A stretch of 63,240 bases of DNA from Ruegeria marina (lineage in GTDB: Bacteria > Pseudomonadota > Alphaproteobacteria > Rhodobacterales > Rhodobacteraceae), in NCBI RefSeq assembly GCF_900101475.1, contig NZ_FMZV01000023.1, positions 1 through 63,240 on the forward strand. Reading direction: 5' to 3'. How positions within the stretch are numbered: position 1 is the first letter of the stretch; each line of letters starts with the position of its first letter. The notes below the pieces were generated by a model. The model made no database searches. It worked only from the letters and a program-made list of their open reading frames with translations, and had not been told where the DNA came from. Shown one piece after another: positions 1 to 63,240 of this stretch. The position numbers and the translations under genes are program-made.

Positions 1-310
1 TAACGGCTCGCCTTACATCGCGAAGGACACGCAGATCTTCGCCCGCCAGCTGGGTCTGAAGCCCTGCTTCACGCCGGTTCAGAGCCCGCAGAGCAACGGA
101 ATCTCGGAGGCCTTCGTAAAGACACTCAAGCGCGATTACGTCCAGGTGACACCGTTGCCGGATGCCAAAACCGTTCTCGGATTGATCGGAGGCTGGATCG
201 AGGACTACAACGACAACCACCCGCACTCAGGGCTGAAAATGCGCTCGCCACGCGAGTTCATCGCAGCTCAAACCGCAACCGCCTGAGTGTCCGGTGAAAT
301 GGGGGCAAGA
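1..310 (+). mobile_element. IS3-family insertion sequence, right-hand end only
   Basis: The window opens inside an IS3-type element: the C-terminal part of an OrfB transposase is followed within a few bases of its stop by TGTCCGGTGAAATGGGGGCA (289-308), a typical terminal inverted repeat of this family. The left part lies outside the window. The outer boundary is estimated, because the partner repeat and the target duplication cannot be seen. Confidence 0.72.
2..286 (+). CDS. IS3-family transposase OrfB, C-terminal fragment (cut by window edge)
   Basis: The visible 94 residues are the end of an rve-type DDE integrase core. The frame begins with NGSPY, so the second catalytic Asp of the usual DNGSPY motif is the codon just before the window. 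The third acidic residue sits in PQSNGISEAF, followed by the typical KRDY, YND.HPH.GL and SPREF motifs near the C terminus. These enzymes cut and join the ends of their own element. The rest of the gene is off the window, so it is unknown whether the element is intact. Confidence 0.87.
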   Translation, partial: NGSPYIAKDTQIFARQLGLKPCFTPVQSPQSNGISEAFVKTLKRDYVQVTPLPDAKTVLGLIGGWIEDYNDNHPHSGLKMRSPREFIAAQTATA

Positions 311-365
311 CCAGTCTGCTGGTGAAACGAAATGATCTTGTGAAATGTCCGAGAGGCGCATCAGC

Positions 366-2129
366 CTAATTTCTCGGTAAGCCCAGTCCAACCAAAGTTT
401 CTAGCGCATCAAGATCGTACTCATACCAGTCCGGCCAAGAAGGATGCAGAAATGCTTTTCGATAGTTTTCTTTCGTCAATTCTGGCCGTCGTTCCAGGGC
501 GGCAGACAAATATTTTCGTGCTTTCTCCGTGAAGCCTCGTTTGGCGCAAGCAACCGCGCAGATCATGAAGGCGAACCAAGGAGCGTTGTTGTATCTGCAA
601 GCGGTTTCGAGGTCCCCCAAGTACTCGTCTGACGGAACGAACTCATCCATAACCCAACGGCCTATGGCGCTGAGGAAATAGCACATCGTAGCCCTTGGGT
701 CTTTGGGGCTGAGTTTGATAGCGGCCTCGGCGCTGCGCAGCATGAGTTCGCCATCGGTGTCCGGATCGAACAGGGTCACCATACACATTGCGTAGTGGCA
801 TTGAGCATTGTTGGGGTTCAGGGCCAATGCGCGTTTTACCGCCGCCATTCCGTCGCTGGGATCGCCTGAAATGGCGAGCAGGACCCCAAGAACGAGATAT
901 GCGACCTCGTGCCTGTCATCCAGTTCAAGGGCGCGCCGCACACTGGCAATCGAAGCTTGAATTTCAGAGGGCGGATCAGCACTCCAACCAGATCCGACGC
1001 GCGTCCAGCCGACGCGACCGATCATTGCGTAGGGATCTGCAAAGTTCGGGTCAATCGCTATTGCCTGACGAAAGAAGGCCTCGGCGGCATCCAGACCCTC
1101 GGCAGTGTATTTCATTTGGTCGGAGAGGCCTCGCTGGCACAATTCCCATGCGGTCAGACTGCTGGAGGGTCTCTTGCGGGCGATCTGGCGTTCATGTGCC
1201 CCGAGTTCCGGCTCGACCGCACTAACGATTGCGGTGGTCAACTCGTCTTGCAGGGCGAACAGATCATCCACCGTCCGATCCCATTTATCCGCCCACACAT
1301 GGGTTCCAGAAGCGGCCTCTATCAACTGCGCCGTCAGGCGGATGCGATTTCCGCCCCGCCGCACGGAGCCCTCGACGACGTAGCGCACCCCAAGTTCGCG
1401 CGCGACCTTACGTATGTCTGTCGCCGTCCCCTTGTAAACGAAGGTCGAATTGCGGGCGATGACGAAGAGGCTGCGGAACCGGCTGAGTTCGGTGATGACA
1501 TCCTCGACAAGTCCATCGACAAAGAACTCCTGCTCCGGATCGGCGGACATATTGTCGAATGGAAGCACAGCGATGGATGGCCGTTCACTCGTCTTTGCCT
1601 CTGCAGAGGCTGTCACGCCTTCAATTTCCACCCGCCAGACGTCGATCGGTTCCGGAATGTTCTTTACCATCTGTGGCCCGAGGGCGATCATTTGTGCGTC
1701 AATCTTCCCGCGCAACTGATCGTGAACGCTGCGGGAGATACAGATGCCACCAGGGTGCGCGAGGGTCTCAAGACGAGCCGCGACATTAACGCCGTCGCCG
1801 AGAATATCCGCACCGTCCTCCACGACATCGCCCAAGTTCACTCCAACGCGAAAGCGCAGGCGTTGCTCTTCGGGGCCGGTTTCGCGCGCGCGCATTTGTT
1901 CCTGTACTGAGATAACCGAGCGCAGCGCAGACACGGGTGACGGATATTCGACCAGGAGCCCATCGCCCATCGTCTTGATGATGCGCCCGTTTGCGTCCTC
2001 GACGGCGGGATCGATGACCTCTGCACGGGCCTTCCGCAATCGCCTTATGACCCCCTCTTCATCTTCTGCCATCAGGCGAGAAAAACCGACCAAATCGGCG
2101 GCTACAATGGTGGTCAATCGGCGTTTCAT
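366..2129 (-). CDS. class III adenylate/guanylate cyclase with FlgO/TolB-like and TPR regions
   Basis: A 587-residue protein. Residues 1-170 are a class III nucleotide cyclase catalytic domain: the metal-binding Asp is at D12 (in IVAADLVGFS) and the second at D56 (in KTMGDGLLVEY), with a GVNLGDV segment and the GDGVNVAARLE helix. Residues about 180-300 (PSIAVLPFDNMS, GVRYVVEGSVRR, ADKWDR) match the FlgO/TolB-like domain often fused behind such cyclases. The remainder is TPR-like (ALELDDRHEVAY, ALALNPNNAQCHYAM). There is no membrane segment, so it is likely cytosolic and makes cAMP or cGMP. It is monocistronic between mobile-element debris. Substrate and signal cannot be read from the sequence. 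Confidence 0.87.
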   Translation of the reverse strand: MKRRLTTIVAADLVGFSRLMAEDEEGVIRRLRKARAEVIDPAVEDANGRIIKTMGDGLLVEYPSPVSALRSVISVQEQMRARETGPEEQRLRFRVGVNLGDVVEDGADILGDGVNVAARLETLAHPGGICISRSVHDQLRGKIDAQMIALGPQMVKNIPEPIDVWRVEIEGVTASAEAKTSERPSIAVLPFDNMSADPEQEFFVDGLVEDVITELSRFRSLFVIARNSTFVYKGTATDIRKVARELGVRYVVEGSVRRGGNRIRLTAQLIEAASGTHVWADKWDRTVDDLFALQDELTTAIVSAVEPELGAHERQIARKRPSSSLTAWELCQRGLSDQMKYTAEGLDAAEAFFRQAIAIDPNFADPYAMIGRVGWTRVGSGWSADPPSEIQASIASVRRALELDDRHEVAYLVLGVLLAISGDPSDGMAAVKRALALNPNNAQCHYAMCMVTLFDPDTDGELMLRSAEAAIKLSPKDPRATMCYFLSAIGRWVMDEFVPSDEYLGDLETACRYNNAPWFAFMICAVACAKRGFTEKARKYLSAALERRPELTKENYRKAFLHPSWPDWYEYDLDALETLVGLGLPRN

Positions 2130-2397
2130 AAGAGATAGTGTCAGTTGAAAAGATCGATTTCAATCGCGTATCGCCATCGACAGAAATACAATCCCATGGC
2201 TTGCCCGTATGCGTCGGGTTTTTTGTGCGCTTTCGTGGTCCGCTTGGGGCTCAAAGTCGACATCTGAACCATTCTGCCAGATGTCTGCTTTGGCCGGCAT
2301 AGCATTCTTTGGCACCTGGCCGAGCATGGTCTAAAGGTGTGGGTATGCCGGGCAGAGCAAAGCCGACCATCATAACGACAGCGATGCCCGGACCAAC

Positions 2398-2586
2398 TCA
2401 GTATCCCGTTGTCGGGTCCCGTCCTGTTGCCCAGAATTCTACCTCCTCCTCTTCGTCCTCTGCGTCCCGGGACATTACTGGATAAGCGAAGGTGAGCGCG
2501 AAGGCATCGGCGACGTCAGGTGAAGGGATACCGCGCTTTTTCATGTCCTCCTTGCGCTCCAGCATGAGCGCATTCTGGGCGTTGTA
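2398..2586 (-). pseudogene. phage terminase large subunit, C-terminal remnant
   Basis: An open frame beginning exactly at the end of the adjacent IS5-type element reads ERKEDMKKRGIPSPDVADAF, then ALTFAYPV and an acidic tail. A run such as KKRG.PSPD.ADALALTFA near the C terminus is characteristic of phage terminase large subunits (nuclease-domain end). Only about 60 residues are left and the upstream part is replaced by the insertion sequence, so the gene is dead. The assignment rests on this short motif only. It suggests that a prophage or phage-like element once occupied this site. Confidence 0.5.
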
Positions 2587-3445
2587 GGGCGTTGTTGCAT
2601 AAATCAGCCAAGGAGCGGACTTCTGCTTTCCCCGGACGGATTTACTCGACGGGCATGGTGACGGGTATGCCAAGCGCGGTGTAGCCGTTCAGCACGGCGA
2701 TGCGGACCTGCAATTCCGCGGCCTGGCGATCGAAGTCTCGAGCCATCAATGACTGACCAAGCAGCTTGATACAGTTCATCCTAGACTCGACACGGCTCCT
2801 GCGGTGATAACCGCTCCATCGTCGCCAGATAGCGCGACCCAGGTACCTTGAGGCTCGCAGAACTTCGTTGCGTGCGACGGCGCCCGGGCTCGTCGGTTTC
2901 CATGGCTTGGCGTTTCTTCGGGGCGGTATGACAGCGGCCGCGTTTCGAGCGGCAATTGCTTGGTGGCACTTTCGGGTGTCGCAGGCACCGTCGGCGGTGA
3001 CGCTACTGATCTTCTGATCCGGCGGGATCTGCTCCAGCAGTTCCGGTAGGACAGGTGCATCTGCGATGTTGCTTCCGGTGATCTCGACGGCCCGGACTTC
3101 CAGCGTTTCTTCATCGATGCCGATGTGTATCTTGCGCCAGATACGTCGTTTTTCGCCACCATGCTTGCGGGCGTTCCATTCCCCTTCGCCTTCGGCCTTG
3201 ATGCCGGTGCTGTCGATGAGCAGGTTCAGTGGTCCCTTGCCGCCACGATAGGGGATGCGAACGTTCAGCGTTCGTTAACGGCGGCACAGGGTACTGAAGT
3301 CCGGTACCACCCAGTCCAAACCGACAAGCTTAAACAGGCTTTGCACGAACCCCGTCGTCTGGCGCAACGGCCTGCCGAAGAGCACCTTCATTGTCGGACA
3401 TGTCTGGATCGCGGTGTCGCTGAAGCTCGGTTGGCCCAATTCAAA
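2587..3445 (-). mobile_element. IS5-family element, 5'-truncated and inactivated
   Basis: The end close to the terminase remnant is GGGCGTTGTTGCATAAATC (about 2587-2605), a typical IS5/IS903-group terminus. No matching inverted repeat is seen at the other side near 3445, where the transposase loses similarity to its family, so that end appears deleted. The single transposase frame carries a nonsense codon (see next entry). The left boundary at 3445 is approximate. Confidence 0.65.
2642..3445 (-). pseudogene. IS5-family transposase with in-frame stop
   Basis: Read on the minus strand, the frame goes from FSDTAIQTC through PDFSTLCRR, hits TAA at 3277-3275, and continues in the same frame as RTLNVRIPYRGG for about 210 residues to the normal stop at 2642. 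The DDE residues are in LLIDSTGIK, SSVTADGA and RRSRVES, followed by NCIKLLGQ. Family members have a Gln codon after the CRR, so a CAA-to-TAA change explains the stop. The N-terminal 60 or so residues are missing. The element cannot make an intact transposase. Confidence 0.8.
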
Positions 3446-3448
3446 ACC

Positions 3449-3462
3449 GGTCGTTCGCTGCC
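3449..3462. repeat. 14-bp direct repeat, copy 1 (copy 2 at 4479-4492)
   Basis: GGTCGTTCGCTGCC occurs here and again at 4479-4492, so the two copies flank the methyltransferase gene. The repeat may mark old recombination or deletion points around the insertion sequence. It is short enough that chance or a common intergenic motif cannot be excluded. Confidence 0.35.
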
Positions 3463-3501
3463 CTGGCCTTAGAGGTCTCAGTTGCGGACAGTTCTGCCAT
3501 T

Positions 3502-4329
3502 TCACCTCCGTGCCGTAAGGGTCAAGCATTGGGAGGGAACTGCAAGGCCATCGTCGTCGTGACAATCGGCAAGCTCGGCAACGATCTCACCGATCAGCCT
3601 TCGGTGCTCAGTTTCCGGCAGCTTGGCCATGGTCTCGGCCAACGGCGAACCGGCAAGGGCGCCCGTGATGAATTCCTCGGCGTCGGGATAGCGGGCAAAC
3701 TTCACATCCAGGACGACATGGGCATCCTTTAAACCCGCAGCCTTGGAAAGTTCGTGGAGCGTATCTCGATTTCCCAGCGAATAGACCATCTCCCATGGCG
3801 CGGTCGTGCCTTCGCCGAATTCACGGTCCAGAACGGTCGTGAAAGCCGTGCCGATCGGCGAGCGTGTCTTCCAGACGCTAAGTGCGAGGTTGCCGCCGGG
3901 TTTCAACAGACGCGCCATCTCGGCCATCGCGGCATCCTTGTCCGGCATGAACTGAAGCCCCTGCTGGCAAAGCACGACATCGAAAGTCGCATCGGGCAGA
4001 GGCATGCTAGCGGCGTCGCATTCAACCCACCTGATTTCTGGAAGACCGACCGCAACGGCAAAACGCTCTGCGGCTTCCAACATGTCGGCGCTGACATCAG
4101 TTCCGGTCACATTGGCGGCTGCACCGGAGTGTCTTGCAGCGGTTCGGGCCACGACGCCGGTACCGCAGGCCGTATCGAGAACACGGTGGCCTGGTTTGAC
4201 ACCGGCAGCCGTGACTAGTTCCTCCGCAGCGCGCCCCATCTGGGCGCGGACCCAGCATTGCTCATAAACTTCTGGGCCTCCCTTTTTCAGTTGAAAACCG
4301 GAATTGCCTGTCATGGTTCTACAGGCCAT
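3502..4329 (-). CDS. class I SAM-dependent methyltransferase
   Basis: A 275-residue cytosolic protein of the Methyltransf_11/25 type. The SAM-binding loop is VLDTACGTGVVART (about residues 50-63). It is followed by the acidic motif of strand 2 (VTGTDVSADML), the DAASMPLPDATFD segment and FDVVLCQQGLQF. Family members methylate quinones or other small molecules, and the substrate here cannot be told. A second in-frame ATG at 4314 (MTGNSGFQLKKGG) is an equally good start. The stop lies about 55 bp from the degraded IS5 element, so the extreme C terminus could be altered, although TARR is a normal-looking ending. Confidence 0.8.
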   Translation of the reverse strand: MACRTMTGNSGFQLKKGGPEVYEQCWVRAQMGRAAEELVTAAGVKPGHRVLDTACGTGVVARTAARHSGAAANVTGTDVSADMLEAAERFAVAVGLPEIRWVECDAASMPLPDATFDVVLCQQGLQFMPDKDAAMAEMARLLKPGGNLALSVWKTRSPIGTAFTTVLDREFGEGTTAPWEMVYSLGNRDTLHELSKAAGLKDAHVVLDVKFARYPDAEEFITGALAGSPLAETMAKLPETEHRRLIGEIVAELADCHDDDGLAVPSQCLTLTARR

Positions 4330-4704
4330 GACTTAACAGGAGCCCTATGGTTTTCATGGATCGTCGCCGAGACACGATTCGCCAGAAATTCGGTCAAGTT
4401 TTTCATTTCACCCGCCGCCGGTTGCTGAGGTCTCAAATGATATTAGCACATTTCCGGAGACCGATGCGGGCTCAATTTGGTCGTTCGCTGCCAGTTTCAC
4501 GGGTTTCCGGTTTGGGCCGGATCCGCCAACCGCTTTCGAGTTGAAACACCATATCCGCCGCCAAGTCGCCGACGCCTGTTTTGTCGCCCCCGCCTGACAC
4601 CGCCCCGCTCATCCACGCCTGTCTTCCGGGCCACCGCGTTCTAGCGCGCGGGTGGTCGTCGGCTTCGTTGGACGGGGGCGTTCCGGGTCGCGCGGGACAG
4701 CCCC
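4330..4704. other. 375-bp stretch without a recognisable gene
   Basis: No frame here has a convincing protein. It contains the second copy of the GGTCGTTCGCTGCC repeat (4479-4492) and ends where the truncated CoA-transferase frame starts to show family similarity. It is probably the upstream region of the methyltransferase gene plus rearrangement debris. Confidence 0.5.
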
Positions 4705-5230
4705 ATGGGCTCGCCGCGGAAGGCACCCGTCGGACAGGTCACGGTCGCCATGCTCGACAGCCTGATCGCGATGCAGGGCTACCTGTCGCAGATCTACTTC
4801 GTCGCCGGTGAAAGCCCCCAGCCGGTCGGCACGCGGCATCCGTCGATCGTGCCCGACGGCTCCTTTCCCACCAGCGACGGTCATGTCATCGTCGCCTGTC
4901 TGACCGAAAGGTTCTGGCACAATTTCGAGCGCTGCCTCAGGCGTGAAGATCTCATCGACGACCCTCGCTTCGCGGAATACAGGCAGCGGCCTTCAAATCG
5001 CGACGTGCTCGAACCGATCATCCGCGAGATCATGCAGCGGAATGCGACAGCCATCTGGCTGGAACGGCTGACCGAGTTCGATGTCCCGAATGCCCCCATC
5101 CTCAGCATCGGCGAGGCCCTGGATCAGGACCATGTCGCCGCGCATGGACTGATCGACGCCGTCTCCCACCCCGAGGTCGGAGACATGAAGCTGGTCCGCG
5201 GCCCGATCCTGTTCGATGCTGTCGTTCCCG
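4705..5230 (+). pseudogene. family III (CaiB/BaiF) CoA-transferase, N-terminally truncated remnant
   Basis: From about 4726 the frame reads as the C-terminal half of a family III CoA-transferase: VTVAMLDSLIAMQGYLSQI, DGHVIVACLTERFWHNF, DPRFAEYRQRPSNRDVLEPI, FDVPNAPILSIGEAL, DHVAAHGLI and MKLVRGPILF. The first 180 or so residues of a normal 390-400-residue enzyme, including the catalytic Asp region, are absent. After about 5230 the frame turns into low-complexity Arg/Ala-rich sequence without the usual PPPRLGQHT ending, so the 3' end is also damaged. The frame stays open to 5565, over the start of the next gene, but without similarity. Nothing recognisable lies between 5231 and 5513. Confidence 0.72.
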
Positions 5231-5513
5231 CCGGAAAGCGAGTGTTTGCCGCCGAAGGATCTGGCTGCGTCCGGGCTCGCAGAGGCGCCGCAGGAGCCGC
5301 CCAGGCGCAGGACGCGCAGCCAGGCGCTCTCGCCGGGGGTCAGGACGTCGTGCTGGTGCGCATCTTGTCATTGGGGATTTCGAGGAAAACGATACGCTGT
5401 CTGCACCCCAGTGTTCTCGTTGAACATAAGCGATCTCGATACTTCTGCCTTGACGGTTTCGGCTTCGTGGTTTCAATTTCTCCCATAGGTTTAATGCTTG
5501 ACGGAGAACCAAA

Positions 5514-6758
5514 TTGGCCTTTCGGTTCGTTCATACTGCCGATATTCATTTGGACTCGCCGTTAAAGTCTCTGGCCTTGCGCGACGAGGCGCTGGCCGAA
5601 GTGGTCGGAAACGCGACCCGGTCCACGTTCCGGCGGATCGTCGATCTGTGCTTGGCCGAAGATGTCCAGGCGCTACTGATTGCCGGGGATCTCTATGACG
5701 GCAGCCAGACTTCAATGAAGACCGCCCGTTTCCTGGCACAAGAAATGGAGAGGCTGGCCGCGGCCGGTATTCCTGTTTTCGTTATCCGAGGCAACCATGA
5801 CGCAGCATCTAGAATTACCCGTGAATTGACTTTACCTGAGAACGTCATCGTGTTTCCGGGCAAATCAGAAGTCATCCGGACTGACTGGAACGATCATTCA
5901 GTCGCTGTTCACGGTATTTCTTTTCGTGACCCCCATGCACCCGACACTCTGTTGGACCGTTTTGGGCCGCCGGTGAAAGGTGCTTTCAATATCGGGATGC
6001 TACACACGTCCCTCGGAGGGGCTCAAGGGCATGACCCCTATGCACCTTGCACGCTGGCCGACCTTCAAGCTACCGGCTTCGACTATTGGGCGTTGGGCCA
6101 CATCCATCGACGGAGCATTTACCCCGGCGCGACAACCGTAGTCATGCCAGGAATACCGCAGGGACGCGACATCGGCGAGGCCGGGAACAAGTCGGTGACG
6201 CTGGTTTCGGTGGGCGACGACGGTTCGGTCGCAACAGAAGAACGGCACCTTGCAATGGCGCAGTTCGAACGTCTCTCGGTGGATTGCCTCCAATTGTCTG
6301 ACTGGCCGGACCTAATTCAGGCACTGAAGCACGCACTGCGCACGGCGCGGCGTGATCACGCAGGTGAACATCTGATCGTTCGGTCCGTGCTAACCGGAGA
6401 AACTCCACTGGCCTGGAGAGCGGGACGTGACCTCGACCTGCTGCATGCCGAGGCACAGAACGTCGCCGAGCAGATCGGCACGCTCTGGATCGACAAGATC
6501 GAGGTCGCGTTGACCACCGTCAGCAATACATCCACTGGAGGCGCGGTGGAGGAGCTAGCTCAGATCATCATGCGGCAAAGTCTTCCCCCAGATGATCCGA
6601 CCGTTCTGGAAGACGTGGAACGGCTGCTGAAGCACCTTCCACGCGAGCTGCGAGGACTTCTTGGGGATAGTGAGGCAGAGACTACCGCCGCTATTGCCGA
6701 CGCGATGCAGCAGGGTGCAATGGAGGTGCTTGCACGCCTCGAAGAGACCGATGGTTGA
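5514..6758 (+). CDS. YhaO/SbcD-like metallophosphoesterase, DNA repair exonuclease subunit
   Basis: A 414-residue calcineurin-like phosphoesterase. All five metal-binding signatures are present: HTADIHLDSP at the N terminus, AGDLYDG, RGNHDAASR, LHTSLGG and GHIHRRS. The length and arrangement match the YhaO subgroup of SbcD/Mre11-type nucleases, which pair with a YhaN ATPase. The start is TTG at 5514: GGAG lies about seven bases upstream and the family normally begins F.HTADIHL. The stop is three bases from the next ATG, so the two genes are co-translated. The complex probably acts as an ATP-driven nuclease on DNA ends. Confidence 0.87.
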   Translation: MAFRFVHTADIHLDSPLKSLALRDEALAEVVGNATRSTFRRIVDLCLAEDVQALLIAGDLYDGSQTSMKTARFLAQEMERLAAAGIPVFVIRGNHDAASRITRELTLPENVIVFPGKSEVIRTDWNDHSVAVHGISFRDPHAPDTLLDRFGPPVKGAFNIGMLHTSLGGAQGHDPYAPCTLADLQATGFDYWALGHIHRRSIYPGATTVVMPGIPQGRDIGEAGNKSVTLVSVGDDGSVATEERHLAMAQFERLSVDCLQLSDWPDLIQALKHALRTARRDHAGEHLIVRSVLTGETPLAWRAGRDLDLLHAEAQNVAEQIGTLWIDKIEVALTTVSNTSTGGAVEELAQIIMRQSLPPDDPTVLEDVERLLKHLPRELRGLLGDSEAETTAAIADAMQQGAMEVLARLEETDG

Positions 6759-6761
6759 ACG

Positions 6762-9700
6762 ATGCGACTGAACCGGCTCGACCTAACCCGTTTTGGCAAG
6801 TTCACCGATCTGAGCTTGTCGTTTCCCGTCCCGCCCCCTGGTGACCCCGATTTGCATGTGATCTACGGCGCTAACGAGGCTGGGAAATCAACCCTGCTCG
6901 AAGGTTGGCTGGACATGCTGTTCCAGATCCCTGTGCGAAGCCGCATGGACTTCATTCACCCCTATCCGTCGATGCAGTTGGGGGCCGCGCTGCAAATCGA
7001 CGGGCGGACACATGAACTGCTTCGGGTCAAGAAACGCGACAATTCCCTGCTGGACGCCAGCGGTGGACCGTTGGGTGAAGCGCTGCTGCATGGCGGCCTG
7101 CGAGGACTCGACCGCTCGTCCTATGCGGCGATGTTCTCGCTTAATCGGCAGACCTTGGGTGAAGGAGGCGAAAGCATCCTGGCCAGCAAAGGGGATCTGG
7201 GTGAATTGCTGTTTCAGGCGAGTGCCGGGTTGACCGATCTGGCGGCGCAGTTGGACGAGTTGCGTGCAGAGTCCGAGGAGTTCCTGAACAGGACCGGACG
7301 CAAGGGTGTGTTGCGTGATCTTGGCGCCGAATACGAGGACTTGGGTAGGCAGATCAGGGAACTCGATACGGCAGCGGCCGAATATGCCCGCCTGTCGGCT
7401 GAACGTGATCGGGCAAGGAATATCTGGCATCAAGCGCGCGAAGCGGCGGAAGCCGCGCAGACCGATGTGATCGAGACAGACCGCCAAATCGCCGCCCTGC
7501 CCCTTGTGCCGCGGCTGGACCGCCTGATGGCGCAGATCGCCAGTTACGGTGCGCTGCCGGAACCTCCGGAAGGGTGGCTTGCTGAGCTTCCGGAAATGGA
7601 CCGCGCCGAGACTGCCATTGCCACCCGGCTTGAGGCCGCGAAAAAGGCTGTGGCAGGGTTGGAGGCCGAATTGAACGGCCTCCATCCAGACGAACCTCTT
7701 CTGGATGCACTTGAGGACATCAAGGCGGCGGAGCTGTTGAAATCGGCCCATGACACGGCAGTGGAGGACTTGCCCAAACGGCGCGGAGAACTCGACGCAA
7801 AGACCGGAGCAGTCAACGATTGCCTGTCGCGACTAGGGCAAGTCGGGGCGGATCCGGCCACGCTGTTGCCCGAAGCAAGAACTCTAGGGCGCCTGCGCGC
7901 ATTGATCGAACAAAGTTCAGGTGTGGAAACCGCTTGCGAGTCGGCGAATGGGGAATTGCTGGTTGCCACCGACAACCTGGAGCGCGCCGAGCGGCGTTTA
8001 CGTGAGGCTGGAGGAAGCGTGTCTGAATTGGGTGGGCTGGCCGGTTTGGTACAAAACCTTCGCCGCGATGATCCTGTCGGCGCACACGACCGCGCAAGCA
8101 CCGAATTGGAAGAGACGGAAGCGCGTTTGAAATCCGCGTTATTAGCGCTCTCTCCGTGGACGGGCAACAAAGATGATTTGGCGAATTTGACACGGCCAGA
8201 CCATGCCGATCTGGAGCAACTGGGCGCGGAAATCGCTGAGGCAGACAGGGCGGTCGACCGGGCGCATGATCGGCTGGAGCAATTGAAACAGGCCGCAACC
8301 CAAGCGCTCGCTCGGCGCGATGCAATCGGCACAACCGCCGCGGTTACTTTGGAAGAGGCCGCCCAAATGCGAGCCCGCCGGGAATCCGAATGGGCCCGCC
8401 ACCGAGCGGATCTGACGAAGGAGACCGCAGAGCGTTTCGAGGCCGCAATGCGCCTCGACGACCAGGTGACAGCCACCCTGGCCGATCAGCGCGCCCATGC
8501 CGAAAAGACTGCCGAGGCCGAGCGTGCGTTGGCCGAAGCCCAACAACAAATTGACGCTGCCAAAGTCAAGGCGGCCGAGGCCAGCGAGCTGCGCGGAAAC
8601 CTGGCAAAACGGCTGGCCGACATCGCAACCAAGGTATCGCCTGCGCTCCCTGTCGACATCAACCTGTCAACCTTCCTCGCTTGGCTCGAGAAGCTCGACA
8701 CGGCACACGATGCCCTGATCAGGCGTGATGACAAGGCACGAGATCTCGTCCGGCGCGCGCAGGGCGTCACCCAAGCGCGTTTGGATCTTTCGAAGGCGCT
8801 GGCACAGGCTGGCCGCGAAATACCCGAAGACATGAGCCTGGCCCTTGCCCTCGAAACCGCTCAATTTTTGTTGGACCAGGCGTCCAGGGTTGAGGCTTTG
8901 AGCGTATCCGTAGCCGAGGCGCGCCAAAATCTTACCTTGCGTGAGCGCAACAAGCTGAAGGCTGATGATGCGCGCGCCACATGGCAGAAAGACTGGGGGG
9001 CCGCCTGTGCCGACACCTGGATGGCGGACGCGCCACCCACTGTCGGCGAGATGCGCGCGATCCTCGAAGAGCTTGACCGGCTACGTGAACATCAGGGACG
9101 CATCGTCGAACTCACCCACCGGATAACGACGATGCAATCCAACCGTGAAAGGTTTGAACAAAAGGTTTGCGATTTGGCGGGTCGTCTCGACATGGCGACC
9201 GATCTGCCAACAGCCGACCTGTGGCGTGGCATCACCCAGCGAAAGCGCGCAGCCGAAAGCCGCGAAGACCAGAGGGCCAATCTCTCAGATCGTTTGGTGA
9301 AGGCGACGCAAGCTCTTTCGAAGTTGGAAGAGGAAGCCGCGATCCATCGCAACAGGACCGCCGAGTTCTCCCGTCACTTTGGGGTCGCAAGTTGGGCCGA
9401 GGCACGCAATGCGCTCACGCGAGCAGGTGAATTATCGAAACAGCGCGAAGCTCAGCGCGAACTCACCGAAGATCTCTGTGCGGGGATGCGATGCGATACT
9501 GTTGAAGAAGCACGTGCGCAACTGCGTGAACTGGATGCCGATGTGCTCGCCACACGCGCCGACAGCCTGCGCACCGACTTGAAAACCCTGCGCACGGCAC
9601 AGGAAGAAGCGCAGGATGCCTTCCGCAAGGCAGAAGAGGCCGTCGAAGCGGTCGGCGGCGACGGCGCGGTCGCCCGCCTGGAAGAACAACGCCAGACATT

Positions 9701-10205
9701 GCTGCTTGAGATTGAGGACGGCGCCCGGCGTCACCTCAGGCAGCGGTTGGGGCTCTTGGCCGTCGACGCTGCCCTCAGGAGCTATCGCGACACGCACCGC
9801 AGCGGTATGCTCGAACGCGCATCAGAAGCATTCCGTATCATGACGCGGAATCGCTATTCCGGCCTTGCCGCACAGCCGGATGACTCCCGAGAGGTATTGG
9901 TGGCGCTGGCGGCAGGGGGTGGTTCGAAACAGGCCGACCAACTCTCAGAAGGCACCCGGGCTCAACTCTACCTTGCCCTGCGCATTGCAGGCTACCATGA
10001 GTTTGCGCGCAACAACGGCCCAGTGCCGTTCATTGCCGATGACATCATGGAAAGTTTCGACGACGACCGCACAGCCGTGACCTTTGGTCTTCTGGCTGAG
10101 ATGAGCAAAACCGGCCAGGTGATCTACCTTACTCATCACGCGCATCTGCGCGACATCGCAAGGAATGCATGCCCATCTGTATGTATCCACGAATTACCCG
10201 AATAA
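6762..10205 (+). CDS. YhaN-like AAA family ATPase (SMC/Rad50-type)
   Basis: A 1147-residue ABC/SMC-type ATPase. The Walker A motif GANEAGKST is at about residues 37-45 and a split C-terminal half carries the signature-like QLSEGTRAQLYLALR, the Walker B region PFIADDIMESFDD and the switch His in IYLTHHAHL. Between them lie about 800 residues of Ala/Glu/Arg/Leu-rich coiled coil. This is the YhaN subgroup, the ATPase partner of the preceding phosphoesterase, and it follows three bases behind that gene's stop. The coiled coil has no obvious CXXC zinc hook, which distinguishes it from SbcC/Rad50. Confidence 0.86.
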   Translation: MRLNRLDLTRFGKFTDLSLSFPVPPPGDPDLHVIYGANEAGKSTLLEGWLDMLFQIPVRSRMDFIHPYPSMQLGAALQIDGRTHELLRVKKRDNSLLDASGGPLGEALLHGGLRGLDRSSYAAMFSLNRQTLGEGGESILASKGDLGELLFQASAGLTDLAAQLDELRAESEEFLNRTGRKGVLRDLGAEYEDLGRQIRELDTAAAEYARLSAERDRARNIWHQAREAAEAAQTDVIETDRQIAALPLVPRLDRLMAQIASYGALPEPPEGWLAELPEMDRAETAIATRLEAAKKAVAGLEAELNGLHPDEPLLDALEDIKAAELLKSAHDTAVEDLPKRRGELDAKTGAVNDCLSRLGQVGADPATLLPEARTLGRLRALIEQSSGVETACESANGELLVATDNLERAERRLREAGGSVSELGGLAGLVQNLRRDDPVGAHDRASTELEETEARLKSALLALSPWTGNKDDLANLTRPDHADLEQLGAEIAEADRAVDRAHDRLEQLKQAATQALARRDAIGTTAAVTLEEAAQMRARRESEWARHRADLTKETAERFEAAMRLDDQVTATLADQRAHAEKTAEAERALAEAQQQIDAAKVKAAEASELRGNLAKRLADIATKVSPALPVDINLSTFLAWLEKLDTAHDALIRRDDKARDLVRRAQGVTQARLDLSKALAQAGREIPEDMSLALALETAQFLLDQASRVEALSVSVAEARQNLTLRERNKLKADDARATWQKDWGAACADTWMADAPPTVGEMRAILEELDRLREHQGRIVELTHRITTMQSNRERFEQKVCDLAGRLDMATDLPTADLWRGITQRKRAAESREDQRANLSDRLVKATQALSKLEEEAAIHRNRTAEFSRHFGVASWAEARNALTRAGELSKQREAQRELTEDLCAGMRCDTVEEARAQLRELDADVLATRADSLRTDLKTLRTAQEEAQDAFRKAEEAVEAVGGDGAVARLEEQRQTLLLEIEDGARRHLRQRLGLLAVDAALRSYRDTHRSGMLERASEAFRIMTRNRYSGLAAQPDDSREVLVALAAGGGSKQADQLSEGTRAQLYLALRIAGYHEFARNNGPVPFIADDIMESFDDDRTAVTFGLLAEMSKTGQVIYLTHHAHLRDIARNACPSVCIHELPE

Positions 10206-10459
10206 TACCTCGGCAACGCTCAAGCGAGACCGCTGAAATGAAAGAGACCGAGGATGCCAGGCCGAAGTTCTTGATATGGGACGCAGTGCTCGGCCGAACT
10301 GCCCCTCGGCCAGATTTGCTGCTGTTTTGCGAGTAAGACGCGCTGGGGCTTCGCGGGCAGGCGCTACGGCTGCCGACGTCGGGAATTGTGTAGCAGGAAA
10401 CGCGAGATGGCAGCCCCAAAGCCGCTGAGCGTCTCTGGCGACATCTTCGAAAGGACCCG

Positions 10460-13400
10460 TCAACTCGCGTCGCGACTGGCTCGCCCGATCCTGAAATCGG
10501 CAAGGATCGCATAGAAGGACGGCAACACCAGCAGGACAAGCACTGTCGACGCCAGCAGGCCAAACACGACCGAGATGACCAGCGGTTTCAGCGTTTGCGC
10601 CTGGGTCGAGGTCTCGGCCAGAAGCGGCGCCATGCCCATGATCGTTGTCGAAACCGAAACCAGGATCGGGCGGAACCGGCTGCGCACCGCCTCTCCCGCG
10701 GCGCGAACGGCGTCCGCGCCCTCGGCCTGGCGCGCCTTGATCACCCCGACCAGCAGGATGGCGTTGTTGACCACGATTCCGGCCAGCGAGGCCGCACCGA
10801 CCAGCGACGGCATCGAGATGTTGTAGCCCATCGCCACATGGCCCCAGATCACGCCGAGAAAGGCCAGCGGGATGGTCAGCATCACGATCAAAGGCTCGAC
10901 ATAGCTGCGGAACTGGAACGACAGCACGACGTAGATGCCGACCAGCCCGATCAAAAACCCGCGCAGGATCGACACCACGGTTTCCGCCGAGTTGGCTGCC
11001 TGGCCGCCGATCTCGAAGCTGAGCCCGGGCGTCGCCATGGCGAGGTCGGGCAGGAAACCGGAGGCCAGCCGAGAAGTAATGGCATCGGCGTTGCCGACCC
11101 GTCCGTCGACATCGGCCTGGACGGTCAGCCGGCGAAGCCCGTCGAAATGGGTGATGCCACCCCAGCCGCGCGCTTCGGCAACCTCGGCCACGGTGTCCAG
11201 CGGCACCGTCGTTCCGTCCGCCAGCGCGAGGTGGAAATCCTCCAGGTCGGCGCGGGTATCGCGGTCGCTGTCTGCGAACACCACCTCGACCTCGCGCAGG
11301 ATGTCGCCGTGGCGCACATCGGCCAGTTCGGTGCCGAGAAAGGCGGCGCGTATCTGGTTGGCCACCTCGGCGGCGCTCAGCCCCAGCGCCTGTGCCCCGG
11401 TGCGAAGGGCCAGACGAAGTTCGGGCTTGCCCGGTCGCAGATCGAGCATGGCGTTGCGCACGCCGACATAGGTTTCCAGTTCGGCCAGCGTGGCGCGCCC
11501 CGCGGCATCGAGCGTGGCGAGGTCGGGATGCGACAGATGCAGTTCCACCGCGATGCCCTGCGGGCCAATGCCCGGTTCGGTCAGGATCAGCGCGGTGACG
11601 CCGGGCAGCACGCCGATTTCCCTGCGCCATGCGGCGATCAGGGTGTCGAGGTCTGTCGCGCGAATCTCGGCACCCAGCAGGTCTACTGACACGGTGGCGA
11701 CATGGGTTCCGGTCTCGCCGGCCGACAGGTTGCGGTTGAAGCGCGTGATCCGGCGCTGCACCAGATCCTGGCCGCCCGGCTGATCCGGGGCAAGCTGCGC
11801 GTTGACGCGTGACAGGGCGGCTTCGACCTGCGCCACCGCCGCCTCGGTCCGCGTCAGCGGCGTTCCCTGCGGCATCAGGATGCGCGCCTCGATCACGTCA
11901 CCGTCGATTTCGGGCATCGCCTCTCGTTTGACGATCCCGGCGCGCATAGCGCCGACGGTCAGGATCAGCGCCCCCAGCGCCAGGCCGGCCAACAGATACC
12001 GCCAGGCGATGGCGAGATCGGCCAGCCGCCCGATCCCTCGGTCGCGCACCAGATCAAAGCCCGCGTCGAAACGGCGGCGAAACGCCGACGGCTTTTTTCT
12101 GGCGTTCTTGAGGCCACTCTTCAAGTGATGCGGCAGGATCAGGAACGCCTCGACCAGGCTGGCCGCCAGCGCCGCCAGCAACACCACCGGCAGCACTTCC
12201 AGGACTGCGCCGAGGTCGCCGTTCAGGAACGACAGCGGTGTGAACACGGCTGCGGTCGTCAGGAACGAAGACAACACGCCCGGAGCCACCGCCGTGACCC
12301 CACGCACCACTGCATCCAGCGTCACCCCGTCAGCAGTCTCGACCGCGATGGACTCCGAGATCACGATGGAATCGTCCATCACGATCCCGATCGCCATCAG
12401 CAGCGCCACCAGTGTGATCATGTTCAGGCTGAGCCCGGTCAGCGCCATCCACACGAAGGCGCCAAGAAAGGCCACCGGCAGGCCCATAGCCACCCAGATT
12501 GCAAATCCGGGCCGGAAGAACAGGCTCATCACCGCAACAACCAGAACCAACCCAATCAGCCCGTTCTGCACCAGCATAGCCAGCCGGTCACGGATGATCG
12601 AGGTCACGTCCTGCACCACATCGACCTTCAAGGCGGCCGGCAGCCGCGCGGTTTCCGCCGCGACCACCTGCGTCATCGAGTCCAACGCCCGCAGCGCATC
12701 GGCATCCAGCGGCTTGCGCACCTCCAGCAGCACCGCGCGACGGCCGTCGACCAGAACCCGTTCCTCGGCCGGTTCGAAGCTCTCGGTGATCGACGCCACC
12801 TCGCCCAGCGTCAGTGTCGCGCCGTTCGCCAGGGTCAGAACCGGCACCGACGCCAGGTCCTGGATCGAACGCCGCTGTTCGGTCAGACGAATACGCAGGT
12901 CGGCGGCTTGGGTCTCCAGCGTGCCGGCCGGCAGGTCCAGGCTTTGCCCGGCGAGCGTTGCCGCCAGCCCTGCGGCGGTCAGGCCATGCTGGGCCAAAAC
13001 CTCGCGCGACGCGGTAATGCGGAATTGCGCGTCTCCCAGCCCCGAAACATCGACCCGCGCCACATCCGGCAGTGCCGCCAGCCGATCAGCCAGCCCTTCG
13101 GCGTAGATGTCGAGGTCACGCAGCGGCAGGTCACCGGAGACCGCTACCGACGCGACCAGGTCGGTGCGGTGCAATTCGAGCGTGATCGGCGGCTCGGCCA
13201 GATCCGGAAGGTTGTCGATCGCCGCCGCCTCGGTGCGCAGATCGTTGACAAAGCGCAGGGCATCGCCCCCTGTCGCCATGGTCGCCACCGCGCGGGCGCT
13301 GTTGTCGCGAGCCGTGCAGGTGAATTCCTTCAGCGACTCGACCGCCTGCACCGCATCCCACAGCGGCCGGCAGATCGCATCCTCGACATCCGCCGCCGTT

Positions 13401-13555
13401 GCGCCGCGATAGATCACGGTGATCTCGGCCTCGACCGGGCGGAAATCCGGAAAGGTCTCTCGATTGAGCGTCGGCAGGGCCATGACACCTGCCGCGACGA
13501 ACAGCACCAGCAGCAGATTGGCCGCGGTCGGGTGGGCAGCGAACCAGCGGATCAT
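10460..13555 (-). CDS. RND-family efflux transporter permease
   Basis: A 1031-residue inner-membrane pump of the AcrB/HAE superfamily. The N-terminal membrane helix (NLLLVLFVAAGVMALPTL) is followed by the large periplasmic porter loop. The second helical block contains GIVMDDSIVISES, where the family's proton-relay acidic residues lie. A second loop and a second helical block (residues about 850-1010, including GIVVNNAILLV) complete the duplicated fold. Its ATG overlaps the stop of the adaptor gene by four bases (ATGA), so they are translated together. A divergent TetR gene lies upstream of the pair. No outer-membrane factor gene is present in the window. The substrate is unknown. Confidence 0.9.
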   Translation of the reverse strand: MIRWFAAHPTAANLLLVLFVAAGVMALPTLNRETFPDFRPVEAEITVIYRGATAADVEDAICRPLWDAVQAVESLKEFTCTARDNSARAVATMATGGDALRFVNDLRTEAAAIDNLPDLAEPPITLELHRTDLVASVAVSGDLPLRDLDIYAEGLADRLAALPDVARVDVSGLGDAQFRITASREVLAQHGLTAAGLAATLAGQSLDLPAGTLETQAADLRIRLTEQRRSIQDLASVPVLTLANGATLTLGEVASITESFEPAEERVLVDGRRAVLLEVRKPLDADALRALDSMTQVVAAETARLPAALKVDVVQDVTSIIRDRLAMLVQNGLIGLVLVVAVMSLFFRPGFAIWVAMGLPVAFLGAFVWMALTGLSLNMITLVALLMAIGIVMDDSIVISESIAVETADGVTLDAVVRGVTAVAPGVLSSFLTTAAVFTPLSFLNGDLGAVLEVLPVVLLAALAASLVEAFLILPHHLKSGLKNARKKPSAFRRRFDAGFDLVRDRGIGRLADLAIAWRYLLAGLALGALILTVGAMRAGIVKREAMPEIDGDVIEARILMPQGTPLTRTEAAVAQVEAALSRVNAQLAPDQPGGQDLVQRRITRFNRNLSAGETGTHVATVSVDLLGAEIRATDLDTLIAAWRREIGVLPGVTALILTEPGIGPQGIAVELHLSHPDLATLDAAGRATLAELETYVGVRNAMLDLRPGKPELRLALRTGAQALGLSAAEVANQIRAAFLGTELADVRHGDILREVEVVFADSDRDTRADLEDFHLALADGTTVPLDTVAEVAEARGWGGITHFDGLRRLTVQADVDGRVGNADAITSRLASGFLPDLAMATPGLSFEIGGQAANSAETVVSILRGFLIGLVGIYVVLSFQFRSYVEPLIVMLTIPLAFLGVIWGHVAMGYNISMPSLVGAASLAGIVVNNAILLVGVIKARQAEGADAVRAAGEAVRSRFRPILVSVSTTIMGMAPLLAETSTQAQTLKPLVISVVFGLLASTVLVLLVLPSFYAILADFRIGRASRDAS

Positions 13556-14892
13556 TCCACGGCCTCCACCGGTCGCAGAACCATGCCCGGAATTGCCGGC
13601 GCGATGTCATCCGTCACCACCCTTGTTCCGGCGCTCAGCCCGTCAACGATTGCAGCGATACCGTCCTGGCGGAACGCCAGCGTGACCGGACGCAGGATGA
13701 GCCGGTCGGCCTCGTCGGCGATGTAGACCAGATCACCATGCAGGGCGCTTTCCGGGATGGTGACGACACCGGCAAGTGTGGCGCCGGTCAGGGTCACTTC
13801 CATCTGCATGTTCGGCACCAGGGGAACGCGGAACGGCGGCGCCGCGCCCTGATAGGGATCGGTCACCTCGACCACAACGGGAACGGTGCGCGCACGCGGG
13901 TCCAGAGCGCCTTCGATCCGCGTGACCTTTCCCTGCCAGACCTGGCTGGGGTCACCGATCAGCCGCAACTCGGCGTCGATGGGCCAGGTTACACCGGCCT
14001 GCAAGGCGGACAATACATCGGCGGTTACGGGCGCCCCGGACAACAGCCGCCGGAAACCCGGTATCGGGATCTGCGCCACCACTTCCACCCGGTCGATCGC
14101 GTCGCCGGCAAACAGCGGCTGGCCGATGGACATGAACTGGAACCGTTCGGCCTGAACCTGTGTCACGCGCAGGTCGTAAGGCACCGCGATCCTCGTGTTC
14201 TCCAGGTCGCGTCGCGCGCCTGCCAGCGCCGCCTCGGTCCGTGCCACCTGCGCGGTCAGCCTCATTTGCCGGGACGGGATCAACGCCAACGAATTTTCCA
14301 GTTCCGTCACCACCCGGCGGGCCGCCAGCACGCCGCGTTCGGTTTCGTCGGCCCGAGCCCGTGGGGCGGCGCCCTGGGCAACGAGGTCCCGGACCCTGGC
14401 CAGATCGCTGTCCAGCAGGGCCAGCCGCGCCCGTTCCAGCGCCAGCACCTTGCCAGTATTGGCAGCCTCGGCCTCGATCTGCGCCACTTCGGCGGCAAAG
14501 GCGGTCAGGTCGGCCTCGAACTGGGCGATGGCCAGGTCGTGGTCGGCGGGATCGAGCCGCAGCACCTCATCGCCGGCTGCGATCACCCGGCCGGGCTCGA
14601 GGTTGTCGTGCCGCCAGATTACCGTCCCGCGCACCTCGGCGATTGCCGTCCAGTGTTCGGCGGCGCGGACATTGCCCCAAGCGCGCACCGTTGGGCGGAT
14701 ATCCCGGACCTGCGCCCTTTGCACGTGCACGGCCTGACCGGGCGCTTCGGCGGGAACCTGGGCCGGGCCGGAGGCCTGCGAGATAAACCAGGCCGCGGCT
14801 GCGGCGCCGATCGCCAGGGGCGGCAGCATCCAGAGAAGAGTGAAACGTCCCAAGGCGGCTCCTTCTCGTGCCTCGGTCGTCGCAAGCGGCAA
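13552..14892 (-). CDS. RND efflux periplasmic adaptor (membrane fusion protein)
   Basis: A 446-residue HlyD/AcrA-type adaptor. It has one N-terminal membrane segment (LLWMLPPLAIGAAAAAWFI), a lipoyl half-motif (GTVIWRHDNLEPGRVIAAGD, then EVLRL), a roughly 120-residue coiled-coil hairpin, and beta-barrel and membrane-proximal domains. It would bridge the permease to an outer-membrane channel. The chosen start is TTG at 14892, because the membrane segment begins about 20 residues later; a start nearer the segment is possible. It is the first gene of the operon and faces the TetR regulator across an operator-like palindrome. Confidence 0.87.
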   Translation of the reverse strand: MPLATTEAREGAALGRFTLLWMLPPLAIGAAAAAWFISQASGPAQVPAEAPGQAVHVQRAQVRDIRPTVRAWGNVRAAEHWTAIAEVRGTVIWRHDNLEPGRVIAAGDEVLRLDPADHDLAIAQFEADLTAFAAEVAQIEAEAANTGKVLALERARLALLDSDLARVRDLVAQGAAPRARADETERGVLAARRVVTELENSLALIPSRQMRLTAQVARTEAALAGARRDLENTRIAVPYDLRVTQVQAERFQFMSIGQPLFAGDAIDRVEVVAQIPIPGFRRLLSGAPVTADVLSALQAGVTWPIDAELRLIGDPSQVWQGKVTRIEGALDPRARTVPVVVEVTDPYQGAAPPFRVPLVPNMQMEVTLTGATLAGVVTIPESALHGDLVYIADEADRLILRPVTLAFRQDGIAAIVDGLSAGTRVVTDDIAPAIPGMVLRPVEAVE

Positions 14893-14931
14893 CTTTCGAA
14901 AACCGGTTGATCTTTGTGGGGGTTCCGTTTA

Positions 14932-14951
14932 GTTAGTTATTACTCACTAAC
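14932..14951. promoter_or_regulatory. probable TetR operator between efflux operon and its regulator
   Basis: GTTAGT (14932-14937) and ACTAAC (14946-14951) form an inverted repeat around an 8-base AT-rich spacer. The TTAGT...ACTAA core resembles operators of AcrR/NalC-type TetR repressors. It lies 13 bases before the regulator start and about 40 bases before the adaptor start, so one bound dimer could block both divergent promoters. Confidence 0.6.
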
Positions 14952-14964
14952 AAGCAGCACGTCA

Positions 14965-15588
14965 ATGGCCCGTCGAAGAACCGCAGAAGACCGCAAGTTG
15001 CAGATCGTCGAAGCGATGCTTCGACTCGCCGACGAGGTCGGCCCCGACCGCATCACCACCAGCGACGTGGCCAGGGCCGTGGGCCTGACCCAGCCAGGCA
15101 TCTTCCGTCATTTCCCGACCAAACAGGCGCTGTGGCTGGCCGTGGCGGAAACCGTGGCGACACGTCTGACCGCTGCATGGGACAGCGCGGTCGCCGGGGT
15201 GGAAACGCCGGAGAAGAGGCTTCGCGCGCTGGTTCTGGCCCAGTTGCGCCGGATCGAGCTCTGTCCGGCATTGCCGAGCATATTGTTCTCACGCGAGATG
15301 CAGGTCGAGAATGCCGAACTTCGCGCGGCGTTCCGCGACTTGCTGGCGTGTTTCCAGGGCCGGCTGGTCGCCGAGTTGCGTACCATGAAGTCGGGCGGAA
15401 CCATTCCGCCCTCGCTGGCCGCCGAAGACGCCGCCGTGTTCCTCACCTCGCTGGTTCAGGGACTGGCAATCCGCTGGATGCTGGGCAACCGGTCCTTTCA
15501 CCTCGTCGAAGAAGGCGGCCGCCTGTTCGACACTCAAATCGCCATGATGCGGCGCACACCAGGGGGAGCCTGCAGTGACCAACCCTGA
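14965..15588 (+). CDS. TetR-family transcriptional regulator
   Basis: A 207-residue regulator with an N-terminal TetR helix-turn-helix: RRTAEDRKLQIVEAML, then ITTSDVARAVGLTQPGIFRH and FPTKQALW. The C-terminal ligand domain is divergent, as usual. The start at 14965 is chosen because the preceding in-frame codons run through the operator palindrome and the family begins just before the RR. It is divergent from the RND adaptor gene and most likely represses that operon until a pump substrate binds. Its stop overlaps the next gene by 14 bases. Confidence 0.87.
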   Translation: MARRRTAEDRKLQIVEAMLRLADEVGPDRITTSDVARAVGLTQPGIFRHFPTKQALWLAVAETVATRLTAAWDSAVAGVETPEKRLRALVLAQLRRIELCPALPSILFSREMQVENAELRAAFRDLLACFQGRLVAELRTMKSGGTIPPSLAAEDAAVFLTSLVQGLAIRWMLGNRSFHLVEEGGRLFDTQIAMMRRTPGGACSDQP

Positions 15589-15964
15589 AACCACGATTTC
15601 TCTGCGCGTTGCCGGCGGCTTCGCCGTTGTCTTCGGCGCGCTCACCATCGTTTCCAGCGGACGCGCCCTGTTCGGCAACGCCGACATGGGGGCGGTCGTG
15701 CCCTTCGTGCTTTGGTTCAACTTCTTGGCCGGGTTTGCCTATGTCATCGCCGGTATCGGCCTGTGGCGCGGGCGCCGTTGGGCGGTGCGCCTGTCACTGC
15801 TCGTGTTCCTGGCAACCGCAATCGTGTTTGCCCTGTTCGGTCTTCATGTCTTGCGCGGCGGAGTCTACGAGGCCCGGACGGTCGGCGCGATGACCCTGCG
15901 CTGCACGGTCTGGGCTATCATCGCGTGGGTGGCGGCCAGGCACAGGCCGACGGACCCGGCGTGA
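15575..15964 (+). CDS. small membrane protein, four predicted helices, unknown function
   Basis: A 129-residue protein starting with GTG at 15575, behind a clear GGGGGAG ribosome-binding site. It has four hydrophobic segments: VAGGFAVVFGALTIVSSG, VPFVLWFNFLAGFAYVIAGI, LSLLVFLATAIVFALFGL and LRCTVWAIIAWVAA. The start lies inside the TetR gene, so the two are translationally coupled, which hints at a role in the same efflux or envelope response. I do not recognise a named family. Confidence 0.75.
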   Translation: MTNPETTISLRVAGGFAVVFGALTIVSSGRALFGNADMGAVVPFVLWFNFLAGFAYVIAGIGLWRGRRWAVRLSLLVFLATAIVFALFGLHVLRGGVYEARTVGAMTLRCTVWAIIAWVAARHRPTDPA

Positions 15965-16066
15965 AACCCCATGAAGCAACGCCCTTCCCACGTCTCAACG
16001 TGTCGGGTTCGGGCAGATAACTCGGAAGGAAACGTCCCACGACCCAGTCGTTGGCCCAGTTTGTGT

Positions 16067-16411
16067 TCAATCGTCCTTGAACACGCCGCGATCGGCGGCC
16101 CGATGGCAGGCGATGCAGTTCGAGACCGACCCGGCCCTTTCAACTGACCGGACGAAACTTCCTTGTCGTGCGCGTGCCGGAACCACGGCATGTCCGAGAT
16201 CCGCAGCGGCGCATCGGTGAAGGCGACACCGGGCAAGAGTCCCGCCCCCCGTCCGCGGCATCCGCCGCGTTCTGCTCCGGATAAGCCTCAATCTCGGCGC
16301 ACCCGGCGGTGGCCGTGTAATGCAGCATGCTTCGGCAGGGAACAGGTTCGGTGGCACCCTTGCGCCAGCGTCCGATCCGAGCCGGATCTGCGTTTTGCGT
16401 TGCAAATCCAA
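16067..16411 (-). pseudogene. decayed dihaem cytochrome c
   Basis: Pieces of one protein are spread over frames on the minus strand: VPPNLFPAEA, then IEAYPEQNAAD, then VAFTDAPLRISDMPWFRHAH, and in another frame VSNCIACHRAADRGVFKDD at the end. The last contains an intact CXXCH haem motif. The order of a PP.LLPA region, a WF..EH helix and a terminal CxACH..A..G.FD matches small periplasmic dihaem cytochromes (DHC type). At least two frameshifts and the loss of the first CXXCH mean it cannot make a working cytochrome. The 297 bp from 16412 to 16708 hold no recognisable gene. Confidence 0.52.
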
Positions 16412-16708
16412 ATCAGCCGGTAAACAGCCGGTCGCCCTTTTTCTCGCTTCCGGCCGGCCCCGCTGCGCTCACCCGCGCGGGGCTCCGGGCCGCCCTGTCC
16501 AAGGTCGGCGCGCGGAACAAACCTGTCCGGTTCTCCGAGAGCCCTGGGAATGCCCCTGATTATCCATTTTATCCCGATACAGAGCTTCCAGGGATACCGA
16601 CCGGCCGTTTCAACGCAGGGGCAGCGCCTGGAATTCCATCGTTCAAGCCTTCAAGAGCATTTCGATCTGGCTCGGCCGAAAGGGTCAGGGAGTCGCGGGG
16701 CGGTCCTG

Positions 16709-17617
16709 TCAGGGTTCGCTTGTGAAATTCCTGCGCAGGCTGCGTGTCAGGGTGGTTGCATTCGCAAAACCGCAACGCAACGCGATCTGGTCTGGCGCAA
16801 GGTCGCTGTAGCGACGCAGTTCACGGGCGCGCGCCAGACGAAGAAGAAGGTAGTACCGACCCGGAGTCATCTGCAATTCCGTCCAGAACAGACGGCGCAA
16901 GGACCGTTCCGATATATGGGCCTGTCGCGCCAGATCCGGGATCGGCCACGGTGCTTCGAGCGTCTCGGACATGAGAACGACAACCTGTTTGAGTTTTGGC
17001 GACACCGATTGTGATAACGCCTGATCTGGATAGGAGGCGCCGTGCCGCCTGGCATTGTCATGCAGGAACATCGCGCCCGCATCGAAGGCGACCGAAGCAC
17101 CGAACCGGTCCCGGATGAAGTGCAACATCAGATCCAGGGCGGCCGCCGCGCTGCCGCACGTCCAGAACCGGCCATCCTGAACGTGGCGATCGGGGCGGAC
17201 CTGGGTTCCGGGGAACTCCTCGGCGAACTCTTCAAGCAATTGCCAGTGCAACGTGGCCTTTCGACCGTCCAGGAAACCGCCGCGCGCCAGTACCCAGGCA
17301 CCGGTATCCGCGGCAATCACGGTTGCCCCCTGCATCAACCGCCGAAGGCTGCGCGCGGGCGTCGCCTCTTGCCTGCGAAAGGCGTCGCCGCCGATGAGGA
17401 GGACCAGATCGGAGCCGGGCGCTTCCGCTATCGGCATTTCCGGAGAAATGCTCAGTCCACTGGAACTGGTCACGGCACGGTCGCCATCGGTCAGAATGCT
17501 CCAGCGTATGTCCGCGCCGGTTTGATCGCGGACCACCCGCAACGGCTCGAGCAGACAAGCGAGCACCATGTTGGAAAAGGCATCGCACAGGAAAACAGAG
17601 ACATTGATGGAACTCAT
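16709..17617 (-). CDS. GlxA-family transcriptional regulator (DJ-1/PfpI + AraC HTH)
   Basis: A 302-residue regulator. Residues 1-165 form a DJ-1/PfpI-like sensor domain (VSVFLCDAFSNMVLACLLEP, DLVLLIGGDAF, IAADTGAWVLARGG). The catalytic Cys of the enzyme family is replaced at ADTGAW, as in many regulators. The C-terminal 100 residues are a double AraC helix-turn-helix (IPDLARQAHISERSLRRLF, PDQIALRCGFANATTLTRSL). Relatives regulate uptake and catabolism of quaternary amines and amino-acid derivatives. It is divergent from the fused CoA-transferase gene 94 bp away and is the obvious candidate to control it. Confidence 0.85.
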   Translation of the reverse strand: MSSINVSVFLCDAFSNMVLACLLEPLRVVRDQTGADIRWSILTDGDRAVTSSSGLSISPEMPIAEAPGSDLVLLIGGDAFRRQEATPARSLRRLMQGATVIAADTGAWVLARGGFLDGRKATLHWQLLEEFAEEFPGTQVRPDRHVQDGRFWTCGSAAAALDLMLHFIRDRFGASVAFDAGAMFLHDNARRHGASYPDQALSQSVSPKLKQVVVLMSETLEAPWPIPDLARQAHISERSLRRLFWTELQMTPGRYYLLLRLARARELRRYSDLAPDQIALRCGFANATTLTRSLRRNFTSEP

Positions 17618-17711
17618 TGGCAGGATTGATCCGAAATTTGGCAGAATGAGTATGAGCGATGCCCGGACAAGTTTCTAGAGTGGTGGGAGTTTTCAGCCAG
17701 AGCAGGATCAG

Positions 17712-20195
17712 GTGACCATGCAGAACCGCCCACTTTCCCACGTTCGCGTGCTTGATTTCGGGCATTATCTGGCCGGTCCGCTGGCCGGCATGATGCTTGC
17801 CGATCTCGGGGCCGAGGTGATCCGTATCGACCCGCCGGGCGGCCCCAGGTGGAAGGATCCTGCTTTCGACATGCTGTCGCGCGGCAAGCGCGCGCTGACG
17901 CTTGACCTCAAGTCGGCAGCCGGGCGCGATACGGCGCTCGACCTGGTGCGCCGCGCCGACGTGGTGATCGAGAACTTCCGCCCCGGCGTGATGGAGCGGC
18001 TGGGGCTTGGGCCAGAGGCACTGCGGCAGGCGAATGCCGATATCATCTCTCTTTCGCTCCCCGGTTTTGCCTCGACCGATCCGGAGTTCGCGGGTCTCGC
18101 GGCCTGGGAGGCGGTGATCGCGGCGCGCACCGGGCAGTTTACCGATATGGGGCTGAACCGGCGGCTGATGGGGATCAACCCTTCGTTTACGCCGCTGGGG
18201 TTGGCCTCGGCCTATGGCGCCGCGTTCGGCGCGATGTCGGTGCTTTTTGCGCTGGCAGCGCGGGACCGGACGGGGGGCGATCATATCGAGGTGCCGCTGG
18301 CCTCGGCCCTGCTGGAGGGGCTTGTCTACAACTGCGAGCAGGTCGAGGACTACCCCGACCGCTATAAATCGCCGCGTGAGCTGGAGCTGGAGCGGCGAGC
18401 CCGCGAGGGGCTGCCCAACGATCTGAGTTTTGCCGAGCTTTCGGAATTCCTCGATCCGTTCTACCGTACCTATACCTGCGCCGACGGGCGCGGGTTCTAC
18501 ATCGTGTCCTGCTCGATCGTGAACCATCCCCAAAGGGTGCTTCAGGTACTGGGGCTTGGCGATCTGCTCAAGGAGTTGCCGGATTTCGACGTCTATGTTG
18601 ACAAGGCCGATTGGCCTGCCGACTGGGCCCTGCGCAGCTATCCGGTGGGCGCGCGCGACCGCCAGCGCCTTTCGGAGGCGATGAAGGCGGCCTTCCTGAC
18701 TCGCCCGTCGCATGAGTGGGAAGCGCTGTTCGGCGCGGCCAAGGCCCCTGCCACGGCACAGCGCAGCACGGCCGAATGGCTGGCTGACCCTCATGCGTTG
18801 GCGTCTGGGCTGGTGGTCGAACTTGACGACCCCCGCCATGGACGAATTCGGCAGATGGGCAATGTGGCGTGGCTCGCGGATGATCCAGGGACGATGATCA
18901 AGATCGCGGGACCAAAGCCGGATGATGTCCGGGGCGACCTGAGCTGCATTCTAGAGGAACCGCCGCGCACAAGTTCGGGCGGCCAAGGCAAAGGCGGCTG
19001 GCTTGATGGGTTGAAGGTGCTGGATCTGACCAATGTCATCGCCGGGCCGACCATCGGATCGACGCTGGCGCGTTTTGGGGCGCAGGTCACGCTGGTCCAG
19101 CCAGTGCGGCCTTCGGTCGATCCCTGGAATGCGGTGGTGTTCGGATTGCATGCGCAGCGCGGCAAGGAGAGCATATTGCTCGATCTGCACTCAGGGGCGG
19201 GCCAGGAGGCGCTCTGGCGGATGGTGGCCGAGGCGGACGTGATCACCATGAACGGCACCGATCAGCAACGCGCTTCGCTGGGACTGACCGAAAGCCGCCT
19301 GAACGAGATCAACCCGCGCCTCATTCTGGTGCAGCTCGATGCCTGGGGGGGACCGCGTCGGGGGCCGAAATCGGATCACCTCGGGTATGACGATCTTGCG
19401 CAGGCGGCGACGGGTGTGATGACCCGCTTTGGCGGTGGACCGGAAACACCCGAGGAACACGCCCATTTCGGCACGATCGATGCACTGACCGGGTATTGCG
19501 CCTGCGTGGCCCTTGGCGCGGCGTTGGAACGGCTCAGGGTCACCGGCAAAGGCGGTATTGCCCGCGCTTCGCTGGCCGCCGCGGGCGAGATGATCCAGGC
19601 CCAGTTCATGTATGATTTCGAAGGCCGCCCCGCGTTCGATGAACCCTCGGGGCGCGCAGCGCGCGGTTGGGGGCCGTTCTATCGCTGCTATACTGCCGCC
19701 GATGGCTGGATGTTCGTCGCCGCGCCGACAGAGCGTGAGACGGCCTTGGCCCGCGTGCCCGAACTCTCCGATCTCGTCGGGTGCGAAGCCGATCTGGAAG
19801 CCGAGCTTTGCAACCGGTTTGCGAAAAGGCCGGTGGCCCATTGGACGCACGCCTTCGCCGGCAGTTCGACGGGGATCACGCCACTCGGCTCGCTCCATGG
19901 CACCCGCAACGCCGGACTCCAGCTGGAAAGCGAAGGGACAATCGACATTTGCAAGGCGACCTTCCGCGCTGTGCGCCATGATCGGCACCCGATGGGCCGT
20001 TGGGTCGACCTTGTCGCGCCCAATGCGGTGCGCCCAGGGAAAGCCGGGATCACCATTCCCGGCCCAGCGCCGAAATACGGACAGGACACGCGCAAGATCC
20101 TTGCGCGCCTCGGCTACAACGACACCGACATCCAGGGCATGATCGACGCAGGCGCGACAGCCGAGAGCTGGTCGGAAAAATATCTGCCGGAGTAG
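17712..20195 (+). CDS. fused two-domain family III (CaiB/BaiF) CoA-transferase
   Basis: An 827-residue protein with two tandem CaiB-type domains (about residues 4-405 and 432-820). Each begins with the family motif (RVLDFGHYLAGPLAGMMLADLGAEVIR here shown only in part: VRVLDFGHYLAGPLAGMML; second copy LKVLDLTNVIAGPTIGSTL). The second domain keeps the expected catalytic Asp at about D590 (FGTIDALTGY). In the first domain the equivalent stretch reads PLGLASAYG with Leu near 164 instead of Asp. Start is GTG 17712 or ATG 17718, behind AGGATCAGG. It is followed by an amidase-like gene after four bases, so one operon is likely. The acyl substrate is unknown. Confidence 0.85.
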   Translation: MTMQNRPLSHVRVLDFGHYLAGPLAGMMLADLGAEVIRIDPPGGPRWKDPAFDMLSRGKRALTLDLKSAAGRDTALDLVRRADVVIENFRPGVMERLGLGPEALRQANADIISLSLPGFASTDPEFAGLAAWEAVIAARTGQFTDMGLNRRLMGINPSFTPLGLASAYGAAFGAMSVLFALAARDRTGGDHIEVPLASALLEGLVYNCEQVEDYPDRYKSPRELELERRAREGLPNDLSFAELSEFLDPFYRTYTCADGRGFYIVSCSIVNHPQRVLQVLGLGDLLKELPDFDVYVDKADWPADWALRSYPVGARDRQRLSEAMKAAFLTRPSHEWEALFGAAKAPATAQRSTAEWLADPHALASGLVVELDDPRHGRIRQMGNVAWLADDPGTMIKIAGPKPDDVRGDLSCILEEPPRTSSGGQGKGGWLDGLKVLDLTNVIAGPTIGSTLARFGAQVTLVQPVRPSVDPWNAVVFGLHAQRGKESILLDLHSGAGQEALWRMVAEADVITMNGTDQQRASLGLTESRLNEINPRLILVQLDAWGGPRRGPKSDHLGYDDLAQAATGVMTRFGGGPETPEEHAHFGTIDALTGYCACVALGAALERLRVTGKGGIARASLAAAGEMIQAQFMYDFEGRPAFDEPSGRAARGWGPFYRCYTAADGWMFVAAPTERETALARVPELSDLVGCEADLEAELCNRFAKRPVAHWTHAFAGSSTGITPLGSLHGTRNAGLQLESEGTIDICKATFRAVRHDRHPMGRWVDLVAPNAVRPGKAGITIPGPAPKYGQDTRKILARLGYNDTDIQGMIDAGATAESWSEKYLPE

Positions 20196-20199
20196 ACAC

Positions 20200-21837
20200 A
20201 TGACCAAAGACCTGAACGGACCGGCGATCACGCCCCGCACCCGCGCCAAGGCACGCCATATCCTCGATCACTATTATATCGGACCGGCGCGCGATGACTC
20301 GGTGCTCGAAATCTGGGGCTACACCCCCGAGATGAGCTATGCCCCCGGGGACCGCGTTGCGCTGCATGTGTCGACCACCGCGGCGGAATGGGATCTCGAG
20401 ATCGGCCGCGACGGGCTGGCCTATCACCCCTTGCTGACCGAGACGGGCCTGCCGGGGGTGCATCATCCCACGCCGGAGGATTGCTCGGTCAAGGGCTGTG
20501 GCTGGCCCGAGACCTATGCCTTTACCATCCCAGATGATTGGACGCCCGGCGGCTATCTGGTCACATTTCGCGCCCAAAGGGGCGACGATAGGGTCGAAGA
20601 GCATCACATCATCCTGGTCAGAAGCGCGCCCGAGGCCCCGCCCCCGCCCTATGTTCTGGTCTGTGCGACGGGCACCTGGCTGGCCTATAATTGCTGGGGC
20701 GGGTCGAACCACTACGAGGGTATCACCGGCCCGAATGGCAACGCCTTCTCCGCCGTCGTCTCGACGCAGCGGCCATGGACACGGGGCTTTTGCAGATTGC
20801 CCGAGGGCGCGCCCCGCGCGCTGCGGGAAGAGCCGACCCGTCCTGGCGAAATGGTCCGCTATCCTTACATGGAATGGGCCTATGCCTATGGCTATTCCAA
20901 GAAATATGCCTCGGCAGGCTGGGCGAGCTATGAGCGCCATTTCGCCCGCTGGGCCGAGGGTGAGGGCTATGCGTTCGACGTGATCGCGCTGCATGATCTG
21001 CACCGCGACCCTGGGTTGCTCAACCGCTATGCCTGTGCCGTCTTCGTGGGCCACGATGAATACTGGAGCGCCCAAATGCGCGACGCAGTGGATGCCTATG
21101 TCGAAGCCGGCGGCAATGTCGCGCGGTTCGCCGGGAACTTCCTGTGGCAGACCCGGATCGAGGACGAGGGCCGCACACAGGTATGCTACAAGTATATAGC
21201 CGACCAGGATCCGTTGATGGGAACCGACCGGGAGCACCTTGTCTCGGGCGCTTTCGAAGTCGCGCCGGTGGACCGCCCCGGCGCGCTGACCTTCGGCGTC
21301 AACGCCCTGCGCGGTGTCTATGCAGGCCTCGGCAATTGTGTGGGCGGCGGTACGGGCGGGTTCACCATCTACCGCCCCGGCCATTGGGCGTTCGACGGTG
21401 CAGGTGTTGGATATGGCGATGTGCTGGGCGCGCGGGCGCGGATTTTCGGCTATGAGGTCGATGGGCTCGACTATCGTTTCGAGGACGGGTTGCCCTTTCC
21501 AACCTGCGTCGACGGCGCCGTGCCGGAGATCGAGATCCTCGCTATGGGGCTCGCCACCAATATCGAGGCCGACCACGGTGTCTGGGGCGAAACGCTCTAC
21601 ATCGGCTCGGCCGATGCGGCGTTCAAGGCGCAGGTGCTTTTCGGAAAGGTCACGCCGGAAACGCTCGATGCCTGCCAGCGCGGCAACGGAATGATCGTTT
21701 CTTGGCGCCGTCACAAGGGCGAGATCTTTACCGCCGCAACCTGCGAATGGGTCGCGGGCCTGATCCGGCAAGATGTGCAGGTCGAACAGATCACGCGCAA
21801 CGTGCTCGACAGGTTTGGCAAAGCAACCGGCACATAG
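20200..21837 (+). CDS. N,N-dimethylformamidase large-subunit-like protein
   Basis: A 545-residue protein matching the C-terminal catalytic region of the dimethylformamidase beta subunit family: VLVCATGTWLAYNCWGG, SNHYEGITGPNGN, PYMEWAYAYGYSKKYAS, DLHRDPGLLNRYACAVFVGH, DEYWSAQMRDAVDAYVEAGG and NVARFAGNFLWQTR. The family hydrolyses N-substituted amides at an iron centre held by Tyr and Glu. It starts four bases behind the CoA-transferase stop. No gene for a dimethylformamidase small subunit is found nearby, so it may act alone or on another amide. The neighbours (amidohydrolases, oligopeptide-type importer) fit catabolism of an N-acyl or N-alkyl compound. Confidence 0.8.
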   Translation: MTKDLNGPAITPRTRAKARHILDHYYIGPARDDSVLEIWGYTPEMSYAPGDRVALHVSTTAAEWDLEIGRDGLAYHPLLTETGLPGVHHPTPEDCSVKGCGWPETYAFTIPDDWTPGGYLVTFRAQRGDDRVEEHHIILVRSAPEAPPPPYVLVCATGTWLAYNCWGGSNHYEGITGPNGNAFSAVVSTQRPWTRGFCRLPEGAPRALREEPTRPGEMVRYPYMEWAYAYGYSKKYASAGWASYERHFARWAEGEGYAFDVIALHDLHRDPGLLNRYACAVFVGHDEYWSAQMRDAVDAYVEAGGNVARFAGNFLWQTRIEDEGRTQVCYKYIADQDPLMGTDREHLVSGAFEVAPVDRPGALTFGVNALRGVYAGLGNCVGGGTGGFTIYRPGHWAFDGAGVGYGDVLGARARIFGYEVDGLDYRFEDGLPFPTCVDGAVPEIEILAMGLATNIEADHGVWGETLYIGSADAAFKAQVLFGKVTPETLDACQRGNGMIVSWRRHKGEIFTAATCEWVAGLIRQDVQVEQITRNVLDRFGKATGT

Positions 21838-21951
21838 GGCCCGATCGGGGGATAGCGACTGCCGACGGCCAGAAGAAAATGGCGGCGACTGCCCGAGCCG
21901 CCGCCGGATTTGCCGGTGGGAATCGCGTATCCGCCTGCGAACTCCGCAGGT

Positions 21952-22155
21952 TTACTGGAACGCGCATCCTTCCTTGATTCCCAGCATCTTGAAGATCATG
22001 GCCGCGGGGCAGAAACCCGTAAAGGCGGACTGGAGCATGTTCAGCCCGATAAACACCGTGAACCACACCCAGAGCGGATGGACAAAAAGGGTGAGCAAGA
22101 CGCTCAGAAGGATCATTACGCCGGCGAATGCCAGTACTGCGCGGTCGAGTGTCAT
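21952..22155 (-). CDS. DUF2892 (YgaP-type) small membrane protein
   Basis: A 67-residue protein with the DUF2892 pattern: an N-terminal DRAVLAFAGVMILLSVLL helix, a short HPLWVWFTVFIGLNMLQSAF helix and the signature TGFCPAAMIFKMLGIKE. The family forms the membrane part of YgaP-type rhodanese proteins or stands alone, and is linked to sulfide and persulfide handling. GGAG precedes the ATG at 22155. A near-ideal BigR/SqrR-like operator lies 54 bases upstream, supporting control by reactive sulfur species. Confidence 0.83.
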   Translation of the reverse strand: MTLDRAVLAFAGVMILLSVLLTLFVHPLWVWFTVFIGLNMLQSAFTGFCPAAMIFKMLGIKEGCAFQ

Positions 22156-22208
22156 CTTCGTTCTCCGTTTGCTGCCGAATCGAGGCTCCGGTACTCAATA
22201 TGGAACAT

Positions 22209-22246
22209 GGAAATATTATATTCAAGTTTAAGAATATAATATTTCC
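22209..22246. promoter_or_regulatory. perfect inverted repeat, probable BigR/SqrR-type (ArsR-family) operator
   Basis: GGAAATATTATATTC (22209-22223) and GAATATAATATTTCC (22232-22246) are exact reverse complements around an 8-base spacer. The ATATTC-N8-GAATAT core is the form bound by persulfide-sensing ArsR-family repressors BigR/SqrR. It sits in the promoter region of the DUF2892 gene. A 31-codon frame (22249-22344, plus strand) begins on the other side but is not recognisable. No bigR or sqrR gene is present in the window. Confidence 0.7.
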
Positions 22247-22396
22247 TGATGGAACAACCGCTGACGCGCTATTTCCTGGGCGTGGTTCCGACGTGGACGT
22301 TGTCACTGCCGCCCTGCCGGAACCAGACGGAGCGTACCGCGTGACAACATGGTTCGCGGGCAAGATCCGTCAGCGCTTGAACACAGGTTTTCTGGT

Positions 22397-23527
22397 TCAG
22401 GTCAGGCGCATGAGCAGGCCGGCGATCAGCCGGGCGCGTTCGGGCAGGCTGTCGACCTCGATATGTTCGTTCAGCGTATGCAGGCCCTTGCCCCGCACCC
22501 CGATGGAATCGAGCGTCGGGATTCCCATCGCCCCGGTGAAGTTTCCGTCCGACCCCCCCCCGGCACTGGCGGCCGTCAGGTTGAAACCAAGCTCTTGCGC
22601 GATGTCGCGGGCCAACTCGAACATCGCCATCGTGCCGGGCTGGTCAGGTTCCCAGACCGGGCGGGTGACGCCGCGGGTGACGCGGAATTCGACCCCGTTC
22701 TCCTCACCCGACAGGGCCAGCATACGCGCCACGCCCTGATCGAGATCCTCCTGCCGCTTGGCCATGCTGAGCGCCTCGGCCCTGCAGGAGGAAGACACGC
22801 AGTTGACCCATTGCCCGGCATGGATCACGCCGACGCTGAAGGTGCAGTCAGGACCGGTCATCGCCTCGATGTCCAGGATCTTGCGCGCCATTGTGGCAAT
22901 GGCGGAACGTCCTTCGGACAGGCGCGCGCCTGCATGGCTGGGACGGCCCACGGTTTCCATGTTGAAACGCGCAATGGCATAGCGGCCGATCACCGCGCCG
23001 CCGTCGTCGCGGGCAGGCTCGGGAACCAGCACATAGCTGTTGCGCGCCGCCTCCGCCTCGATCAGCTCGCGGGTCGACGGGGTGCCGACCTCTTCGTCGG
23101 GGGTGAAGAGGACGGTCACCGGCAGGGGCGTCTGCATGCCGGCACGGGCCAGTTGGCGCAGCGCCTCGACCGCGCAGAAATTGCCGCCCTTCATGTCCTG
23201 GATGCCGGGGCCGTAGCACAGGTTCCCCTCGCGCCGGAACGGCAGCTTTTCCAGTGTCCCGACCGGGTGGACCGTGTCCATGTGGCCTGCGATCAGGATG
23301 CCGGGCTTGCCCGCATCCGGATGCGGCAGGCGCACCCGCAGGCTTCCGCCGAACCCCATCCGGCCCGGAATACGCTCGACGGTGCCGAGACCGGCCAGGT
23401 CATAGGCGGCAAGGTCCATCATCCGGTTTACAGCGGCGGCGTCGAAAGTGGGGCTTTCGCATTCGATCCATGGGCGCAGGCCCGCCACCATGGCGTCGGT
23501 ATCGAAAGGCAGATCCAGAAAGGACAT
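22397..23527 (-). CDS. M20-family metallopeptidase, glutamate carboxypeptidase (CPG2)-like
   Basis: A 376-residue zinc peptidase with the M20A motifs: GHMDTVHPVG (first metal His and the Asp beside it), GPGIQDMKGG (bridging Asp), FTPDEEVGTP (catalytic and metal Glu pair), PEPARDD, and HTLNEHIEV near the end. The dimerisation domain with FNMETVGRPSHAGA lies between. Relatives hydrolyse N-acyl glutamate or aspartate bonds. It begins four bases behind the stop of the aminoacylase gene and is the last gene of the transporter operon, so it probably processes the imported compound in the cytosol. Confidence 0.87.
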   Translation of the reverse strand: MSFLDLPFDTDAMVAGLRPWIECESPTFDAAAVNRMMDLAAYDLAGLGTVERIPGRMGFGGSLRVRLPHPDAGKPGILIAGHMDTVHPVGTLEKLPFRREGNLCYGPGIQDMKGGNFCAVEALRQLARAGMQTPLPVTVLFTPDEEVGTPSTRELIEAEAARNSYVLVPEPARDDGGAVIGRYAIARFNMETVGRPSHAGARLSEGRSAIATMARKILDIEAMTGPDCTFSVGVIHAGQWVNCVSSSCRAEALSMAKRQEDLDQGVARMLALSGEENGVEFRVTRGVTRPVWEPDQPGTMAMFELARDIAQELGFNLTAASAGGGSDGNFTGAMGIPTLDSIGVRGKGLHTLNEHIEVDSLPERARLIAGLLMRLT

Positions 23528-23531
23528 GTAT

Positions 23532-24701
23532 CTACCCCGCCAGCGGCAGGCGGCGTTCCAGCACGCGCGCCATGATCGAGGCCCCGACCGGCAGAATGCC
23601 GGTGTCGATCACGAATTTCGGGTTGTGCACCGCGACCGTACCAGCGTGCCCCAGCGTGCAATAGGCGCCGGGGACAACGCGCAGCATGTCGGCGAAATCC
23701 TCGGACCCGGTCACCGGCTCGTCACGTTCGACAACGTTCTCGGCGCCGACGATATCGCCAGCCGCCTCCATATAGGCATCCGAAAGCTCCGCGTCGTTTT
23801 CCAGGACGTTGAAGACATTTCGCAGCTTCAGCTCGATCTCGACGCCATAGGCCAGCGCGAAGCCGTCGCAAAGTTCTTTCATCCGGCGTTCTGCCAGTTC
23901 ACAGACTTCGTCCTTGAAATAGCGGATGGTGCCTGCCAGCGACGCCGTGTCCGGCACCACGTTATAGGCCGAGCCGGCGTGGATCTGCGTGACCGAGACG
24001 ACGCAGGCATCCAGCGCACGCACGTTGCGCGACACGATGGTCTGGATGTCGCCCACCAGCGAAGAGGCGATGATCAGCGGGTCGCGGGATTCATGCGGCA
24101 TGGCGCCATGGCTGCCCTTGCCCTTGATATGGATATCGAAAAAGCTCGATCCGGCCATGGCCGCCCCCTTGACGATACCGAATTTGCGTGGCTGGCCGCT
24201 GGGCCAGTTGTGCAGGCCATATACTTCATCGCAGGGGAACCTCTCGAACAACCCGTCGGCCAGCATGCCGCGCGCGCCGCCCAGGCCCTCTTCGGCGGGC
24301 TGGAAGATCAGCACCGCCGTCCCGTCGAACTCGCGGGTTTCTGCCAGATGCCTGGCCGCGCCCAGCAACATCGTGGTATGCGCGTCATGGCCGCAGGCAT
24401 GCATGACGCCCGGGGTCTGCGAGGCATAGTCCAGCCCGGATTCCTCGTGGATCGGCAGCGCATCCATGTCCGCCCGCAGGCCGACGCGGCGGTTGCCGCC
24501 GCCCTTGCCCTTGATCAGCGCGACAACGCCGGTCTTGCCGATGCCCTCGTGCACCTCGTCGACGCCATAGGCGCGCAGCCTTTCGGCCACCACCGCGGCG
24601 GTGCGGGTTTCGGTAAAGCCGATTTCGGGATGGGCGTGCAGATCCTTGAAGATCGCCTCCAGCTCGCCCTTGTACTGTTCGATGACGGGAAGAATACCCA
24701 T
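23532..24701 (-). CDS. M20-family aminoacylase/amidohydrolase (hippurate hydrolase-like)
   Basis: A 389-residue M20D amidohydrolase. Visible motifs: LHAHPEIGFTETRT, LRADMDALPIHEE, MHACGHDAHTTMLLGAA (metal-binding Cys and His), FQPAEEGLGGARGML (catalytic Glu), SHGAMPHESRDPL in the lid domain and TGSEDFADML near the end. Relatives cleave N-acyl amino acids such as hippurate. AGGAA lies seven bases ahead of the ATG. It sits between the importer ATPase and the CPG2-like peptidase, all on the minus strand with short gaps, consistent with one operon for uptake and deacylation of an N-acylated amino acid. Confidence 0.87.
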   Translation of the reverse strand: MGILPVIEQYKGELEAIFKDLHAHPEIGFTETRTAAVVAERLRAYGVDEVHEGIGKTGVVALIKGKGGGNRRVGLRADMDALPIHEESGLDYASQTPGVMHACGHDAHTTMLLGAARHLAETREFDGTAVLIFQPAEEGLGGARGMLADGLFERFPCDEVYGLHNWPSGQPRKFGIVKGAAMAGSSFFDIHIKGKGSHGAMPHESRDPLIIASSLVGDIQTIVSRNVRALDACVVSVTQIHAGSAYNVVPDTASLAGTIRYFKDEVCELAERRMKELCDGFALAYGVEIELKLRNVFNVLENDAELSDAYMEAAGDIVGAENVVERDEPVTGSEDFADMLRVVPGAYCTLGHAGTVAVHNPKFVIDTGILPVGASIMARVLERRLPLAG

Positions 24702-24733
24702 GAAGATGTTCCTTTTCGTGGTCCTGTCCGGTC

Positions 24734-26356
24734 TCAGGCAGCGGTATCCGAACCGAATGTAACGTCGCGCCCGGGGGCGGCATCGAGCAACAACCGGGTG
24801 TATTCGTGCTGCGGGTCGGAATAGACCTTTTTCGTGGGGCCCTGCTCCACGATGACGCCCTTTTTCATCACGATCAGCCGGTCGCAGATCTGCGCCGCGA
24901 CGCGCAGGTCATGGGTGATGAAGAGCATGGCCAGGTCATAGCGTTCGCGGATGTCGTCCAGCAGCTCCAGCACCTGGGCCTGAACCGAAACATCGAGCGC
25001 CGACACCGCCTCGTCCGCGATCAGCACTTCGGGCTCCACGGCAAGCGCGCGGGCGATGCAGATGCGCTGGCGCTGGCCGCCCGAGAACTGGTGCGGATAG
25101 CGTTCCAGCGCATCGCCGGACAGCCCGACCAACTCCATAAGGTCACGCGCCGTTTTCCGCGCCTGTTCCACCGGCACACCGAAATTCACCGGCGCCTCGA
25201 TCAACGATTGCCCGATGGTGCGGCGCGGGTTGAGCGAGCGATAGGGATCCTGGAACACGATCTGCACCTTGCGGCGGTGCGGACGCAGGCGGGACTGCGG
25301 CAGGGTTCCGATATCGGTGCCGTGCAGGCTGATGCTGCCCGAGGTCGGGTCGATCAGCCGGGCGATACAGCGGGCCACGGTGGATTTGCCTGAACCGGAT
25401 TCGCCCACGATGCCCAGGGTTTCGCCCTTGCGCACGAAAAGGTCGACATCCGAGGCCGCATGCACGATCCGGTCCTTCGACAGCCAGCCTGTGCGACCGT
25501 AGATCTTGTTGAGGTTGCTCACCTCGATCGCCTTGTCGCCGGTGCGGGGCACCCGGTCTGGCGGGGTCATCGACGGCACCGAGGCCATGAGCATCTGGGT
25601 ATAGGGCTGTTTCGGACGCCGCAGCACGTCATCGCGGTCGCCATATTCGACGACACGCCCGTTCTGCATCACCACGATACGGTCGGCGATTTCGGCCACG
25701 ACGCCGAAATCATGGGTGATGAACAGAACGCCGGTGCCACGCCTTTCCTGCATTTCCTTGATCAGCTTGAGGATCTGCGCCTGGGTCGTGACGTCGAGAG
25801 CGGTTGTCGGCTCGTCCGCGATCAGCAGCGCGGGGTCGAGCACCAGGGCCATCGCGATCATGATCCGCTGGCGCTGTCCGCCGGACAGCTGATGCGGAAA
25901 ACTGTCGACCATCTTTTCAGGGTCCGGCAGGTGCACCGACTCCATGATCTCGATGGCGCGCTTGCGCCGTTCGGATGCGGAAAGATCAGTGTGGATCTCG
26001 AGCACTTCGGAAATCTGATCGCCCACCCGTGTCACGGGATTGAGCGCGGTCATCGGCTCCTGAAAGATCATCGCCATGCGGGTGCCGCGCAGGTCGCGCA
26101 GCCGGTTGGGGCTGGCCTTGAGCGTGTCTTCGCCTTGCAGCAGGGTCTCGCCCGCCGACGGGTTCAGCGCCGACGGCAAGAGGCCCATGACCGCCGAGGC
26201 GGTGACCGATTTTCCCGACCCGCTTTCACCCACGACACAGACGATCTCGCCCGGTGCGACGGTGAAACTGATGTTTTCCACGGCGTTGGGGCGGTCGGCG
26301 TTTCTTGGCAGGCTGACGGTGAGGTTGCGAACTTCGAGGACGTTTTGCTTTTCCAT
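24734..26356 (-). CDS. fused double ATP-binding protein of dipeptide/oligopeptide ABC importer (GsiA/DppDF-like)
   Basis: A 540-residue protein with two complete ABC domains. The first has Walker [11 protein letters not shown], signature LSGGQRQR and Walker [13 protein letters not shown]; the second has [18 protein letters not shown] and [12 protein letters not shown]. Each is followed by the oligopeptide-importer C-terminal tail ([15 protein letters not shown] in the second). It powers the permeases encoded just upstream. The frame can be extended to a TTG at 26374 overlapping the permease stop, but ATG 26356 has an AGGAA ahead of it and suits the family start. Confidence 0.9.
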
Positions 26357-26370
26357 TTCCTGCGTCCCCC

Positions 26371-27270
26371 TCAAACCCGTTTCGCAAAGCGCGGGTCAAG
26401 CGTGTCGCGCAGACCGTCGCCCAGCATGTTGACCGCCAGAACGGTCAGGGCCAGCACCAGACCGGGGTAGAAGATGTTGTGGGGATAGAGCTGGAACACC
26501 GCGCGGCCCTCGGCCATGATGTTGCCCCATGTCGGGATCTCGGGCGGGATGCCGATACCGAGGAACGACAGGATCGCTTCGACGATGATGGCGGAGGCGA
26601 CGATGAACGTGCCCTGCACGATCAGCGGTGCGATGGTGTTGGGCAGGATGTGGCGCACCAGCAGAACCGGGGTTCGGGTGCCTGCGGTGATCGCGGCCTC
26701 GACATAGGGTTCTTCACGGATCGACAGCACGATGGAACGGACCAGACGCACCACGCGCGGCACCTCAGGCACCACGATGGCGATGATCACGCTGGTCAGG
26801 CCGGCGCTGAACAGCGACACGACCGCGATGGCCAGCAGGATTGCCGGGATCGCCATCAACCCGTCCATTATTCGCATGATGATCCCGTCGAGCCATCGGA
26901 CATAACCGGCCAGCACCCCGATCGCCATGCCGATCACGATGGAGATCGCAGCGACCGAAATGCCCACGACCAGCGAGATCCGCGCGCCATAGACGATGCG
27001 GCTGTAGACATCGCGGCCCAGCGTATCCGAGCCAAGGCGATAGACCACGGGAACCTTCGCGCCAGAATTGTCGCGGACCGTGGTCTCGTAGCCCGGGGGC
27101 TGGTTGCGGTCCTTGGGCGAGATATCGGCCGGATCGCGGGTGCCCAGCACCGGCGCCAGCAGCCCCATCAGCAGAATGGCCAGAACCAGCAGCCCGCCAA
27201 TGATCACCGAAGGATTGGCCAGCATCCGGCGCAGGGTCTGGCTACCGGGAGAAATCGCAGCGGTCGTCAT
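26371..27270 (-). CDS. ABC importer permease, DppC-type
   Basis: A 299-residue inner-membrane protein. A long N-terminal helix (IIGGLLVLAILLMGLLAPVL) precedes a DPADISP segment and LGSDTLGRDVYSRIVYGARISL, which is diagnostic of DppC/OppC. The transmembrane block carries the EAA coupling loop (EPYVEAAITAGTRTP, PNTIAPLIVQG). Its ATG shares one base with the stop of the DppB-type gene, and the ATPase gene follows after about 15 bases. With DppB it forms the channel for dipeptides or similar solutes. Confidence 0.9.
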   Translation of the reverse strand: MTTAAISPGSQTLRRMLANPSVIIGGLLVLAILLMGLLAPVLGTRDPADISPKDRNQPPGYETTVRDNSGAKVPVVYRLGSDTLGRDVYSRIVYGARISLVVGISVAAISIVIGMAIGVLAGYVRWLDGIIMRIMDGLMAIPAILLAIAVVSLFSAGLTSVIIAIVVPEVPRVVRLVRSIVLSIREEPYVEAAITAGTRTPVLLVRHILPNTIAPLIVQGTFIVASAIIVEAILSFLGIGIPPEIPTWGNIMAEGRAVFQLYPHNIFYPGLVLALTVLAVNMLGDGLRDTLDPRFAKRV

Positions 27271-28211
27271 CAGTAGCGTATCCTTGGGTCGAGCAGGGTA
27301 TAGCTGACGTCAATCGCGAGGTTGATCAGCACATAGATGAAGGAAAACAGCAGGATCACTGCCTGGATCGTCGGGAAATCCCGTGCCAGAACGGCCTCGA
27401 CCGTCAGCAGGCCGAGACCGGGCAGGTTGAAGACCGACTCGGTCACGACCACGCCCCCGATCAGAATGGCAAAGGACAGCCCGATCACCGTGACGATGGG
27501 CACCGCCGCGTTGCGCACGGCATGGTGCATCAGAACCTTGCTTTCAGTCTGGCCCTTGGCGCGCGCGGTGCGGATGTAATCCTCGCCCAGGACCTCGAGC
27601 ACGCTGGTTCGCGTCATCCGGGCGATGAACGCCACGAAGATCACCGACAGCGCGACAGAGGGCAGGATCAGCCGCAGCAGCCATCCCCCGACCCCGTCGG
27701 AGATACGCTGATAGCCTTGCACCGGCAGCCATCCGAGCTGGATCGAGAACACGTAGATCAGAATGTAGCCGATCACGAAGACCGGCAGCGAGAAGCCCAG
27801 GACCGAGAACCCCATGATGCCCCGGTCAAGCCAGCTGCCCTGGCGATAGGCCGCCAGCGTGCCCAGCGGCACCGCGATGCAGACGGTCAGGATGATGGTC
27901 AGAAGCGACAGCGACAGGGTGGGTTCGAGCCGCGCCGCGATCAATTCGCCAACCTGCTTCTTGTAAAAGAAGCTTTCGCCGAAATCGCCCTGGAACATGT
28001 TGCCGAGCCAGACCATGAACTGGACAGGCAATGGCTTGTCCAGTCCCAGCTTGGACCGGATCTCGGCGATTTGCGCGTCGTTCGCGTAGTCGCCGGCAAT
28101 GATCGCAGCGGGGTCGCCGGGCGTCAGACGCAGCAGCATGAAAACGAAGACAGCGACCAGCAGCATGACGGGAATGGTCGCAAGCAGGCGGCGAAGAAGA
28201 TAACTGAACAT
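27270..28211 (-). CDS. ABC importer permease, DppB-type
   Basis: A 313-residue inner-membrane protein typical of DppB: N-terminal helix in MFSYLLRRLLATIPVMLLVA, the LRLTPGDPAA motif, six helices and the coupling motif LGEDYIRTARAKGQTE, then the DPRIRY ending. GGAG precedes the ATG. It lies 68 bases after the substrate-binding protein stop, and that gap contains a strong stem-loop. It partners the DppC-type protein that follows with a one-base overlap. Confidence 0.9.
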   Translation of the reverse strand: MFSYLLRRLLATIPVMLLVAVFVFMLLRLTPGDPAAIIAGDYANDAQIAEIRSKLGLDKPLPVQFMVWLGNMFQGDFGESFFYKKQVGELIAARLEPTLSLSLLTIILTVCIAVPLGTLAAYRQGSWLDRGIMGFSVLGFSLPVFVIGYILIYVFSIQLGWLPVQGYQRISDGVGGWLLRLILPSVALSVIFVAFIARMTRTSVLEVLGEDYIRTARAKGQTESKVLMHHAVRNAAVPIVTVIGLSFAILIGGVVVTESVFNLPGLGLLTVEAVLARDFPTIQAVILLFSFIYVLINLAIDVSYTLLDPRIRY

Positions 28212-28239
28212 TGGACTCCGACTTCTTGCAGCTCAGATG

Positions 28240-28270
28240 ACCTGCGCGGCAGACGAGCCGCCGCGCAGGT
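28240..28270 (-). promoter_or_regulatory. intercistronic stem-loop between binding protein and permease genes
   Basis: ACCTGCGCGGC (28240-28250) and GCCGCGCAGGT (28260-28270) are exact reverse complements with a 9-base loop, just after the substrate-binding protein stop. There is no U-run behind it, so it is unlikely to be a full terminator. Hairpins here commonly protect the upstream message or cause partial termination, giving more binding protein than permease. Confidence 0.6.
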
Positions 28271-28279
28271 GCGATTTCA

Positions 28280-29875
28280 TCAGTTCTTGGAGATATTCCA
28301 GAACACGGCGGCACCTGTGGGCAGGACGCCGTCGATGTTCGACCGCGTGGCGGTCGCCTGGTTCCACTGACCCAGGTGGATGTGGGTCGGGTATTCGAAC
28401 CAGGCGCCCTGGACATCTTCCACGATCTTCAGCTGTTCTTCCTTGGTTGTCGCCCGGGCAAAGGCGTCACGGAGTCCTTCGATCTTTTCATCGCAGGGCC
28501 AGCCGAACAGGGCGGTTTCGCAGCTCGAGTTGAGGAAGGCCATGGCAACCGGGTTGAACAGGTCGCCCGCGGTCCACGAGGTGATGAAGGCGTTCCAGCC
28601 GCCGTCGGCAATGGCTTCCTTCTTCGCGCGGCGGGCCACCAGCGTCTGCCAGTCCATCGACTGCATGTCGACATTCAGGCCGACGGCTTCCATCAGGTCC
28701 TTGGCCACCGGGGCCAGGTTGGTCAGCACCGCAAGGTCGGTCGAGTGCATCAGCAGGATCGGGGTGCCGTCATAGCCGGCCTCCTTGATCAGCTCGCGCG
28801 CCTTGTCGAAGTTCGACTCCAGCAGCCCATCCATGTGGGCATCGGTTTCGAAGGGCATGCCGCAGCCGAACATCGCCTTGCACGCCTTGTAATAGTCGGC
28901 GTTGCCGATCTGCGCCTGCAGGAAATCCTCCTGGTTGAGCGCATAGAGAAGCGCCTGGCGCATCTTCGGGTTGTCGAACGGCGGGTGCAGGACGTTGAAC
29001 CGGAAGGTGAACTGGTTGCCCGCCGGGTTGAAATCGACAAGCTTGATGTTCTCGTCGCCTTCGACCAGCGGCAGCAGGTCATGCGGCAGACCCTCGATAT
29101 AGTCGAGTTCGCCCGCCTTCAGCGCGTTGACCGCCTGTTGCTGGTCGCGGATCGGAAGCCATTCCACCCGGTCGACCTTGGCGACCTTGCCGCCCGCCAG
29201 GCCTGAGGCCGGTTCGGACCGCGGCACATAGCCCTCGAACTTGTCGTACACGATCTTGGTACCCGGCTCCCAGGCTTCCTGGTTGAACACGAAGGGACCC
29301 GACCCGATGAACTCCGAGATCTGCTCGGATGAGGGCGTGTTGGCGATGCGCTCGGGCATCATGAACGGCACGTTCGAACTGGGCTTGGCCAGCGCCAGCG
29401 TCACAAGGCCGGTCTGGGCATTCAGCTTGAAGGTGATGGTCTTCTCATCCGTCGCCTCCAGCGAGTCGACGAAGCTCATCATCTTCTGGCCCATGGCGTC
29501 CTTGGAGCCCCAGCGCTTGATCGAGGCGACACAGTCGGCCGCCGTCACCGGCGCACCGTCATGCCACGCCAGACCGTCGCGCAAAGTCATGGTGATGGTC
29601 AGGCCATCGTCCGAAGTGGTGACCGTATCGACCATCTGCGGCTGAATGTTGCCGGATTCGTCCAGCGCAAACAGCGTGTCATAAATCATGTAACCGTGGT
29701 TGCGCGAGATATAGGCCGTGGTCCAGATCGGGTCGAGAATTTTCAGGTCCGAGTGCGGAACGATCTTCAGAGTGGTCTCGGCCTGGGCGTATGTTCCCGT
29801 GGCGCTCAGCCCCAGGCCCATCACCATCGCTGCCACGGCACCCTTTATCAGGCCGCGTCGTGCGGTTTTGAACAT
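28280..29875 (-). CDS. periplasmic substrate-binding protein of dipeptide-type ABC importer (SBP family 5)
   Basis: A 531-residue secreted protein. The N terminus (KTARRGLIKGAVAAMVMGLG, then AQA) is a signal peptide, possibly a Tat-type one because of the RRGL. The mature part has family-5 features: LDPIWTTAYISRNHGYMIYD, LRDGLAWHDGAPVTAADCV, GSGPFVF, FRFNVLHPPFDNPKMRQALL and DMQSMDWQTLVARR. It delivers dipeptide-like or related solutes to the DppB/DppC-type permeases. It is the first gene of the importer operon; a terminator about 100 bases upstream separates it from the M81 gene. Ligand identity cannot be told, though the peptidase neighbours point to an N-acyl or peptide-like compound. Confidence 0.9.
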   Translation of the reverse strand: MFKTARRGLIKGAVAAMVMGLGLSATGTYAQAETTLKIVPHSDLKILDPIWTTAYISRNHGYMIYDTLFALDESGNIQPQMVDTVTTSDDGLTITMTLRDGLAWHDGAPVTAADCVASIKRWGSKDAMGQKMMSFVDSLEATDEKTITFKLNAQTGLVTLALAKPSSNVPFMMPERIANTPSSEQISEFIGSGPFVFNQEAWEPGTKIVYDKFEGYVPRSEPASGLAGGKVAKVDRVEWLPIRDQQQAVNALKAGELDYIEGLPHDLLPLVEGDENIKLVDFNPAGNQFTFRFNVLHPPFDNPKMRQALLYALNQEDFLQAQIGNADYYKACKAMFGCGMPFETDAHMDGLLESNFDKARELIKEAGYDGTPILLMHSTDLAVLTNLAPVAKDLMEAVGLNVDMQSMDWQTLVARRAKKEAIADGGWNAFITSWTAGDLFNPVAMAFLNSSCETALFGWPCDEKIEGLRDAFARATTKEEQLKIVEDVQGAWFEYPTHIHLGQWNQATATRSNIDGVLPTGAAVFWNISKN

Positions 29876-29960
29876 TGTTTGCTCCCTGTGGTTTTCATAC
29901 GCAATTTACTTGCGCCATCTTCATCATTGAGGCCGATCCGGCACGTGTCAAAGGATTTCG

Positions 29961-29999
29961 AAAAAATATTTACCGTTGGTTCGGATATCGAACCAACGG
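29961..29999 (-). terminator. Rho-independent terminator behind the M81 peptidase gene
   Basis: On the minus strand a stem of CCGTTGGTTCG and CGAACCAACGG (29973-29983 and 29989-29999, exact complements, 5-base loop) is followed by TAAATATTTTTT (29972-29961). This is a classic intrinsic terminator about 80 bases downstream of the M81 stop. It isolates that transcription unit from the substrate-binding protein gene. Confidence 0.82.
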
Positions 30000-30081
30000 G
30001 AGTAAAAACCCTGTCTTTTCAGAGGCAACCCGCTTTTGTGACGAACAACCGGACGCAAAAAGAACGGCGGCAATCGCGGAA

Positions 30082-31530
30082 TCAGGTGAAGGGGTTTTCG
30101 ACCTTTGGCCAATAGTTCCCGTCGCGCCTGGTGTAGGGGATATTGGCGTAATCCGGGGTGATCGCACCGGGGCCGGAGATGTAGATGACCTCGGAGGCAA
30201 TCGGCGCGAATCCGGCGTGGAAGTGTTGCGAGGATTTCACGACCACGATCTGCATCCGCGAAAGGTCAAGCCCCAGTTCGGTGAAGCCAATCGGATGGAA
30301 CGCCTGTGTGCGCTTGTCGCTAAGTACCAAGTGTACGCCGTTCGATTCCAGCCAGACGCCATTGCCCATCGGCATCCGGGTCTGGCCCATCATCTGGTGC
30401 ATGTTCTCCTTCACGCCACGCACGGTCACGGTCAGGTCCACCGGATCGCCGGACATCGGCCCCACCTTGCCGCCCAACCTGACCTGCATCGTGGCGCCGA
30501 CCCCGGCATCCATGCACATGCGCACCACGACCGGATCCCAGAAGATGCCGATCGCCACATCCTTCAGGCCCCGCCGCAGGACCTCTTGCAGGACGAAAGT
30601 CGAGTCCGCCGGCGCGCCGCCGCCCGCGTTGTCGGCAAAATCAGCAACAACCACCGGTGTTTTCGGGGCGGCCTGGGCAAGGTCCAGTGCGCCACCGATC
30701 GAAGGCCAGTCCACCCGTACGCCTTCGCGCAGGGACCAGAGTTTTTCGCCGAACTCCCGCGCGACAGCATCCGCCTTCTTGGCGTCGCCGTCGGTGATGG
30801 CAAGCATCCGTGCGCCCACCCGGGCGCAGTCTCCCCAGGGAAAGCCATGTGCCAGCGAAAGCGACAGGATACCGCCCTGCCCTTCGCGTGCCTGCATCTC
30901 GTCAACGAAACCGCGCATCGGCGCGCGGGTGGTGTGAAACATCGAGATCATCCGGCAATCGTAATCGCGCATTACCGGGCTGATCTTGCCTTCGGCGGTA
31001 TCCGCCGCGAGCGTGAACAATTCGCGCGCCCGGTCGGGGCTGTCGGTATGAGGGTATTCCTTGTAGCAGATGATCAGATCGGCGGCGTCGAGCATGTCCT
31101 GCGTCAGGTGATTGTGCGGGTCGATTTCCAGCCCGATGACGACCTCGTCGCCCAGGATCGCCCGCGCGCGGGTCAGCAGATCACCTTCGCAATCGTCGTA
31201 CCCGTCGGCGATCATGGCGCCATGCATGGAGAAAAGCGCGATGTCGGGTGCGGCTTTCCTAAGATCGCCAAGGATTTCGTCGCGAAACGTCTCATAGGTT
31301 CCGCGTATGGTCGGACCGGCCGGCTGGGCGAAGGCGGCAAGGCTTTCGATCACCTCCCAGCCCCGCGCCTCGGCCATGCCCCGCCACTCGTGCAGCGGCG
31401 CGGAAAACAGGTTGGCCGGTTCGGCGGTCGCGCGGCGGCTGACAAAACTGTCCTGAAAGGCAAGCGTTCCCGTGGGTATCGGCGAGAAACTGTTGGTCTC
31501 TGTCGCCAGGCCTGCAATGAATACCTTCAT
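30082..31530 (-). CDS. M81-family metallopeptidase (MlrC-like)
   Basis: A 482-residue protein with the MlrC/M81 pattern: N-terminal MKVFIAGLATETNSFSPIPTG, the metal-site segments SMHGAMIADGYDDCEGD and GLEIDPHNHLTQDM, then YKEYPHTD, a linker and a C-terminal MlrC domain with VVVADFADNAGGGAPADSTF. MlrC degrades the tetrapeptide from microcystin, but family members are widespread beside peptide importers and probably cleave other small amides or peptides. The start at 31530 begins exactly at the family N terminus, although the frame is open further upstream. It lies 232 bases behind the CoA-transferase gene (31531-31762 shows no gene) and ends in a clear terminator. Confidence 0.86.
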   Translation of the reverse strand: MKVFIAGLATETNSFSPIPTGTLAFQDSFVSRRATAEPANLFSAPLHEWRGMAEARGWEVIESLAAFAQPAGPTIRGTYETFRDEILGDLRKAAPDIALFSMHGAMIADGYDDCEGDLLTRARAILGDEVVIGLEIDPHNHLTQDMLDAADLIICYKEYPHTDSPDRARELFTLAADTAEGKISPVMRDYDCRMISMFHTTRAPMRGFVDEMQAREGQGGILSLSLAHGFPWGDCARVGARMLAITDGDAKKADAVAREFGEKLWSLREGVRVDWPSIGGALDLAQAAPKTPVVVADFADNAGGGAPADSTFVLQEVLRRGLKDVAIGIFWDPVVVRMCMDAGVGATMQVRLGGKVGPMSGDPVDLTVTVRGVKENMHQMMGQTRMPMGNGVWLESNGVHLVLSDKRTQAFHPIGFTELGLDLSRMQIVVVKSSQHFHAGFAPIASEVIYISGPGAITPDYANIPYTRRDGNYWPKVENPFT

Positions 31531-31762
31531 CTCTTCCCCTCCTCGACCTCCTGGGTCCCTGCCCGGAATCCGGCCATTGGCCGTCCTCGGCAATTCAGAG
31601 CAAGATATCGCCCTTGTCGCAAGAGCCCAGATTTCTGACGCAGCGTATGCGCCATCGCAGTTCCCTGCGTCCGGACAGGGGTCTTGCGTCCACAACCATC
31701 GGAGATCGCGGCCATGGAGCGGGATTGCCGGGCGACGAACCGGGCAATCCGGGTGAGGTCGC

Positions 31763-33004
31763 TCAGGCGGCCGTGTACAGCCTGGCCGACCGGCCGCCGC
31801 CGACGATACCCTTGTCGAACAGACGTGCGATTTCCGTGTCGTCCAACCCCGTGACCTCGCTGAGTATCTCCTCGGTATTCGCCCCGAGGCTCGGAGCGGC
31901 CCGTGGCTTTTCGCGGTCCAAACCGGAAAAATCGGCCACATGCCCGGGCACCGGGAACCGGCCGAGACCCTCTTGCGCAAGCTCTGTGAAGATCGGGTTG
32001 TCCGGGCCTAAATCCGGGTCGCAGGCAACCGCTTCCTTCACGGTCCGGAACTCTGACCATGTCAGTTTCGCCTCGTCGAAGGTTTGTGCGATCACATTTA
32101 CGGGACGGGCCGCGAACCAGGGCGCGAGGATTTCGGTGATCTCCTTGCGCAACTGCCAACGCACCCCTTCATCCGTCAGGTTGCGCCCGGTGCGTCGTGC
32201 CAACAGCTCCATTTCCTGCCCGGTGCCGGTCACCTCGACCAACCCGGCCCATTGCCTGCGGGTCAGGCCGATCACCATGATCCGACGACCATCCGCGCAC
32301 AGGAAATCCTGCCCATAGGCACCGTAAAGCGCATTGCCCGATTTTGTGCGCTGTTCCTTGTTGAGCACGGCGTCCCCGATCATGCCGAGATGTCCAATCG
32401 TGGCGGCCGCGATGTCCTTGAGGGTCAGCGTCACCTCCTGGCCCGAACCTTTCCTCAGCCGATGACGTTCTGCCGCCAGGACGGACGATACGCACATATG
32501 CCCGGCTATCAGGTCCCAAGCAGGTAGCGCGTTCGCCACCGGCCCCTCGTGCCCTTCGGGCCCCGTGATGTCGGGAATGCCCAGCGCGGGGTTGACCGTA
32601 TAGTCTACCTGCGGGCGGCCATGACGGTCGCCCAGCAGCGTGACCATGATCAGATCCTCGCGGTGACGACGGAGCGTTTCGTAATCCATCCATCCCCTGA
32701 CCCGCAGGTTGGTCAGGAACACGCCCGCCTCTTCACCCGGCGCGGTTATAGTGCGCGTGATCAGGTCCCGGCCTTCCGGGTGGTTCATGTTCACCGCGAT
32801 CGATCGCTTGCCCTTGTTCAGCCCCGCCCAGAACAGGCTTTTCCCCGAAGGAGCGAGAGGCCAGCGACCGGCGTCCAATCCGCCTTCGAGCCGATCGAAG
32901 CGAATGACGTCGGCCCCCATCTGGGCCAGCGTCATGCCCGCCAGCGGAACCGCGACAAAGGCGGACCCTTCGACCACCCGCAATCCGTTCAAGATACCCG
33001 CCAT
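31763..33004 (-). CDS. mct: mesaconyl-CoA C1-C4 CoA transferase-like protein (2-methylfumaryl-CoA isomerase type)
   Basis: A 413-residue family III CoA-transferase that resembles Mct of the 3-hydroxypropionate bicycle far more closely than general CaiB proteins, judged from memory: GLRVVEGSAFVAVPLAGMTL, FWAGLNKGKRSIAV, VDYTVNPALGIPDITGP, LPAWDLIAGHM, GALYGAYGQDF-like NALYGAYGQDF and RIMVIGLTRRQW. The catalytic Asp is D164 (LPAWD). Mct moves CoA within mesaconate from C1 to C4. Its ATG directly abuts the stop of the hydratase gene, whose product would use mesaconyl-C4-CoA, so the context supports the specific name. Confidence 0.8.
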   Translation of the reverse strand: MAGILNGLRVVEGSAFVAVPLAGMTLAQMGADVIRFDRLEGGLDAGRWPLAPSGKSLFWAGLNKGKRSIAVNMNHPEGRDLITRTITAPGEEAGVFLTNLRVRGWMDYETLRRHREDLIMVTLLGDRHGRPQVDYTVNPALGIPDITGPEGHEGPVANALPAWDLIAGHMCVSSVLAAERHRLRKGSGQEVTLTLKDIAAATIGHLGMIGDAVLNKEQRTKSGNALYGAYGQDFLCADGRRIMVIGLTRRQWAGLVEVTGTGQEMELLARRTGRNLTDEGVRWQLRKEITEILAPWFAARPVNVIAQTFDEAKLTWSEFRTVKEAVACDPDLGPDNPIFTELAQEGLGRFPVPGHVADFSGLDREKPRAAPSLGANTEEILSEVTGLDDTEIARLFDKGIVGGGRSARLYTAA

Positions 33005-33916
33005 CTAATCCTCCCATTCCGCTTTTGATTGCATGCAGATGTGACCGGCCGCTGCGACGGTGCACATATCGAGCCGGCCGGTCCCGGCTTGTGTTGCGCG
33101 CAGATGGATATCCGCGCCCTGAAACATCGGGTGCACCCCGCGAAAGCTGAAGCGATCCGGTCTGCGGCCCTTCCATGCCGTGGCTTCCGCCAGCAAGAGG
33201 TTCGCCTGAAGGGGCCCATGCACCACCAGCCCGGGGTAATGCTCGACCTGCCGGGCATAGGGCAGATCATAATGAATCCTGTGTGCGTTGAAGGTTATCG
33301 CCGAATACCGGAACAACAATGCGGTCGAAACCGGCTGGCGAATGTCGATCACCAGGTCTCTGGTCGGAGCCATCTTCCTGGGGGGCGGCGAGAACTCCGG
33401 CGCTATGGGCAGATAAACGATCGTCTGACTTTCCCGGACCGCCAGGCCGCGGCGTCCGCGCAATTCATGCTCAACCTCGACAAACACCATGCCCCCGGCC
33501 GAGCCTGACTTCTCCTCGATGCTGGTGATGGTCGATGTCTTTTCGATCTCCTCGCCGACCACAAGATCGCCCAGGAATTGCAGCCTGCCGCTGGCCCACA
33601 TCCGCCGTTCGTAGGGAACGGGCGGCAAGAAGCCGCCAAGTCTGGGGTGGCCGTCCGCAGCCAGGTCACAAGTCCCCACGGCGCTGGGGAACGCGTACCA
33701 ATGCCAGAGCGCGGGCATCGGATCCCCTGCCGCTGGACAGTCCAGATACGGCCGGGAAAGCGTCGCATGGATGGCGATGGCCGAAGTGACCGGGACGCAG
33801 CCCGTCACCGTTTCCTTTCGGCCCACCCAATCCGAAAGGCCGGCGCCGGGCGGCGGGCCGGTTTTCGGCATGCTCCCGGCAGGTATGTCGCGCATTCCGT
33901 CCATGGACAGCGTCAT
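33005..33916 (-). CDS. meh: mesaconyl-C4-CoA hydratase-like MaoC/FAS1-type dehydratase
   Basis: A 303-residue hotdog-fold hydratase. The N-terminal hotdog (DWVGRKETVTGCVPVTSAIA, WHWYAFPSAV, LGGFLPPVPYERRMWASGRL) and the C-terminal hotdog (FRYSAITFNAHRIHYDLPYA, VVHGPLQANLL) match the HTD2/Meh group; the last segment carries the catalytic Asn/His-type residues. Meh hydrates mesaconyl-C4-CoA to (S)-citramalyl-CoA. The start at 33916 overlaps the ligase alpha-subunit stop as ATGA, and the stop touches the mct ATG. The order mtkB-meh-mct with no gaps indicates one translationally coupled unit. Confidence 0.77.
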   Translation of the reverse strand: MTLSMDGMRDIPAGSMPKTGPPPGAGLSDWVGRKETVTGCVPVTSAIAIHATLSRPYLDCPAAGDPMPALWHWYAFPSAVGTCDLAADGHPRLGGFLPPVPYERRMWASGRLQFLGDLVVGEEIEKTSTITSIEEKSGSAGGMVFVEVEHELRGRRGLAVRESQTIVYLPIAPEFSPPPRKMAPTRDLVIDIRQPVSTALLFRYSAITFNAHRIHYDLPYARQVEHYPGLVVHGPLQANLLLAEATAWKGRRPDRFSFRGVHPMFQGADIHLRATQAGTGRLDMCTVAAAGHICMQSKAEWED

Positions 33917-34812
33917 GCCGCAACCCGGCCCGGGGCCAGGATCCGCGCCATCGTCTCTCCCATCGCGGAAGGGTTTGGCGCAACCTCGATGCCGCAAGAA
34001 CTGAGCAGTGCGACCTTTTCCTGCGCACTTTCGCCGAAAGCGGAGATGATCGCGCCGGCATGACCCATCTGGCGACCCTTCGGCGCGGCCAGGCCGGCAA
34101 TGTAGGCCGCGACCGGTTTGGTCATGTGGTCCCGCACATAGGCGGCGGCCTCGGCCTCCTGCGGTCCGCCGATTTCCCCGATCATCATGACCGCATCGGT
34201 GTCCGGATCGGCCTCGAAAAGCTCGAGTATATCACGGAAGGATGAACCGTTGATCGGATCGCCGCCGATACCTATCGACGAAGACACCCCGATGCCCAGG
34301 GCCTGCATCTGGGATGCAGCCTCGTATCCGAGTGTTCCCGAACGCCCGACGATACCGACCCGCCCCGGCGTGTAGATATGGGGTGGCATGATGCCCATGA
34401 AGCCTTTTCCGGGGCTGATGATCCCGGCGCAGTTGGGGCCGATCAGGCGCATTTTTCGATCGCGGGGAAACCGGCGCAGGAACCGTTTCACCCGCATCAT
34501 GTCCTGGGCAGGAATGCCATCGGTCACGCAGACCGCGGTGCGGATACCGGCATCGGCCGCTTCCATCATCGCGTCGGCGGCGCCCGCAGGTGGCACGAAG
34601 AGAAGGCTGGCTTCGGCACCCGTCGCCTCCACCGCCTCGCGCATGGTGTTGAACACCGGACGGTTCAGCACGGTGGTGCCGCCCTTGCCCGGCGTGACCC
34701 CGGCAACCACCCTGGTGCCGTATTCGATCATCTCCTGCGCGTGGAATTGGCCGATCCGCCCGGACAGGCCCTGGACGATGACGCGCGTGGTTTCGGTGAT
34801 GAGAATTGCCAT
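33913..34812 (-). CDS. mtkB: malate-CoA ligase (malate thiokinase) alpha subunit
   Basis: A 299-residue subunit of the SucD superfamily: Rossmann CoA-binding start (TTRVIVQGLSGRIGQFHAQ), VTPGKGG, RLIGPNCAGIISPGKGFMGI, GIVGRSGTLGYEAASQM, and the loop with the phosphorylated His (KGRQMGHAGAI). It joins malate and CoA at the expense of ATP together with the beta subunit. Succinyl-CoA synthetase alpha is similar, but the neighbouring malyl-CoA lyase and serine-glyoxylate aminotransferase, plus MtkB-like wording of several motifs, favour malate as substrate. Eleven bases separate it from the beta-subunit gene. Confidence 0.85.
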   Translation of the reverse strand: MAILITETTRVIVQGLSGRIGQFHAQEMIEYGTRVVAGVTPGKGGTTVLNRPVFNTMREAVEATGAEASLLFVPPAGAADAMMEAADAGIRTAVCVTDGIPAQDMMRVKRFLRRFPRDRKMRLIGPNCAGIISPGKGFMGIMPPHIYTPGRVGIVGRSGTLGYEAASQMQALGIGVSSSIGIGGDPINGSSFRDILELFEADPDTDAVMMIGEIGGPQEAEAAAYVRDHMTKPVAAYIAGLAAPKGRQMGHAGAIISAFGESAQEKVALLSSCGIEVAPNPSAMGETMARILAPGRVAA

Positions 34813-34822
34813 GAGACCCCCC

Positions 34823-36001
34823 TTATTCGGCTGCGATGGATTGTGGACGGGCCGCCACGGCGGCCTCTGCGGCTGCGGCCAGCGTATCGGCGTCGATGAT
34901 CGGCAGGCCGCTGTCCCGGATCAGCTTGCGCCCGGCCTCGACATTGGTGCCCGACAGCCGCACCACCACCGGAACGCCGATGCCGATGTCCTTGTAGGCT
35001 TGGATCACCCCTCTCGCGATCCAGTCGCACCGGTTGATCCCGGCGAAGATGTTGACGAGAATCACGCTGACATTGGGGTCGGACAACACGGTGCGAAACG
35101 CCTGGCAGACCCGCTCCGGGCTGGCGCCGCCGCCGATATCGAGGAAATTCGCGGGCGCTCCCCCGGCCAGGTGGATCATGTCCATCGAGGCCATGGCAAG
35201 GCCCGCGCCGTTGATGATGCAACCGATGTCGCCGTCAAGGCCCACGTAGGCCAGCCCGTGATCGGCGGCGAAACTCTCACGCGGGTCTTCCTGGCCCGGA
35301 TCCCTCAGGCCCGCTATTTCGCCCCGCCGGAACAGGGCATTCGTATCGAAGGACATTTTCGCATCCAGGGCGACCAGCGAACCGTCGGCGCATACGACAA
35401 GCGGATTGATCTCGACCATCATGGCATCGAGATCGCGATAGGCCCGGTAGCAGGCTTTCAGAACGGTCACCATCTGGCCGACCTGCGCCCCTTCGAGGCC
35501 AAGCTTGAAGGCCAGCTCGCGAGCCTGGTATTCGGCCAGTCCGACCGCGGGATCCAGGATCATCCGGATCAGGCTGTCGGGGTCTTCTTCCGCCAGATCC
35601 TCGATTTCCATCCCGCCGTGACCTGAGGCGACGATCATGATCCGCTCGGATTTTCGGTCGAGCACGAAGCCGAGATAGAGTTCTCGCTCGATCTGCGAGG
35701 CTTCCTCGACCCAGAGGCGGTCGATGCGCTTGCCGGCAGCATCGGTCTGCTTGGTCACAAGGGCGGTTCCCAGCAGATGTCTGGCAAAATCCCGCACGTC
35801 CTCGTCAGTGTCGCACAGTTTCACGCCCCCGGCGGCACCGCGCCCCCCGGAATGGATCTGCGCCTTGACCACACAGCGGCCCCCGCCCAGCTCAAGGCGG
35901 CGAAAGGCGGCCTGTTCCGGGGTGAAGGCGATCCCGCCGCGCGGCACCGGGACGCCAAAATTCTTCAGGATTTCCTTGGCTTGGTATTCGTGAATGTCCA
36001 T
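34823..36001 (-). CDS. mtkA: malate-CoA ligase (malate thiokinase) beta subunit
   Basis: A 392-residue ATP-grasp subunit of the SucC superfamily: [39 protein letters not shown] (nucleotide contact), [34 protein letters not shown] and [23 protein letters not shown], rather than the GGGATKE of succinyl-CoA synthetase, and the CDWIA stretch are typical of MtkA. It works with the alpha subunit that follows 11 bases later. In serine-cycle bacteria the pair supplies malyl-CoA to the lyase encoded 24 bases upstream here. Confidence 0.86.
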
Positions 36002-36024
36002 TGTCTCTGCTCCCCGGTTTCAGA

Positions 36025-36987
36025 CTATTCCGCTGCCACGACCTTGGTGGATTTGGTAGCGATGGCATTTGCCGCGTCGATCAGATTGCGCGCCATCTTT
36101 TCGCTGGCGGCGTCGATCATCTTTCCATCAAGGCTGGCGGCGCCCCTGCCCTCCGCCTCTGCCGCCTTCAGCTCGGCGATGATGCGCCTGGCCTTTGCGA
36201 TTTCCGTTTCCGGCGGGCTGAAGACATCGTTGGCCATTCCGATCTGACTGGGATGGATGGCCCATTTGCCTTCGCAACCCAGAGCGGCCGCGCGGCGCGC
36301 CGCCGCAACGTATCCGTCGGGATCGCTGAAATCGCCGAACGGACCGTCGATCGGCCGCAACCCGTAGGCACGGCAGGCAATGACCATCCGGGTGATGGAG
36401 GCATGCCACTGGTCGCCCGGATAGTCCGGGTTGAGACCACCGATATTGACGGTGCGCGCCCGCATGCTGGCCGCATAGTCGGCCACCCCGAAATGAAGCG
36501 CTTCGAGCCGGCCTCCGAACTGCGCAATGGCTTCGACATTGGCCATGCCCAGCGCCGTCTCGATAAGCGCCTCTATCCCGACGCGCGTTTGCAGTCCGCC
36601 AGCCTGTTCGACCTGATTGATCATGGCCTCGACCATGTAGAGATCGGCCGGAACGCCCACCTTGGGGACCAGAAGCGTGTGCACGCGGTCTCCCGCCTGT
36701 TCCATCACGTCGACGACATCGCGGTACATGTACTGGGTATCAAGACCGTTGATCCGGACCGACACCGTCTTGCCTCTGGCGGCCCAGTCGATATCGTTCA
36801 GGGCCTGGATGGCGTTCTTGCGCGCCTGGATTTTTTCCGGCGGCGCCACCGCGTCCTCGAGATCGAGGAAGACGAAGTCGGCGGCGCTTTCTGCGGCCTT
36901 GTCAATCATCGTCGGATTGGATGCAGGCACGGCAAGTTCCGAGCGTTGCAGGCGCTGTTTACGCAAGGGATGCAAGGTATGTGACAT
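36025..36987 (-). CDS. mclA: malyl-CoA lyase (HpcH/HpaI aldolase family)
   Basis: A 320-residue Mg-dependent CoA-ester lyase: RSELAVPASNPTMIDKAAE, FLDLEDAVAP (metal-binding acidic residues), SVRINGLDTQYMYRDVVD, LLVPKVGVPAD, FGVADYAASMRARTV, RPIDGPFGDFSDPDGY and GKWAIHPSQIGMAND. These segments read like MclA of methylotrophs rather than CitE. The enzyme splits malyl-CoA into acetyl-CoA and glyoxylate; relatives also handle beta-methylmalyl-CoA and (S)-citramalyl-CoA. That last activity is what the two downstream mesaconyl-CoA enzymes would need. It lies between sgaA (33-bp gap) and mtkA (23-bp gap). Confidence 0.88.
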   Translation of the reverse strand: MSHTLHPLRKQRLQRSELAVPASNPTMIDKAAESAADFVFLDLEDAVAPPEKIQARKNAIQALNDIDWAARGKTVSVRINGLDTQYMYRDVVDVMEQAGDRVHTLLVPKVGVPADLYMVEAMINQVEQAGGLQTRVGIEALIETALGMANVEAIAQFGGRLEALHFGVADYAASMRARTVNIGGLNPDYPGDQWHASITRMVIACRAYGLRPIDGPFGDFSDPDGYVAAARRAAALGCEGKWAIHPSQIGMANDVFSPPETEIAKARRIIAELKAAEAEGRGAASLDGKMIDAASEKMARNLIDAANAIATKSTKVVAAE

Positions 36988-37020
36988 TGTGAACTCTATC
37001 GATTAGGGGTTTGAAAGGGT

Positions 37021-38223
37021 TTATTCGGCTGCGACACGCAGCATCGGGCGCAGGTCGGCCTGTGTTGCGTACCACGCCTGTGCGGCACCAACGCCCGATC
37101 CCAACCGGATCGGCACGCCGGCGCGATAGAGCGCCATTTCGGCGATCGAAAGCGCGGCTAGGCACATGCCGTCGTTCAGGTCGCCCAGGTGGCCGATACG
37201 AAAGACCTTGCCCGCCAGGGGACCAAGCCCGCTTCCGAAGGATGTGTTGAAATCCGCATATGCGATGCGCAAGACATCCCGCGCGTCGACATCGGCAGGC
37301 ACGCGGATCGCGGATACCGTATCCGAGTAGAGCGTGTGATGTTCGGCCACCAGCGACAGTTCCCAGGCCGCAACGCCGCGCCGCACGCCCTCGGCCAGCC
37401 GATGATGACGCGCGATGACCTGCTCGAGCCCTTCGGCCCGGATCCGGTCGAGCGATTTCCGCAGACCGTGGAAAAGCTGGGTTGGCGGAGTGTACGGAAA
37501 ATAGCCATCGGCATTCATCTTCAGCATATCGTCGAATTCGAAATATGCCCGGCGCGATCTTGCGGATCTGGAGGCTTCCAACGCCTTTTCGCTGACACCC
37601 AGAATACCAAGGCCGGCAGGCAGCATGAGACCCTTCTGGCTGCCGGTGACGATCAGATCGACCTCCCATTCGTCCATCCGGAAATCCAGCGATCCGACCG
37701 AGGAAACACCATCAACGAACAGCAGCGCGTCGTGGAAATTCTCGTCCAGCGCGCGGCGGACGGCGGCGATATCGGATGTGACACCTGTCGCGGTTTCATT
37801 ATGTGTCACGAACACGGCCTTGATCGCGTCCTCCCGATCCTGTCCCAAGAGTCGCGAAAACTCCTTGACCGGAGTACCGGCGCCCCAGGGAACGTCCACA
37901 ACAACGACGTCCAGACCCAGACGCTTCGCCATCTCGACCCAAAGCGAAGAAAACTGGCCGTGCCGCGCCATGAGAACCTTGTCTCCAGGGCTGAGCGTGT
38001 TGGTGATCGCGGCCTCCCAGGCACCGGTTCCGGAGCCCGGAAAGAACATCACCCGTCCTTTTTCGGTACGAAGGACCGATTTCATGTCGGCAAACAGTCC
38101 AAGTGTAAGGTCCCCGAAATCGGCAGCACGCATATCCTGCATCGGGACGTTCATGGCCTGGCGAACGGGTTCGGGAATGTTTGTCGGACCGGGAATGAAA
38201 AGGTGGGAATGACCAGTGCGCAT
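37021..38223 (-). CDS. sgaA: serine-glyoxylate aminotransferase (class V, PLP)
   Basis: A 400-residue PLP enzyme: N-terminal HLFIPGPTNIPEPVRQAM, FFPGSGTGAWEAAI, VTHNETATGVTSDI, LLFVDGVSSVGSLDF and the Schiff-base Lys at K197 in VTGSQKGLMLPAGL, with FSGSGLGPLAGKVFRIGHLG-like ending (seen as SFGSGLGPLAGKVFRIGHLG). It transfers the amino group of serine to glyoxylate, giving hydroxypyruvate and glycine. As first gene of the operon it removes the glyoxylate that malyl-CoA lyase releases. It is divergent from the ScfR-type regulator, and the shared region holds repeat motifs. Confidence 0.9.
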   Translation of the reverse strand: MRTGHSHLFIPGPTNIPEPVRQAMNVPMQDMRAADFGDLTLGLFADMKSVLRTEKGRVMFFPGSGTGAWEAAITNTLSPGDKVLMARHGQFSSLWVEMAKRLGLDVVVVDVPWGAGTPVKEFSRLLGQDREDAIKAVFVTHNETATGVTSDIAAVRRALDENFHDALLFVDGVSSVGSLDFRMDEWEVDLIVTGSQKGLMLPAGLGILGVSEKALEASRSARSRRAYFEFDDMLKMNADGYFPYTPPTQLFHGLRKSLDRIRAEGLEQVIARHHRLAEGVRRGVAAWELSLVAEHHTLYSDTVSAIRVPADVDARDVLRIAYADFNTSFGSGLGPLAGKVFRIGHLGDLNDGMCLAALSIAEMALYRAGVPIRLGSGVGAAQAWYATQADLRPMLRVAAE

Positions 38224-38294
38224 GTAGAATCCTCCGTGTTAGAAGGAGCACTAACGCGCAAGAAGCCGATGCTGCAAAAGCAACCGGGTCCTGC

Positions 38295-38348
38295 TGTGAA
38301 TGCGAAAATTCACATCATTTTATATTTGTGAGTTTGTGAATTTGTGAT
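38295..38348. promoter_or_regulatory. tandem octamers and inverted repeat in the sgaA/scfR divergent promoter
   Basis: Three head-to-tail octamers TTTGTGA(G/A/T) lie at 38325-38332, 38333-38340 and 38341-38348. Just upstream is an inverted repeat, TGTGAAT (38295-38301) and ATTCACA (38308-38314), which contains the same TGTGA core. They fill the space between the divergent genes and end 11 bases before the regulator start. They are plausible binding sites for the ScfR-type protein acting on both promoters. Confidence 0.5.
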
Positions 38349-38358
38349 ATTTGAAGAC

Positions 38359-39762
38359 ATGAAAACCTTTATCGGACCACGCCTTCGGCGCCTCAGGAAA
38401 GAGACCGGACAAACCCAGGCGGAAATGGCCAAGGCGCTTGGGATCAGCAATTCCTATGTGAACATGCTTGAAAAGAACGAGCGCAGCGTATCGGTTCCGG
38501 TGTTGCTGCGCCTGCTCGAAGCCTACGGGGTCGACTGGCGCGAGATCGCCGAGGACGACAGCACCGCGGCATTGGGAGACTTGCGCACAGTGTTCCAGGA
38601 TCCGCTCTTCGAAGCGCATCGCCCGGACCTGCCGCAGTTGCGCGCCCTCCTGGCGCATTGCCCGGATGTCGTTCAATGCCTGTTGCAGCTGCACCGGTCA
38701 TATCTTGCCGCCACAGACCAGATTCTGGGTCTGTCCAATGCCCGCGAATCCAAGTTGCGGAACCTGCAAGCATCTCCCGAAGCGGTGGTTCACGACTTTT
38801 TCCGAAACAACAGGAACCACTTTCCGGAACTGGAGGATGCCGCCGCCGCGTTCTGGGGCGGACGCGAGGTTCGAAGCGATGACGTCTACACGGCATTGAA
38901 GGAACGCCTCTACGAGAGGCTTGGCGTGACGACGGAACTGGTTCCCGTCGCCCGGATGCCCGAGTCCCTGCGTGAATACGACGAAAGCCGGAAGATACTG
39001 CGTCTCTCCGAAGGGTTGGACCACCCGAACCGGACATTTCAACTGGTTCATGTTACAGCGCTGATCGAGCAGAGCGAACTGATCGATACGATTCTGGCTC
39101 GTCTGAACGTCGTCGAGCCCGCTGGCCTCAATCGCTGCCGCGTCGAACTGGCAAACTACTTCGCCGCGGCGGTTCTCATGCCTTATGAATCGTTTCTGAA
39201 CGAAGCATTGGCGAGCAAGTATGACTTCACCCACCTGTCCTTGCGCTTTGGCGTCAGCTTCGAGCAGGCCTGCCACCGCGCAACGACGCTGCAGCGCGAA
39301 ACGGCAAAGGGCGTTCCGTTCTTCTTCCTGCGGATCGACAAGGCGGGCAATGTCACCAAGCGGTTCAACTCGACCGCGTTTCAACTCGCCGAATATGGCG
39401 GTGCCTGTCCGCGCCTTGATGTACATTCGTCCTTTCGCACACCCGGAGCGATCGTCCCCCAGTTCGTGGAAATGCCCGATGGCGGACGGTTCTTCGTGTT
39501 TGCCCGAACGGTCAACCGACCGAGGTTCACGCGTCACACACAAGACAAGCGCCTGGCAATCGCCATGGGCTGCGGCATCGAACATCTCGAAGCCATCGGC
39601 TATGCCGAGGAATTCAGGCAGAGCAACCCCAACATCACCGAGATCGGAATCAATTGCCGCATTTGTCCCCGTGCCAATTGCGATCAGCGTGCACATAACG
39701 CGATGATATTGAACGCGCCCGTCGATGTTCGCCGCCGCGGGCCAACGCGCTACGCAACATAG
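38359..39762 (+). CDS. short-chain acyl-CoA responsive XRE regulator (ScfR/RamB/PccR type)
   Basis: A 467-residue regulator. Residues 1-60 form an XRE helix-turn-helix (RLRRLRKETGQTQAEMAKAL, NSYVNMLEKNERSVSVPVL). The middle (about 190-320) is an IrrE/DUF955-like domain, and the C-terminal DUF2083 domain ends in GINCRICPRANCDQRAH, with the Cys cluster typical of the family. Family members sense short-chain acyl-CoA and control glyoxylate shunt, propionyl-CoA or ethylmalonyl-CoA pathway genes. ATG 38359 is used because the helix-turn-helix begins there; a GTG at 38344 is in frame but lies inside the octamer repeats. It is divergent from the sgaA operon and probably controls it. Confidence 0.87.
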   Translation: MKTFIGPRLRRLRKETGQTQAEMAKALGISNSYVNMLEKNERSVSVPVLLRLLEAYGVDWREIAEDDSTAALGDLRTVFQDPLFEAHRPDLPQLRALLAHCPDVVQCLLQLHRSYLAATDQILGLSNARESKLRNLQASPEAVVHDFFRNNRNHFPELEDAAAAFWGGREVRSDDVYTALKERLYERLGVTTELVPVARMPESLREYDESRKILRLSEGLDHPNRTFQLVHVTALIEQSELIDTILARLNVVEPAGLNRCRVELANYFAAAVLMPYESFLNEALASKYDFTHLSLRFGVSFEQACHRATTLQRETAKGVPFFFLRIDKAGNVTKRFNSTAFQLAEYGGACPRLDVHSSFRTPGAIVPQFVEMPDGGRFFVFARTVNRPRFTRHTQDKRLAIAMGCGIEHLEAIGYAEEFRQSNPNITEIGINCRICPRANCDQRAHNAMILNAPVDVRRRGPTRYAT

Positions 39763-39854
39763 GCAAAAAGAGAATGAAAAACCGGACCTTGCGTGTTCCC
39801 GCCGAGGCGCGCCGGCGGCCATTCAGCTTGCCAGGGCACCGCAACTTCTCCGCG

Positions 39855-40781
39855 TCAGATTTCGTGTGCCCACGGCGGATTCGCACCGGCGCGAGACACC
39901 GTTACCGAAGCGACCCTGGCGCCGAATTGCATCGCCTCCTGCAAGTCTTCCCGTGCTAAAGCCGCCAGCCCTGCCCGGCTCATCTGGCCGCGTTCCGAAA
40001 GAGTGGCCAGCACACCCGCATTGAACGTGTCGCCGGCGCCGACCGTATCGACAACATGCGCCGGCCGCGCCGGGACATGGACCTCGGTCCCGCCGGGCAG
40101 GATCCCCGCAGCCCCTGCGGCGCCGCGGGTCACGATGACAACCGAAGGGCCCATGTCCAGCAGCACCCTTGCCTTTTCAGCCTGGGAACGCGGTGTATCG
40201 ACGATCCAGTCAAGGTCCTCGTCCGAGACCTTCACGATATCGGCCCCACCTACCATTCGGGCCAGCCGCGCCCTGTAGCGGGCGGCATTCTCGACTAGAC
40301 CGGGGCGAATGTTCGGGTCGAGCATGATTGCGCGCCTGCCGCTCTCTCTTTCAACCAACGCGGCATAAGCCTCGGCCCCCGGTTCGCACGCCAGGCTGAT
40401 ACCGCCAAGGAACAGGGCCGAGACCTCGTCTGGCAGGGCGGGCATGTCAGCGGGTGTCAGCATGCGACCGGCTGAATTCTCGTCGAAGAAACTGTAGCTT
40501 GCCCGCCCCTCGCAGAACCGGACAAAGGCCAGCGTCGTCGGGCGGTCGCTCAAGATAGCAAGGCTGGCATCGACATTGGCCGCCACGAGGCTGCCGCGCA
40601 ACTGCTGGCCGAAAATGTCGCGGGACAGGCCGGTCAGCAGGCCAACCCGCGCGCCCAGCCGGCCCAGCGCAATGGCGGTGTTGAACACAGCCCCACCCGG
40701 ATGGGGAACGAATCCCGGTTGCCCCGACACCGTCGGCTCGGGGATCATGTCGACCAGCGCTTCACCGCAGCACAATATCAT
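39855..40781 (-). CDS. PfkB-family carbohydrate kinase (fructokinase-like)
   Basis: A 308-residue ribokinase-fold kinase. The N-terminal signature HPGGAVFNTAIALGRLGARV and C-terminal DTVGAGDTFNAGVLA (catalytic Asp and anion hole) are intact, and MLDPNIRPGLVEN is typical of fructokinases. It phosphorylates a sugar with ATP in the cytosol. No sugar transporter is adjacent. It is convergent with the ScfR gene, so it seems independent of the C1/C2 operon. ADP-binding and lid regions look complete. Confidence 0.87.
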   Translation of the reverse strand: MILCCGEALVDMIPEPTVSGQPGFVPHPGGAVFNTAIALGRLGARVGLLTGLSRDIFGQQLRGSLVAANVDASLAILSDRPTTLAFVRFCEGRASYSFFDENSAGRMLTPADMPALPDEVSALFLGGISLACEPGAEAYAALVERESGRRAIMLDPNIRPGLVENAARYRARLARMVGGADIVKVSDEDLDWIVDTPRSQAEKARVLLDMGPSVVIVTRGAAGAAGILPGGTEVHVPARPAHVVDTVGAGDTFNAGVLATLSERGQMSRAGLAALAREDLQEAMQFGARVASVTVSRAGANPPWAHEI

Positions 40782-41032
40782 CGGACGTGTCCCTTTCCGC
40801 TTTCAACCGCTCGCCGCGTCGGGCAGGATTCTGCGACGGATAGGACGACCTCGGTCCAAATCCCACATATCCCGTCTCCGTAGGGGTCCGCAGAGCCGGT
40901 TGGCCTGCATTCCGTTTTCGGCTGTATTCCCTGGTAGCAGACAGCATCCGAAATACGCCCACGAGCGGTCCTTTCCTTTCGTTTCCTGACCCGCCCACCC
41001 CACCATTGCAGGTCAGGGAGAGGGATGCCAAG

Positions 41033-41347
41033 ATGGCCAAGTCTATTCGACCATCACGTGACCCGGGACAATTGAAATTGACTGATTTTATCAAGGCACT
41101 CGTTCTAGTGACATTGGCTGGCGCCTGCACCGAAGTGAGCACGACCCCCGACCAGTCTGGCCCTGGAACGTCGGTGCGGATTTCCGATGAGGTGGCTTCG
41201 ATTGCCGCGCCGAACCAGGACCTGACGGCCGTGCGCCTCCTGCCCGAGGACAATTGCTACTGGTATCGATATGTAGGACCGGTCGAAACGACCTACCTGC
41301 CCTTGCGCACCACCGAAGGCCGCCCGATCTGCACCAAGGCGTCCTAG
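41033..41347 (+). CDS. small putative lipoprotein, unknown function
   Basis: A 104-residue protein. ATG 41033 follows GGAGAGGG by eight bases. A hydrophobic stretch, FIKALVLVTLAGACTE, ends in a lipobox-like LAGAC, so the mature chain would start at that Cys and be lipidated. The exported part contains ACTEVSTTPDQSGPG and DNCYWYRYVGPVETTYLPL, with two further Cys that could pair. No family is recognised. It is convergent with the L,D-transpeptidase gene. Confidence 0.65.
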   Translation: MAKSIRPSRDPGQLKLTDFIKALVLVTLAGACTEVSTTPDQSGPGTSVRISDEVASIAAPNQDLTAVRLLPEDNCYWYRYVGPVETTYLPLRTTEGRPICTKAS

Positions 41348-41416
41348 CCCGGCCTGCATTCACGACGCATCACCTGAACCGCCGGAGAAACCCGGTGCCC
41401 GGGCCCCTTTCAGCGG

Positions 41417-42079
41417 TCAGCTGCGCGCCGTGACATAGGTTTCCGGAGGATAGAGATGCGCCGTGGCTCCGAGGCTCACGCGGTCGTACAGCGGTATGAT
41501 ATGCGCCATAACCATACGGACACAGCCGGAACTTGCCCTGCCGCCGATCGAGTTCGGATAGGGGCTGCCGTGAATGCGCAGATAGGTATCGCGGCCACCG
41601 GAATAGAGATAGAAGGCGCGCGACCCCAATGGGTTGGACGGACCGCCGGGCATTCCGTCCGCAAAGCGCGCATAGCTCTCCGGATCGCGGCGGATCATGT
41701 CGGCAGTGGGGGTCCACCTGGGCCATTTCGCCTTGCGGTTTATCGAGTAAACGCCGGGTTCGTACAGATTCCCCTTTGCGATTGCCACCCCGAACCGAAG
41801 GGCCGTACCTTCGTCCTGAATGAAATAGAGGTATCTTGCAACCGCATCCACATGGATATCCCCGCGTACAAGAGCGCGATTGGTTTCGACCACACGCGGC
41901 AGGAAACGAGGATGCAGGCCCCAGGGGTTCGATGTCCATAAATCGAAACTCGGCGGCGTGACCCGGGCATCCCATGCCGCCCAATCGGATGCGGTTTCAG
42001 CCGACGCTACGGACGCGCCGGCGAGCGGCGCGGAAAACAACGCGGTACTTGTGATGATGAAATGACGCCTTGTCAGCAT
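41417..42079 (-). CDS. L,D-transpeptidase (YkuD family)
   Basis: A 220-residue exported enzyme. Start 42079 gives MLTRRHFIITSTALFSAPLAG, a signal peptide with a twin-arginine-like RRHF. The YkuD domain has the catalytic motif HGSPYPNSIGGRASSGCVRM (His, Ser-x-Gly-Cys-x-Arg). It cross-links peptidoglycan stem peptides or attaches proteins to them in the periplasm. The frame is open upstream to 42238, but the signal peptide and the AGCAAGAG preceding ATG 42079 support the shorter form. Confidence 0.88.
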   Translation of the reverse strand: MLTRRHFIITSTALFSAPLAGASVASAETASDWAAWDARVTPPSFDLWTSNPWGLHPRFLPRVVETNRALVRGDIHVDAVARYLYFIQDEGTALRFGVAIAKGNLYEPGVYSINRKAKWPRWTPTADMIRRDPESYARFADGMPGGPSNPLGSRAFYLYSGGRDTYLRIHGSPYPNSIGGRASSGCVRMVMAHIIPLYDRVSLGATAHLYPPETYVTARS

Positions 42080-42441
42080 ATCTCTTGCTCCAATCGTCCC
42101 GCCGACCTGCACATGGGCGGACATACCGTTGAATTGTATCATTAACGAGCGATTGCAACAGGCAAAAGGGGATGATGGCGGTTGCCGTCGGACCTTTGGC
42201 CCGCCCGTCGAGAATCCAAGGCGGAATGGTTGTGGCACAAGGCAATTGCCGGATCGAAACCTATTGTTGAGCTGGCGACAATAACCGGCCGCACCGCCTA
42301 CTATGTCCCACAGGGAAACAGGCGCCCTAATTTTTCCTAATTTCAGTCATATTCTTCCAACAAATTTTCTGCTTCGCCACGGTTTGGTCCCAGTCATTAC
42401 CTAAGATTAACCGGTAACCCAGGACAACCACCGGCTTTAGA
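42080..42441. promoter_or_regulatory. 362-bp divergent promoter region with CCTAATTT direct repeats
   Basis: This is the space between the L,D-transpeptidase and the first response regulator. It holds CCTAATTT at 42326-42333 and again at 42336-42343, exactly one helical turn apart. That is the usual layout of a response-regulator or dimer binding site about 100 bases ahead of a gene. No gene is seen here. Confidence 0.4.
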
Positions 42442-43578
42442 GTGATGAAACATTCCAGCCCAGGCAGAGATCAGTTTGAAAAGAAGCTTGAGCTCCGCGC
42501 CTTGAAGCAGAAGTCTCTGAAGGTCTTGGTCGTCGATGACGAACCAAGCATACTGGAGCTGCTCAAAACCGCATTGAGCTCCTTCGGAAACTGCACGGTA
42601 ACGGCGGCAAACTCAGCCGCCGGGGCTCTCAAGATACTGGAAAAGACAGAAGTCCCGTTCGAATGTTTCCTGCTGGATATCCAGATGCCGACGATGAACG
42701 GCATCGAGTTGCTGCGCAGGATTCGCAGCTTGCCGCAATATTCAGAAACCCCGGTGATCATGCTCACCGCAATGAGCGAAAGAAAATACGTCGAAGAAGC
42801 CTTTCTCGAAGGCGCCACCGACTACGTCACCAAACCGTTTGATTTCCTTGAACTGCGAAGCCGCATCAACTCGGCCCACCTGTTGATGCAGGAACGTCTC
42901 AAGGCGCAGAAAACCATGGAGTCGGCGCGGTTCCTGCGGGAAGAACTCGACTACAATCAGCAGTTCAATCTGGAGGATCCGCTTTCGATCGAAGGCCTGG
43001 ACAGGTTCCTGCGGTATGTGGAGTTCGACAATTACATCGAACAATTGTCCCGCGGCCGGCTGTTCGACTCGTGGGTGACCGCGATCAAGCTGCAGGATGC
43101 CGAGTTCTACTTCGACCTGAGCAACTGCGGTGATTTTCGTCGTGCCATTGCCGATATCGGCGCAGCCATTCAGAAAACGACCAAGGATTCGGATGCCGTT
43201 TTTTCCTATCGCGGCAACGGCGTGTTCCTTGTTGTCACCCATGGCAAGGAGGCGACCATTGCCTTGCCTCTGGAAGAACGTTTGAATCAGGTGTTTCAGA
43301 CGATACTGGGCAATCGCCGCGCCTCCGGCTGGCTTCGCGCGCTGATCGGTGAGCGGGTTTCGATGCGCTCCCTGTCCAAGGCGGGCGCATTCTCTGCGAT
43401 GAACAAGGCAACAAAGAACGTGGACATGCGCGAAGCGGCGCTGCGCAAGGACGTGGAAGCCCACCCCGAAGAAGATGGGCTTGTGGAACCCGCCTCTCAG
43501 GAAAAAGAGCGCAGACGGATCTATGAACGCGTCATGCTCGAACTCTTCGGCAAGGATTGCTACCTGGCGCAGAAATAG
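42442..43578 (+). CDS. response regulator with degenerate GGDEF-like output domain (copy 1)
   Basis: A 378-residue protein. After a 26-residue leader comes a receiver domain: VLVVDDEPSILELL, phospho-acceptor D79 in LLDIQMPTMNG, the conserved Thr/Ser in MLTAMSE and Lys in TKPFDF. The C-terminal 200 residues end in DAVFSYRGNGVFLVV, reminiscent of a GGDEF domain in which the GG(D/E)EF signature is lost, so cyclic-di-GMP synthesis is unlikely. The same layout occurs in the second regulator at 46823-47764. It flanks the histidine kinase and the AHL synthase and is probably phosphorylated by that kinase. Confidence 0.83.
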   Translation: MMKHSSPGRDQFEKKLELRALKQKSLKVLVVDDEPSILELLKTALSSFGNCTVTAANSAAGALKILEKTEVPFECFLLDIQMPTMNGIELLRRIRSLPQYSETPVIMLTAMSERKYVEEAFLEGATDYVTKPFDFLELRSRINSAHLLMQERLKAQKTMESARFLREELDYNQQFNLEDPLSIEGLDRFLRYVEFDNYIEQLSRGRLFDSWVTAIKLQDAEFYFDLSNCGDFRRAIADIGAAIQKTTKDSDAVFSYRGNGVFLVVTHGKEATIALPLEERLNQVFQTILGNRRASGWLRALIGERVSMRSLSKAGAFSAMNKATKNVDMREAALRKDVEAHPEEDGLVEPASQEKERRRIYERVMLELFGKDCYLAQK

Positions 43579-44022
43579 CGCTTGAAGTCACCGAAGCCGG
43601 TTCCGGTACCGGAACCCTGTCAAATGCGGGCTGTTCCCGGTTTTCCGAACGGCGCTGCTTGATCATCTGGCGCGCAAGATCGCGCACCTTCCTAACCGGA
43701 ACCTTGCTGTTCAGCCAATCCGGCGCGACCTGCGCAACACCCACCGGCCTCTCGTGTCCCGACAGGGAGTCCGCAACCTCATCGCCGGCTTCCGCGAAAT
43801 GGCCGGCCAGGGTCTGAAGGTTTTGCACCGCGAACTGGGGCGCGCAGCTTTGTCTCTGCGGTCGTCACTTTTCCCTTCCGACACGGTCAAGCCGTTGCCA
43901 ACTGCCGATCCGATGATGTCCTTGGTGAATTTCGCCGTGGCAAAGGGGACCCCGTTGTCTGGATTGAAACGAGCAGTCGGATCGATAGCAGGCCGAAAAC
44001 CACTGCGCACGGCACTCTTGCC
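43579..44022. other. 444-bp gap between convergent regulator and kinase genes; palindrome, possible decayed frame
   Basis: A perfect 18-bp palindrome GGTTCCGGTACCGGAACC (43599-43616) lies 20 bases after the response-regulator stop and could fold as a terminator stem, but no U-run follows. On the minus strand two frames join across a shift near 43830: TKDIIGSAVGNGLTVSEGKS (from 44010), then QNLQTLAGHFAEAGDEVADS and KVRDLARQMIKQRRSE. They read like one protein broken by a frameshift, but no family is recognised and the plus strand is equally open. No confident gene is called. Confidence 0.4.
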
Positions 44023-45435
44023 TCAGTTTCCTTGGACAGTGCACCTGTCAGGCTTTCCAGCCAGGCCTTCTTTGACAACGATGCCGAACTCCACGAAGAA
44101 GGTCGAACCGACGCCCAACTCGCTTTCATAGTCGATTGTGCCGCCAAAATGTTCGACGATTTCCCTTGAGATATTCATCCCCAAGCCCGTGCCGCCGGCG
44201 TGCCGCTCATCAGAGGAGTCGATCTGCGAGAAGCGGTCGAACACCTTGTCGCGACTGCCGGGTGGAATCCCGATCCCCTGATCCTTGACATAAATCCGGA
44301 CGCGGTCCCCGTTCCTGCGGAAACCGACGGTGATCGTGCCGCCATCGAACGAAAACTTTGCGGCATTCGAGATCATGTTGGACAGAACCTGTATCAGCCG
44401 GGCAGAATCGGCAGAGATATGAATGCCGTTTTCGGCCGGATAGTCCTGTGCTATCTCGACATTGTGAGCACTGGCATACCCGAGATTGCTCGCGACTGCC
44501 TCGCTGACAATCTCGGCGACATCGATGGGGCGGATCCGATAGACCATTTCGCCTGCCTCCATCTTCTGGATGTCCAGAATGTCGTTGATCAGTGACGAAA
44601 GCCTCTGGCTGTTCTTGCTGGCCATGTCGACAAGGCTCTGTATCTTGTCGGGCACCTCGCCCAATGCGCCTGTGTTGATAAGGTCCAGAGCCCCCTTGAT
44701 GGAGGTCAAAGGCGTGCGCAGCTCATGGCTCACCGTCGAAACGAACTGTGACTTGGCGATATAGGCGGCTTTTGTCCGTTCGTGTTCTTCCCGCAACTTT
44801 TCCAATTGGGCCAGGTTTGTCCTGTAAAGACGCAGGAAAACCAGCGAACAATCGATAAGAAAGTACATCACGAACACGACCGTGAAGAATTGCAGCCACA
44901 AATCGGATGACAGGTCCGGCCGTTCGATCCAGATATCCTTGACGACGATCACCATGAAGGAAAAACCGTACATGGTCAGGCGAATGATCATCGCCCCGAC
45001 GATCTGGTGATTGTTCATGGCGGCGAACAGAGCTGCCGCAAACAGGAAGAACAAGGGCGTGAAATGGCCACCGGACGGCTGCTCGAAAGCGACGAAGATG
45101 GCATAAAGACAGATCGCTGTGGAATGAAGGATCGCGTTAACCAGTATCCGGACCCAGGCTTTGGCAATAGCCTTTCGCTGGTTGCGGTTCAGACGCGCGA
45201 CGCGCCTGGCCAGGATCAGGTCCTGCCATTCGAGTATCAGGATGGTAACGTAGAATAGAAGCGCATTGAACGGATCGAAAAAGAAGGCCGTCAGAATCGT
45301 AGAGGAAAGAAAGATCGCCTGACGCTGCCAGATGAGCTCCAGGGTCATGGCAGTGTAATCTTTCATGTTCTGTAGTAGCCGATCGACGGGCATCTCGGAT
45401 GACCGGTCGAGTCGCTGCGCTTCAATCGCCGTCAT
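44023..45435 (-). CDS. membrane sensor histidine kinase
   Basis: A 470-residue kinase. Residues about 38-205 contain six hydrophobic segments (for example IFLSSTILTAFFFDPFNALL, AICLYAIFVAFEQ, LFFLFAAALFAAM, FFTVVFVMYFLIDCSLVFL) with no large periplasmic loop, so the sensor is intramembrane or a small hydrophobic ligand. After a coiled linker comes the H-box with H237 (FVSTVSHELRTPLTSIKG), then the N box (MISNAAKFS), GQGIGIPPGSRD-like KDQGIGIPPGSRDKVF and GTGLGMNIS. It is convergent with response regulator 1 and lies 163 bases downstream of the AHL synthase on the same strand. No second signalling domain is attached. Confidence 0.87.
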   Translation of the reverse strand: MTAIEAQRLDRSSEMPVDRLLQNMKDYTAMTLELIWQRQAIFLSSTILTAFFFDPFNALLFYVTILILEWQDLILARRVARLNRNQRKAIAKAWVRILVNAILHSTAICLYAIFVAFEQPSGGHFTPLFFLFAAALFAAMNNHQIVGAMIIRLTMYGFSFMVIVVKDIWIERPDLSSDLWLQFFTVVFVMYFLIDCSLVFLRLYRTNLAQLEKLREEHERTKAAYIAKSQFVSTVSHELRTPLTSIKGALDLINTGALGEVPDKIQSLVDMASKNSQRLSSLINDILDIQKMEAGEMVYRIRPIDVAEIVSEAVASNLGYASAHNVEIAQDYPAENGIHISADSARLIQVLSNMISNAAKFSFDGGTITVGFRRNGDRVRIYVKDQGIGIPPGSRDKVFDRFSQIDSSDERHAGGTGLGMNISREIVEHFGGTIDYESELGVGSTFFVEFGIVVKEGLAGKPDRCTVQGN

Positions 45436-45598
45436 TTGTCAAACTGCTTTAGTTGAGCCTCGACGATTTCTTAGCCTGCCATTGAGGAAGCAGTGGGTCG
45501 GAATTGCGGTCACAGTTTGACCGAAGCCCACCGCCTGCCGCACAGGCAGCGTATTGCTTCCGCAAAGGGAAGTACGCTCCCTGTTGGTTGGGCGCGGA

Positions 45599-46357
45599 TC
45601 AGATCAAATAGTCGCGTATATTGAACAGGACGGATTGGCTCATGGTGCCGTCGATCGAGAATTTTGCCCCGATCGGCGTTGCGCCTGCCCCCAGGCGACG
45701 GGCCCAGCGCGACCACACCGAGGGAACGATGCCGAGAATTTTGGACGCACCGTTCTGCACAGCCGTTCTTGCCATGCTGTCGAACAGCTTTTGCTGAACG
45801 TCGGTGCGTCGTGTCGAGGGAACCGTTTCGGTGATGAAGAACCGCGATGCTTCCCAAACAAAGGGCTTCACTGGCGCCTCGAAGAACAGCACATCTCTGG
45901 GCAAGCCTTCGAGAAGTCCGTTCTGCGCGTCGCGCAGCATGTAGCTGTAGGTTCCGCAGCGCGCCGTAGTCGGAAGCAGGCGAACCCCGCCCAGGACTTC
46001 GCCGAATTCATGCAAAACGACCCAGCGGCAAGCGGGTGTGTCGTATTGATCGAACTCCATCCCGTCCGCTTCGGAAACTGTCCAGTTCAGGCGATCGATG
46101 AAAATCGACTTTCTGGCTTCGAGATACTTGACCAGTAAAGTACCGTGTTCGTGGATGTCGCGAAACCCCATCGCGGTCGCATGAATGTTGCCGAGAGAAT
46201 GTCTTGTTCCCGGCTTAACCTTTCGTTCTGCCAGAAACCTCGAACGCCTCGCAGGTTTCAGGACGTCTTCGCGCACCACTTTGGTTTCGACGGGTTCCAA
46301 CTCGGGAAACACCATCGAAGCAGGGGAAGAGTCCGCCAGCCTGAAGGATTGGTCCAT
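45599..46357 (-). CDS. acyl-homoserine-lactone synthase (LuxI-type)
   Basis: A 252-residue autoinducer synthase. Eight hallmark residues of LuxI enzymes appear with near-canonical spacing: R82, F86, W92, D103, D106, R126, E169 and R172 (ARKSIFIDRLNW, EFDQYDTP, GGVRLLPTT, WEASRF). It should use S-adenosylmethionine and an acyl-carrier substrate to make an N-acyl-homoserine lactone. The N terminus is about 50 residues longer than in LuxI. No luxR gene is adjacent; instead a histidine kinase and two response regulators surround it. A LuxR-type gene lies about 9.5 kb away. A 15-bp palindrome sits in its promoter. Confidence 0.88.
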   Translation of the reverse strand: MDQSFRLADSSPASMVFPELEPVETKVVREDVLKPARRSRFLAERKVKPGTRHSLGNIHATAMGFRDIHEHGTLLVKYLEARKSIFIDRLNWTVSEADGMEFDQYDTPACRWVVLHEFGEVLGGVRLLPTTARCGTYSYMLRDAQNGLLEGLPRDVLFFEAPVKPFVWEASRFFITETVPSTRRTDVQQKLFDSMARTAVQNGASKILGIVPSVWSRWARRLGAGATPIGAKFSIDGTMSQSVLFNIRDYLI

Positions 46358-46822
46358 TTTCTGCTCTTATTTTTCCCAAATTTTGCCACCAAGTTGGACT
46401 TTAAGTCCACTACCGGGGAGCCTTCGTTCACAGGTTGCACGTCAAGTGTGACTAATTGGCACTCGAGAAAATGAAACCTGATCGCCGCGTGAAAGCAGCA
46501 AACAGGAAAACACGCACACGTCTGGCCAGCATCGCACAACCTGTGGGTATTATCCACAGAAAACGACAATCATGGGATGCTGCCCGCGCAGGTTCCCGCC
46601 TACCGTCAGTCCGCCTGCCGCATTGGCCGGCCCGGCGCTACGGGTGTGATGGTTCCACGTCTAAAGGGGTGAAAAACCATGTACTCGCCCATGACACGCC
46701 ATCAATTCGCCGCTTTTGCCGCACAGGTTAACTGAAACGCCATGGATCCGCTTTCATGCGGGTTCGAAATCGCACCCGTGTCGCAATCAATCTGCGCGAT
46801 GCCACAACCCAGGTTAAACATC
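46358..46822. promoter_or_regulatory. 465-bp divergent region between AHL synthase and second response regulator
   Basis: Two palindromes stand out. TGGACTT-T-AAGTCCA (46395-46409) lies 38 bases before the AHL synthase start and could be its operator. CTGTGG and CCACAG (46541-46546 and 46554-46559) form a second inverted repeat, whose right half contains a perfect DnaA-box sequence, TTATCCACA (46550-46558). No gene is seen between the two divergent starts. Confidence 0.45.
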
Positions 46823-47764
46823 ATGCGAATTCTTGCCGTAGACGACGAGCCGAGCATCTTGGAACTTCTGACCCAGATCCTGGCGGTTTTCGGGTACGAA
46901 GAGGTTGTCACCGCCCCAAACGGTCGCGACGCGCTCGAGATCTTGCGCAGCGACCCCAAACCATTCGACTGTCTTCTGCTTGACGTGCAGATGCCCCAGA
47001 TGAACGGGATCGATCTTTGCGAAGCGGTTCGCAGCCTGCCCGGCTATCGCTTCACCCCGATCATCATGGTTACCGCGATGGTCCAGAAGCAGTACATCGA
47101 CGATGCCTTCGAAGTGGGAGCATCCGACTACGTGACCAAGCCGTTTGAATTTGAGGATCTGAAACAAAGGCTTTCAGACGCCTACAGGCTGGCCGCAGAA
47201 CGAAAGGCCGCGATCCTGGCGATGGAAGCGTTCGACAATGCGCAGACTGACAGCAAGGTCGCGCACGAGTTCCAACTGGGTGATCCGCTCGTCCTCAATA
47301 CGCTTGCCGGATGCCAGGGGCTGGCCGAGTTCGAAAACTACGTTGGCAAGATTGCTACGTCGCACCCCCTCGACGCCTCGGTTCTGGCCGTCAAGGTCGA
47401 AGATGCCGACTGGGTCTACCGGAACTCGACATCCGATGTGTTCCGCTCGGTCATGAGCGCGGCGGGGCGTGAAATCCTGTCGGCAACACAGGGAGCCAGA
47501 AGCCTGGCTACATACTGGGGCAACGGCGTATTCCTCGTGGTTCTTGACAACAATTGTCCTGTCGACATTCAAGGCCTTGCAAACCGGATGGCGGAGATCG
47601 CGACGACGTCCGATAGCGAAAACCTTTCGATCGGAAACATCTCTTGCCGGCTGGGTGAAGTGGTCCCGCTCAGGGCCACGACCAAGCTTGAGGCATTGTT
47701 CCTCATCGACAAGGCGGTCGAAACTGCCGAGGTGCCCTTTAGTCCGATGACGATGGCCGGGTAA
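46823..47764 (+). CDS. response regulator with degenerate GGDEF-like output domain (copy 2)
   Basis: A 313-residue paralogue of the regulator at 42442-43578. The receiver has RILAVDDEPSILELL, phospho-acceptor D54 in LLLDVQMPQMNG, MVTAMVQ and TKPFEF. The C-terminal part carries LATYWGNGVFLVV at the place of the GGDEF signature, again without the catalytic residues. In-frame ATGs exist upstream at 46742 and 46799, but ATG 46823 begins directly at the receiver and has an AGG about ten bases ahead. It is divergent from the AHL synthase. Having two such regulators around one kinase suggests branched or competitive phosphotransfer. Confidence 0.83.
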   Translation: MRILAVDDEPSILELLTQILAVFGYEEVVTAPNGRDALEILRSDPKPFDCLLLDVQMPQMNGIDLCEAVRSLPGYRFTPIIMVTAMVQKQYIDDAFEVGASDYVTKPFEFEDLKQRLSDAYRLAAERKAAILAMEAFDNAQTDSKVAHEFQLGDPLVLNTLAGCQGLAEFENYVGKIATSHPLDASVLAVKVEDADWVYRNSTSDVFRSVMSAAGREILSATQGARSLATYWGNGVFLVVLDNNCPVDIQGLANRMAEIATTSDSENLSIGNISCRLGEVVPLRATTKLEALFLIDKAVETAEVPFSPMTMAG

Positions 47765-48226
47765 ACTGGCGGACGGGTGGCGCCCGTCGCGAGGTGACCG
47801 GACAGATCACTACAAGATTTCACCTGTGCAGCCGGTTGTCGACCATGCTCAATCGGCAGACATTCTGTCTTTTGACCAGGCAGGGCGTTTCGCTGTGGAG
47901 ACGCCCTGCCTGCTCACGAAACCGTAAAATTGATACGCCGCCGATCGGGAAATGACTGCTGTCATGTGTGCCCCCCGCCATTGTTCGCTGACGGCGGCGA
48001 CCCGCAGACATGTGACCACGGTTGCGCGAGGGCAAATAGCGGGACGGCGACCACCTGGTCTTGGCGGAAAGCTGACATCCCCCCTGCCCTGCCTCGATCC
48101 AGATTTCCCTGAAACCGCCGATTACCGCGATTTGTGCGGTTTCCCGCCCATTCCCTCGGGGCGGGGTTGATCACGAGCCAGCGTACCGTATTCAGAAAAA
48201 AATTGAATCTGGCTGCGAGTTTTCCC
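47765..48226. other. 462-bp gap with two stem-loops, no gene
   Basis: GACGGG and CCCGTC (47772-47777, 47783-47788) form a small stem seven bases behind the regulator stop. A stronger one follows: CAGGCAGGGCGT (47877-47888) and ACGCCCTGCCTG (47901-47912), exact complements with a 12-base loop. Neither has a U-run, so they may be Rho-dependent ends, RNA processing sites or part of a short RNA. No protein frame is convincing. Confidence 0.45.
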
Positions 48227-49129
48227 ATGAAACCGAGGTGTATCTCCGTCCGCGCGGTTCGCGCGACATGTCTTTCGCTGATCTGTCTGGGGCTATCCGG
48301 TGTTGCCGCCGCGGCCACGGTATCCTGCAAGGCCCCATCGGCGCGGGAAATTTCGGCACGACCCGAGCGCGCGGCCCCGGGCAGCACGGTGATGAAAAGG
48401 ATCGGAGAGGCTGCCGGGCCGATCCGGGACCGGGCTATCGTCAGTGAAGTGCTGCAAGGCAATGTGCCGTCTTTCATGAATAAGCTGGTGCCGCTGACCC
48501 TGAGGGGAACCGCGTCGACCGGACGGGCCATCTCGGTCACCCTGTGCGTCACGCCTGAATATCTTGCCATTGGCAACGACCGGGATTTCGTGCGGGTTCC
48601 ACTCGGACTGCCGGCGGCAGCCTACCTTGCCACCGAACTGGGCTTCCTTCTGCCCACCACAAAGATCGTCGATGCAATTTACCAACAGGCGGCCGTGCGG
48701 GTTGCACCAAATCCCATGGACCCGACCTCGCAAATGACGACCACGTCGTATTTCGTCGCTCACAACCGAACGGTCGAACAACAAATGTCGGGGGCCAGGG
48801 GCAGCAAAGATGGGCTTTCTGCCGGCCACAAGAAGGATCTGGTGCTGTCCAACCGGCTCAGGGCGAAACCTGGCCGGGTGGCGATTTATGGCTGGCATCG
48901 TCAGAACGGCAAGCCGATCCAGCCTCTGAGTACCGTGCACGGCTCTGAATACGCCGACTACAGCCACGGGGTCCGGCTGGTCAGCAGTATCGCCTATGTG
49001 GATGGAAATCCCATGACACTGGACCAGATCATGCGCGATCGCGAACTTTCCAAGCTGGTCAGCAGCGAAGGGCCGATCGAGGATGCAAACGGTCTGCTCC
49101 GGAGCTACGCCCGCATCGCCTTGAACTAG
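48227..49129 (+). CDS. secreted protein of unknown function
   Basis: A 300-residue protein. Start 48227 gives a signal peptide (RAVRATCLSLICLGLSGVAA, cleavage near AAA-TVSC). The mature chain has a conserved-looking core: LPAAAYLATELGFLLPTTKI, VDAIYQQAAVRVAPNPM, KDLVLSNRL, VAIYGWHRQNGKPIQPLS and EYADYSHGVRLVS. The His and Asp residues in HGSEYADYSHG could bind metal or act in catalysis. No known family is recognised. It is convergent with the SUMF1-domain gene. Confidence 0.7.
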   Translation: MKPRCISVRAVRATCLSLICLGLSGVAAAATVSCKAPSAREISARPERAAPGSTVMKRIGEAAGPIRDRAIVSEVLQGNVPSFMNKLVPLTLRGTASTGRAISVTLCVTPEYLAIGNDRDFVRVPLGLPAAAYLATELGFLLPTTKIVDAIYQQAAVRVAPNPMDPTSQMTTTSYFVAHNRTVEQQMSGARGSKDGLSAGHKKDLVLSNRLRAKPGRVAIYGWHRQNGKPIQPLSTVHGSEYADYSHGVRLVSSIAYVDGNPMTLDQIMRDRELSKLVSSEGPIEDANGLLRSYARIALN

Positions 49130-49226
49130 TTGGCCTCAAGCCTCTCGGGAAAACCCCGCATCGCCTGTGCCCTGCGCGCTGGCGGCATTGGCGATGTCGC
49201 ATGTTTCGGGCATGTCCCCAAACGCT

Positions 49227-50210
49227 CTAGTCGATCGTCTTGCAACAGCGAAACCCCAGATGGTAGTTCGCGTGGCTCGACTGGCTCATGACAGGAGAGC
49301 CGTGCCAATAGGGTGCGCGCCACCGGCACCAATCTGGATGGGCATAGTAGCGGTCAAAGATGAACCAACTGCCCTTCATTTCTGTCACCCCCAGCTTGCG
49401 ACTGCCCGCGCTTGCCATCTGGTCCGGCGTCAACGGCAGATTCATATGCTCGGCCGCATTGCCGTGTTGGTCATAGACGCCCAGCGCGCTCTTGCAGCCG
49501 GGAAAACTGCCGGCTGGATAGGTATTGGAACCGCAGCTGTTGTATCCACCACCGCCACAGGTAGCGCTTTTCTGGCTTGCTGCGGCACAAACCCCCTTTT
49601 TATAAGCATTGCCATAGGCCCAATTCTTGCTGGCCCCGTATTTGGCGTTGTGAGCCTGGCGCATAGCCGCAACGGAACCCGAGCCGAACCGGTAGTCCGG
49701 CGGCTCAAGCGCCCCGGCGCAGGCTCCTTCCCATTCATGTGCATCGCACAGGCGCTTGCCGACGGCCGCGCATATCTCGGCCGCTTCCCGCGCCTTGACC
49801 CAGACCACGGGATACGTGCACGGAATGTTGGGAAATTCGAACTGGTCAATGCAAGCCTTTGCGTCTGATGGATTTTCCAGACGTGGATCGTAAAGTGGAG
49901 CCATGTAGCGATCACCGCAGATGCGCCGGTTCCGTGCATCGTCATAGCCTGTCGCGCCCCCCGGAACGCGGGCCTGGCATTCACTCGGAGTCATCGGATG
50001 CCGGGTGATCCGCGGATTACCCTGCCCGATATAACCAGATCGTTGAAAGATCGACCGGACCTGCTGCATCTGGGCCGGACTCAGCCCGTGGACCCTCGCC
50101 AACTGGTCGAACAATACCTCGTTGGCCTGTTGCAGCGTCTCGCTTCTTGCCAGGGGCGCAAAGACGAACAGAAAGCCCATTACCGCGAGCGCCAATCTCC
50201 GCTTCTTCAT
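49227..50210 (-). CDS. exported SUMF1/formylglycine-generating-enzyme-fold protein
   Basis: A 327-residue protein with a signal peptide at start 50210 (MKKRRLALAVMGFLFVFAPL). From about residue 90 it reads as an FGE-sulfatase domain: CIDQFEFPNIPCTYPVVWVK, EAAEICAAVGKRLCDAHEWE, VYDQHGNAAEHM and the terminal YHLGFRCCK. Members are formylglycine-generating enzymes or non-catalytic lectin-like modules. It has many Cys, fitting a disulfide-bonded periplasmic protein. Its ATG overlaps the stop of the preceding gene (ATGA), so the two are made together. No sulfatase gene is nearby, so a classical FGE role is doubtful. Confidence 0.78.
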   Translation of the reverse strand: MKKRRLALAVMGFLFVFAPLARSETLQQANEVLFDQLARVHGLSPAQMQQVRSIFQRSGYIGQGNPRITRHPMTPSECQARVPGGATGYDDARNRRICGDRYMAPLYDPRLENPSDAKACIDQFEFPNIPCTYPVVWVKAREAAEICAAVGKRLCDAHEWEGACAGALEPPDYRFGSGSVAAMRQAHNAKYGASKNWAYGNAYKKGVCAAASQKSATCGGGGYNSCGSNTYPAGSFPGCKSALGVYDQHGNAAEHMNLPLTPDQMASAGSRKLGVTEMKGSWFIFDRYYAHPDWCRWRAPYWHGSPVMSQSSHANYHLGFRCCKTID

Positions 50211-51964
50211 TTTACGACCTCCTTTCGCATCACGTAGAAAAGATCCCTGTTGTCGGGATATCCGATGAAGCGCGGGATGACCTTGCCGCCTGCCAGTTTC
50301 TTGTCGATAAGGCCCATGCCCGGCACGATATGCGCGACATGTATCTTGCCGCCTCGCGGCACGTAGAGCGCCAGGTAGGTGTGCTCCAACGCGTTCATGT
50401 CCATCAGCATGGCATAACCGCACCCATAAGCCTGGAAGGTGCGTACCATCGCCGAAGGCGTCGCCGTCGAAAAATAGCCGTAGACCAGGTAATTTGTCTG
50501 ACCGTCCTCGACGATGCAGGCACCCGCCCGCAGGGTACGCAACTCGGCGTCAGCGGATCCCGACCAATTCCCCCCGCCCCATTGTGTGACCAGTTCGCCC
50601 GGCACCCCCTGTCCGGACCCGGCATCCCGTTCCAGCAGGGCAACGCCGTTCTGGCGGGCGAAACGGATCAGGGGAAGCAACACATTGTCCTCCTCCTGCC
50701 AGGTCTTCATATGCACGGTACCGTCATTCAACACCACGATCGTCGAAAGACCGGGCTGCAACTTGCTCAGGATCACCCCGTTTTCGATAAAACCGTAATG
50801 GTGACCCATGTTGAAGGTCGCCATCTCTCCGAACTTGAAAGCGCCGTGCTGTCGCTTGAAACCGCCTGTGAACGTGGCGATCGTCCGGTTCGCCAATGCA
50901 GGGTTGACCATGCCAAGGCGCACCAGCGGATCGGCCGTCCTAATACCGTCGGGTCCGGGCAGTCCGCGCGGCCGGGCTGATGCGGCCGGACGCGGCGACC
51001 ATCCCAGGCCTGGGTGATCCGTTCCCAGCGCAAACCCCAAATCGTAGGCCGACAGATCGAATGCGATCATGTATCCGGTTGCGTTGGCCTCCACGGAGTC
51101 GAGCCGGTTGACCTTGCCGGGGCTGTCGAACACCGAACGTGCGATTGCGCCGGGCTGGAAGGCACTGGCAAAGACGCCCGGCATCCCCGTAACAGGGTAC
51201 CAGACCCCGATGGCCATGCGGCCGTCTTCCGCCCCAGTCACCGCGACATCCAGCAGCGTACCTATCACCGGGCGCAGGTTATCGGCGGCCTCGGTTTGCA
51301 TCGGCGGCGGACCAGCTGCGTTGCGGGCCGTACTCTCGTTTCCTTCGACAGGGCTGGCTTCCAGTTCGGCATCCTTGAAGAATGTCCCGCGCACGAAACG
51401 CACGATGGATTCTCCGCCCCATATGTTGTCGCGCAGAAACTCGGCCGTCGCCTCGAGGCTGGTACGTGCGCCCCTGGACCTGTTGCGCAGGTAAAGCCGG
51501 CCGGCACAAACCGGCGCATAGGGCAAGGCGGTCTTTCGGGCGGCCTCCAGTTCATCTTCCCAAGGGGTGCAGGATGCAGCTCCATCGGGCCCGCTCAGGG
51601 TCAGGGCCGGCCCGTCCGGATCGAGTAACACGGAGTGCCCAGCAGGCTGCGGAAGCTCAAGATGATAGCTTTCAACCACCCGGCCTTTTGCATCGACCGC
51701 CTGAAGCAGGAACCAAGCGCCGATACTGGGATTGAGAGAGGTCAGAACGATGCTTCCCCGACCATCCGCAAGGTCGACGGCGGAAGCTGTCCGAAACGGT
51801 TGCAGATCGAGTACGGTCTTGGCTTCCACCGCCTCGTATTTCCTGAGTTGCTCTGCAAGGGTCTCGGCGGATTGGGACATTGCTGTAACCGGGAACAGCA
51901 ATGCGGTCACGGATACAGCGATCGTCACCGCACGGGTCATGGATATTTCAGTCAGCAGGCGCAT
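50207..51964 (-). CDS. large secreted protein, weakly phosphodiester-glycosidase-like, unknown
   Basis: A 585-residue protein. AGGAG lies five bases before ATG 51964, and AVTIAVSVTALLFPVTAMSQ is a signal peptide. The C-terminal half (residues about 370-560) has FTGGFKRQHGAFKFGEMATF, STIVVLNDGTVHMKTW and FQAYGCGYAMLMDMNALEHT. The order of a GGF motif, a DGT strand and a late G..YA...D segment faintly recalls NAGPA/DUF2233 phosphodiester glycosidases, but the LDGGGS signature is replaced. The N-terminal half is unrecognised. It is translationally coupled to the SUMF1-domain protein, so the two probably form a secreted pair. Confidence 0.6.
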   Translation of the reverse strand: MRLLTEISMTRAVTIAVSVTALLFPVTAMSQSAETLAEQLRKYEAVEAKTVLDLQPFRTASAVDLADGRGSIVLTSLNPSIGAWFLLQAVDAKGRVVESYHLELPQPAGHSVLLDPDGPALTLSGPDGAASCTPWEDELEAARKTALPYAPVCAGRLYLRNRSRGARTSLEATAEFLRDNIWGGESIVRFVRGTFFKDAELEASPVEGNESTARNAAGPPPMQTEAADNLRPVIGTLLDVAVTGAEDGRMAIGVWYPVTGMPGVFASAFQPGAIARSVFDSPGKVNRLDSVEANATGYMIAFDLSAYDLGFALGTDHPGLGWSPRPAASARPRGLPGPDGIRTADPLVRLGMVNPALANRTIATFTGGFKRQHGAFKFGEMATFNMGHHYGFIENGVILSKLQPGLSTIVVLNDGTVHMKTWQEEDNVLLPLIRFARQNGVALLERDAGSGQGVPGELVTQWGGGNWSGSADAELRTLRAGACIVEDGQTNYLVYGYFSTATPSAMVRTFQAYGCGYAMLMDMNALEHTYLALYVPRGGKIHVAHIVPGMGLIDKKLAGGKVIPRFIGYPDNRDLFYVMRKEVVK

Positions 51965-51987
51965 CCGAACTCCTTTCCCGATTTTCC

Positions 51988-53022
51988 CTACATCACGAGG
52001 CGCAACAGTTTCAGCGCGCCGCGTTTCCAGGGCACCCTGTGCGTCACGCCGGATGCGACCGAGATCCTGTCGTGGTTTGCCACATACCAGTCATAGTTGC
52101 GGATCAGCGCCTCCTCGTTGGAATACCGGGGCGTGAACCCCAACCGATCCACGATCTTGTCGATGCTGACGAAACTGTCCTTGCCGGCGGTCTCGTAAAT
52201 CCACTTGTAAAGCGGCGAAAGGCCGACGGTCTCCAATGCCCTAAGGGTCCAGATGGCGGGTGCCGCCGGAAGGCCGACAATCCGTTTGCCGTGCCCGGCG
52301 CGGTCCAGAACGGCCTGAAAACTTGCGCGCAGGCTGCCGAAGCGCTCCGCTCCCACATTGAACGTGTCGTTTGCCCGGTCCGATGGCGCGGTCGCGCACA
52401 GCAGCACCGCCTTATTGAGGTCCTCTACATCCAGCAATTGATAGAGGTTGTTACCCGAACCCAGAACCGGGAAATTATGCCCGTCGAAGGCGAAGTCATA
52501 AAGCAGCTCAAACGCGCCAAGCCGCTCGGGCCCGACAAAGGACTTGGGTCGCAGGACCGGCAGGCACAGGCCCTTTTCCCGATATTCCAAGCAGATCCGT
52601 TCGGCCTGAACCTTCGATTCACCATAGGGACCGACCCCGTACATCGGGTCATCCTCGGTCAGCGGATGATGGTCGGGAATCCCGTAAACCGCAGTGCTGG
52701 AAATGTGGATGAAACGACCGATACCCTGTTGAAGCGCGGTTTCCAGCAGCATCCGGGTCCCATCGACATTTATCGAGCGGATCTCCTCAGCCGGGCTCAA
52801 GGGCAAGGCCGCGGCGCAGTGAACGACCACGTCCACCCCGTCGAACGCCTCGTCATGACGAACAGGGTCACGAATGTCGGCTTGCAGCACCGAGATTGCA
52901 TCCGCTTCGGGATAGGTGAAGGGCGCGATATCGTAGCTGCGCACCTGATGCCCGCTGGCCAACAGATGACGGATGAGGTTTATGCCCATGAAACCGGCAC
53001 CGCCGGTGACGAGAAAATTCAT
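51988..53022 (-). CDS. NAD-dependent epimerase/dehydratase (extended SDR)
   Basis: A 344-residue extended short-chain dehydrogenase. MNFLVTGGAGFMGINLIRHL is the NAD-binding start, which fixes the start at 53022. The Ser-Tyr-Lys triad is in HISSTAVYG and the YGESK motif. The C-terminal substrate domain is divergent. Enzymes of this type epimerise or oxidise nucleotide or lipid-linked sugars. It is divergent from the HAD-UbiA prenyltransferase gene, and GtrA lies beyond, a grouping seen in polyprenyl-phosphate pentose pathways. Confidence 0.85.
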   Translation of the reverse strand: MNFLVTGGAGFMGINLIRHLLASGHQVRSYDIAPFTYPEADAISVLQADIRDPVRHDEAFDGVDVVVHCAAALPLSPAEEIRSINVDGTRMLLETALQQGIGRFIHISSTAVYGIPDHHPLTEDDPMYGVGPYGESKVQAERICLEYREKGLCLPVLRPKSFVGPERLGAFELLYDFAFDGHNFPVLGSGNNLYQLLDVEDLNKAVLLCATAPSDRANDTFNVGAERFGSLRASFQAVLDRAGHGKRIVGLPAAPAIWTLRALETVGLSPLYKWIYETAGKDSFVSIDKIVDRLGFTPRYSNEEALIRNYDWYVANHDRISVASGVTHRVPWKRGALKLLRLVM

Positions 53023-53231
53023 CGTTTCCCTATTCTGCCGTGCTTGTTCGAAAATCGGCTTGCGCCGGGTTGAACCAATTATAACACAAGCCTGACGCAT
53101 TCACTCGGCGCGCAAACATGATCTGCATCAAGAAAGGTCGCATAAAAGGGGCCGATGCTGATACGATCACAAGACATACGAAACATTCAGCCAGGTTCGC
53201 GGAACAGCAAACGGTTAGGCAAAAGCGCGCC

Positions 53232-54665
53232 ATGCAGGAAAAGACCCAGCACCAGGAGCCGAAGACAATCCCACTCGTCGTCGATGTCGACGGGACGCTC
53301 TTGCGAACCGACCTGCTGCTGGAAACGATCTGGGCCGCCCTGGGCAGAAACGCAATCGCAACCTTGCTGGTGCTGATCGGAAATCTGGCAAACCCAGCGG
53401 TATTGAAACGCAAGCTGCTGGCGATCGCCCGCCCGGACATCGGCCTGCTTCCGGAACGTCAGGACGTGCTGGAGTTGGTGCGGAACTCCAAGGCACAAGG
53501 CCGGTCGGTGCATCTGGCATCAGGGGCTGATGAAACATTGGTCACAGCTGTCGCGGAACGGTTCGAAATACCGGGCCCAAACTGGGGAACGCGACTGGAA
53601 AGAAACCTGACCCGCCAGGAAAAAGCGGCGGTGATCCTTGGCCAGTTCGGCGCTGAAGGGTATGATTATGCGGGAAATTCCTGGGCTGACCTGCCATCAT
53701 GGCAAACCGCACGGCGGATCATTGCGGTTGCGCCCGACAGGCGATTGACGGCGAGATTGAACGGGCTGGGAAAGCCGGTCAGCATCGTGAAAGACGGCTG
53801 GACCCTGCGCGATGTCTTTCGGGAAATGCGCCTGTTTCAGTGGATAAAGAACCTTCTGATCTTTCTTCCGTTCCTGGCCGGGTTGCCGGCAAGTGCGCCA
53901 GCCGGATTGGCGGTACTCGCCGCGGCGCTCAGCTTTGGCCTGTCAGCTTCTGCCGTATACATTTTCAACGACCTGACCGACCTCGACGCCGATCGCCGTC
54001 ATCCTGAAAAACGGCACCGCCCTATCGCCTCGGGACGTTTGCCCATTTCCGTTGCGATGGGCCTGGGAACGATACTGGTGACACTGTCATGGGGGATTGC
54101 GCTTGCCGTCGATCCATTGGTCTGGGCCATGGCGGCACTCTACATGGTGCTCAACCTGGCCTATTCCCTGTCGCTGAAGAAAAAGCGCTGGATCGACCTC
54201 GGCCTGCTCGCGACATTCTTTCTGATTCGCCTGATAACAGGAGCGATTGCCGCAAATGTCACGGTAACGCCCTTGTATCTCGGCTTCGTCTTTGCCGTGT
54301 TTCTTTCCCTCGCCTGCGTCAAACGCCTGACGGCACTGGCTCGTCTCAAGACCCCAGAGCAACTGCATGGTCGCGGGTATCGCCCAGCGGACACCCGCAA
54401 TCTGGAAAGACTCGCCTATGGCAGCGCTTTTGCTTCGGTCGTGTTGTTTCTTCTGGCTACTTTGCTGGACGGGGCCGCGACTTATGTCAGCACGCCGCCG
54501 CTCATGTCCCTGGCAATGCTGCCCTTTGGGCTCTGGCTCGCAAGGGTAATCCGGCTGAGCTTGACGGGACGCGAAGACTACGACACGGTGGTTTTTGTTA
54601 CCCGTGACAAAGTCGGACTGAGCATGCTTGCCCTATCCATTGTCATCTTTCTGATATCGTACTGA
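53232..54665 (+). CDS. fusion of HAD-type phosphatase and UbiA prenyltransferase
   Basis: A 477-residue protein. Residues about 15-205 form a HAD domain (VVDVDGTLLRTD with the nucleophile Asp, HLASGADETLV, and a late AGNSWADLPSW segment that may supply the motif-IV acidic residues). The rest is a UbiA-type membrane prenyltransferase with about nine helices: YIFNDLTDLDADRRHPEKRH is the first Asp-rich motif. Such HAD-UbiA fusions resemble decaprenyl-phosphate phosphoribosyltransferase and its phosphatase, which make polyprenyl-phosphoryl pentose donors. ATG 53232 is the likely start; the frame is open to 53118. Its 3' end overlaps the GtrA gene by 33 bases on the opposite strand. Confidence 0.85.
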   Translation: MQEKTQHQEPKTIPLVVDVDGTLLRTDLLLETIWAALGRNAIATLLVLIGNLANPAVLKRKLLAIARPDIGLLPERQDVLELVRNSKAQGRSVHLASGADETLVTAVAERFEIPGPNWGTRLERNLTRQEKAAVILGQFGAEGYDYAGNSWADLPSWQTARRIIAVAPDRRLTARLNGLGKPVSIVKDGWTLRDVFREMRLFQWIKNLLIFLPFLAGLPASAPAGLAVLAAALSFGLSASAVYIFNDLTDLDADRRHPEKRHRPIASGRLPISVAMGLGTILVTLSWGIALAVDPLVWAMAALYMVLNLAYSLSLKKKRWIDLGLLATFFLIRLITGAIAANVTVTPLYLGFVFAVFLSLACVKRLTALARLKTPEQLHGRGYRPADTRNLERLAYGSAFASVVLFLLATLLDGAATYVSTPPLMSLAMLPFGLWLARVIRLSLTGREDYDTVVFVTRDKVGLSMLALSIVIFLISY

Positions 54666-55064
54666 CCTCTCACGCGGAAAAACGTAAGCCCGGTCCAGGC
54701 GATATTTCAGCGTATACCCCAGCGTAAGGCCCAGAACCGCTCCGACCTCTCGCATCCGGTCTGTCTGCCAAACAACCAGGAAAATGGTCTCGCTGCACCA
54801 GAACAAGAGGGTCGTGGCCACGCCGGTCAAAGTGTAAAGAGAAAACTTCCGTGCCTCGCTACGGGCATCCTGCAGTTTGTCGGAAAAGATCCACTTCTTG
54901 TCGAGCAGATATTTGAGGACCAGTCCCACGCCGGTTCCCAGCATCAGGGCCAGAACATAACCGTAGGCACCGTCGAACTGTTTCAACGACAAGCGCTGAA
55001 CACCAAGGTTTGCCATGACCGCAATTGCCGCGAAAACGGCGTAGCGAAGAGCCGTGCCTGCCAC
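54633..55064 (-). CDS. GtrA-family membrane protein
   Basis: A 143-residue protein with four membrane helices and the GtrA motifs: LRYAVFAAIAVMANLGVQRL, GLVLKYLLDKKWIFSDK and YTLKYRLDRAYVFPR. GtrA-type proteins are thought to flip polyprenyl-linked sugars across the inner membrane. Start is GTG 55064. It converges on and overlaps the HAD-UbiA gene by 33 bases, so the two messages are complementary at their ends. The gap 55065-55345 shows no convincing gene. Confidence 0.85.
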   Translation of the reverse strand: MAGTALRYAVFAAIAVMANLGVQRLSLKQFDGAYGYVLALMLGTGVGLVLKYLLDKKWIFSDKLQDARSEARKFSLYTLTGVATTLLFWCSETIFLVVWQTDRMREVGAVLGLTLGYTLKYRLDRAYVFPRERSVRYQKDDNG

Positions 55065-55345
55065 CCTCTCTCACCCATTTGGATATTTGAAACAGTTCAG
55101 CATAAACGCATCGGGGGAACCACCGAAAGATTACCGAATGGGATCCGCGTCGCGCCAAAACCGGCGCTGCTCACCGTTTCTCTTTGCGAACGCCTCGCCG
55201 ACATGCCACCAGCCTTATCGCCCGGCGATGCCGGATCTCCGAGGCAGACATCGGGCCGAACCGGTTGGTTTCGCGGCTCACATCGATGATGCGTTCATGC
55301 AGCCCTGCCCGCCTTGACCGGATACCATCCGGCAGCGCCAGTCGA

Positions 55346-55747
55346 TCATTCCACTTCGATCTGTCCGGCAAGTTGCCTGAGCACTTCGATATCCGGTTCC
55401 TTGCGGGGCCAGCCCAGAGTCACCCCATCATCAGCATGGCGTGGCAAAACGTGCAGATGGACATGAGGCACGGTCTGCCAGCCTGCCGGGCGGTTGGCCT
55501 GCAAGATCGTCAGCCCCTCCGGTTTGAACGCCGCTTGCACCGCGACCGCGATACGCCGTGCCGCCCGGAAAAGCGCCCCGGCCTCTTCATCCGTCATGTC
55601 CAGGATCGTCTCGGCCGGCCGCTTCAGCGCGACGATGACATGGCCGGGGTTGACCTGCCCGGCATCCATGAAGGCGAAAACGTGATCGTCTTCGAACACC
55701 TTGGCGCAGGGAATTTCACCCGCGATGATCCGAGAGAAAACAGTCAT
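55346..55747 (-). CDS. HIT-family nucleotide-binding protein
   Basis: A 133-residue histidine-triad hydrolase. The catalytic motif is VPHVHLHVLPR, preceded by FSRIIAGEIPCAKVFEDDHV, FAFMDAGQVNPGHVIVALKR and LQANRPAGWQTV. It hydrolyses nucleotide phosphoramidates or dinucleoside polyphosphates in the cytosol. Start 55747 matches the usual N terminus of the family. It is divergent from the LuxR-type gene. Confidence 0.9.
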   Translation of the reverse strand: MTVFSRIIAGEIPCAKVFEDDHVFAFMDAGQVNPGHVIVALKRPAETILDMTDEEAGALFRAARRIAVAVQAAFKPEGLTILQANRPAGWQTVPHVHLHVLPRHADDGVTLGWPRKEPDIEVLRQLAGQIEVE

Positions 55748-55842
55748 TTGAATCACTTTACTGGTTTGCCGCGAAAACATTTTTGCGGAACAATCGAGCA
55801 AGGGCAATCTGGGAGAATTCCCTATATTCAGGATAGCCTGGC

Positions 55843-56586
55843 ATGACAGCATACGTTCTTGAAGGTTTCCGTCACCTCGAACCGAAGGCGAGGCTGGACT
55901 ACATCCGAAGAAGCTTGCACCTGCCTGACAGGACCGCACTGTTTTATGCCTTCGGTGCCCCAAGAGAGGAGGCGCCCGGCAGGTCGCGCCCACGTTCCGA
56001 CAGGGTTCTATGTGACGATGAAACAAAAGGCTGGTGGTCGGATTACTGCAACGACCCGCAGCGTCACGCCGTTGATCCCGTACGTGCGGCCATCCGGACG
56101 AGCTTCGCTCCGGTATACTGGAACAAGCTGCTTGCAGAGCGCGATTTTGAGCGTTCCACGGACGTTCTCTGGCAACACTTGCGCGATCACCGGATATCGG
56201 CGGGTATTTCGGTGCCGATCCACGATGCGGCAGCCAATCGTTATGGCTCCTTTTCCTTGATTCACTTCGAACAGCGGGGCGTTTTCGAAGACTGGCTGGC
56301 CCGTTTCAGCGGTAACCTTGCCGGTGCTGCCTATGCCCTGCACCTGAGTTTCGGGGCAATCACACCGGCGACATCTCTGCTGTCGCCGCGTGAACGCGAG
56401 TGTCTGGCTCTCATTTCCGAAGGGTTGACCAGCAAGCAGATTGCTTCGCGGCTGGGATTGTCACCAAAAACGATCGACCTGCATATAGCAAGTGCCTGCC
56501 GCCGCCTCGACGCCATGAACCGAAGCCATGCTGTCGCTCGCGCCCTGGAGACAGGAGCATTGGACGCATCATCCAGACGCCATTGA
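55843..56586 (+). CDS. LuxR-type quorum-sensing regulator
   Basis: A 247-residue regulator. The N-terminal autoinducer-binding domain has the Trp-Tyr-Asp signature (W64, Y68 and D78 in GWWSDYCNDPQRHAVDP), although Y to D is one residue longer than in LuxR or TraR. GSFSLIHF and a W in FEDWLARFSG fit the fold. The C-terminal GerE helix-turn-helix reads LSPRERECLALISEGLTSKQ and IASRLGLSPKTIDLHIASA. No synthase gene is adjacent, so it may answer the AHL made by the synthase at 45599-46357 or a foreign signal. Confidence 0.86.
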   Translation: MTAYVLEGFRHLEPKARLDYIRRSLHLPDRTALFYAFGAPREEAPGRSRPRSDRVLCDDETKGWWSDYCNDPQRHAVDPVRAAIRTSFAPVYWNKLLAERDFERSTDVLWQHLRDHRISAGISVPIHDAAANRYGSFSLIHFEQRGVFEDWLARFSGNLAGAAYALHLSFGAITPATSLLSPRERECLALISEGLTSKQIASRLGLSPKTIDLHIASACRRLDAMNRSHAVARALETGALDASSRRH

Positions 56587-56739
56587 TCCGTCACGAGCAA
56601 ACCGTGCAAGCCTTTCCGGCCCGAGACACTCTGCCAGAACTGTCACAGACGATTTTGGCAACGGCCTTGAAGAACCGACACCAGTCATTCGCGCTGAAAA
56701 GGCGACCGGCATCTCTGGCCGCCGTTCGGTCTTTTGGGG

Positions 56740-57245
56740 GCCAGGAAGATGCCGGCAGGCGAAACAGGGTTTTCGAGCTGTTGTTCCATCCGGGCGATGG
56801 CGGCGACCAGATGTGAATTGCGCATACCGTTGCGCGACTGAAGCGAAACCTTCTGCGCAGCGGTCGCTTCGCGTACCGCATTGCAGGCCATCTGGTCGGC
56901 AACGGCGACGGAGAGATCCCCTCCGTGGTCCTCGGCCCGCAGGTGCAGCATGAGATCGGCCGTAGCGGTGCCGCCAGACGCGGTAGGATGTTTGTCATCC
57001 GCCACGAAGACATTCCGTAGAAGATTCACCTAGGGGAATTTTTTCATGAAGCGGTCATGGTATTCCCAGTCGATCAATGCGTCCCGCCCATTCGGAAAGC
57101 CACTGATCGCCAGCACCCAACTGCCAGAGCACAACGCGCCGATACTGGTCTTGGTCAACCGGTCCTTGCGCCGCAGAGCATTCAAAAGGACCGTGTGGTC
57201 CTTGGATTGCATATCGCTTCCCGACAGCACGAACAGCCGGTCGCC
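56740..57245 (-). pseudogene. GlxA-type regulator remnant, start and HTH lost
   Basis: The minus strand reads DRLFVLSGSDMQSKDHTVLL, then IGALCSGSWVLA and WEYHDRFMKKFP. A frameshift and stop near 57030 follow, and then NLLRNVFVADDKHPTASGGT, MLHLRAEDHGGDLSVAVADQ and SLQSRNGMRNSHLVAAIARM in another frame. This is the DJ-1-like domain of a quaternary-amine type GlxA regulator. Similarity stops after NPVSPA, exactly where the AraC helix-turn-helix should begin, so the DNA-binding part is gone. The beginning is replaced by an mttB fragment. Confidence 0.78.
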
Positions 57246-57472
57246 CGCCAGTCGGCCAGGGCAATCGGATCGCGGAACTGCACACCCATATTTTCAAGAA
57301 TGTCCATCGAGGCCGCATTGATCATCTCGACCTGTGCGCCGTCCATGACTTCGCAAAGCGGCAGTAAACGGGTCAATCCGCGCAGCATGGAGAAATCGCG
57401 GGTGGTGCGCAGCGTGTGGCGCGCGGAACCTCCGCCTGAGCGGACACGGGGTCGGGCCATTGTTTCGGTCAT
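57236..57472 (-). pseudogene. mttB-like trimethylamine/betaine methyltransferase, N-terminal fragment
   Basis: The first 80 or so residues (RPRVRSGGGSARHTLRTTRD, EMINAASMDILENMGVQFRD, PIALADWRATG) match the N terminus of the MttB superfamily (trimethylamine or glycine-betaine corrinoid methyltransferases). The frame then runs straight into the middle of the glxA remnant near 57231-57250, so about 400 residues are deleted. Upstream (57473-57694) there is a stem-loop but no gene. Confidence 0.75.
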
Positions 57473-57563
57473 TTCGGGTCTCCTCTAGGGTCCAGAAGAG
57501 AAGGGACAAGTAGCCGAGCCCGCTCGTGCAGATTTACGAAGCAGGTCTTGCAATAAACGACTA

Positions 57564-57583
57564 CGGCCCGCAGTCGCGGGCCG
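57564..57583 (-). terminator. GC-rich stem-loop behind gbcB, possible terminator
   Basis: CGGCCCGC (57564-57571) and GCGGGCCG (57576-57583) pair perfectly around AGTC. It lies about 110 bases downstream of the gbcB stop on the minus strand. The bases behind it (GTAGTCGTTTATT) hold only a weak U-rich tract, so termination efficiency is uncertain. Confidence 0.45.
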
Positions 57584-57694
57584 GTCCGGAGCGCCCCACC
57601 TTGAGCCTGACCCACAAGAACCCTGTCCTGCCTGCGGCATTCCCCGGACATTTGTCTCGCTGACCGGATCAGGTCAAAGGCGGGACGCTGGAAT

Positions 57695-58780
57695 TCAGAC
57701 TTCGATTTCGACGTTGCCGATCGGCTTGGAACAGCAGGCAAGGATGTATCCGTCGTCGATATCTTCATCCGAGATACCGCCGTTGTGGACCATATGGACG
57801 TCGCCAGCGGTCTTGCGCACCTTGCAGGTGCCGCACACACCAAATGTGCAGCCCGAGGGAATGACAATCCCCGAGCCGCGCGCGACGGCAAGGATGGTAT
57901 CCGTCTCGTGGCATTCGGCGGTCACGTCGGATTTGCTGAAGACGACGCTTGCAATGGCGTTGTCATCCGGCACCACATCGTCATGTTCGGGAAGCTGCTC
58001 TTCCTTCTTGACCGGCGCGACAAAACTTTCCTGATGGTAGCGTCCCATGTCGTAGCCGAGACCGATAAGCATATCGCGCACGGCATCCATGAAGGGTTCC
58101 GGGCCGCAGCAATAGACATCGCGTTCGAGATAGTCCCCTGCGATCAGGCCGATCATGAGCTGGTTCAGCCGTCCGCGAAGACCGGTCCAGACGCGATAGG
58201 GGTCATCTTCCTCAACGATGAAGAACAGTTTGATCGACGGCACGCGCGAGGCCATATGCTCCAGTCGCTGCCGTGCGATGATGTCCTGCGGACGTTGGGC
58301 GCAGTGCACGAAGGTCACGTCGATGTCGGTGCCCCGATCGAAGAGATAGGTCGTCATCGCCAATGACGGCGTTATTCCCGATCCGGCCGAGATGAAGAGG
58401 TATTTTCGGTCTTCCTTCCGCGGAAGGGTGAAAATGCCGGCAGGCCCCGTTGCCTTGATCGACATGCCCGGCCGCAGGTTGTCCAGCATCCAGCGGGTTC
58501 CGATGCTGCCAGCCTGTGCCTTGACTGTTACCGAAATCGTCAACGGACGCGAGGGCGAAGACGAAATCGTATAGGTTTTCCAGACCGTTCCGCCCGGAGC
58601 CGGCAGCTCCAGCGTCAGGAACTGGCCGGGCTCGTAGCGGAACTGACGGCCGGAAGGCGACACGAAGCTGAATGTTGCCGTATTGGGGGCCTCGGGCACC
58701 ACCGAACAGCAGATCAGCGGCTCCGCATCGTTCCAGATGCCGCCATCGCCGGAAACTGTGAGATCGACGTCCAACGCCAT
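57695..58780 (-). CDS. gbcB: glycine betaine demethylase reductase subunit (ferredoxin reductase)
   Basis: A 361-residue reductase. The FAD domain has RYEPGQFLTLELPAPGG and TYTISSSPSRP; the NAD domain has FISAGSGITPSLAMTTYLF and DVYCCGPEPFMDAVRDML. The C-terminal plant-type [2Fe-2S] domain has the Cys pattern SGCTFGVCGTCK and a final Cys in ILACCSKP. It passes electrons from NAD(P)H to the Rieske oxygenase encoded four bases upstream. Together they remove a methyl group from glycine betaine as formaldehyde. The tight pairing supports gbcB over other class reductases. Confidence 0.87.
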   Translation of the reverse strand: MALDVDLTVSGDGGIWNDAEPLICCSVVPEAPNTATFSFVSPSGRQFRYEPGQFLTLELPAPGGTVWKTYTISSSPSRPLTISVTVKAQAGSIGTRWMLDNLRPGMSIKATGPAGIFTLPRKEDRKYLFISAGSGITPSLAMTTYLFDRGTDIDVTFVHCAQRPQDIIARQRLEHMASRVPSIKLFFIVEEDDPYRVWTGLRGRLNQLMIGLIAGDYLERDVYCCGPEPFMDAVRDMLIGLGYDMGRYHQESFVAPVKKEEQLPEHDDVVPDDNAIASVVFSKSDVTAECHETDTILAVARGSGIVIPSGCTFGVCGTCKVRKTAGDVHMVHNGGISDEDIDDGYILACCSKPIGNVEIEV

Positions 58781-58784
58781 GGCC

Positions 58785-60026
58785 CTACTCCGCCGCGATC
58801 CGTTTCACGCCACCGGTGATCGCGCGGATCATCGTGTTTGCGTACCAGTCGGTGAACTGGATGTTGCCGCCCTCGTGCGTGGGGGAATACGGCCCCGGTT
58901 CATAGGCGGGCGATTGAATGCCGCGCTGGTTGTTTTCGACCACCTCGCGATCTTCATCATTCGTTGCGATCCAGACCTCTGTCAGGCGTTTGATGTCATA
59001 GTCCTGGCCTTCAACGGCGTCCTTGTGGACAAGCCATTTGGTGCAGACCTCGGTCTGTGTCGGGCTGATCGGTGTCACACGGAAAACTATGATGTGATCG
59101 GAAAGGAAATGGTTCCAGGTTCCCGGATACTTGTACTTCAAAAGCGACCCCGCGTCCTTGAACGGAATGGAGGAATTCGGTTTGCTGACGGCAGCCTTGC
59201 CATCCATGGTGTAGCTTTCCGCATTGTCCAGCAGCGGTGTCCGTACGAACCGCCAGTCCCCCAGGGCAGACTCCAGATGTGCCGAAGGCGCACCGACCGC
59301 GTCACAGCGCTGGCTGTGTTGCTGCTGCAGCGCGTTCATCTCGCCGCTGTCGTCGTTTCCGATGGCGCGTGGGTCTTCGGGGAAAGTCCGGCACAGCGAA
59401 GGGTGGTTGCCCGAACAGTGATAGCACTCGCGGTTGTTTTCCCACACCAGCTTCCAGTTGCCGTTTTCGACGATCGTGCTCTCATAGGCGATCTTTGAGT
59501 TTTCCAGATCGTGCGGCGCAAGATAGCGCGCGGTCTGCGCCACGAATTCCTCGATCTCGGGCGCCTCGTCGGCCAGGCAGATATAGACCATCCCGGACAC
59601 GTTGCGGCAATGGACCTGCTTCAGCCCGTGCTTGGAGGCGTCGAAATCCGGTCCCATCTCACGCGCCCAGAGAAGTTTGCCATCCAGCTCATAAGTCCAT
59701 TGGTGATACGGGCAGACCAACTTGGGTCCGGTCCCTTTCTTGGTCTTGCAAAGAACTGACCCACGGTGACGGCAGGAATTGTGGAACGCGCGAATCTGGT
59801 CGTCATTGCCGCGAACGATGACGACGGAATATGCGCCGACTTCATGGACGACGTAATTTCCCTTTTTGGGAATCTCGCAAGACGGAATGGCAAAGAGCCA
59901 TTCCTTGTACCAGATACGGTCCATGTCGGTCTGGAATACGCCGGGATCGCAGTACAGGTCCTGCGCCAGAGAATAGCCCGGCTTTCGGCGCATAAGCGTG
60001 GAGAGAACATCGGATTCGCGAAGCAT
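58785..60026 (-). CDS. gbcA: glycine betaine monooxygenase, Rieske oxygenase subunit
   Basis: A 413-residue Rieske oxygenase. The [2Fe-2S] ligands are in SCRHRGSVLC and CPYHQW (Cys-x-His and Cys-x2-His). The mononuclear iron site is in NNRECYHCSGNHPSLC (two His), with a late acidic ligand in the C-terminal domain. FDASKHGLKQVHCRNVSGMV and HEGGNIQFTDWYANTMIRAI fit the glycine-betaine group. Start 60026 matches the family; the frame is open to 60140. It forms an operon with gbcB. Stachydrine-type demethylases are close relatives, so the substrate is probable rather than certain. Confidence 0.84.
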   Translation of the reverse strand: MLRESDVLSTLMRRKPGYSLAQDLYCDPGVFQTDMDRIWYKEWLFAIPSCEIPKKGNYVVHEVGAYSVVIVRGNDDQIRAFHNSCRHRGSVLCKTKKGTGPKLVCPYHQWTYELDGKLLWAREMGPDFDASKHGLKQVHCRNVSGMVYICLADEAPEIEEFVAQTARYLAPHDLENSKIAYESTIVENGNWKLVWENNRECYHCSGNHPSLCRTFPEDPRAIGNDDSGEMNALQQQHSQRCDAVGAPSAHLESALGDWRFVRTPLLDNAESYTMDGKAAVSKPNSSIPFKDAGSLLKYKYPGTWNHFLSDHIIVFRVTPISPTQTEVCTKWLVHKDAVEGQDYDIKRLTEVWIATNDEDREVVENNQRGIQSPAYEPGPYSPTHEGGNIQFTDWYANTMIRAITGGVKRIAAE

Positions 60027-60346
60027 TTGTAACCTTTTTTCATTCCTCCGCGACAAGGCGGAGAAGAGGGGGTGGTTTTGGTTTTTGCGCACCGGGACAT
60101 GCTCCGGTCGTTGCAGCAGCCTTCTCATGGAGCGGGGCATTCGGCTCCGGAATTAGCGACCGACAGCGCAGGATTTACGACCTTCTGAGAGAGCGCCGGA
60201 ACGATTCGATCCGGTCCCGCCAAGCGGCGGATGCCCGTCCCTGATGCCGCGCCGAGACCACGCCACTTGGTGAGCGCATCACGGGAGTTCCGGGGGTGCA
60301 AAAAGGAGGCTGGACAGACCGGGCTTGCGGTTGTGCCAAGACGGCC
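60027..60346. promoter_or_regulatory. 320-bp leader region upstream of gbcA, no gene
   Basis: The gbcA leader contains a small stem, CTCCGC and GCGGAG (60046-60051, 60058-60063), about 20 bases before the start. A strong GGAGGA precedes a different, out-of-frame ATG 13 bases before the gbcA ATG, so translation of gbcA may be modulated by a short upstream frame. Nothing else is recognisable up to the caspase-like gene end. Confidence 0.35.
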
Positions 60347-62272
60347 TCAATTCGCCACCAGAACCTCTGCCTTGAAGCCGCCATTGCGCCAGCGTGTCAG
60401 CGCGGCCGAGAACCCCGGCCCCGACAAGCCATCAACGGTCCCCGTGTAAATGCCGGCCATTTGCAGGCGCGACTGAATGGCCTTGATCGTGTCGGGCGAC
60501 CAGTCGCCGGTTGCCTTCGTAAGCTGCTGCAACAGCGTTCCTCGGTCTTCGGCGACACCGCGCAGCAGCAGGTTTGCGGCCTGCCCCGCATCCCGCGCCA
60601 CCCCCCGCCCCTCGTCAAGCAGGATCGCCGCCGCACGATAACCTTCGTGTTCACCGTCGCGCGCCGCCCGCAGGAAATAGTCCAAAGCCGCATCCGGCGT
60701 GTCGATGACCCCGTCCTGTGCCAGAACGCCGAGGTTGAACACGGCCTTCGCGGATCCGAGATCCGCCGCCCGGCGCAACAGGGAAATGGCGCGTTCGGGA
60801 TCCGTCTTGCCCCGGTCGCCCTGAAACAGCGAGACCGCCAGGTTGATCATGGCATCCGGGCTGCCCGCCTCGGCCGCACGCTCGTACAATGCCATTGCCG
60901 CCTGGTAATCCTGTGGTATGCCGTTGCCGCTTTCCGTCAGTTGTGCAAGGCTGACCATGGCGCGAAGGTCGCCTTGTTCAGCGGCGCTCCGATACAGTTG
61001 TACAGCCCTGGCGATATCGCCCGACGCCGCTGTGGCACGGGCCAGCAAGGCGGTATAATGCGGCAGATCGGGCGATTGAACGGTCGCGGCAGAGCACGCC
61101 TGGATAGCTGCAAGCGTGTTCTGTGCCAATTGATCAAATGCCACACCGGGAACCGACGCGGTTGCGTCACGGGGATGCGTCGCCAGCCTTTCGCAGATCG
61201 CTTCGGGCGTGCTGTCTTCGGCCCTGGGCAACAGGTCCAGCAAACGCCGGACCTCCTCCCTGCGCGCGCCATCGGGGTACCGCTCCAGATAGAACTCCAG
61301 CAAGGGCCGCATCCGGCTGCGCCGCGCGAGGCTCCACAATCGCTCGGCCTCTGCCTCTTCGTCCTGTATCCCCAACGCTCGCGTGCGCGACCCGGTCTGC
61401 AGATAGGCCAGAACATCTCCGGCATGCGCGCCCTGGGGATAGCGGTCGATATAGAGCTCCATCAGGGCGTCGTTCTTCGCCTCGATGGCAACCTGCCACA
61501 ACATGGTTTCCTCGGATACCGTCACGGGGTTGCGGTCGAACTGAAAGGCACGGGTGAGCGAAGAATTGTCCCACGGGATCTGCCGCCCGCCGGTCGCCGC
61601 CAGAACATCGCGCCGCACCGCGATCATGAGTTCGGACACGTCCTGACCGGGCGTATAGATATGATCGAGAAGCGCCTGTGTGAAAAAACTGTTCCGGCCG
61701 GTGCCGTCATAGGCCACGTTGTCGGGCTGTGTGGCATAGGCAAACATGAAATCGGCGGATGTACCCACCCGGGCCAGCCCGCTGCCGACCCCGGGCAGGT
61801 CCTCGACCGCCGTTCCGAACGGGTTGTCGCGGCAGGCGTCCAGAAAGACCAGCTTCAACCCCTGTGACCGCTCCAACGCCTCGACGACATGGGCCAGCGG
61901 TACGGTCTGGGTCTGCAGATCCTCGGGCGATGTTATCCGTGCATCGGTCGGCACCAGATAATTCTGACCGCCAACCTGAAACCCATGCCCCGCGTAGAAA
62001 AACAGGGCGACATCCGCCGTTTCGGCTGTTTCGGCAAATCTTTCTATCGCGTCGCGGATATTCTGCTGGCTGTAATCGCTGCCCATCAGCACGTCAAAGC
62101 CGAGCCCCTCCAGCGCCACGGTCAGATCAAGCGCATCGTTCCTGGGGTTCTTCAACGGCTCGACATGGCGGTACGACGAATTGCCCAGCACAAAGGCCAC
62201 CCGCGTCTCGGCGACGACGGCGGCCGCCATGAAACAACACAGGCTGATGAGCGACGCAATCAGGATTCGCAT
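60347..62272 (-). CDS. exported caspase-like protein with Sel1 repeats and peptidoglycan-binding tail
   Basis: A 641-residue protein. Start 62272 gives a signal peptide (ILIASLISLCCFMAAAVVA). Residues 24-260 form a C14 caspase domain with the His/Cys dyad at H96 (FFYAGHGFQ) and C147 (FLDACRDNPF). A linker region is followed by Sel1-type repeats (about 440-580: AVQLYRSAAEQGDLRAMVSL, ALYERAAEAGSPDAMINLAV, AISLLRRAADLGSAKAVFNL). The end (IQSRLQMAGIYTGTVDGLSG) is a peptidoglycan-binding-1 motif. It likely acts in the periplasm. Its ATG is 10 bases behind the stop of a large adhesin, so both are co-transcribed and the adhesin or its processing is a plausible target. Confidence 0.85.
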   Translation of the reverse strand: MRILIASLISLCCFMAAAVVAETRVAFVLGNSSYRHVEPLKNPRNDALDLTVALEGLGFDVLMGSDYSQQNIRDAIERFAETAETADVALFFYAGHGFQVGGQNYLVPTDARITSPEDLQTQTVPLAHVVEALERSQGLKLVFLDACRDNPFGTAVEDLPGVGSGLARVGTSADFMFAYATQPDNVAYDGTGRNSFFTQALLDHIYTPGQDVSELMIAVRRDVLAATGGRQIPWDNSSLTRAFQFDRNPVTVSEETMLWQVAIEAKNDALMELYIDRYPQGAHAGDVLAYLQTGSRTRALGIQDEEAEAERLWSLARRSRMRPLLEFYLERYPDGARREEVRRLLDLLPRAEDSTPEAICERLATHPRDATASVPGVAFDQLAQNTLAAIQACSAATVQSPDLPHYTALLARATAASGDIARAVQLYRSAAEQGDLRAMVSLAQLTESGNGIPQDYQAAMALYERAAEAGSPDAMINLAVSLFQGDRGKTDPERAISLLRRAADLGSAKAVFNLGVLAQDGVIDTPDAALDYFLRAARDGEHEGYRAAAILLDEGRGVARDAGQAANLLLRGVAEDRGTLLQQLTKATGDWSPDTIKAIQSRLQMAGIYTGTVDGLSGPGFSAALTRWRNGGFKAEVLVAN

Positions 62273-62282
62273 GGGGCCCACA

Positions 62283-63240
62283 TCACAGATCCGATACTCT
62301 CGACAACTGGATGCCCGCGGTTTCGAGGGCGTCCGACACCGTGGTGATCGTGGCCCGCTGAATGTCCGCCAATTCGGGGTCTTCGACCCGCACCAGCGAG
62401 ATCGCCTTGCGGATTTCCCCCGCCGCGTCATCCAGAGCCGTTCTTGCCTCGGCCAGCGCATCGCGCCGGATCGCCTCGCGCTCGGCATCTGTCGTTGCCG
62501 TGGCCAACCGCCGTTCTGCCCTTTGACGCGCGCTGTCCACATTCGAACGCGCATTCCGGATGATGGTCGCCACGTTTTCCATGCCGGGCGGCAGATCCGC
62601 CGAAATCTCGTCGAGCTCCGCTGCGAAACTGTTCAGAGCATCCGACAGGCACGCCAGGTAACGGCTGACATCGTTGCTGCCCTGCTGGCAGCTTTCTGCG
62701 GCGATCACCAGCCGATCCGATATGACGCGCACATCTCCCAAAGTCGTCAGCGCAGCCTGCCTGATCGGACCGAATGACCCCGGCATACCAGTGAAGGTCT
62801 CGCCTTCGGCAAACAGAACCCGGATATCATCCGCCGGATTCGGCAGCCCGAATTCGACCGACACTGGCGGGCGCGGCACCGTATCGGAGGGCAGGTCTAC
62901 GACCATCGTGCCATCAACATAGCTAATCGCGTAGTTCTCAAGCCCGGTACCGGTAGCCCCTCCAACCCCGATTGCGAACGGGCTGTTGGCCGCAAGCGCC
63001 CCGATTGGCGCACCAGGGCTGGTAAGTGTCGCGGCATTGACACTGTCCCCTGCCACGACCAGCCCAGATACCGAGATTTCATTGCCCTGGAACACGAACT
63101 CCTCACCCTGGAACTTGATCTGGTCCAGAGCCGTCACCACCAGCGGCGCCGGTGTCACCGTAAGCGCGCCGTCGACATAAGTGATGTCGTAATTCTCCAG
63201 CCCCGAGCCCACCGCGTCCGAGGCCACGATGGCGTAAGGC
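62283..63240 (-). CDS. large repeat adhesin (filamentous haemagglutinin-like), C-terminal end; continues beyond window
   Basis: The visible 318 residues begin mid-protein. Two MBG-type repeats are seen, each with an ENY.I.YVDG core (LENYDITYVDGALTVTP; LENYAISYVDGTMVV) and an intervening beta-rich stretch with VSGLVVAGDSVN. After a Pro-rich linker comes an alpha-helical, Ala/Arg/Glu-rich C-terminal domain (AELDEISADLPPGMENVATI; RAERRLATATTDAEREAIRR) with one Cys pair. Such proteins are exported by two-partner secretion or displayed on the surface. The start and most repeats are outside the window. Confidence 0.78.
   Translation of the reverse strand, partial: PYAIVASDAVGSGLENYDITYVDGALTVTPAPLVVTALDQIKFQGEEFVFQGNEISVSGLVVAGDSVNAATLTSPGAPIGALAANSPFAIGVGGATGTGLENYAISYVDGTMVVDLPSDTVPRPPVSVEFGLPNPADDIRVLFAEGETFTGMPGSFGPIRQAALTTLGDVRVISDRLVIAAESCQQGSNDVSRYLACLSDALNSFAAELDEISADLPPGMENVATIIRNARSNVDSARQRAERRLATATTDAEREAIRRDALAEARTALDDAAGEIRKAISLVRVEDPELADIQRATITTVSDALETAGIQLSRVSDL

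Follow-up and report, generated by a model that had tools for sequence, protein, structure and literature searches.

A six-gene operon of Ruegeria marina with a divergent RamB-like regulator as a possible exit from mesaconyl-C1-CoA to pyruvate

The analysis of 63,240 nucleotides of Ruegeria marina DNA (contig NZ_FMZV01000023.1, hereafter the window) places six closely packed minus-strand genes, sgaA-mclA-mtkA-mtkB-meh-mct, between 38223 and 31763, with a divergent regulatory gene, scfR, on the other strand (Table 1). An earlier note on this DNA had described the six open reading frames as one operon read in a single direction, which was confirmed along with its intergenic gaps of 33, 23, -4 and 0 bases, while the gap given as 11 bases is actually 10. 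The gene order recurs in many genomes and is not due to chance; across the 20 of 21 operon loci having both junctions, mtkB-meh spans -22 to +7 bases and meh-mct -4 to +22, with the starts at these junctions picked by script, and one operon locus (L053) lacks Meh. The hairpin that follows mct has a folding energy of -32.2 kcal/mol over a 75-nt stretch (z -2.45); a scan for T-run terminators listed no site there, and a scan for sigma-70 promoters found 0 against 1.7 expected in shuffles.

Table 1. Positions of the operon, its regulatory gene and the flanking elements in the window
Feature	Position	Strand	Length	Assignment
scfR	38344..39762	+		Divergent RamB-like short-chain acyl-CoA regulator; HTH, IrrE-like and ScfRs domains
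predicted operator	38293..38340	-		TTCACAAACTCACAA, then TGTGAA-N8-TTCACAGC; between scfR and sgaA
sgaA	37021..38223	-	400 aa	Putative serine-glyoxylate aminotransferase
mclA	36025..36987	-	320 aa	Malyl-CoA lyase, CitE superfamily
mtkA	34823..36001	-	392 aa	Malate-CoA ligase beta
mtkB	33913..34812	-	299 aa	Malate-CoA ligase alpha, named from its position beside mtkA
meh	33005..33916	-	303 aa	Mesaconyl-C4-CoA hydratase candidate; 4-base overlap with mtkB
mct	31763..33004	-	413 aa	Mct-like (2-methylfumaryl-CoA isomerase) by residues and identity
hairpin	31717..31764	-		Directly 3' of the mct stop codon; possible transcript 3' end

MtkA scores 680 bits against the malate-CoA ligase beta model NF010647 (cut-off 604), and MtkB 425 bits against the succinate-CoA ligase alpha model NF004230 (cut-off 336). 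The closest solved relative of MclA is the malyl-CoA/beta-methylmalyl-CoA lyase 5ugr (395 bits, with 306 bits to 4l9y), and the enzyme may cleave citramalyl-CoA as well. SgaA aligns with the serine-glyoxylate aminotransferase 6pk1 at 399 bits. Its best model is BhcA of the beta-hydroxyaspartate cycle (NF045640, 566 bits), an assignment that was rejected because the score lies below the cut-off of 650 and the protein falls outside the BhcA clade in the tree; a separate BhcA elsewhere in the genome exceeds that cut-off at 718 bits.

Mct reaches 490 bits against TIGR04253, below the equivalog cut-off of 725, which is attained in 0 of 295 genomes of the same family; its identity to two Mct enzymes of solved structure is 54% (7xkg) and 53% (8apq). 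In an alignment of 120 rows, including two Chloroflexi references, Asp165, Arg47, Tyr136, Asp135 and Asn100 are conserved in every row, that of the window included, and position 43, a Leu in the window, is Leu or Ile in 116 rows and Met in four. Asp165 has been described as catalytic, Arg47 and Tyr136 as part of the mesaconate pocket, and Leu43 as narrowing the tunnel for intramolecular transfer (PMC9813914, in part). With the residues of an intramolecular transferase kept, the proposed function as a mesaconyl-CoA transferase was supported, and on the strength of its residues and identity we call the protein Mct-like without placing it in TIGR04253. Meh, with PF13452 as its sole Pfam match, is on sequence identity equally close to the solved itaconyl-CoA hydratase 8khg (181 bits, 45%) and to the bicycle-type Meh of Meh-Mcl-Mct clusters (45-49%); the chains 8khg and 8khl/9nzb presumably come from P. 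aeruginosa.

The regulator carries PF09856 (192 bits), PF06114 and PF01381, and thereby the combination of PF09856 with an XRE-type HTH that marks ScfR/RamB proteins. Its 357 bits against the NCBIfam RamB model NF038139 fall short of the cut-off of 700, and by this measure it is RamB-like and no RamB; its true start is probably the ATG at 38359. In a tree that bears a long-branch warning, it shares a clade with the ScfRs of other operons (support 97). The predicted operator pattern TGTRAA-N8-TTYACA is matched at 10 to 12 of its 12 positions in every one of the 34 distinct spacers that separate scfR from the first gene (44 loci less 10 duplicates), and at two loci without sgaA (L079 and L100) it stands immediately before meh. 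In the four genomes scanned, the local site alone has 0 or 1 mismatch; a wider regulon was rejected, sites with two mismatches elsewhere numbering four and matches in the control 3. The RamB of Paracoccus is likewise an ScfR encoded divergently to the operon it targets, and its oligomeric state shifts with beta-methylmalyl-CoA and responds less to mesaconyl-CoA and crotonyl-CoA (PMC10370305, in part). ScfR, the operator, the operons without meh-mct elsewhere and the wide family spread were all absent from the earlier note.

The supply of mesaconyl-C1-CoA through the ethylmalonyl-CoA pathway, assumed beforehand, was corroborated in the genome by ccr (over its model cut-off), mch (448 bits to 8hgn), an mcl1 orthologue outside the operon (632 bits to 4l9y) and a second mutase about 2 kb from ccr, which lies under the methylmalonyl-CoA mutase cut-off and, from its position, may be the ethylmalonyl-CoA mutase. 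Since these four genes are present, mesaconyl-C1-CoA should be available; mcd is probably present too, and the lyase-like gene near mch we take to be Mcl2. A search for isocitrate lyase (PF00463 at E 1e-60) matched 0 of 295 genomes and also missed the control Caulobacter, which presumably has the gene, and the zero is therefore taken as a failure of the threshold. The operon is no standard serine cycle, and the view of SgaA, MclA and MtkAB as a working one was not supported: PEP carboxylase gave no match in the window's genome at E 1e-60, and the MtkAB/MclA clade lies apart from most other MtkAB in the tree. PEP carboxylase was not found in 28 of the 29 genomes with an ScfR-type operon and is present in 16 of 43 other MtkA genomes. 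MtkAB beside MclA could equally run toward glyoxylate, in serine-cycle style.

On balance, we lean towards reading the operon as an acyl-CoA-controlled exit that drains mesaconyl-C1-CoA to pyruvate and acetyl-CoA. With the ethylmalonyl-CoA pathway running, ScfR would sense a CoA ester and induce the operon; Mct would move the CoA of mesaconyl-C1-CoA to give mesaconyl-C4-CoA, Meh would hydrate this to (S)-citramalyl-CoA, and MclA, Mcl1 or a Ccl-like lyase elsewhere in the genome would split the product into pyruvate and acetyl-CoA. Glyoxylate from the normal branch would be taken to malate with a gain of ATP by MclA and MtkAB, and to glycine/hydroxypyruvate by SgaA, so that together with the enzymes of the ethylmalonyl-CoA pathway the net conversion would be acetyl-CoA + CO2 + 2 NADPH + quinone -> pyruvate. 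This drain, as previously suggested, is the simplest reading, with substrates, direction of flux, inducer and lyase specificity that we infer. The R. sphaeroides Mcl made citramalyl-CoA when acetyl-CoA was supplied with pyruvate in excess (PMC3832036, in part), and the standard free energy of the net route has been estimated at -39 +/- 9 kJ/mol (PMC10521678). A malic-enzyme-type gene, the next one upstream of meh-mct at four loci (L037, L111, L113 and L115), was counted in favor of the exit; part of the gene calls in such neighborhoods are rough and include antisense shadows.

The same exit reactions would serve as the second cycle of the 3-hydroxypropionate bicycle if the feed were propionyl-CoA and glyoxylate, a co-assimilation that we regard as rather unlikely. 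MtkAB and MclA would convert malate to glyoxylate and acetyl-CoA, Mcl1 and Mch would join glyoxylate and propionyl-CoA into mesaconyl-C1-CoA, and Mct, Meh and Mcl would release pyruvate and acetyl-CoA. Partial bicycles have been proposed for the assimilation of organic substrates (PMC6593406, in part), the propionate regulator PccR is found among the relatives of ScfR (PMC10370305, in part), and Meh-Mcl-Mct occurs at 12 mct loci (Competibacter, Contendobacter, Rhodoplanes and others), several of which add two family III CoA-transferases, taken for succinyl-CoA:malate CoA-transferases, that MtkAB could replace. The SgaA of the operon would, however, compete for glyoxylate, and the RamB-controlled gene of Paracoccus was not induced by glyoxylate, propionate or both (PMC10370305, in part), although RamB is only a relative of this ScfR.

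Catabolism of an external C5 dicarboxylate (itaconate, mesaconate, methylsuccinate), in which MtkAB would serve as acid-CoA ligase, appears improbable. The identity of Meh to itaconyl-CoA hydratase and a match of MclA to the RipC/Ccl model (176 bits, cut-off 375) would suit it, but the operon lacks a further CoA-transferase that would act on the free acid, MtkA exceeds the malate-CoA ligase cut-off, MclA scores far higher against 5ugr than against the acyl-CoA lyase 8khl (395 vs 76 bits), and the three-step itaconate route requires no C1-C4 transferase (PMC12290011). We give little credence to a reverse run, the proposed citramalate cycle, in which acetyl-CoA and pyruvate would yield citramalyl-CoA, mesaconyl-CoA and finally glyoxylate and propionyl-CoA. 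Mcl catalyzes its lyase reaction in both directions (PMC3832036, in part), the proposed Mct mechanism can give either ester (PMC9813914, in part) and such a cycle has been discussed for purple bacteria (PMC8307300, in part), but citramalyl-CoA synthesis was observed solely with a large pyruvate excess (PMC3832036, in part), and the presence of ccr, the adjoining mutase and mch points to an existing route via mesaconyl-CoA. A methylotrophic serine-cycle remnant carrying meh-mct as passengers is very improbable, since the resemblance to Aminobacter pMET1, which groups a class V aminotransferase, a CoA ester lyase, mtkA, an mtkB-type gene, D-glycerate dehydrogenase and DUF4147, is set against the PEP carboxylase result, the separate MtkAB/MclA clade, a regulator of the short-chain acyl-CoA type and the conflicting histories of the two operon halves.

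The preferred exit reading is consistent with how Mct is distributed. Within the family, 22 of 29 genomes with an ScfR-type operon have Mct, against 27 of 266 others, and where that operon exists without meh-mct, Mct is still found in 7 of 13 genomes (Fisher p 2e-4), the other 6 having none at all. These counts classify all 72 MtkA genomes, including 30 short-flank loci classed from the MtkAB tree alone; G207 and G209, in the ScfR-type clade without scfR alongside, were counted as other, G144, with an scfR-like gene elsewhere, among the operon genomes, and G180 among the Mct carriers because the contig stops within the mct of its operon (L283). An earlier count, MtkA in 28 of 48 Mct genomes, had mixed two kinds of MtkA. 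All partners are present at 18 of 128 mct loci. Mct and MtkA are both missing from G031, the other species of the genus in the sample. Ccr was rejected as a discriminating co-occurrence (47 of 48 Mct genomes, 225 of 247 others, p 0.14), and Mct as a plasmid-borne trait was rejected too, the 24 plasmid records at E 1e-60 all being below 60% identity.

All trees were quick ones with SH-aLRT support and without bootstrap. The MtkAB/MclA of the window's group clusters with Mameliella-type operons (support 97), while a single clade was rejected for operon-borne Mct (p-AU 0.000372) and Meh (p-AU 0.00925). The Mct tree comprised 120 rows after removal of identical ones and those below 360 aa, its AU test 102 after omission of 18 further long or distant rows, and the Meh tree 101 of 104 passing rows, 3 having been removed. 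These conflicting histories of the mtk/mcl part and meh-mct suggest that the addition of meh-mct, or its replacement in situ, probably happened on more than one occasion; the trees are blind to gain versus loss, and an ancestral operon broken many times is thus also possible.

Pyruvate is otherwise made from acetyl-CoA and CO2 by ferredoxin-dependent pyruvate synthase or through a C4-acid detour. If true, the exit would be a second natural one from the ethylmalonyl-CoA pathway, leading from acetyl-CoA and CO2 directly to pyruvate in aerobic bacteria. More tentatively, the ethylmalonyl-CoA pathway with Mct, Meh and a citramalyl-CoA lyase might form an aerobic, oxygen-tolerant natural counterpart of pyruvate synthase in alphaproteobacteria, a regulated anaplerotic/gluconeogenic route that would need no ferredoxin, ATP or glyoxylate. 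Our literature search found no natural case of an acetyl-CoA-to-pyruvate route via citramalyl-CoA, and a 2021 paper draws it as an artificial module (PMC10521678). A survey of 52,515 MAGs used TIGR04253 at E < 1e-99 as its first bicycle filter, followed by a pathway-completeness threshold (PMC9802188, in part). That E-value, scaled to one genome, is reached by every one of the 48 Mct genomes in a single family, of which 47 carry ccr, so Mct alone, in use as a marker of CO2-fixing growth, may equally mark heterotrophic acetyl-CoA metabolism.

Among known systems, the second cycle of the 3-hydroxypropionate bicycle in Chloroflexus shares Mct, Meh, malyl-CoA lyase and the sequence from mesaconyl-C1-CoA through citramalyl-CoA to pyruvate and acetyl-CoA, and parts of it occur in Accumulibacter, Competibacter and Kentron (PMC6593406, in part). 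Here, MtkAB next to MclA takes the place that CoA-transferases occupy in several bicycle-type clusters, SgaA and ScfR are additional, mch is not in the operon, and mesaconyl-CoA probably comes also from the ethylmalonyl-CoA pathway. That pathway in Rhodobacter sphaeroides and Methylorubrum shares the mesaconyl-C1-CoA node, ccr, the adjoining mutase, mch and mcl1, to which the operon would add a second exit bypassing glyoxylate and propionyl-CoA. The reductive citramalyl/ethylmalonyl-CoA pathway, an in-silico design (PMC10521678), has the same overall conversion of acetyl-CoA and HCO3- to pyruvate via mesaconyl-CoA and citramalyl-CoA, with an artificial connecting module in place of the natural genes and regulator seen here. 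The serine-cycle-type operon of Aminobacter pMET1 has the order sgaA-mclA-mtkA-mtkB in common, whereas the present operon is without D-glycerate dehydrogenase or DUF4147, in a genome where Ppc was not found, adds meh-mct and ScfR, and draws its MtkAB from a different clade. Finally, the RamB-controlled glyoxylate-cycle operon of Paracoccus denitrificans also pairs an operon for glyoxylate handling with a divergently oriented ScfR and has boxes between them, its targets there being malate synthase and isocitrate lyase (PMC10370305, in part).

The ORF calls reproduced the operon coordinates proposed in the earlier note and corrected one of its gaps by a single base, the spacing from sgaA to mct being 33, 23, 10, -4 and 0 bases. 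The gene scfR, which goes unmentioned in that note, encodes a RamB-like short-chain acyl-CoA regulator; against NCBIfam at E 1e-10, the sole match of its product was RamB, at 357 bits where the model demands 700. The 827-aa tandem CoA-transferase protein and its dimethylformamidase-beta-like neighbour reached none of the NCBIfam cut-offs in the profile scan.

Operon and neighbouring features in the window
Feature	Position	Strand	Description
operon	31763-38223	(-)	six co-directional ORFs: sgaA, mclA, mtkA, mtkB, meh, mct
hairpin	31717-31764		3' of mct; z -2.45
scfR	38344-39762		divergent, directly upstream of operon; HTH, IrrE-like domain and ScfRs domain PF09856
tandem CoA-transferase gene	17712-20195	(+)	827-aa protein, tandem pair of family III CoA-transferase domains
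dimethylformamidase-beta-like gene	20200-21837		3' of tandem CoA-transferase gene
M20 peptidase	23532-24701	(-)	downstream of operon
dipeptide-type ABC transporter genes	24734-29875	(-)	downstream of operon, same strand
M81/MlrC-like protein	within 30082-31980	(-)	downstream of operon
LuxI-type autoinducer synthase	45599-46357		histidine kinase and two response regulators nearby (region 42442-47764)

The most likely reading of this gene set is a predicted pathway draining mesaconyl-C1-CoA, which would be the branch point of the ethylmalonyl-CoA pathway (EMCP), to pyruvate and acetyl-CoA. Mct, the putative mesaconyl-CoA C1-C4 transferase, and Meh, the candidate mesaconyl-C4-CoA hydratase, would convert mesaconyl-C1-CoA into citramalyl-CoA, from which a lyase would release the two products. 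Glyoxylate from the normal EMCP branch would pass to malate via the malyl-CoA lyase MclA and the malate-CoA ligase MtkAB, and to glycine/hydroxypyruvate via the putative serine-glyoxylate aminotransferase SgaA, giving a predicted net conversion of acetyl-CoA, HCO3-, 2 NADPH and UQ into pyruvate. Mcl enzymes are capable of the citramalyl-CoA step: R. sphaeroides Mcl made citramalyl-CoA out of acetyl-CoA and excess pyruvate, and Chloroflexus Mcl reportedly cleaves it efficiently (PMC3832036).

The earlier note proposed checking the genome for EMCP genes, and the window's genome (4.99 Mb, 51 contigs) has both ccr (612 bits, above cut-off) and mch (448 bits to 8hgn), together with two mutases, one a methylmalonyl-CoA mutase above cut-off and the other encoded about 2 kb from ccr. 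An Mcl1 orthologue (632 bits to 4l9y) lies apart from the operon, and a further lyase-like protein near mch is presumably Mcl2. A CitE protein adjoining a citrate-lyase alpha gene (CitF) is closest to P. aeruginosa citramalyl-CoA lyase (acyl-CoA lyase structures 9nzb and 8khl). At its locus (L183, contig C44, 78-88 kb), a short-chain dehydrogenase, this CitE and CitF stand in a row with a LysR gene nearby, the CitF scoring above the citrate lyase alpha cut-off. PEP carboxylase (Ppc) gave no match in the genome at E 1e-60.

The window Mct shares 54% identity with one solved mesaconyl-CoA transferase (7xkg) and 53% with another (8apq), and scores 490 bits against TIGR04253, below the curated cut-off of 725, which was reached in 0 of 295 genomes of the Rhodobacteraceae. 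In an alignment of 120 rows that includes two Chloroflexi references, Asp165, Arg47, Tyr136, Asp135 and Asn100 are kept in every one and position 43 is Leu or Ile in 116; the accessible text of the structural source assigns Asp165 to catalysis, Arg47 and Tyr136 to the mesaconate pocket, and Leu43 to narrowing of the tunnel in intramolecular transferases (PMC9813914). Counting against the Mct reading, some of its CoA contacts in the window are unlike those of Chloroflexus (Arg75 to Asn, Phe101 to Leu and Ile74 to Met). Meh shares 45% identity with the solved itaconyl-CoA hydratase 8khg and 45-49% with the Meh of Meh-Mcl-Mct clusters, values that favour neither identity; mesaconyl-C4-CoA is reportedly a further substrate of hydratases like 8khg (PMC12290011). 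The nearest solved relative of MclA is the malyl-CoA/beta-methylmalyl-CoA lyase 5ugr (395 bits), and MtkA scores above the malate-CoA ligase cut-off. In quick trees (SH-aLRT support throughout), SgaA and the Aminobacter pMET1 aminotransferase belong to one 34-row group (84) that falls outside the BhcA clade (100), with two SgaA rows from other MtkA genomes on the BhcA side (91); a separate BhcA, above its cut-off, is encoded elsewhere in the window's genome.

Pyruvate as the product receives circumstantial support from neighbour genes at other mct loci. A malic-enzyme-type gene lies immediately upstream of meh-mct and co-directional with it in L037, L111, L113 and L115, while in L041 a single gene intervenes, the one cluster member scanned carrying PF00390/PF03949/PF01515 (malic enzyme plus phosphotransacetylase-like). 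A citramalyl-CoA-lyase-like gene lies 3' of mct in L054, L106, L109, L116 and L117 (L054 and L117 being on the same contig). The main rival explanation keeps this exit and has it fed by propionyl-CoA and glyoxylate, as in the second cycle of the 3-hydroxypropionate bicycle; the sequences fit either feed. This rival draws on Meh-Mcl-Mct in 12 loci (Competibacter, Contendobacter, Rhodoplanes and others). Several of these loci also hold a pair of family III CoA-transferases, putative succinyl-CoA:malate transferases for which MtkAB could stand in.

Paracoccus RamB is an ScfR protein divergent from a glyoxylate-cycle operon, and its oligomeric state responds most strongly to beta-methylmalyl-CoA, the effect of mesaconyl-CoA and crotonyl-CoA being smaller (PMC10370305); by analogy, we infer that the operon ScfR would report EMCP flux. 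A TGTRAA-N8-TTYACA element, matching at 10-12 of 12 positions, occurs in all 34 distinct intergenic regions that separate scfR from the first gene, with T[TC]ACA boxes 25 and 17 bases upstream of it (both in 20/34 and at least one in 33/34, with a one-base shift allowed). In the window's group plus L147 (7 regions), the boxes are TCACA and the element reads TGTGA, and in the other 27 regions the first half is TGTAAA in 25 and the second half is T-type in 17 and C-type in 10. Two loci without sgaA (L079 and L100) have the element in front of meh, and in the four genomes scanned it was found, at 0 or 1 mismatch, nowhere but at the operon. A tree carrying a long-branch warning unites the operon ScfRs in one clade (35 rows, 97) and leaves 15 other paralogs outside it. 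The paralog in the window's genome has mcm and a gene for biotin carboxylase at a distance of some 7-11 kb and may be a PccR; two more paralogs (L269 and L270) adjoin tripartite tricarboxylate transporter genes.

The distribution was surveyed in 295 genomes of the family, nearly one per genus, 48 of which matched TIGR04253 at E 1e-60. Across 128 mct loci (at least 300 bits to the window Mct, taken from the window, the family genomes and 80 named loci, with some genomes included twice), meh adjoins mct in 116 and the complete set of meh, mtkB, mclA, sgaA and scfR is present in 18; named holders of the operon include Mameliella alba (L127), Roseibaca ekhonensis (L114) and a Roseibacterium (L122). 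All 72 MtkA genomes were classed by gene neighbors (30 short loci by tree alone): the operon includes meh-mct in 13 (in one of them mct without meh, in another truncated within mct), is scfR-linked (ScfR-type) but lacks meh-mct in 13 (three show no mclA, one no sgaA) and is interrupted by contig ends in 3, and 43 genomes are of other kinds. In L053 (genome G144), mct directly follows mtkB in the operon, meh being missing at that spot.

With shared ancestry uncorrected, Mct is present in 22/29 ScfR-type genomes versus 27/266 others (P = 4e-14), and the 13 operon genomes without meh-mct in the operon have it elsewhere in 7 (versus 27/266, P = 2e-4) and lack it in 6, an enrichment not seen in other MtkA genomes (7/43 versus 20/223, P = 0.17). 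Ppc was found in 1/29 ScfR-type genomes versus 16/43 other MtkA genomes. Neither Mct nor MtkA is present in G031, the other sampled species of the window's genus, so the operon appears to be accessory there.

The two halves of the operon group differently in trees. For MtkAB plus MclA, ScfR-type operons form one clade (34 rows, 99) apart from most other MtkAB, and the window's group (5 rows) joins the Mameliella-type operons (8 rows, 97). On the Mct tree, the window's group is nested in a 56-row clade (99) of mainly stand-alone meh-mct pairs, apart from both an operon clade of 13 rows (91) and a third small operon-containing group; the operon label takes five changes (unseen contig ends omitted), a count blind to gain versus loss. 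Because of this discordance, a meh-mct pair was probably added at the same position, or replaced there, on more than one occasion. Short gaps or overlaps mark the junctions across operon loci, and such repeated joining or exchange, each with this tight spacing, is the strongest evidence for the six genes working together. Constrained topologies placing operon-borne copies in a single clade were rejected, the lnL being worse by 123 for Mct (21 rows, including five ScfR-linked or contig-cut; p-AU 0.000372) and by 48 for Meh (24 rows; p-AU 0.00925). Outside the ScfR-type clade, mtkA-mtkB of Rhodovibrio (L124) adjoins meh-mct on the opposite strand.

Among published accounts, the accessible text of a 2019 study lists as gene holders Chloroflexi, at least four gammaproteobacterial clades, one symbiotic alphaproteobacterium and Accumulibacter (PMC6593406). 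That of a 2022 survey reports bicycle enzymes in Alphaproteobacteria, its key-enzyme filter being TIGR04253 at E < 1e-99 followed by a completeness threshold (PMC9802188). The operon is a new arrangement of known enzymes, because our search of the open-licence literature, as far as its texts were accessible, found no description of sgaA-mclA-mtkA-mtkB-meh-mct or of a natural EMCP-to-pyruvate exit; the pathway claim is putative and testable. The conversion of acetyl-CoA and HCO3- to pyruvate was drawn in 2021 as an artificial connecting module with an estimated standard free energy of -39 +/- 9 kJ/mol (PMC10521678); whereas that module is an artificial design, the window holds natural genes for a predicted pathway.
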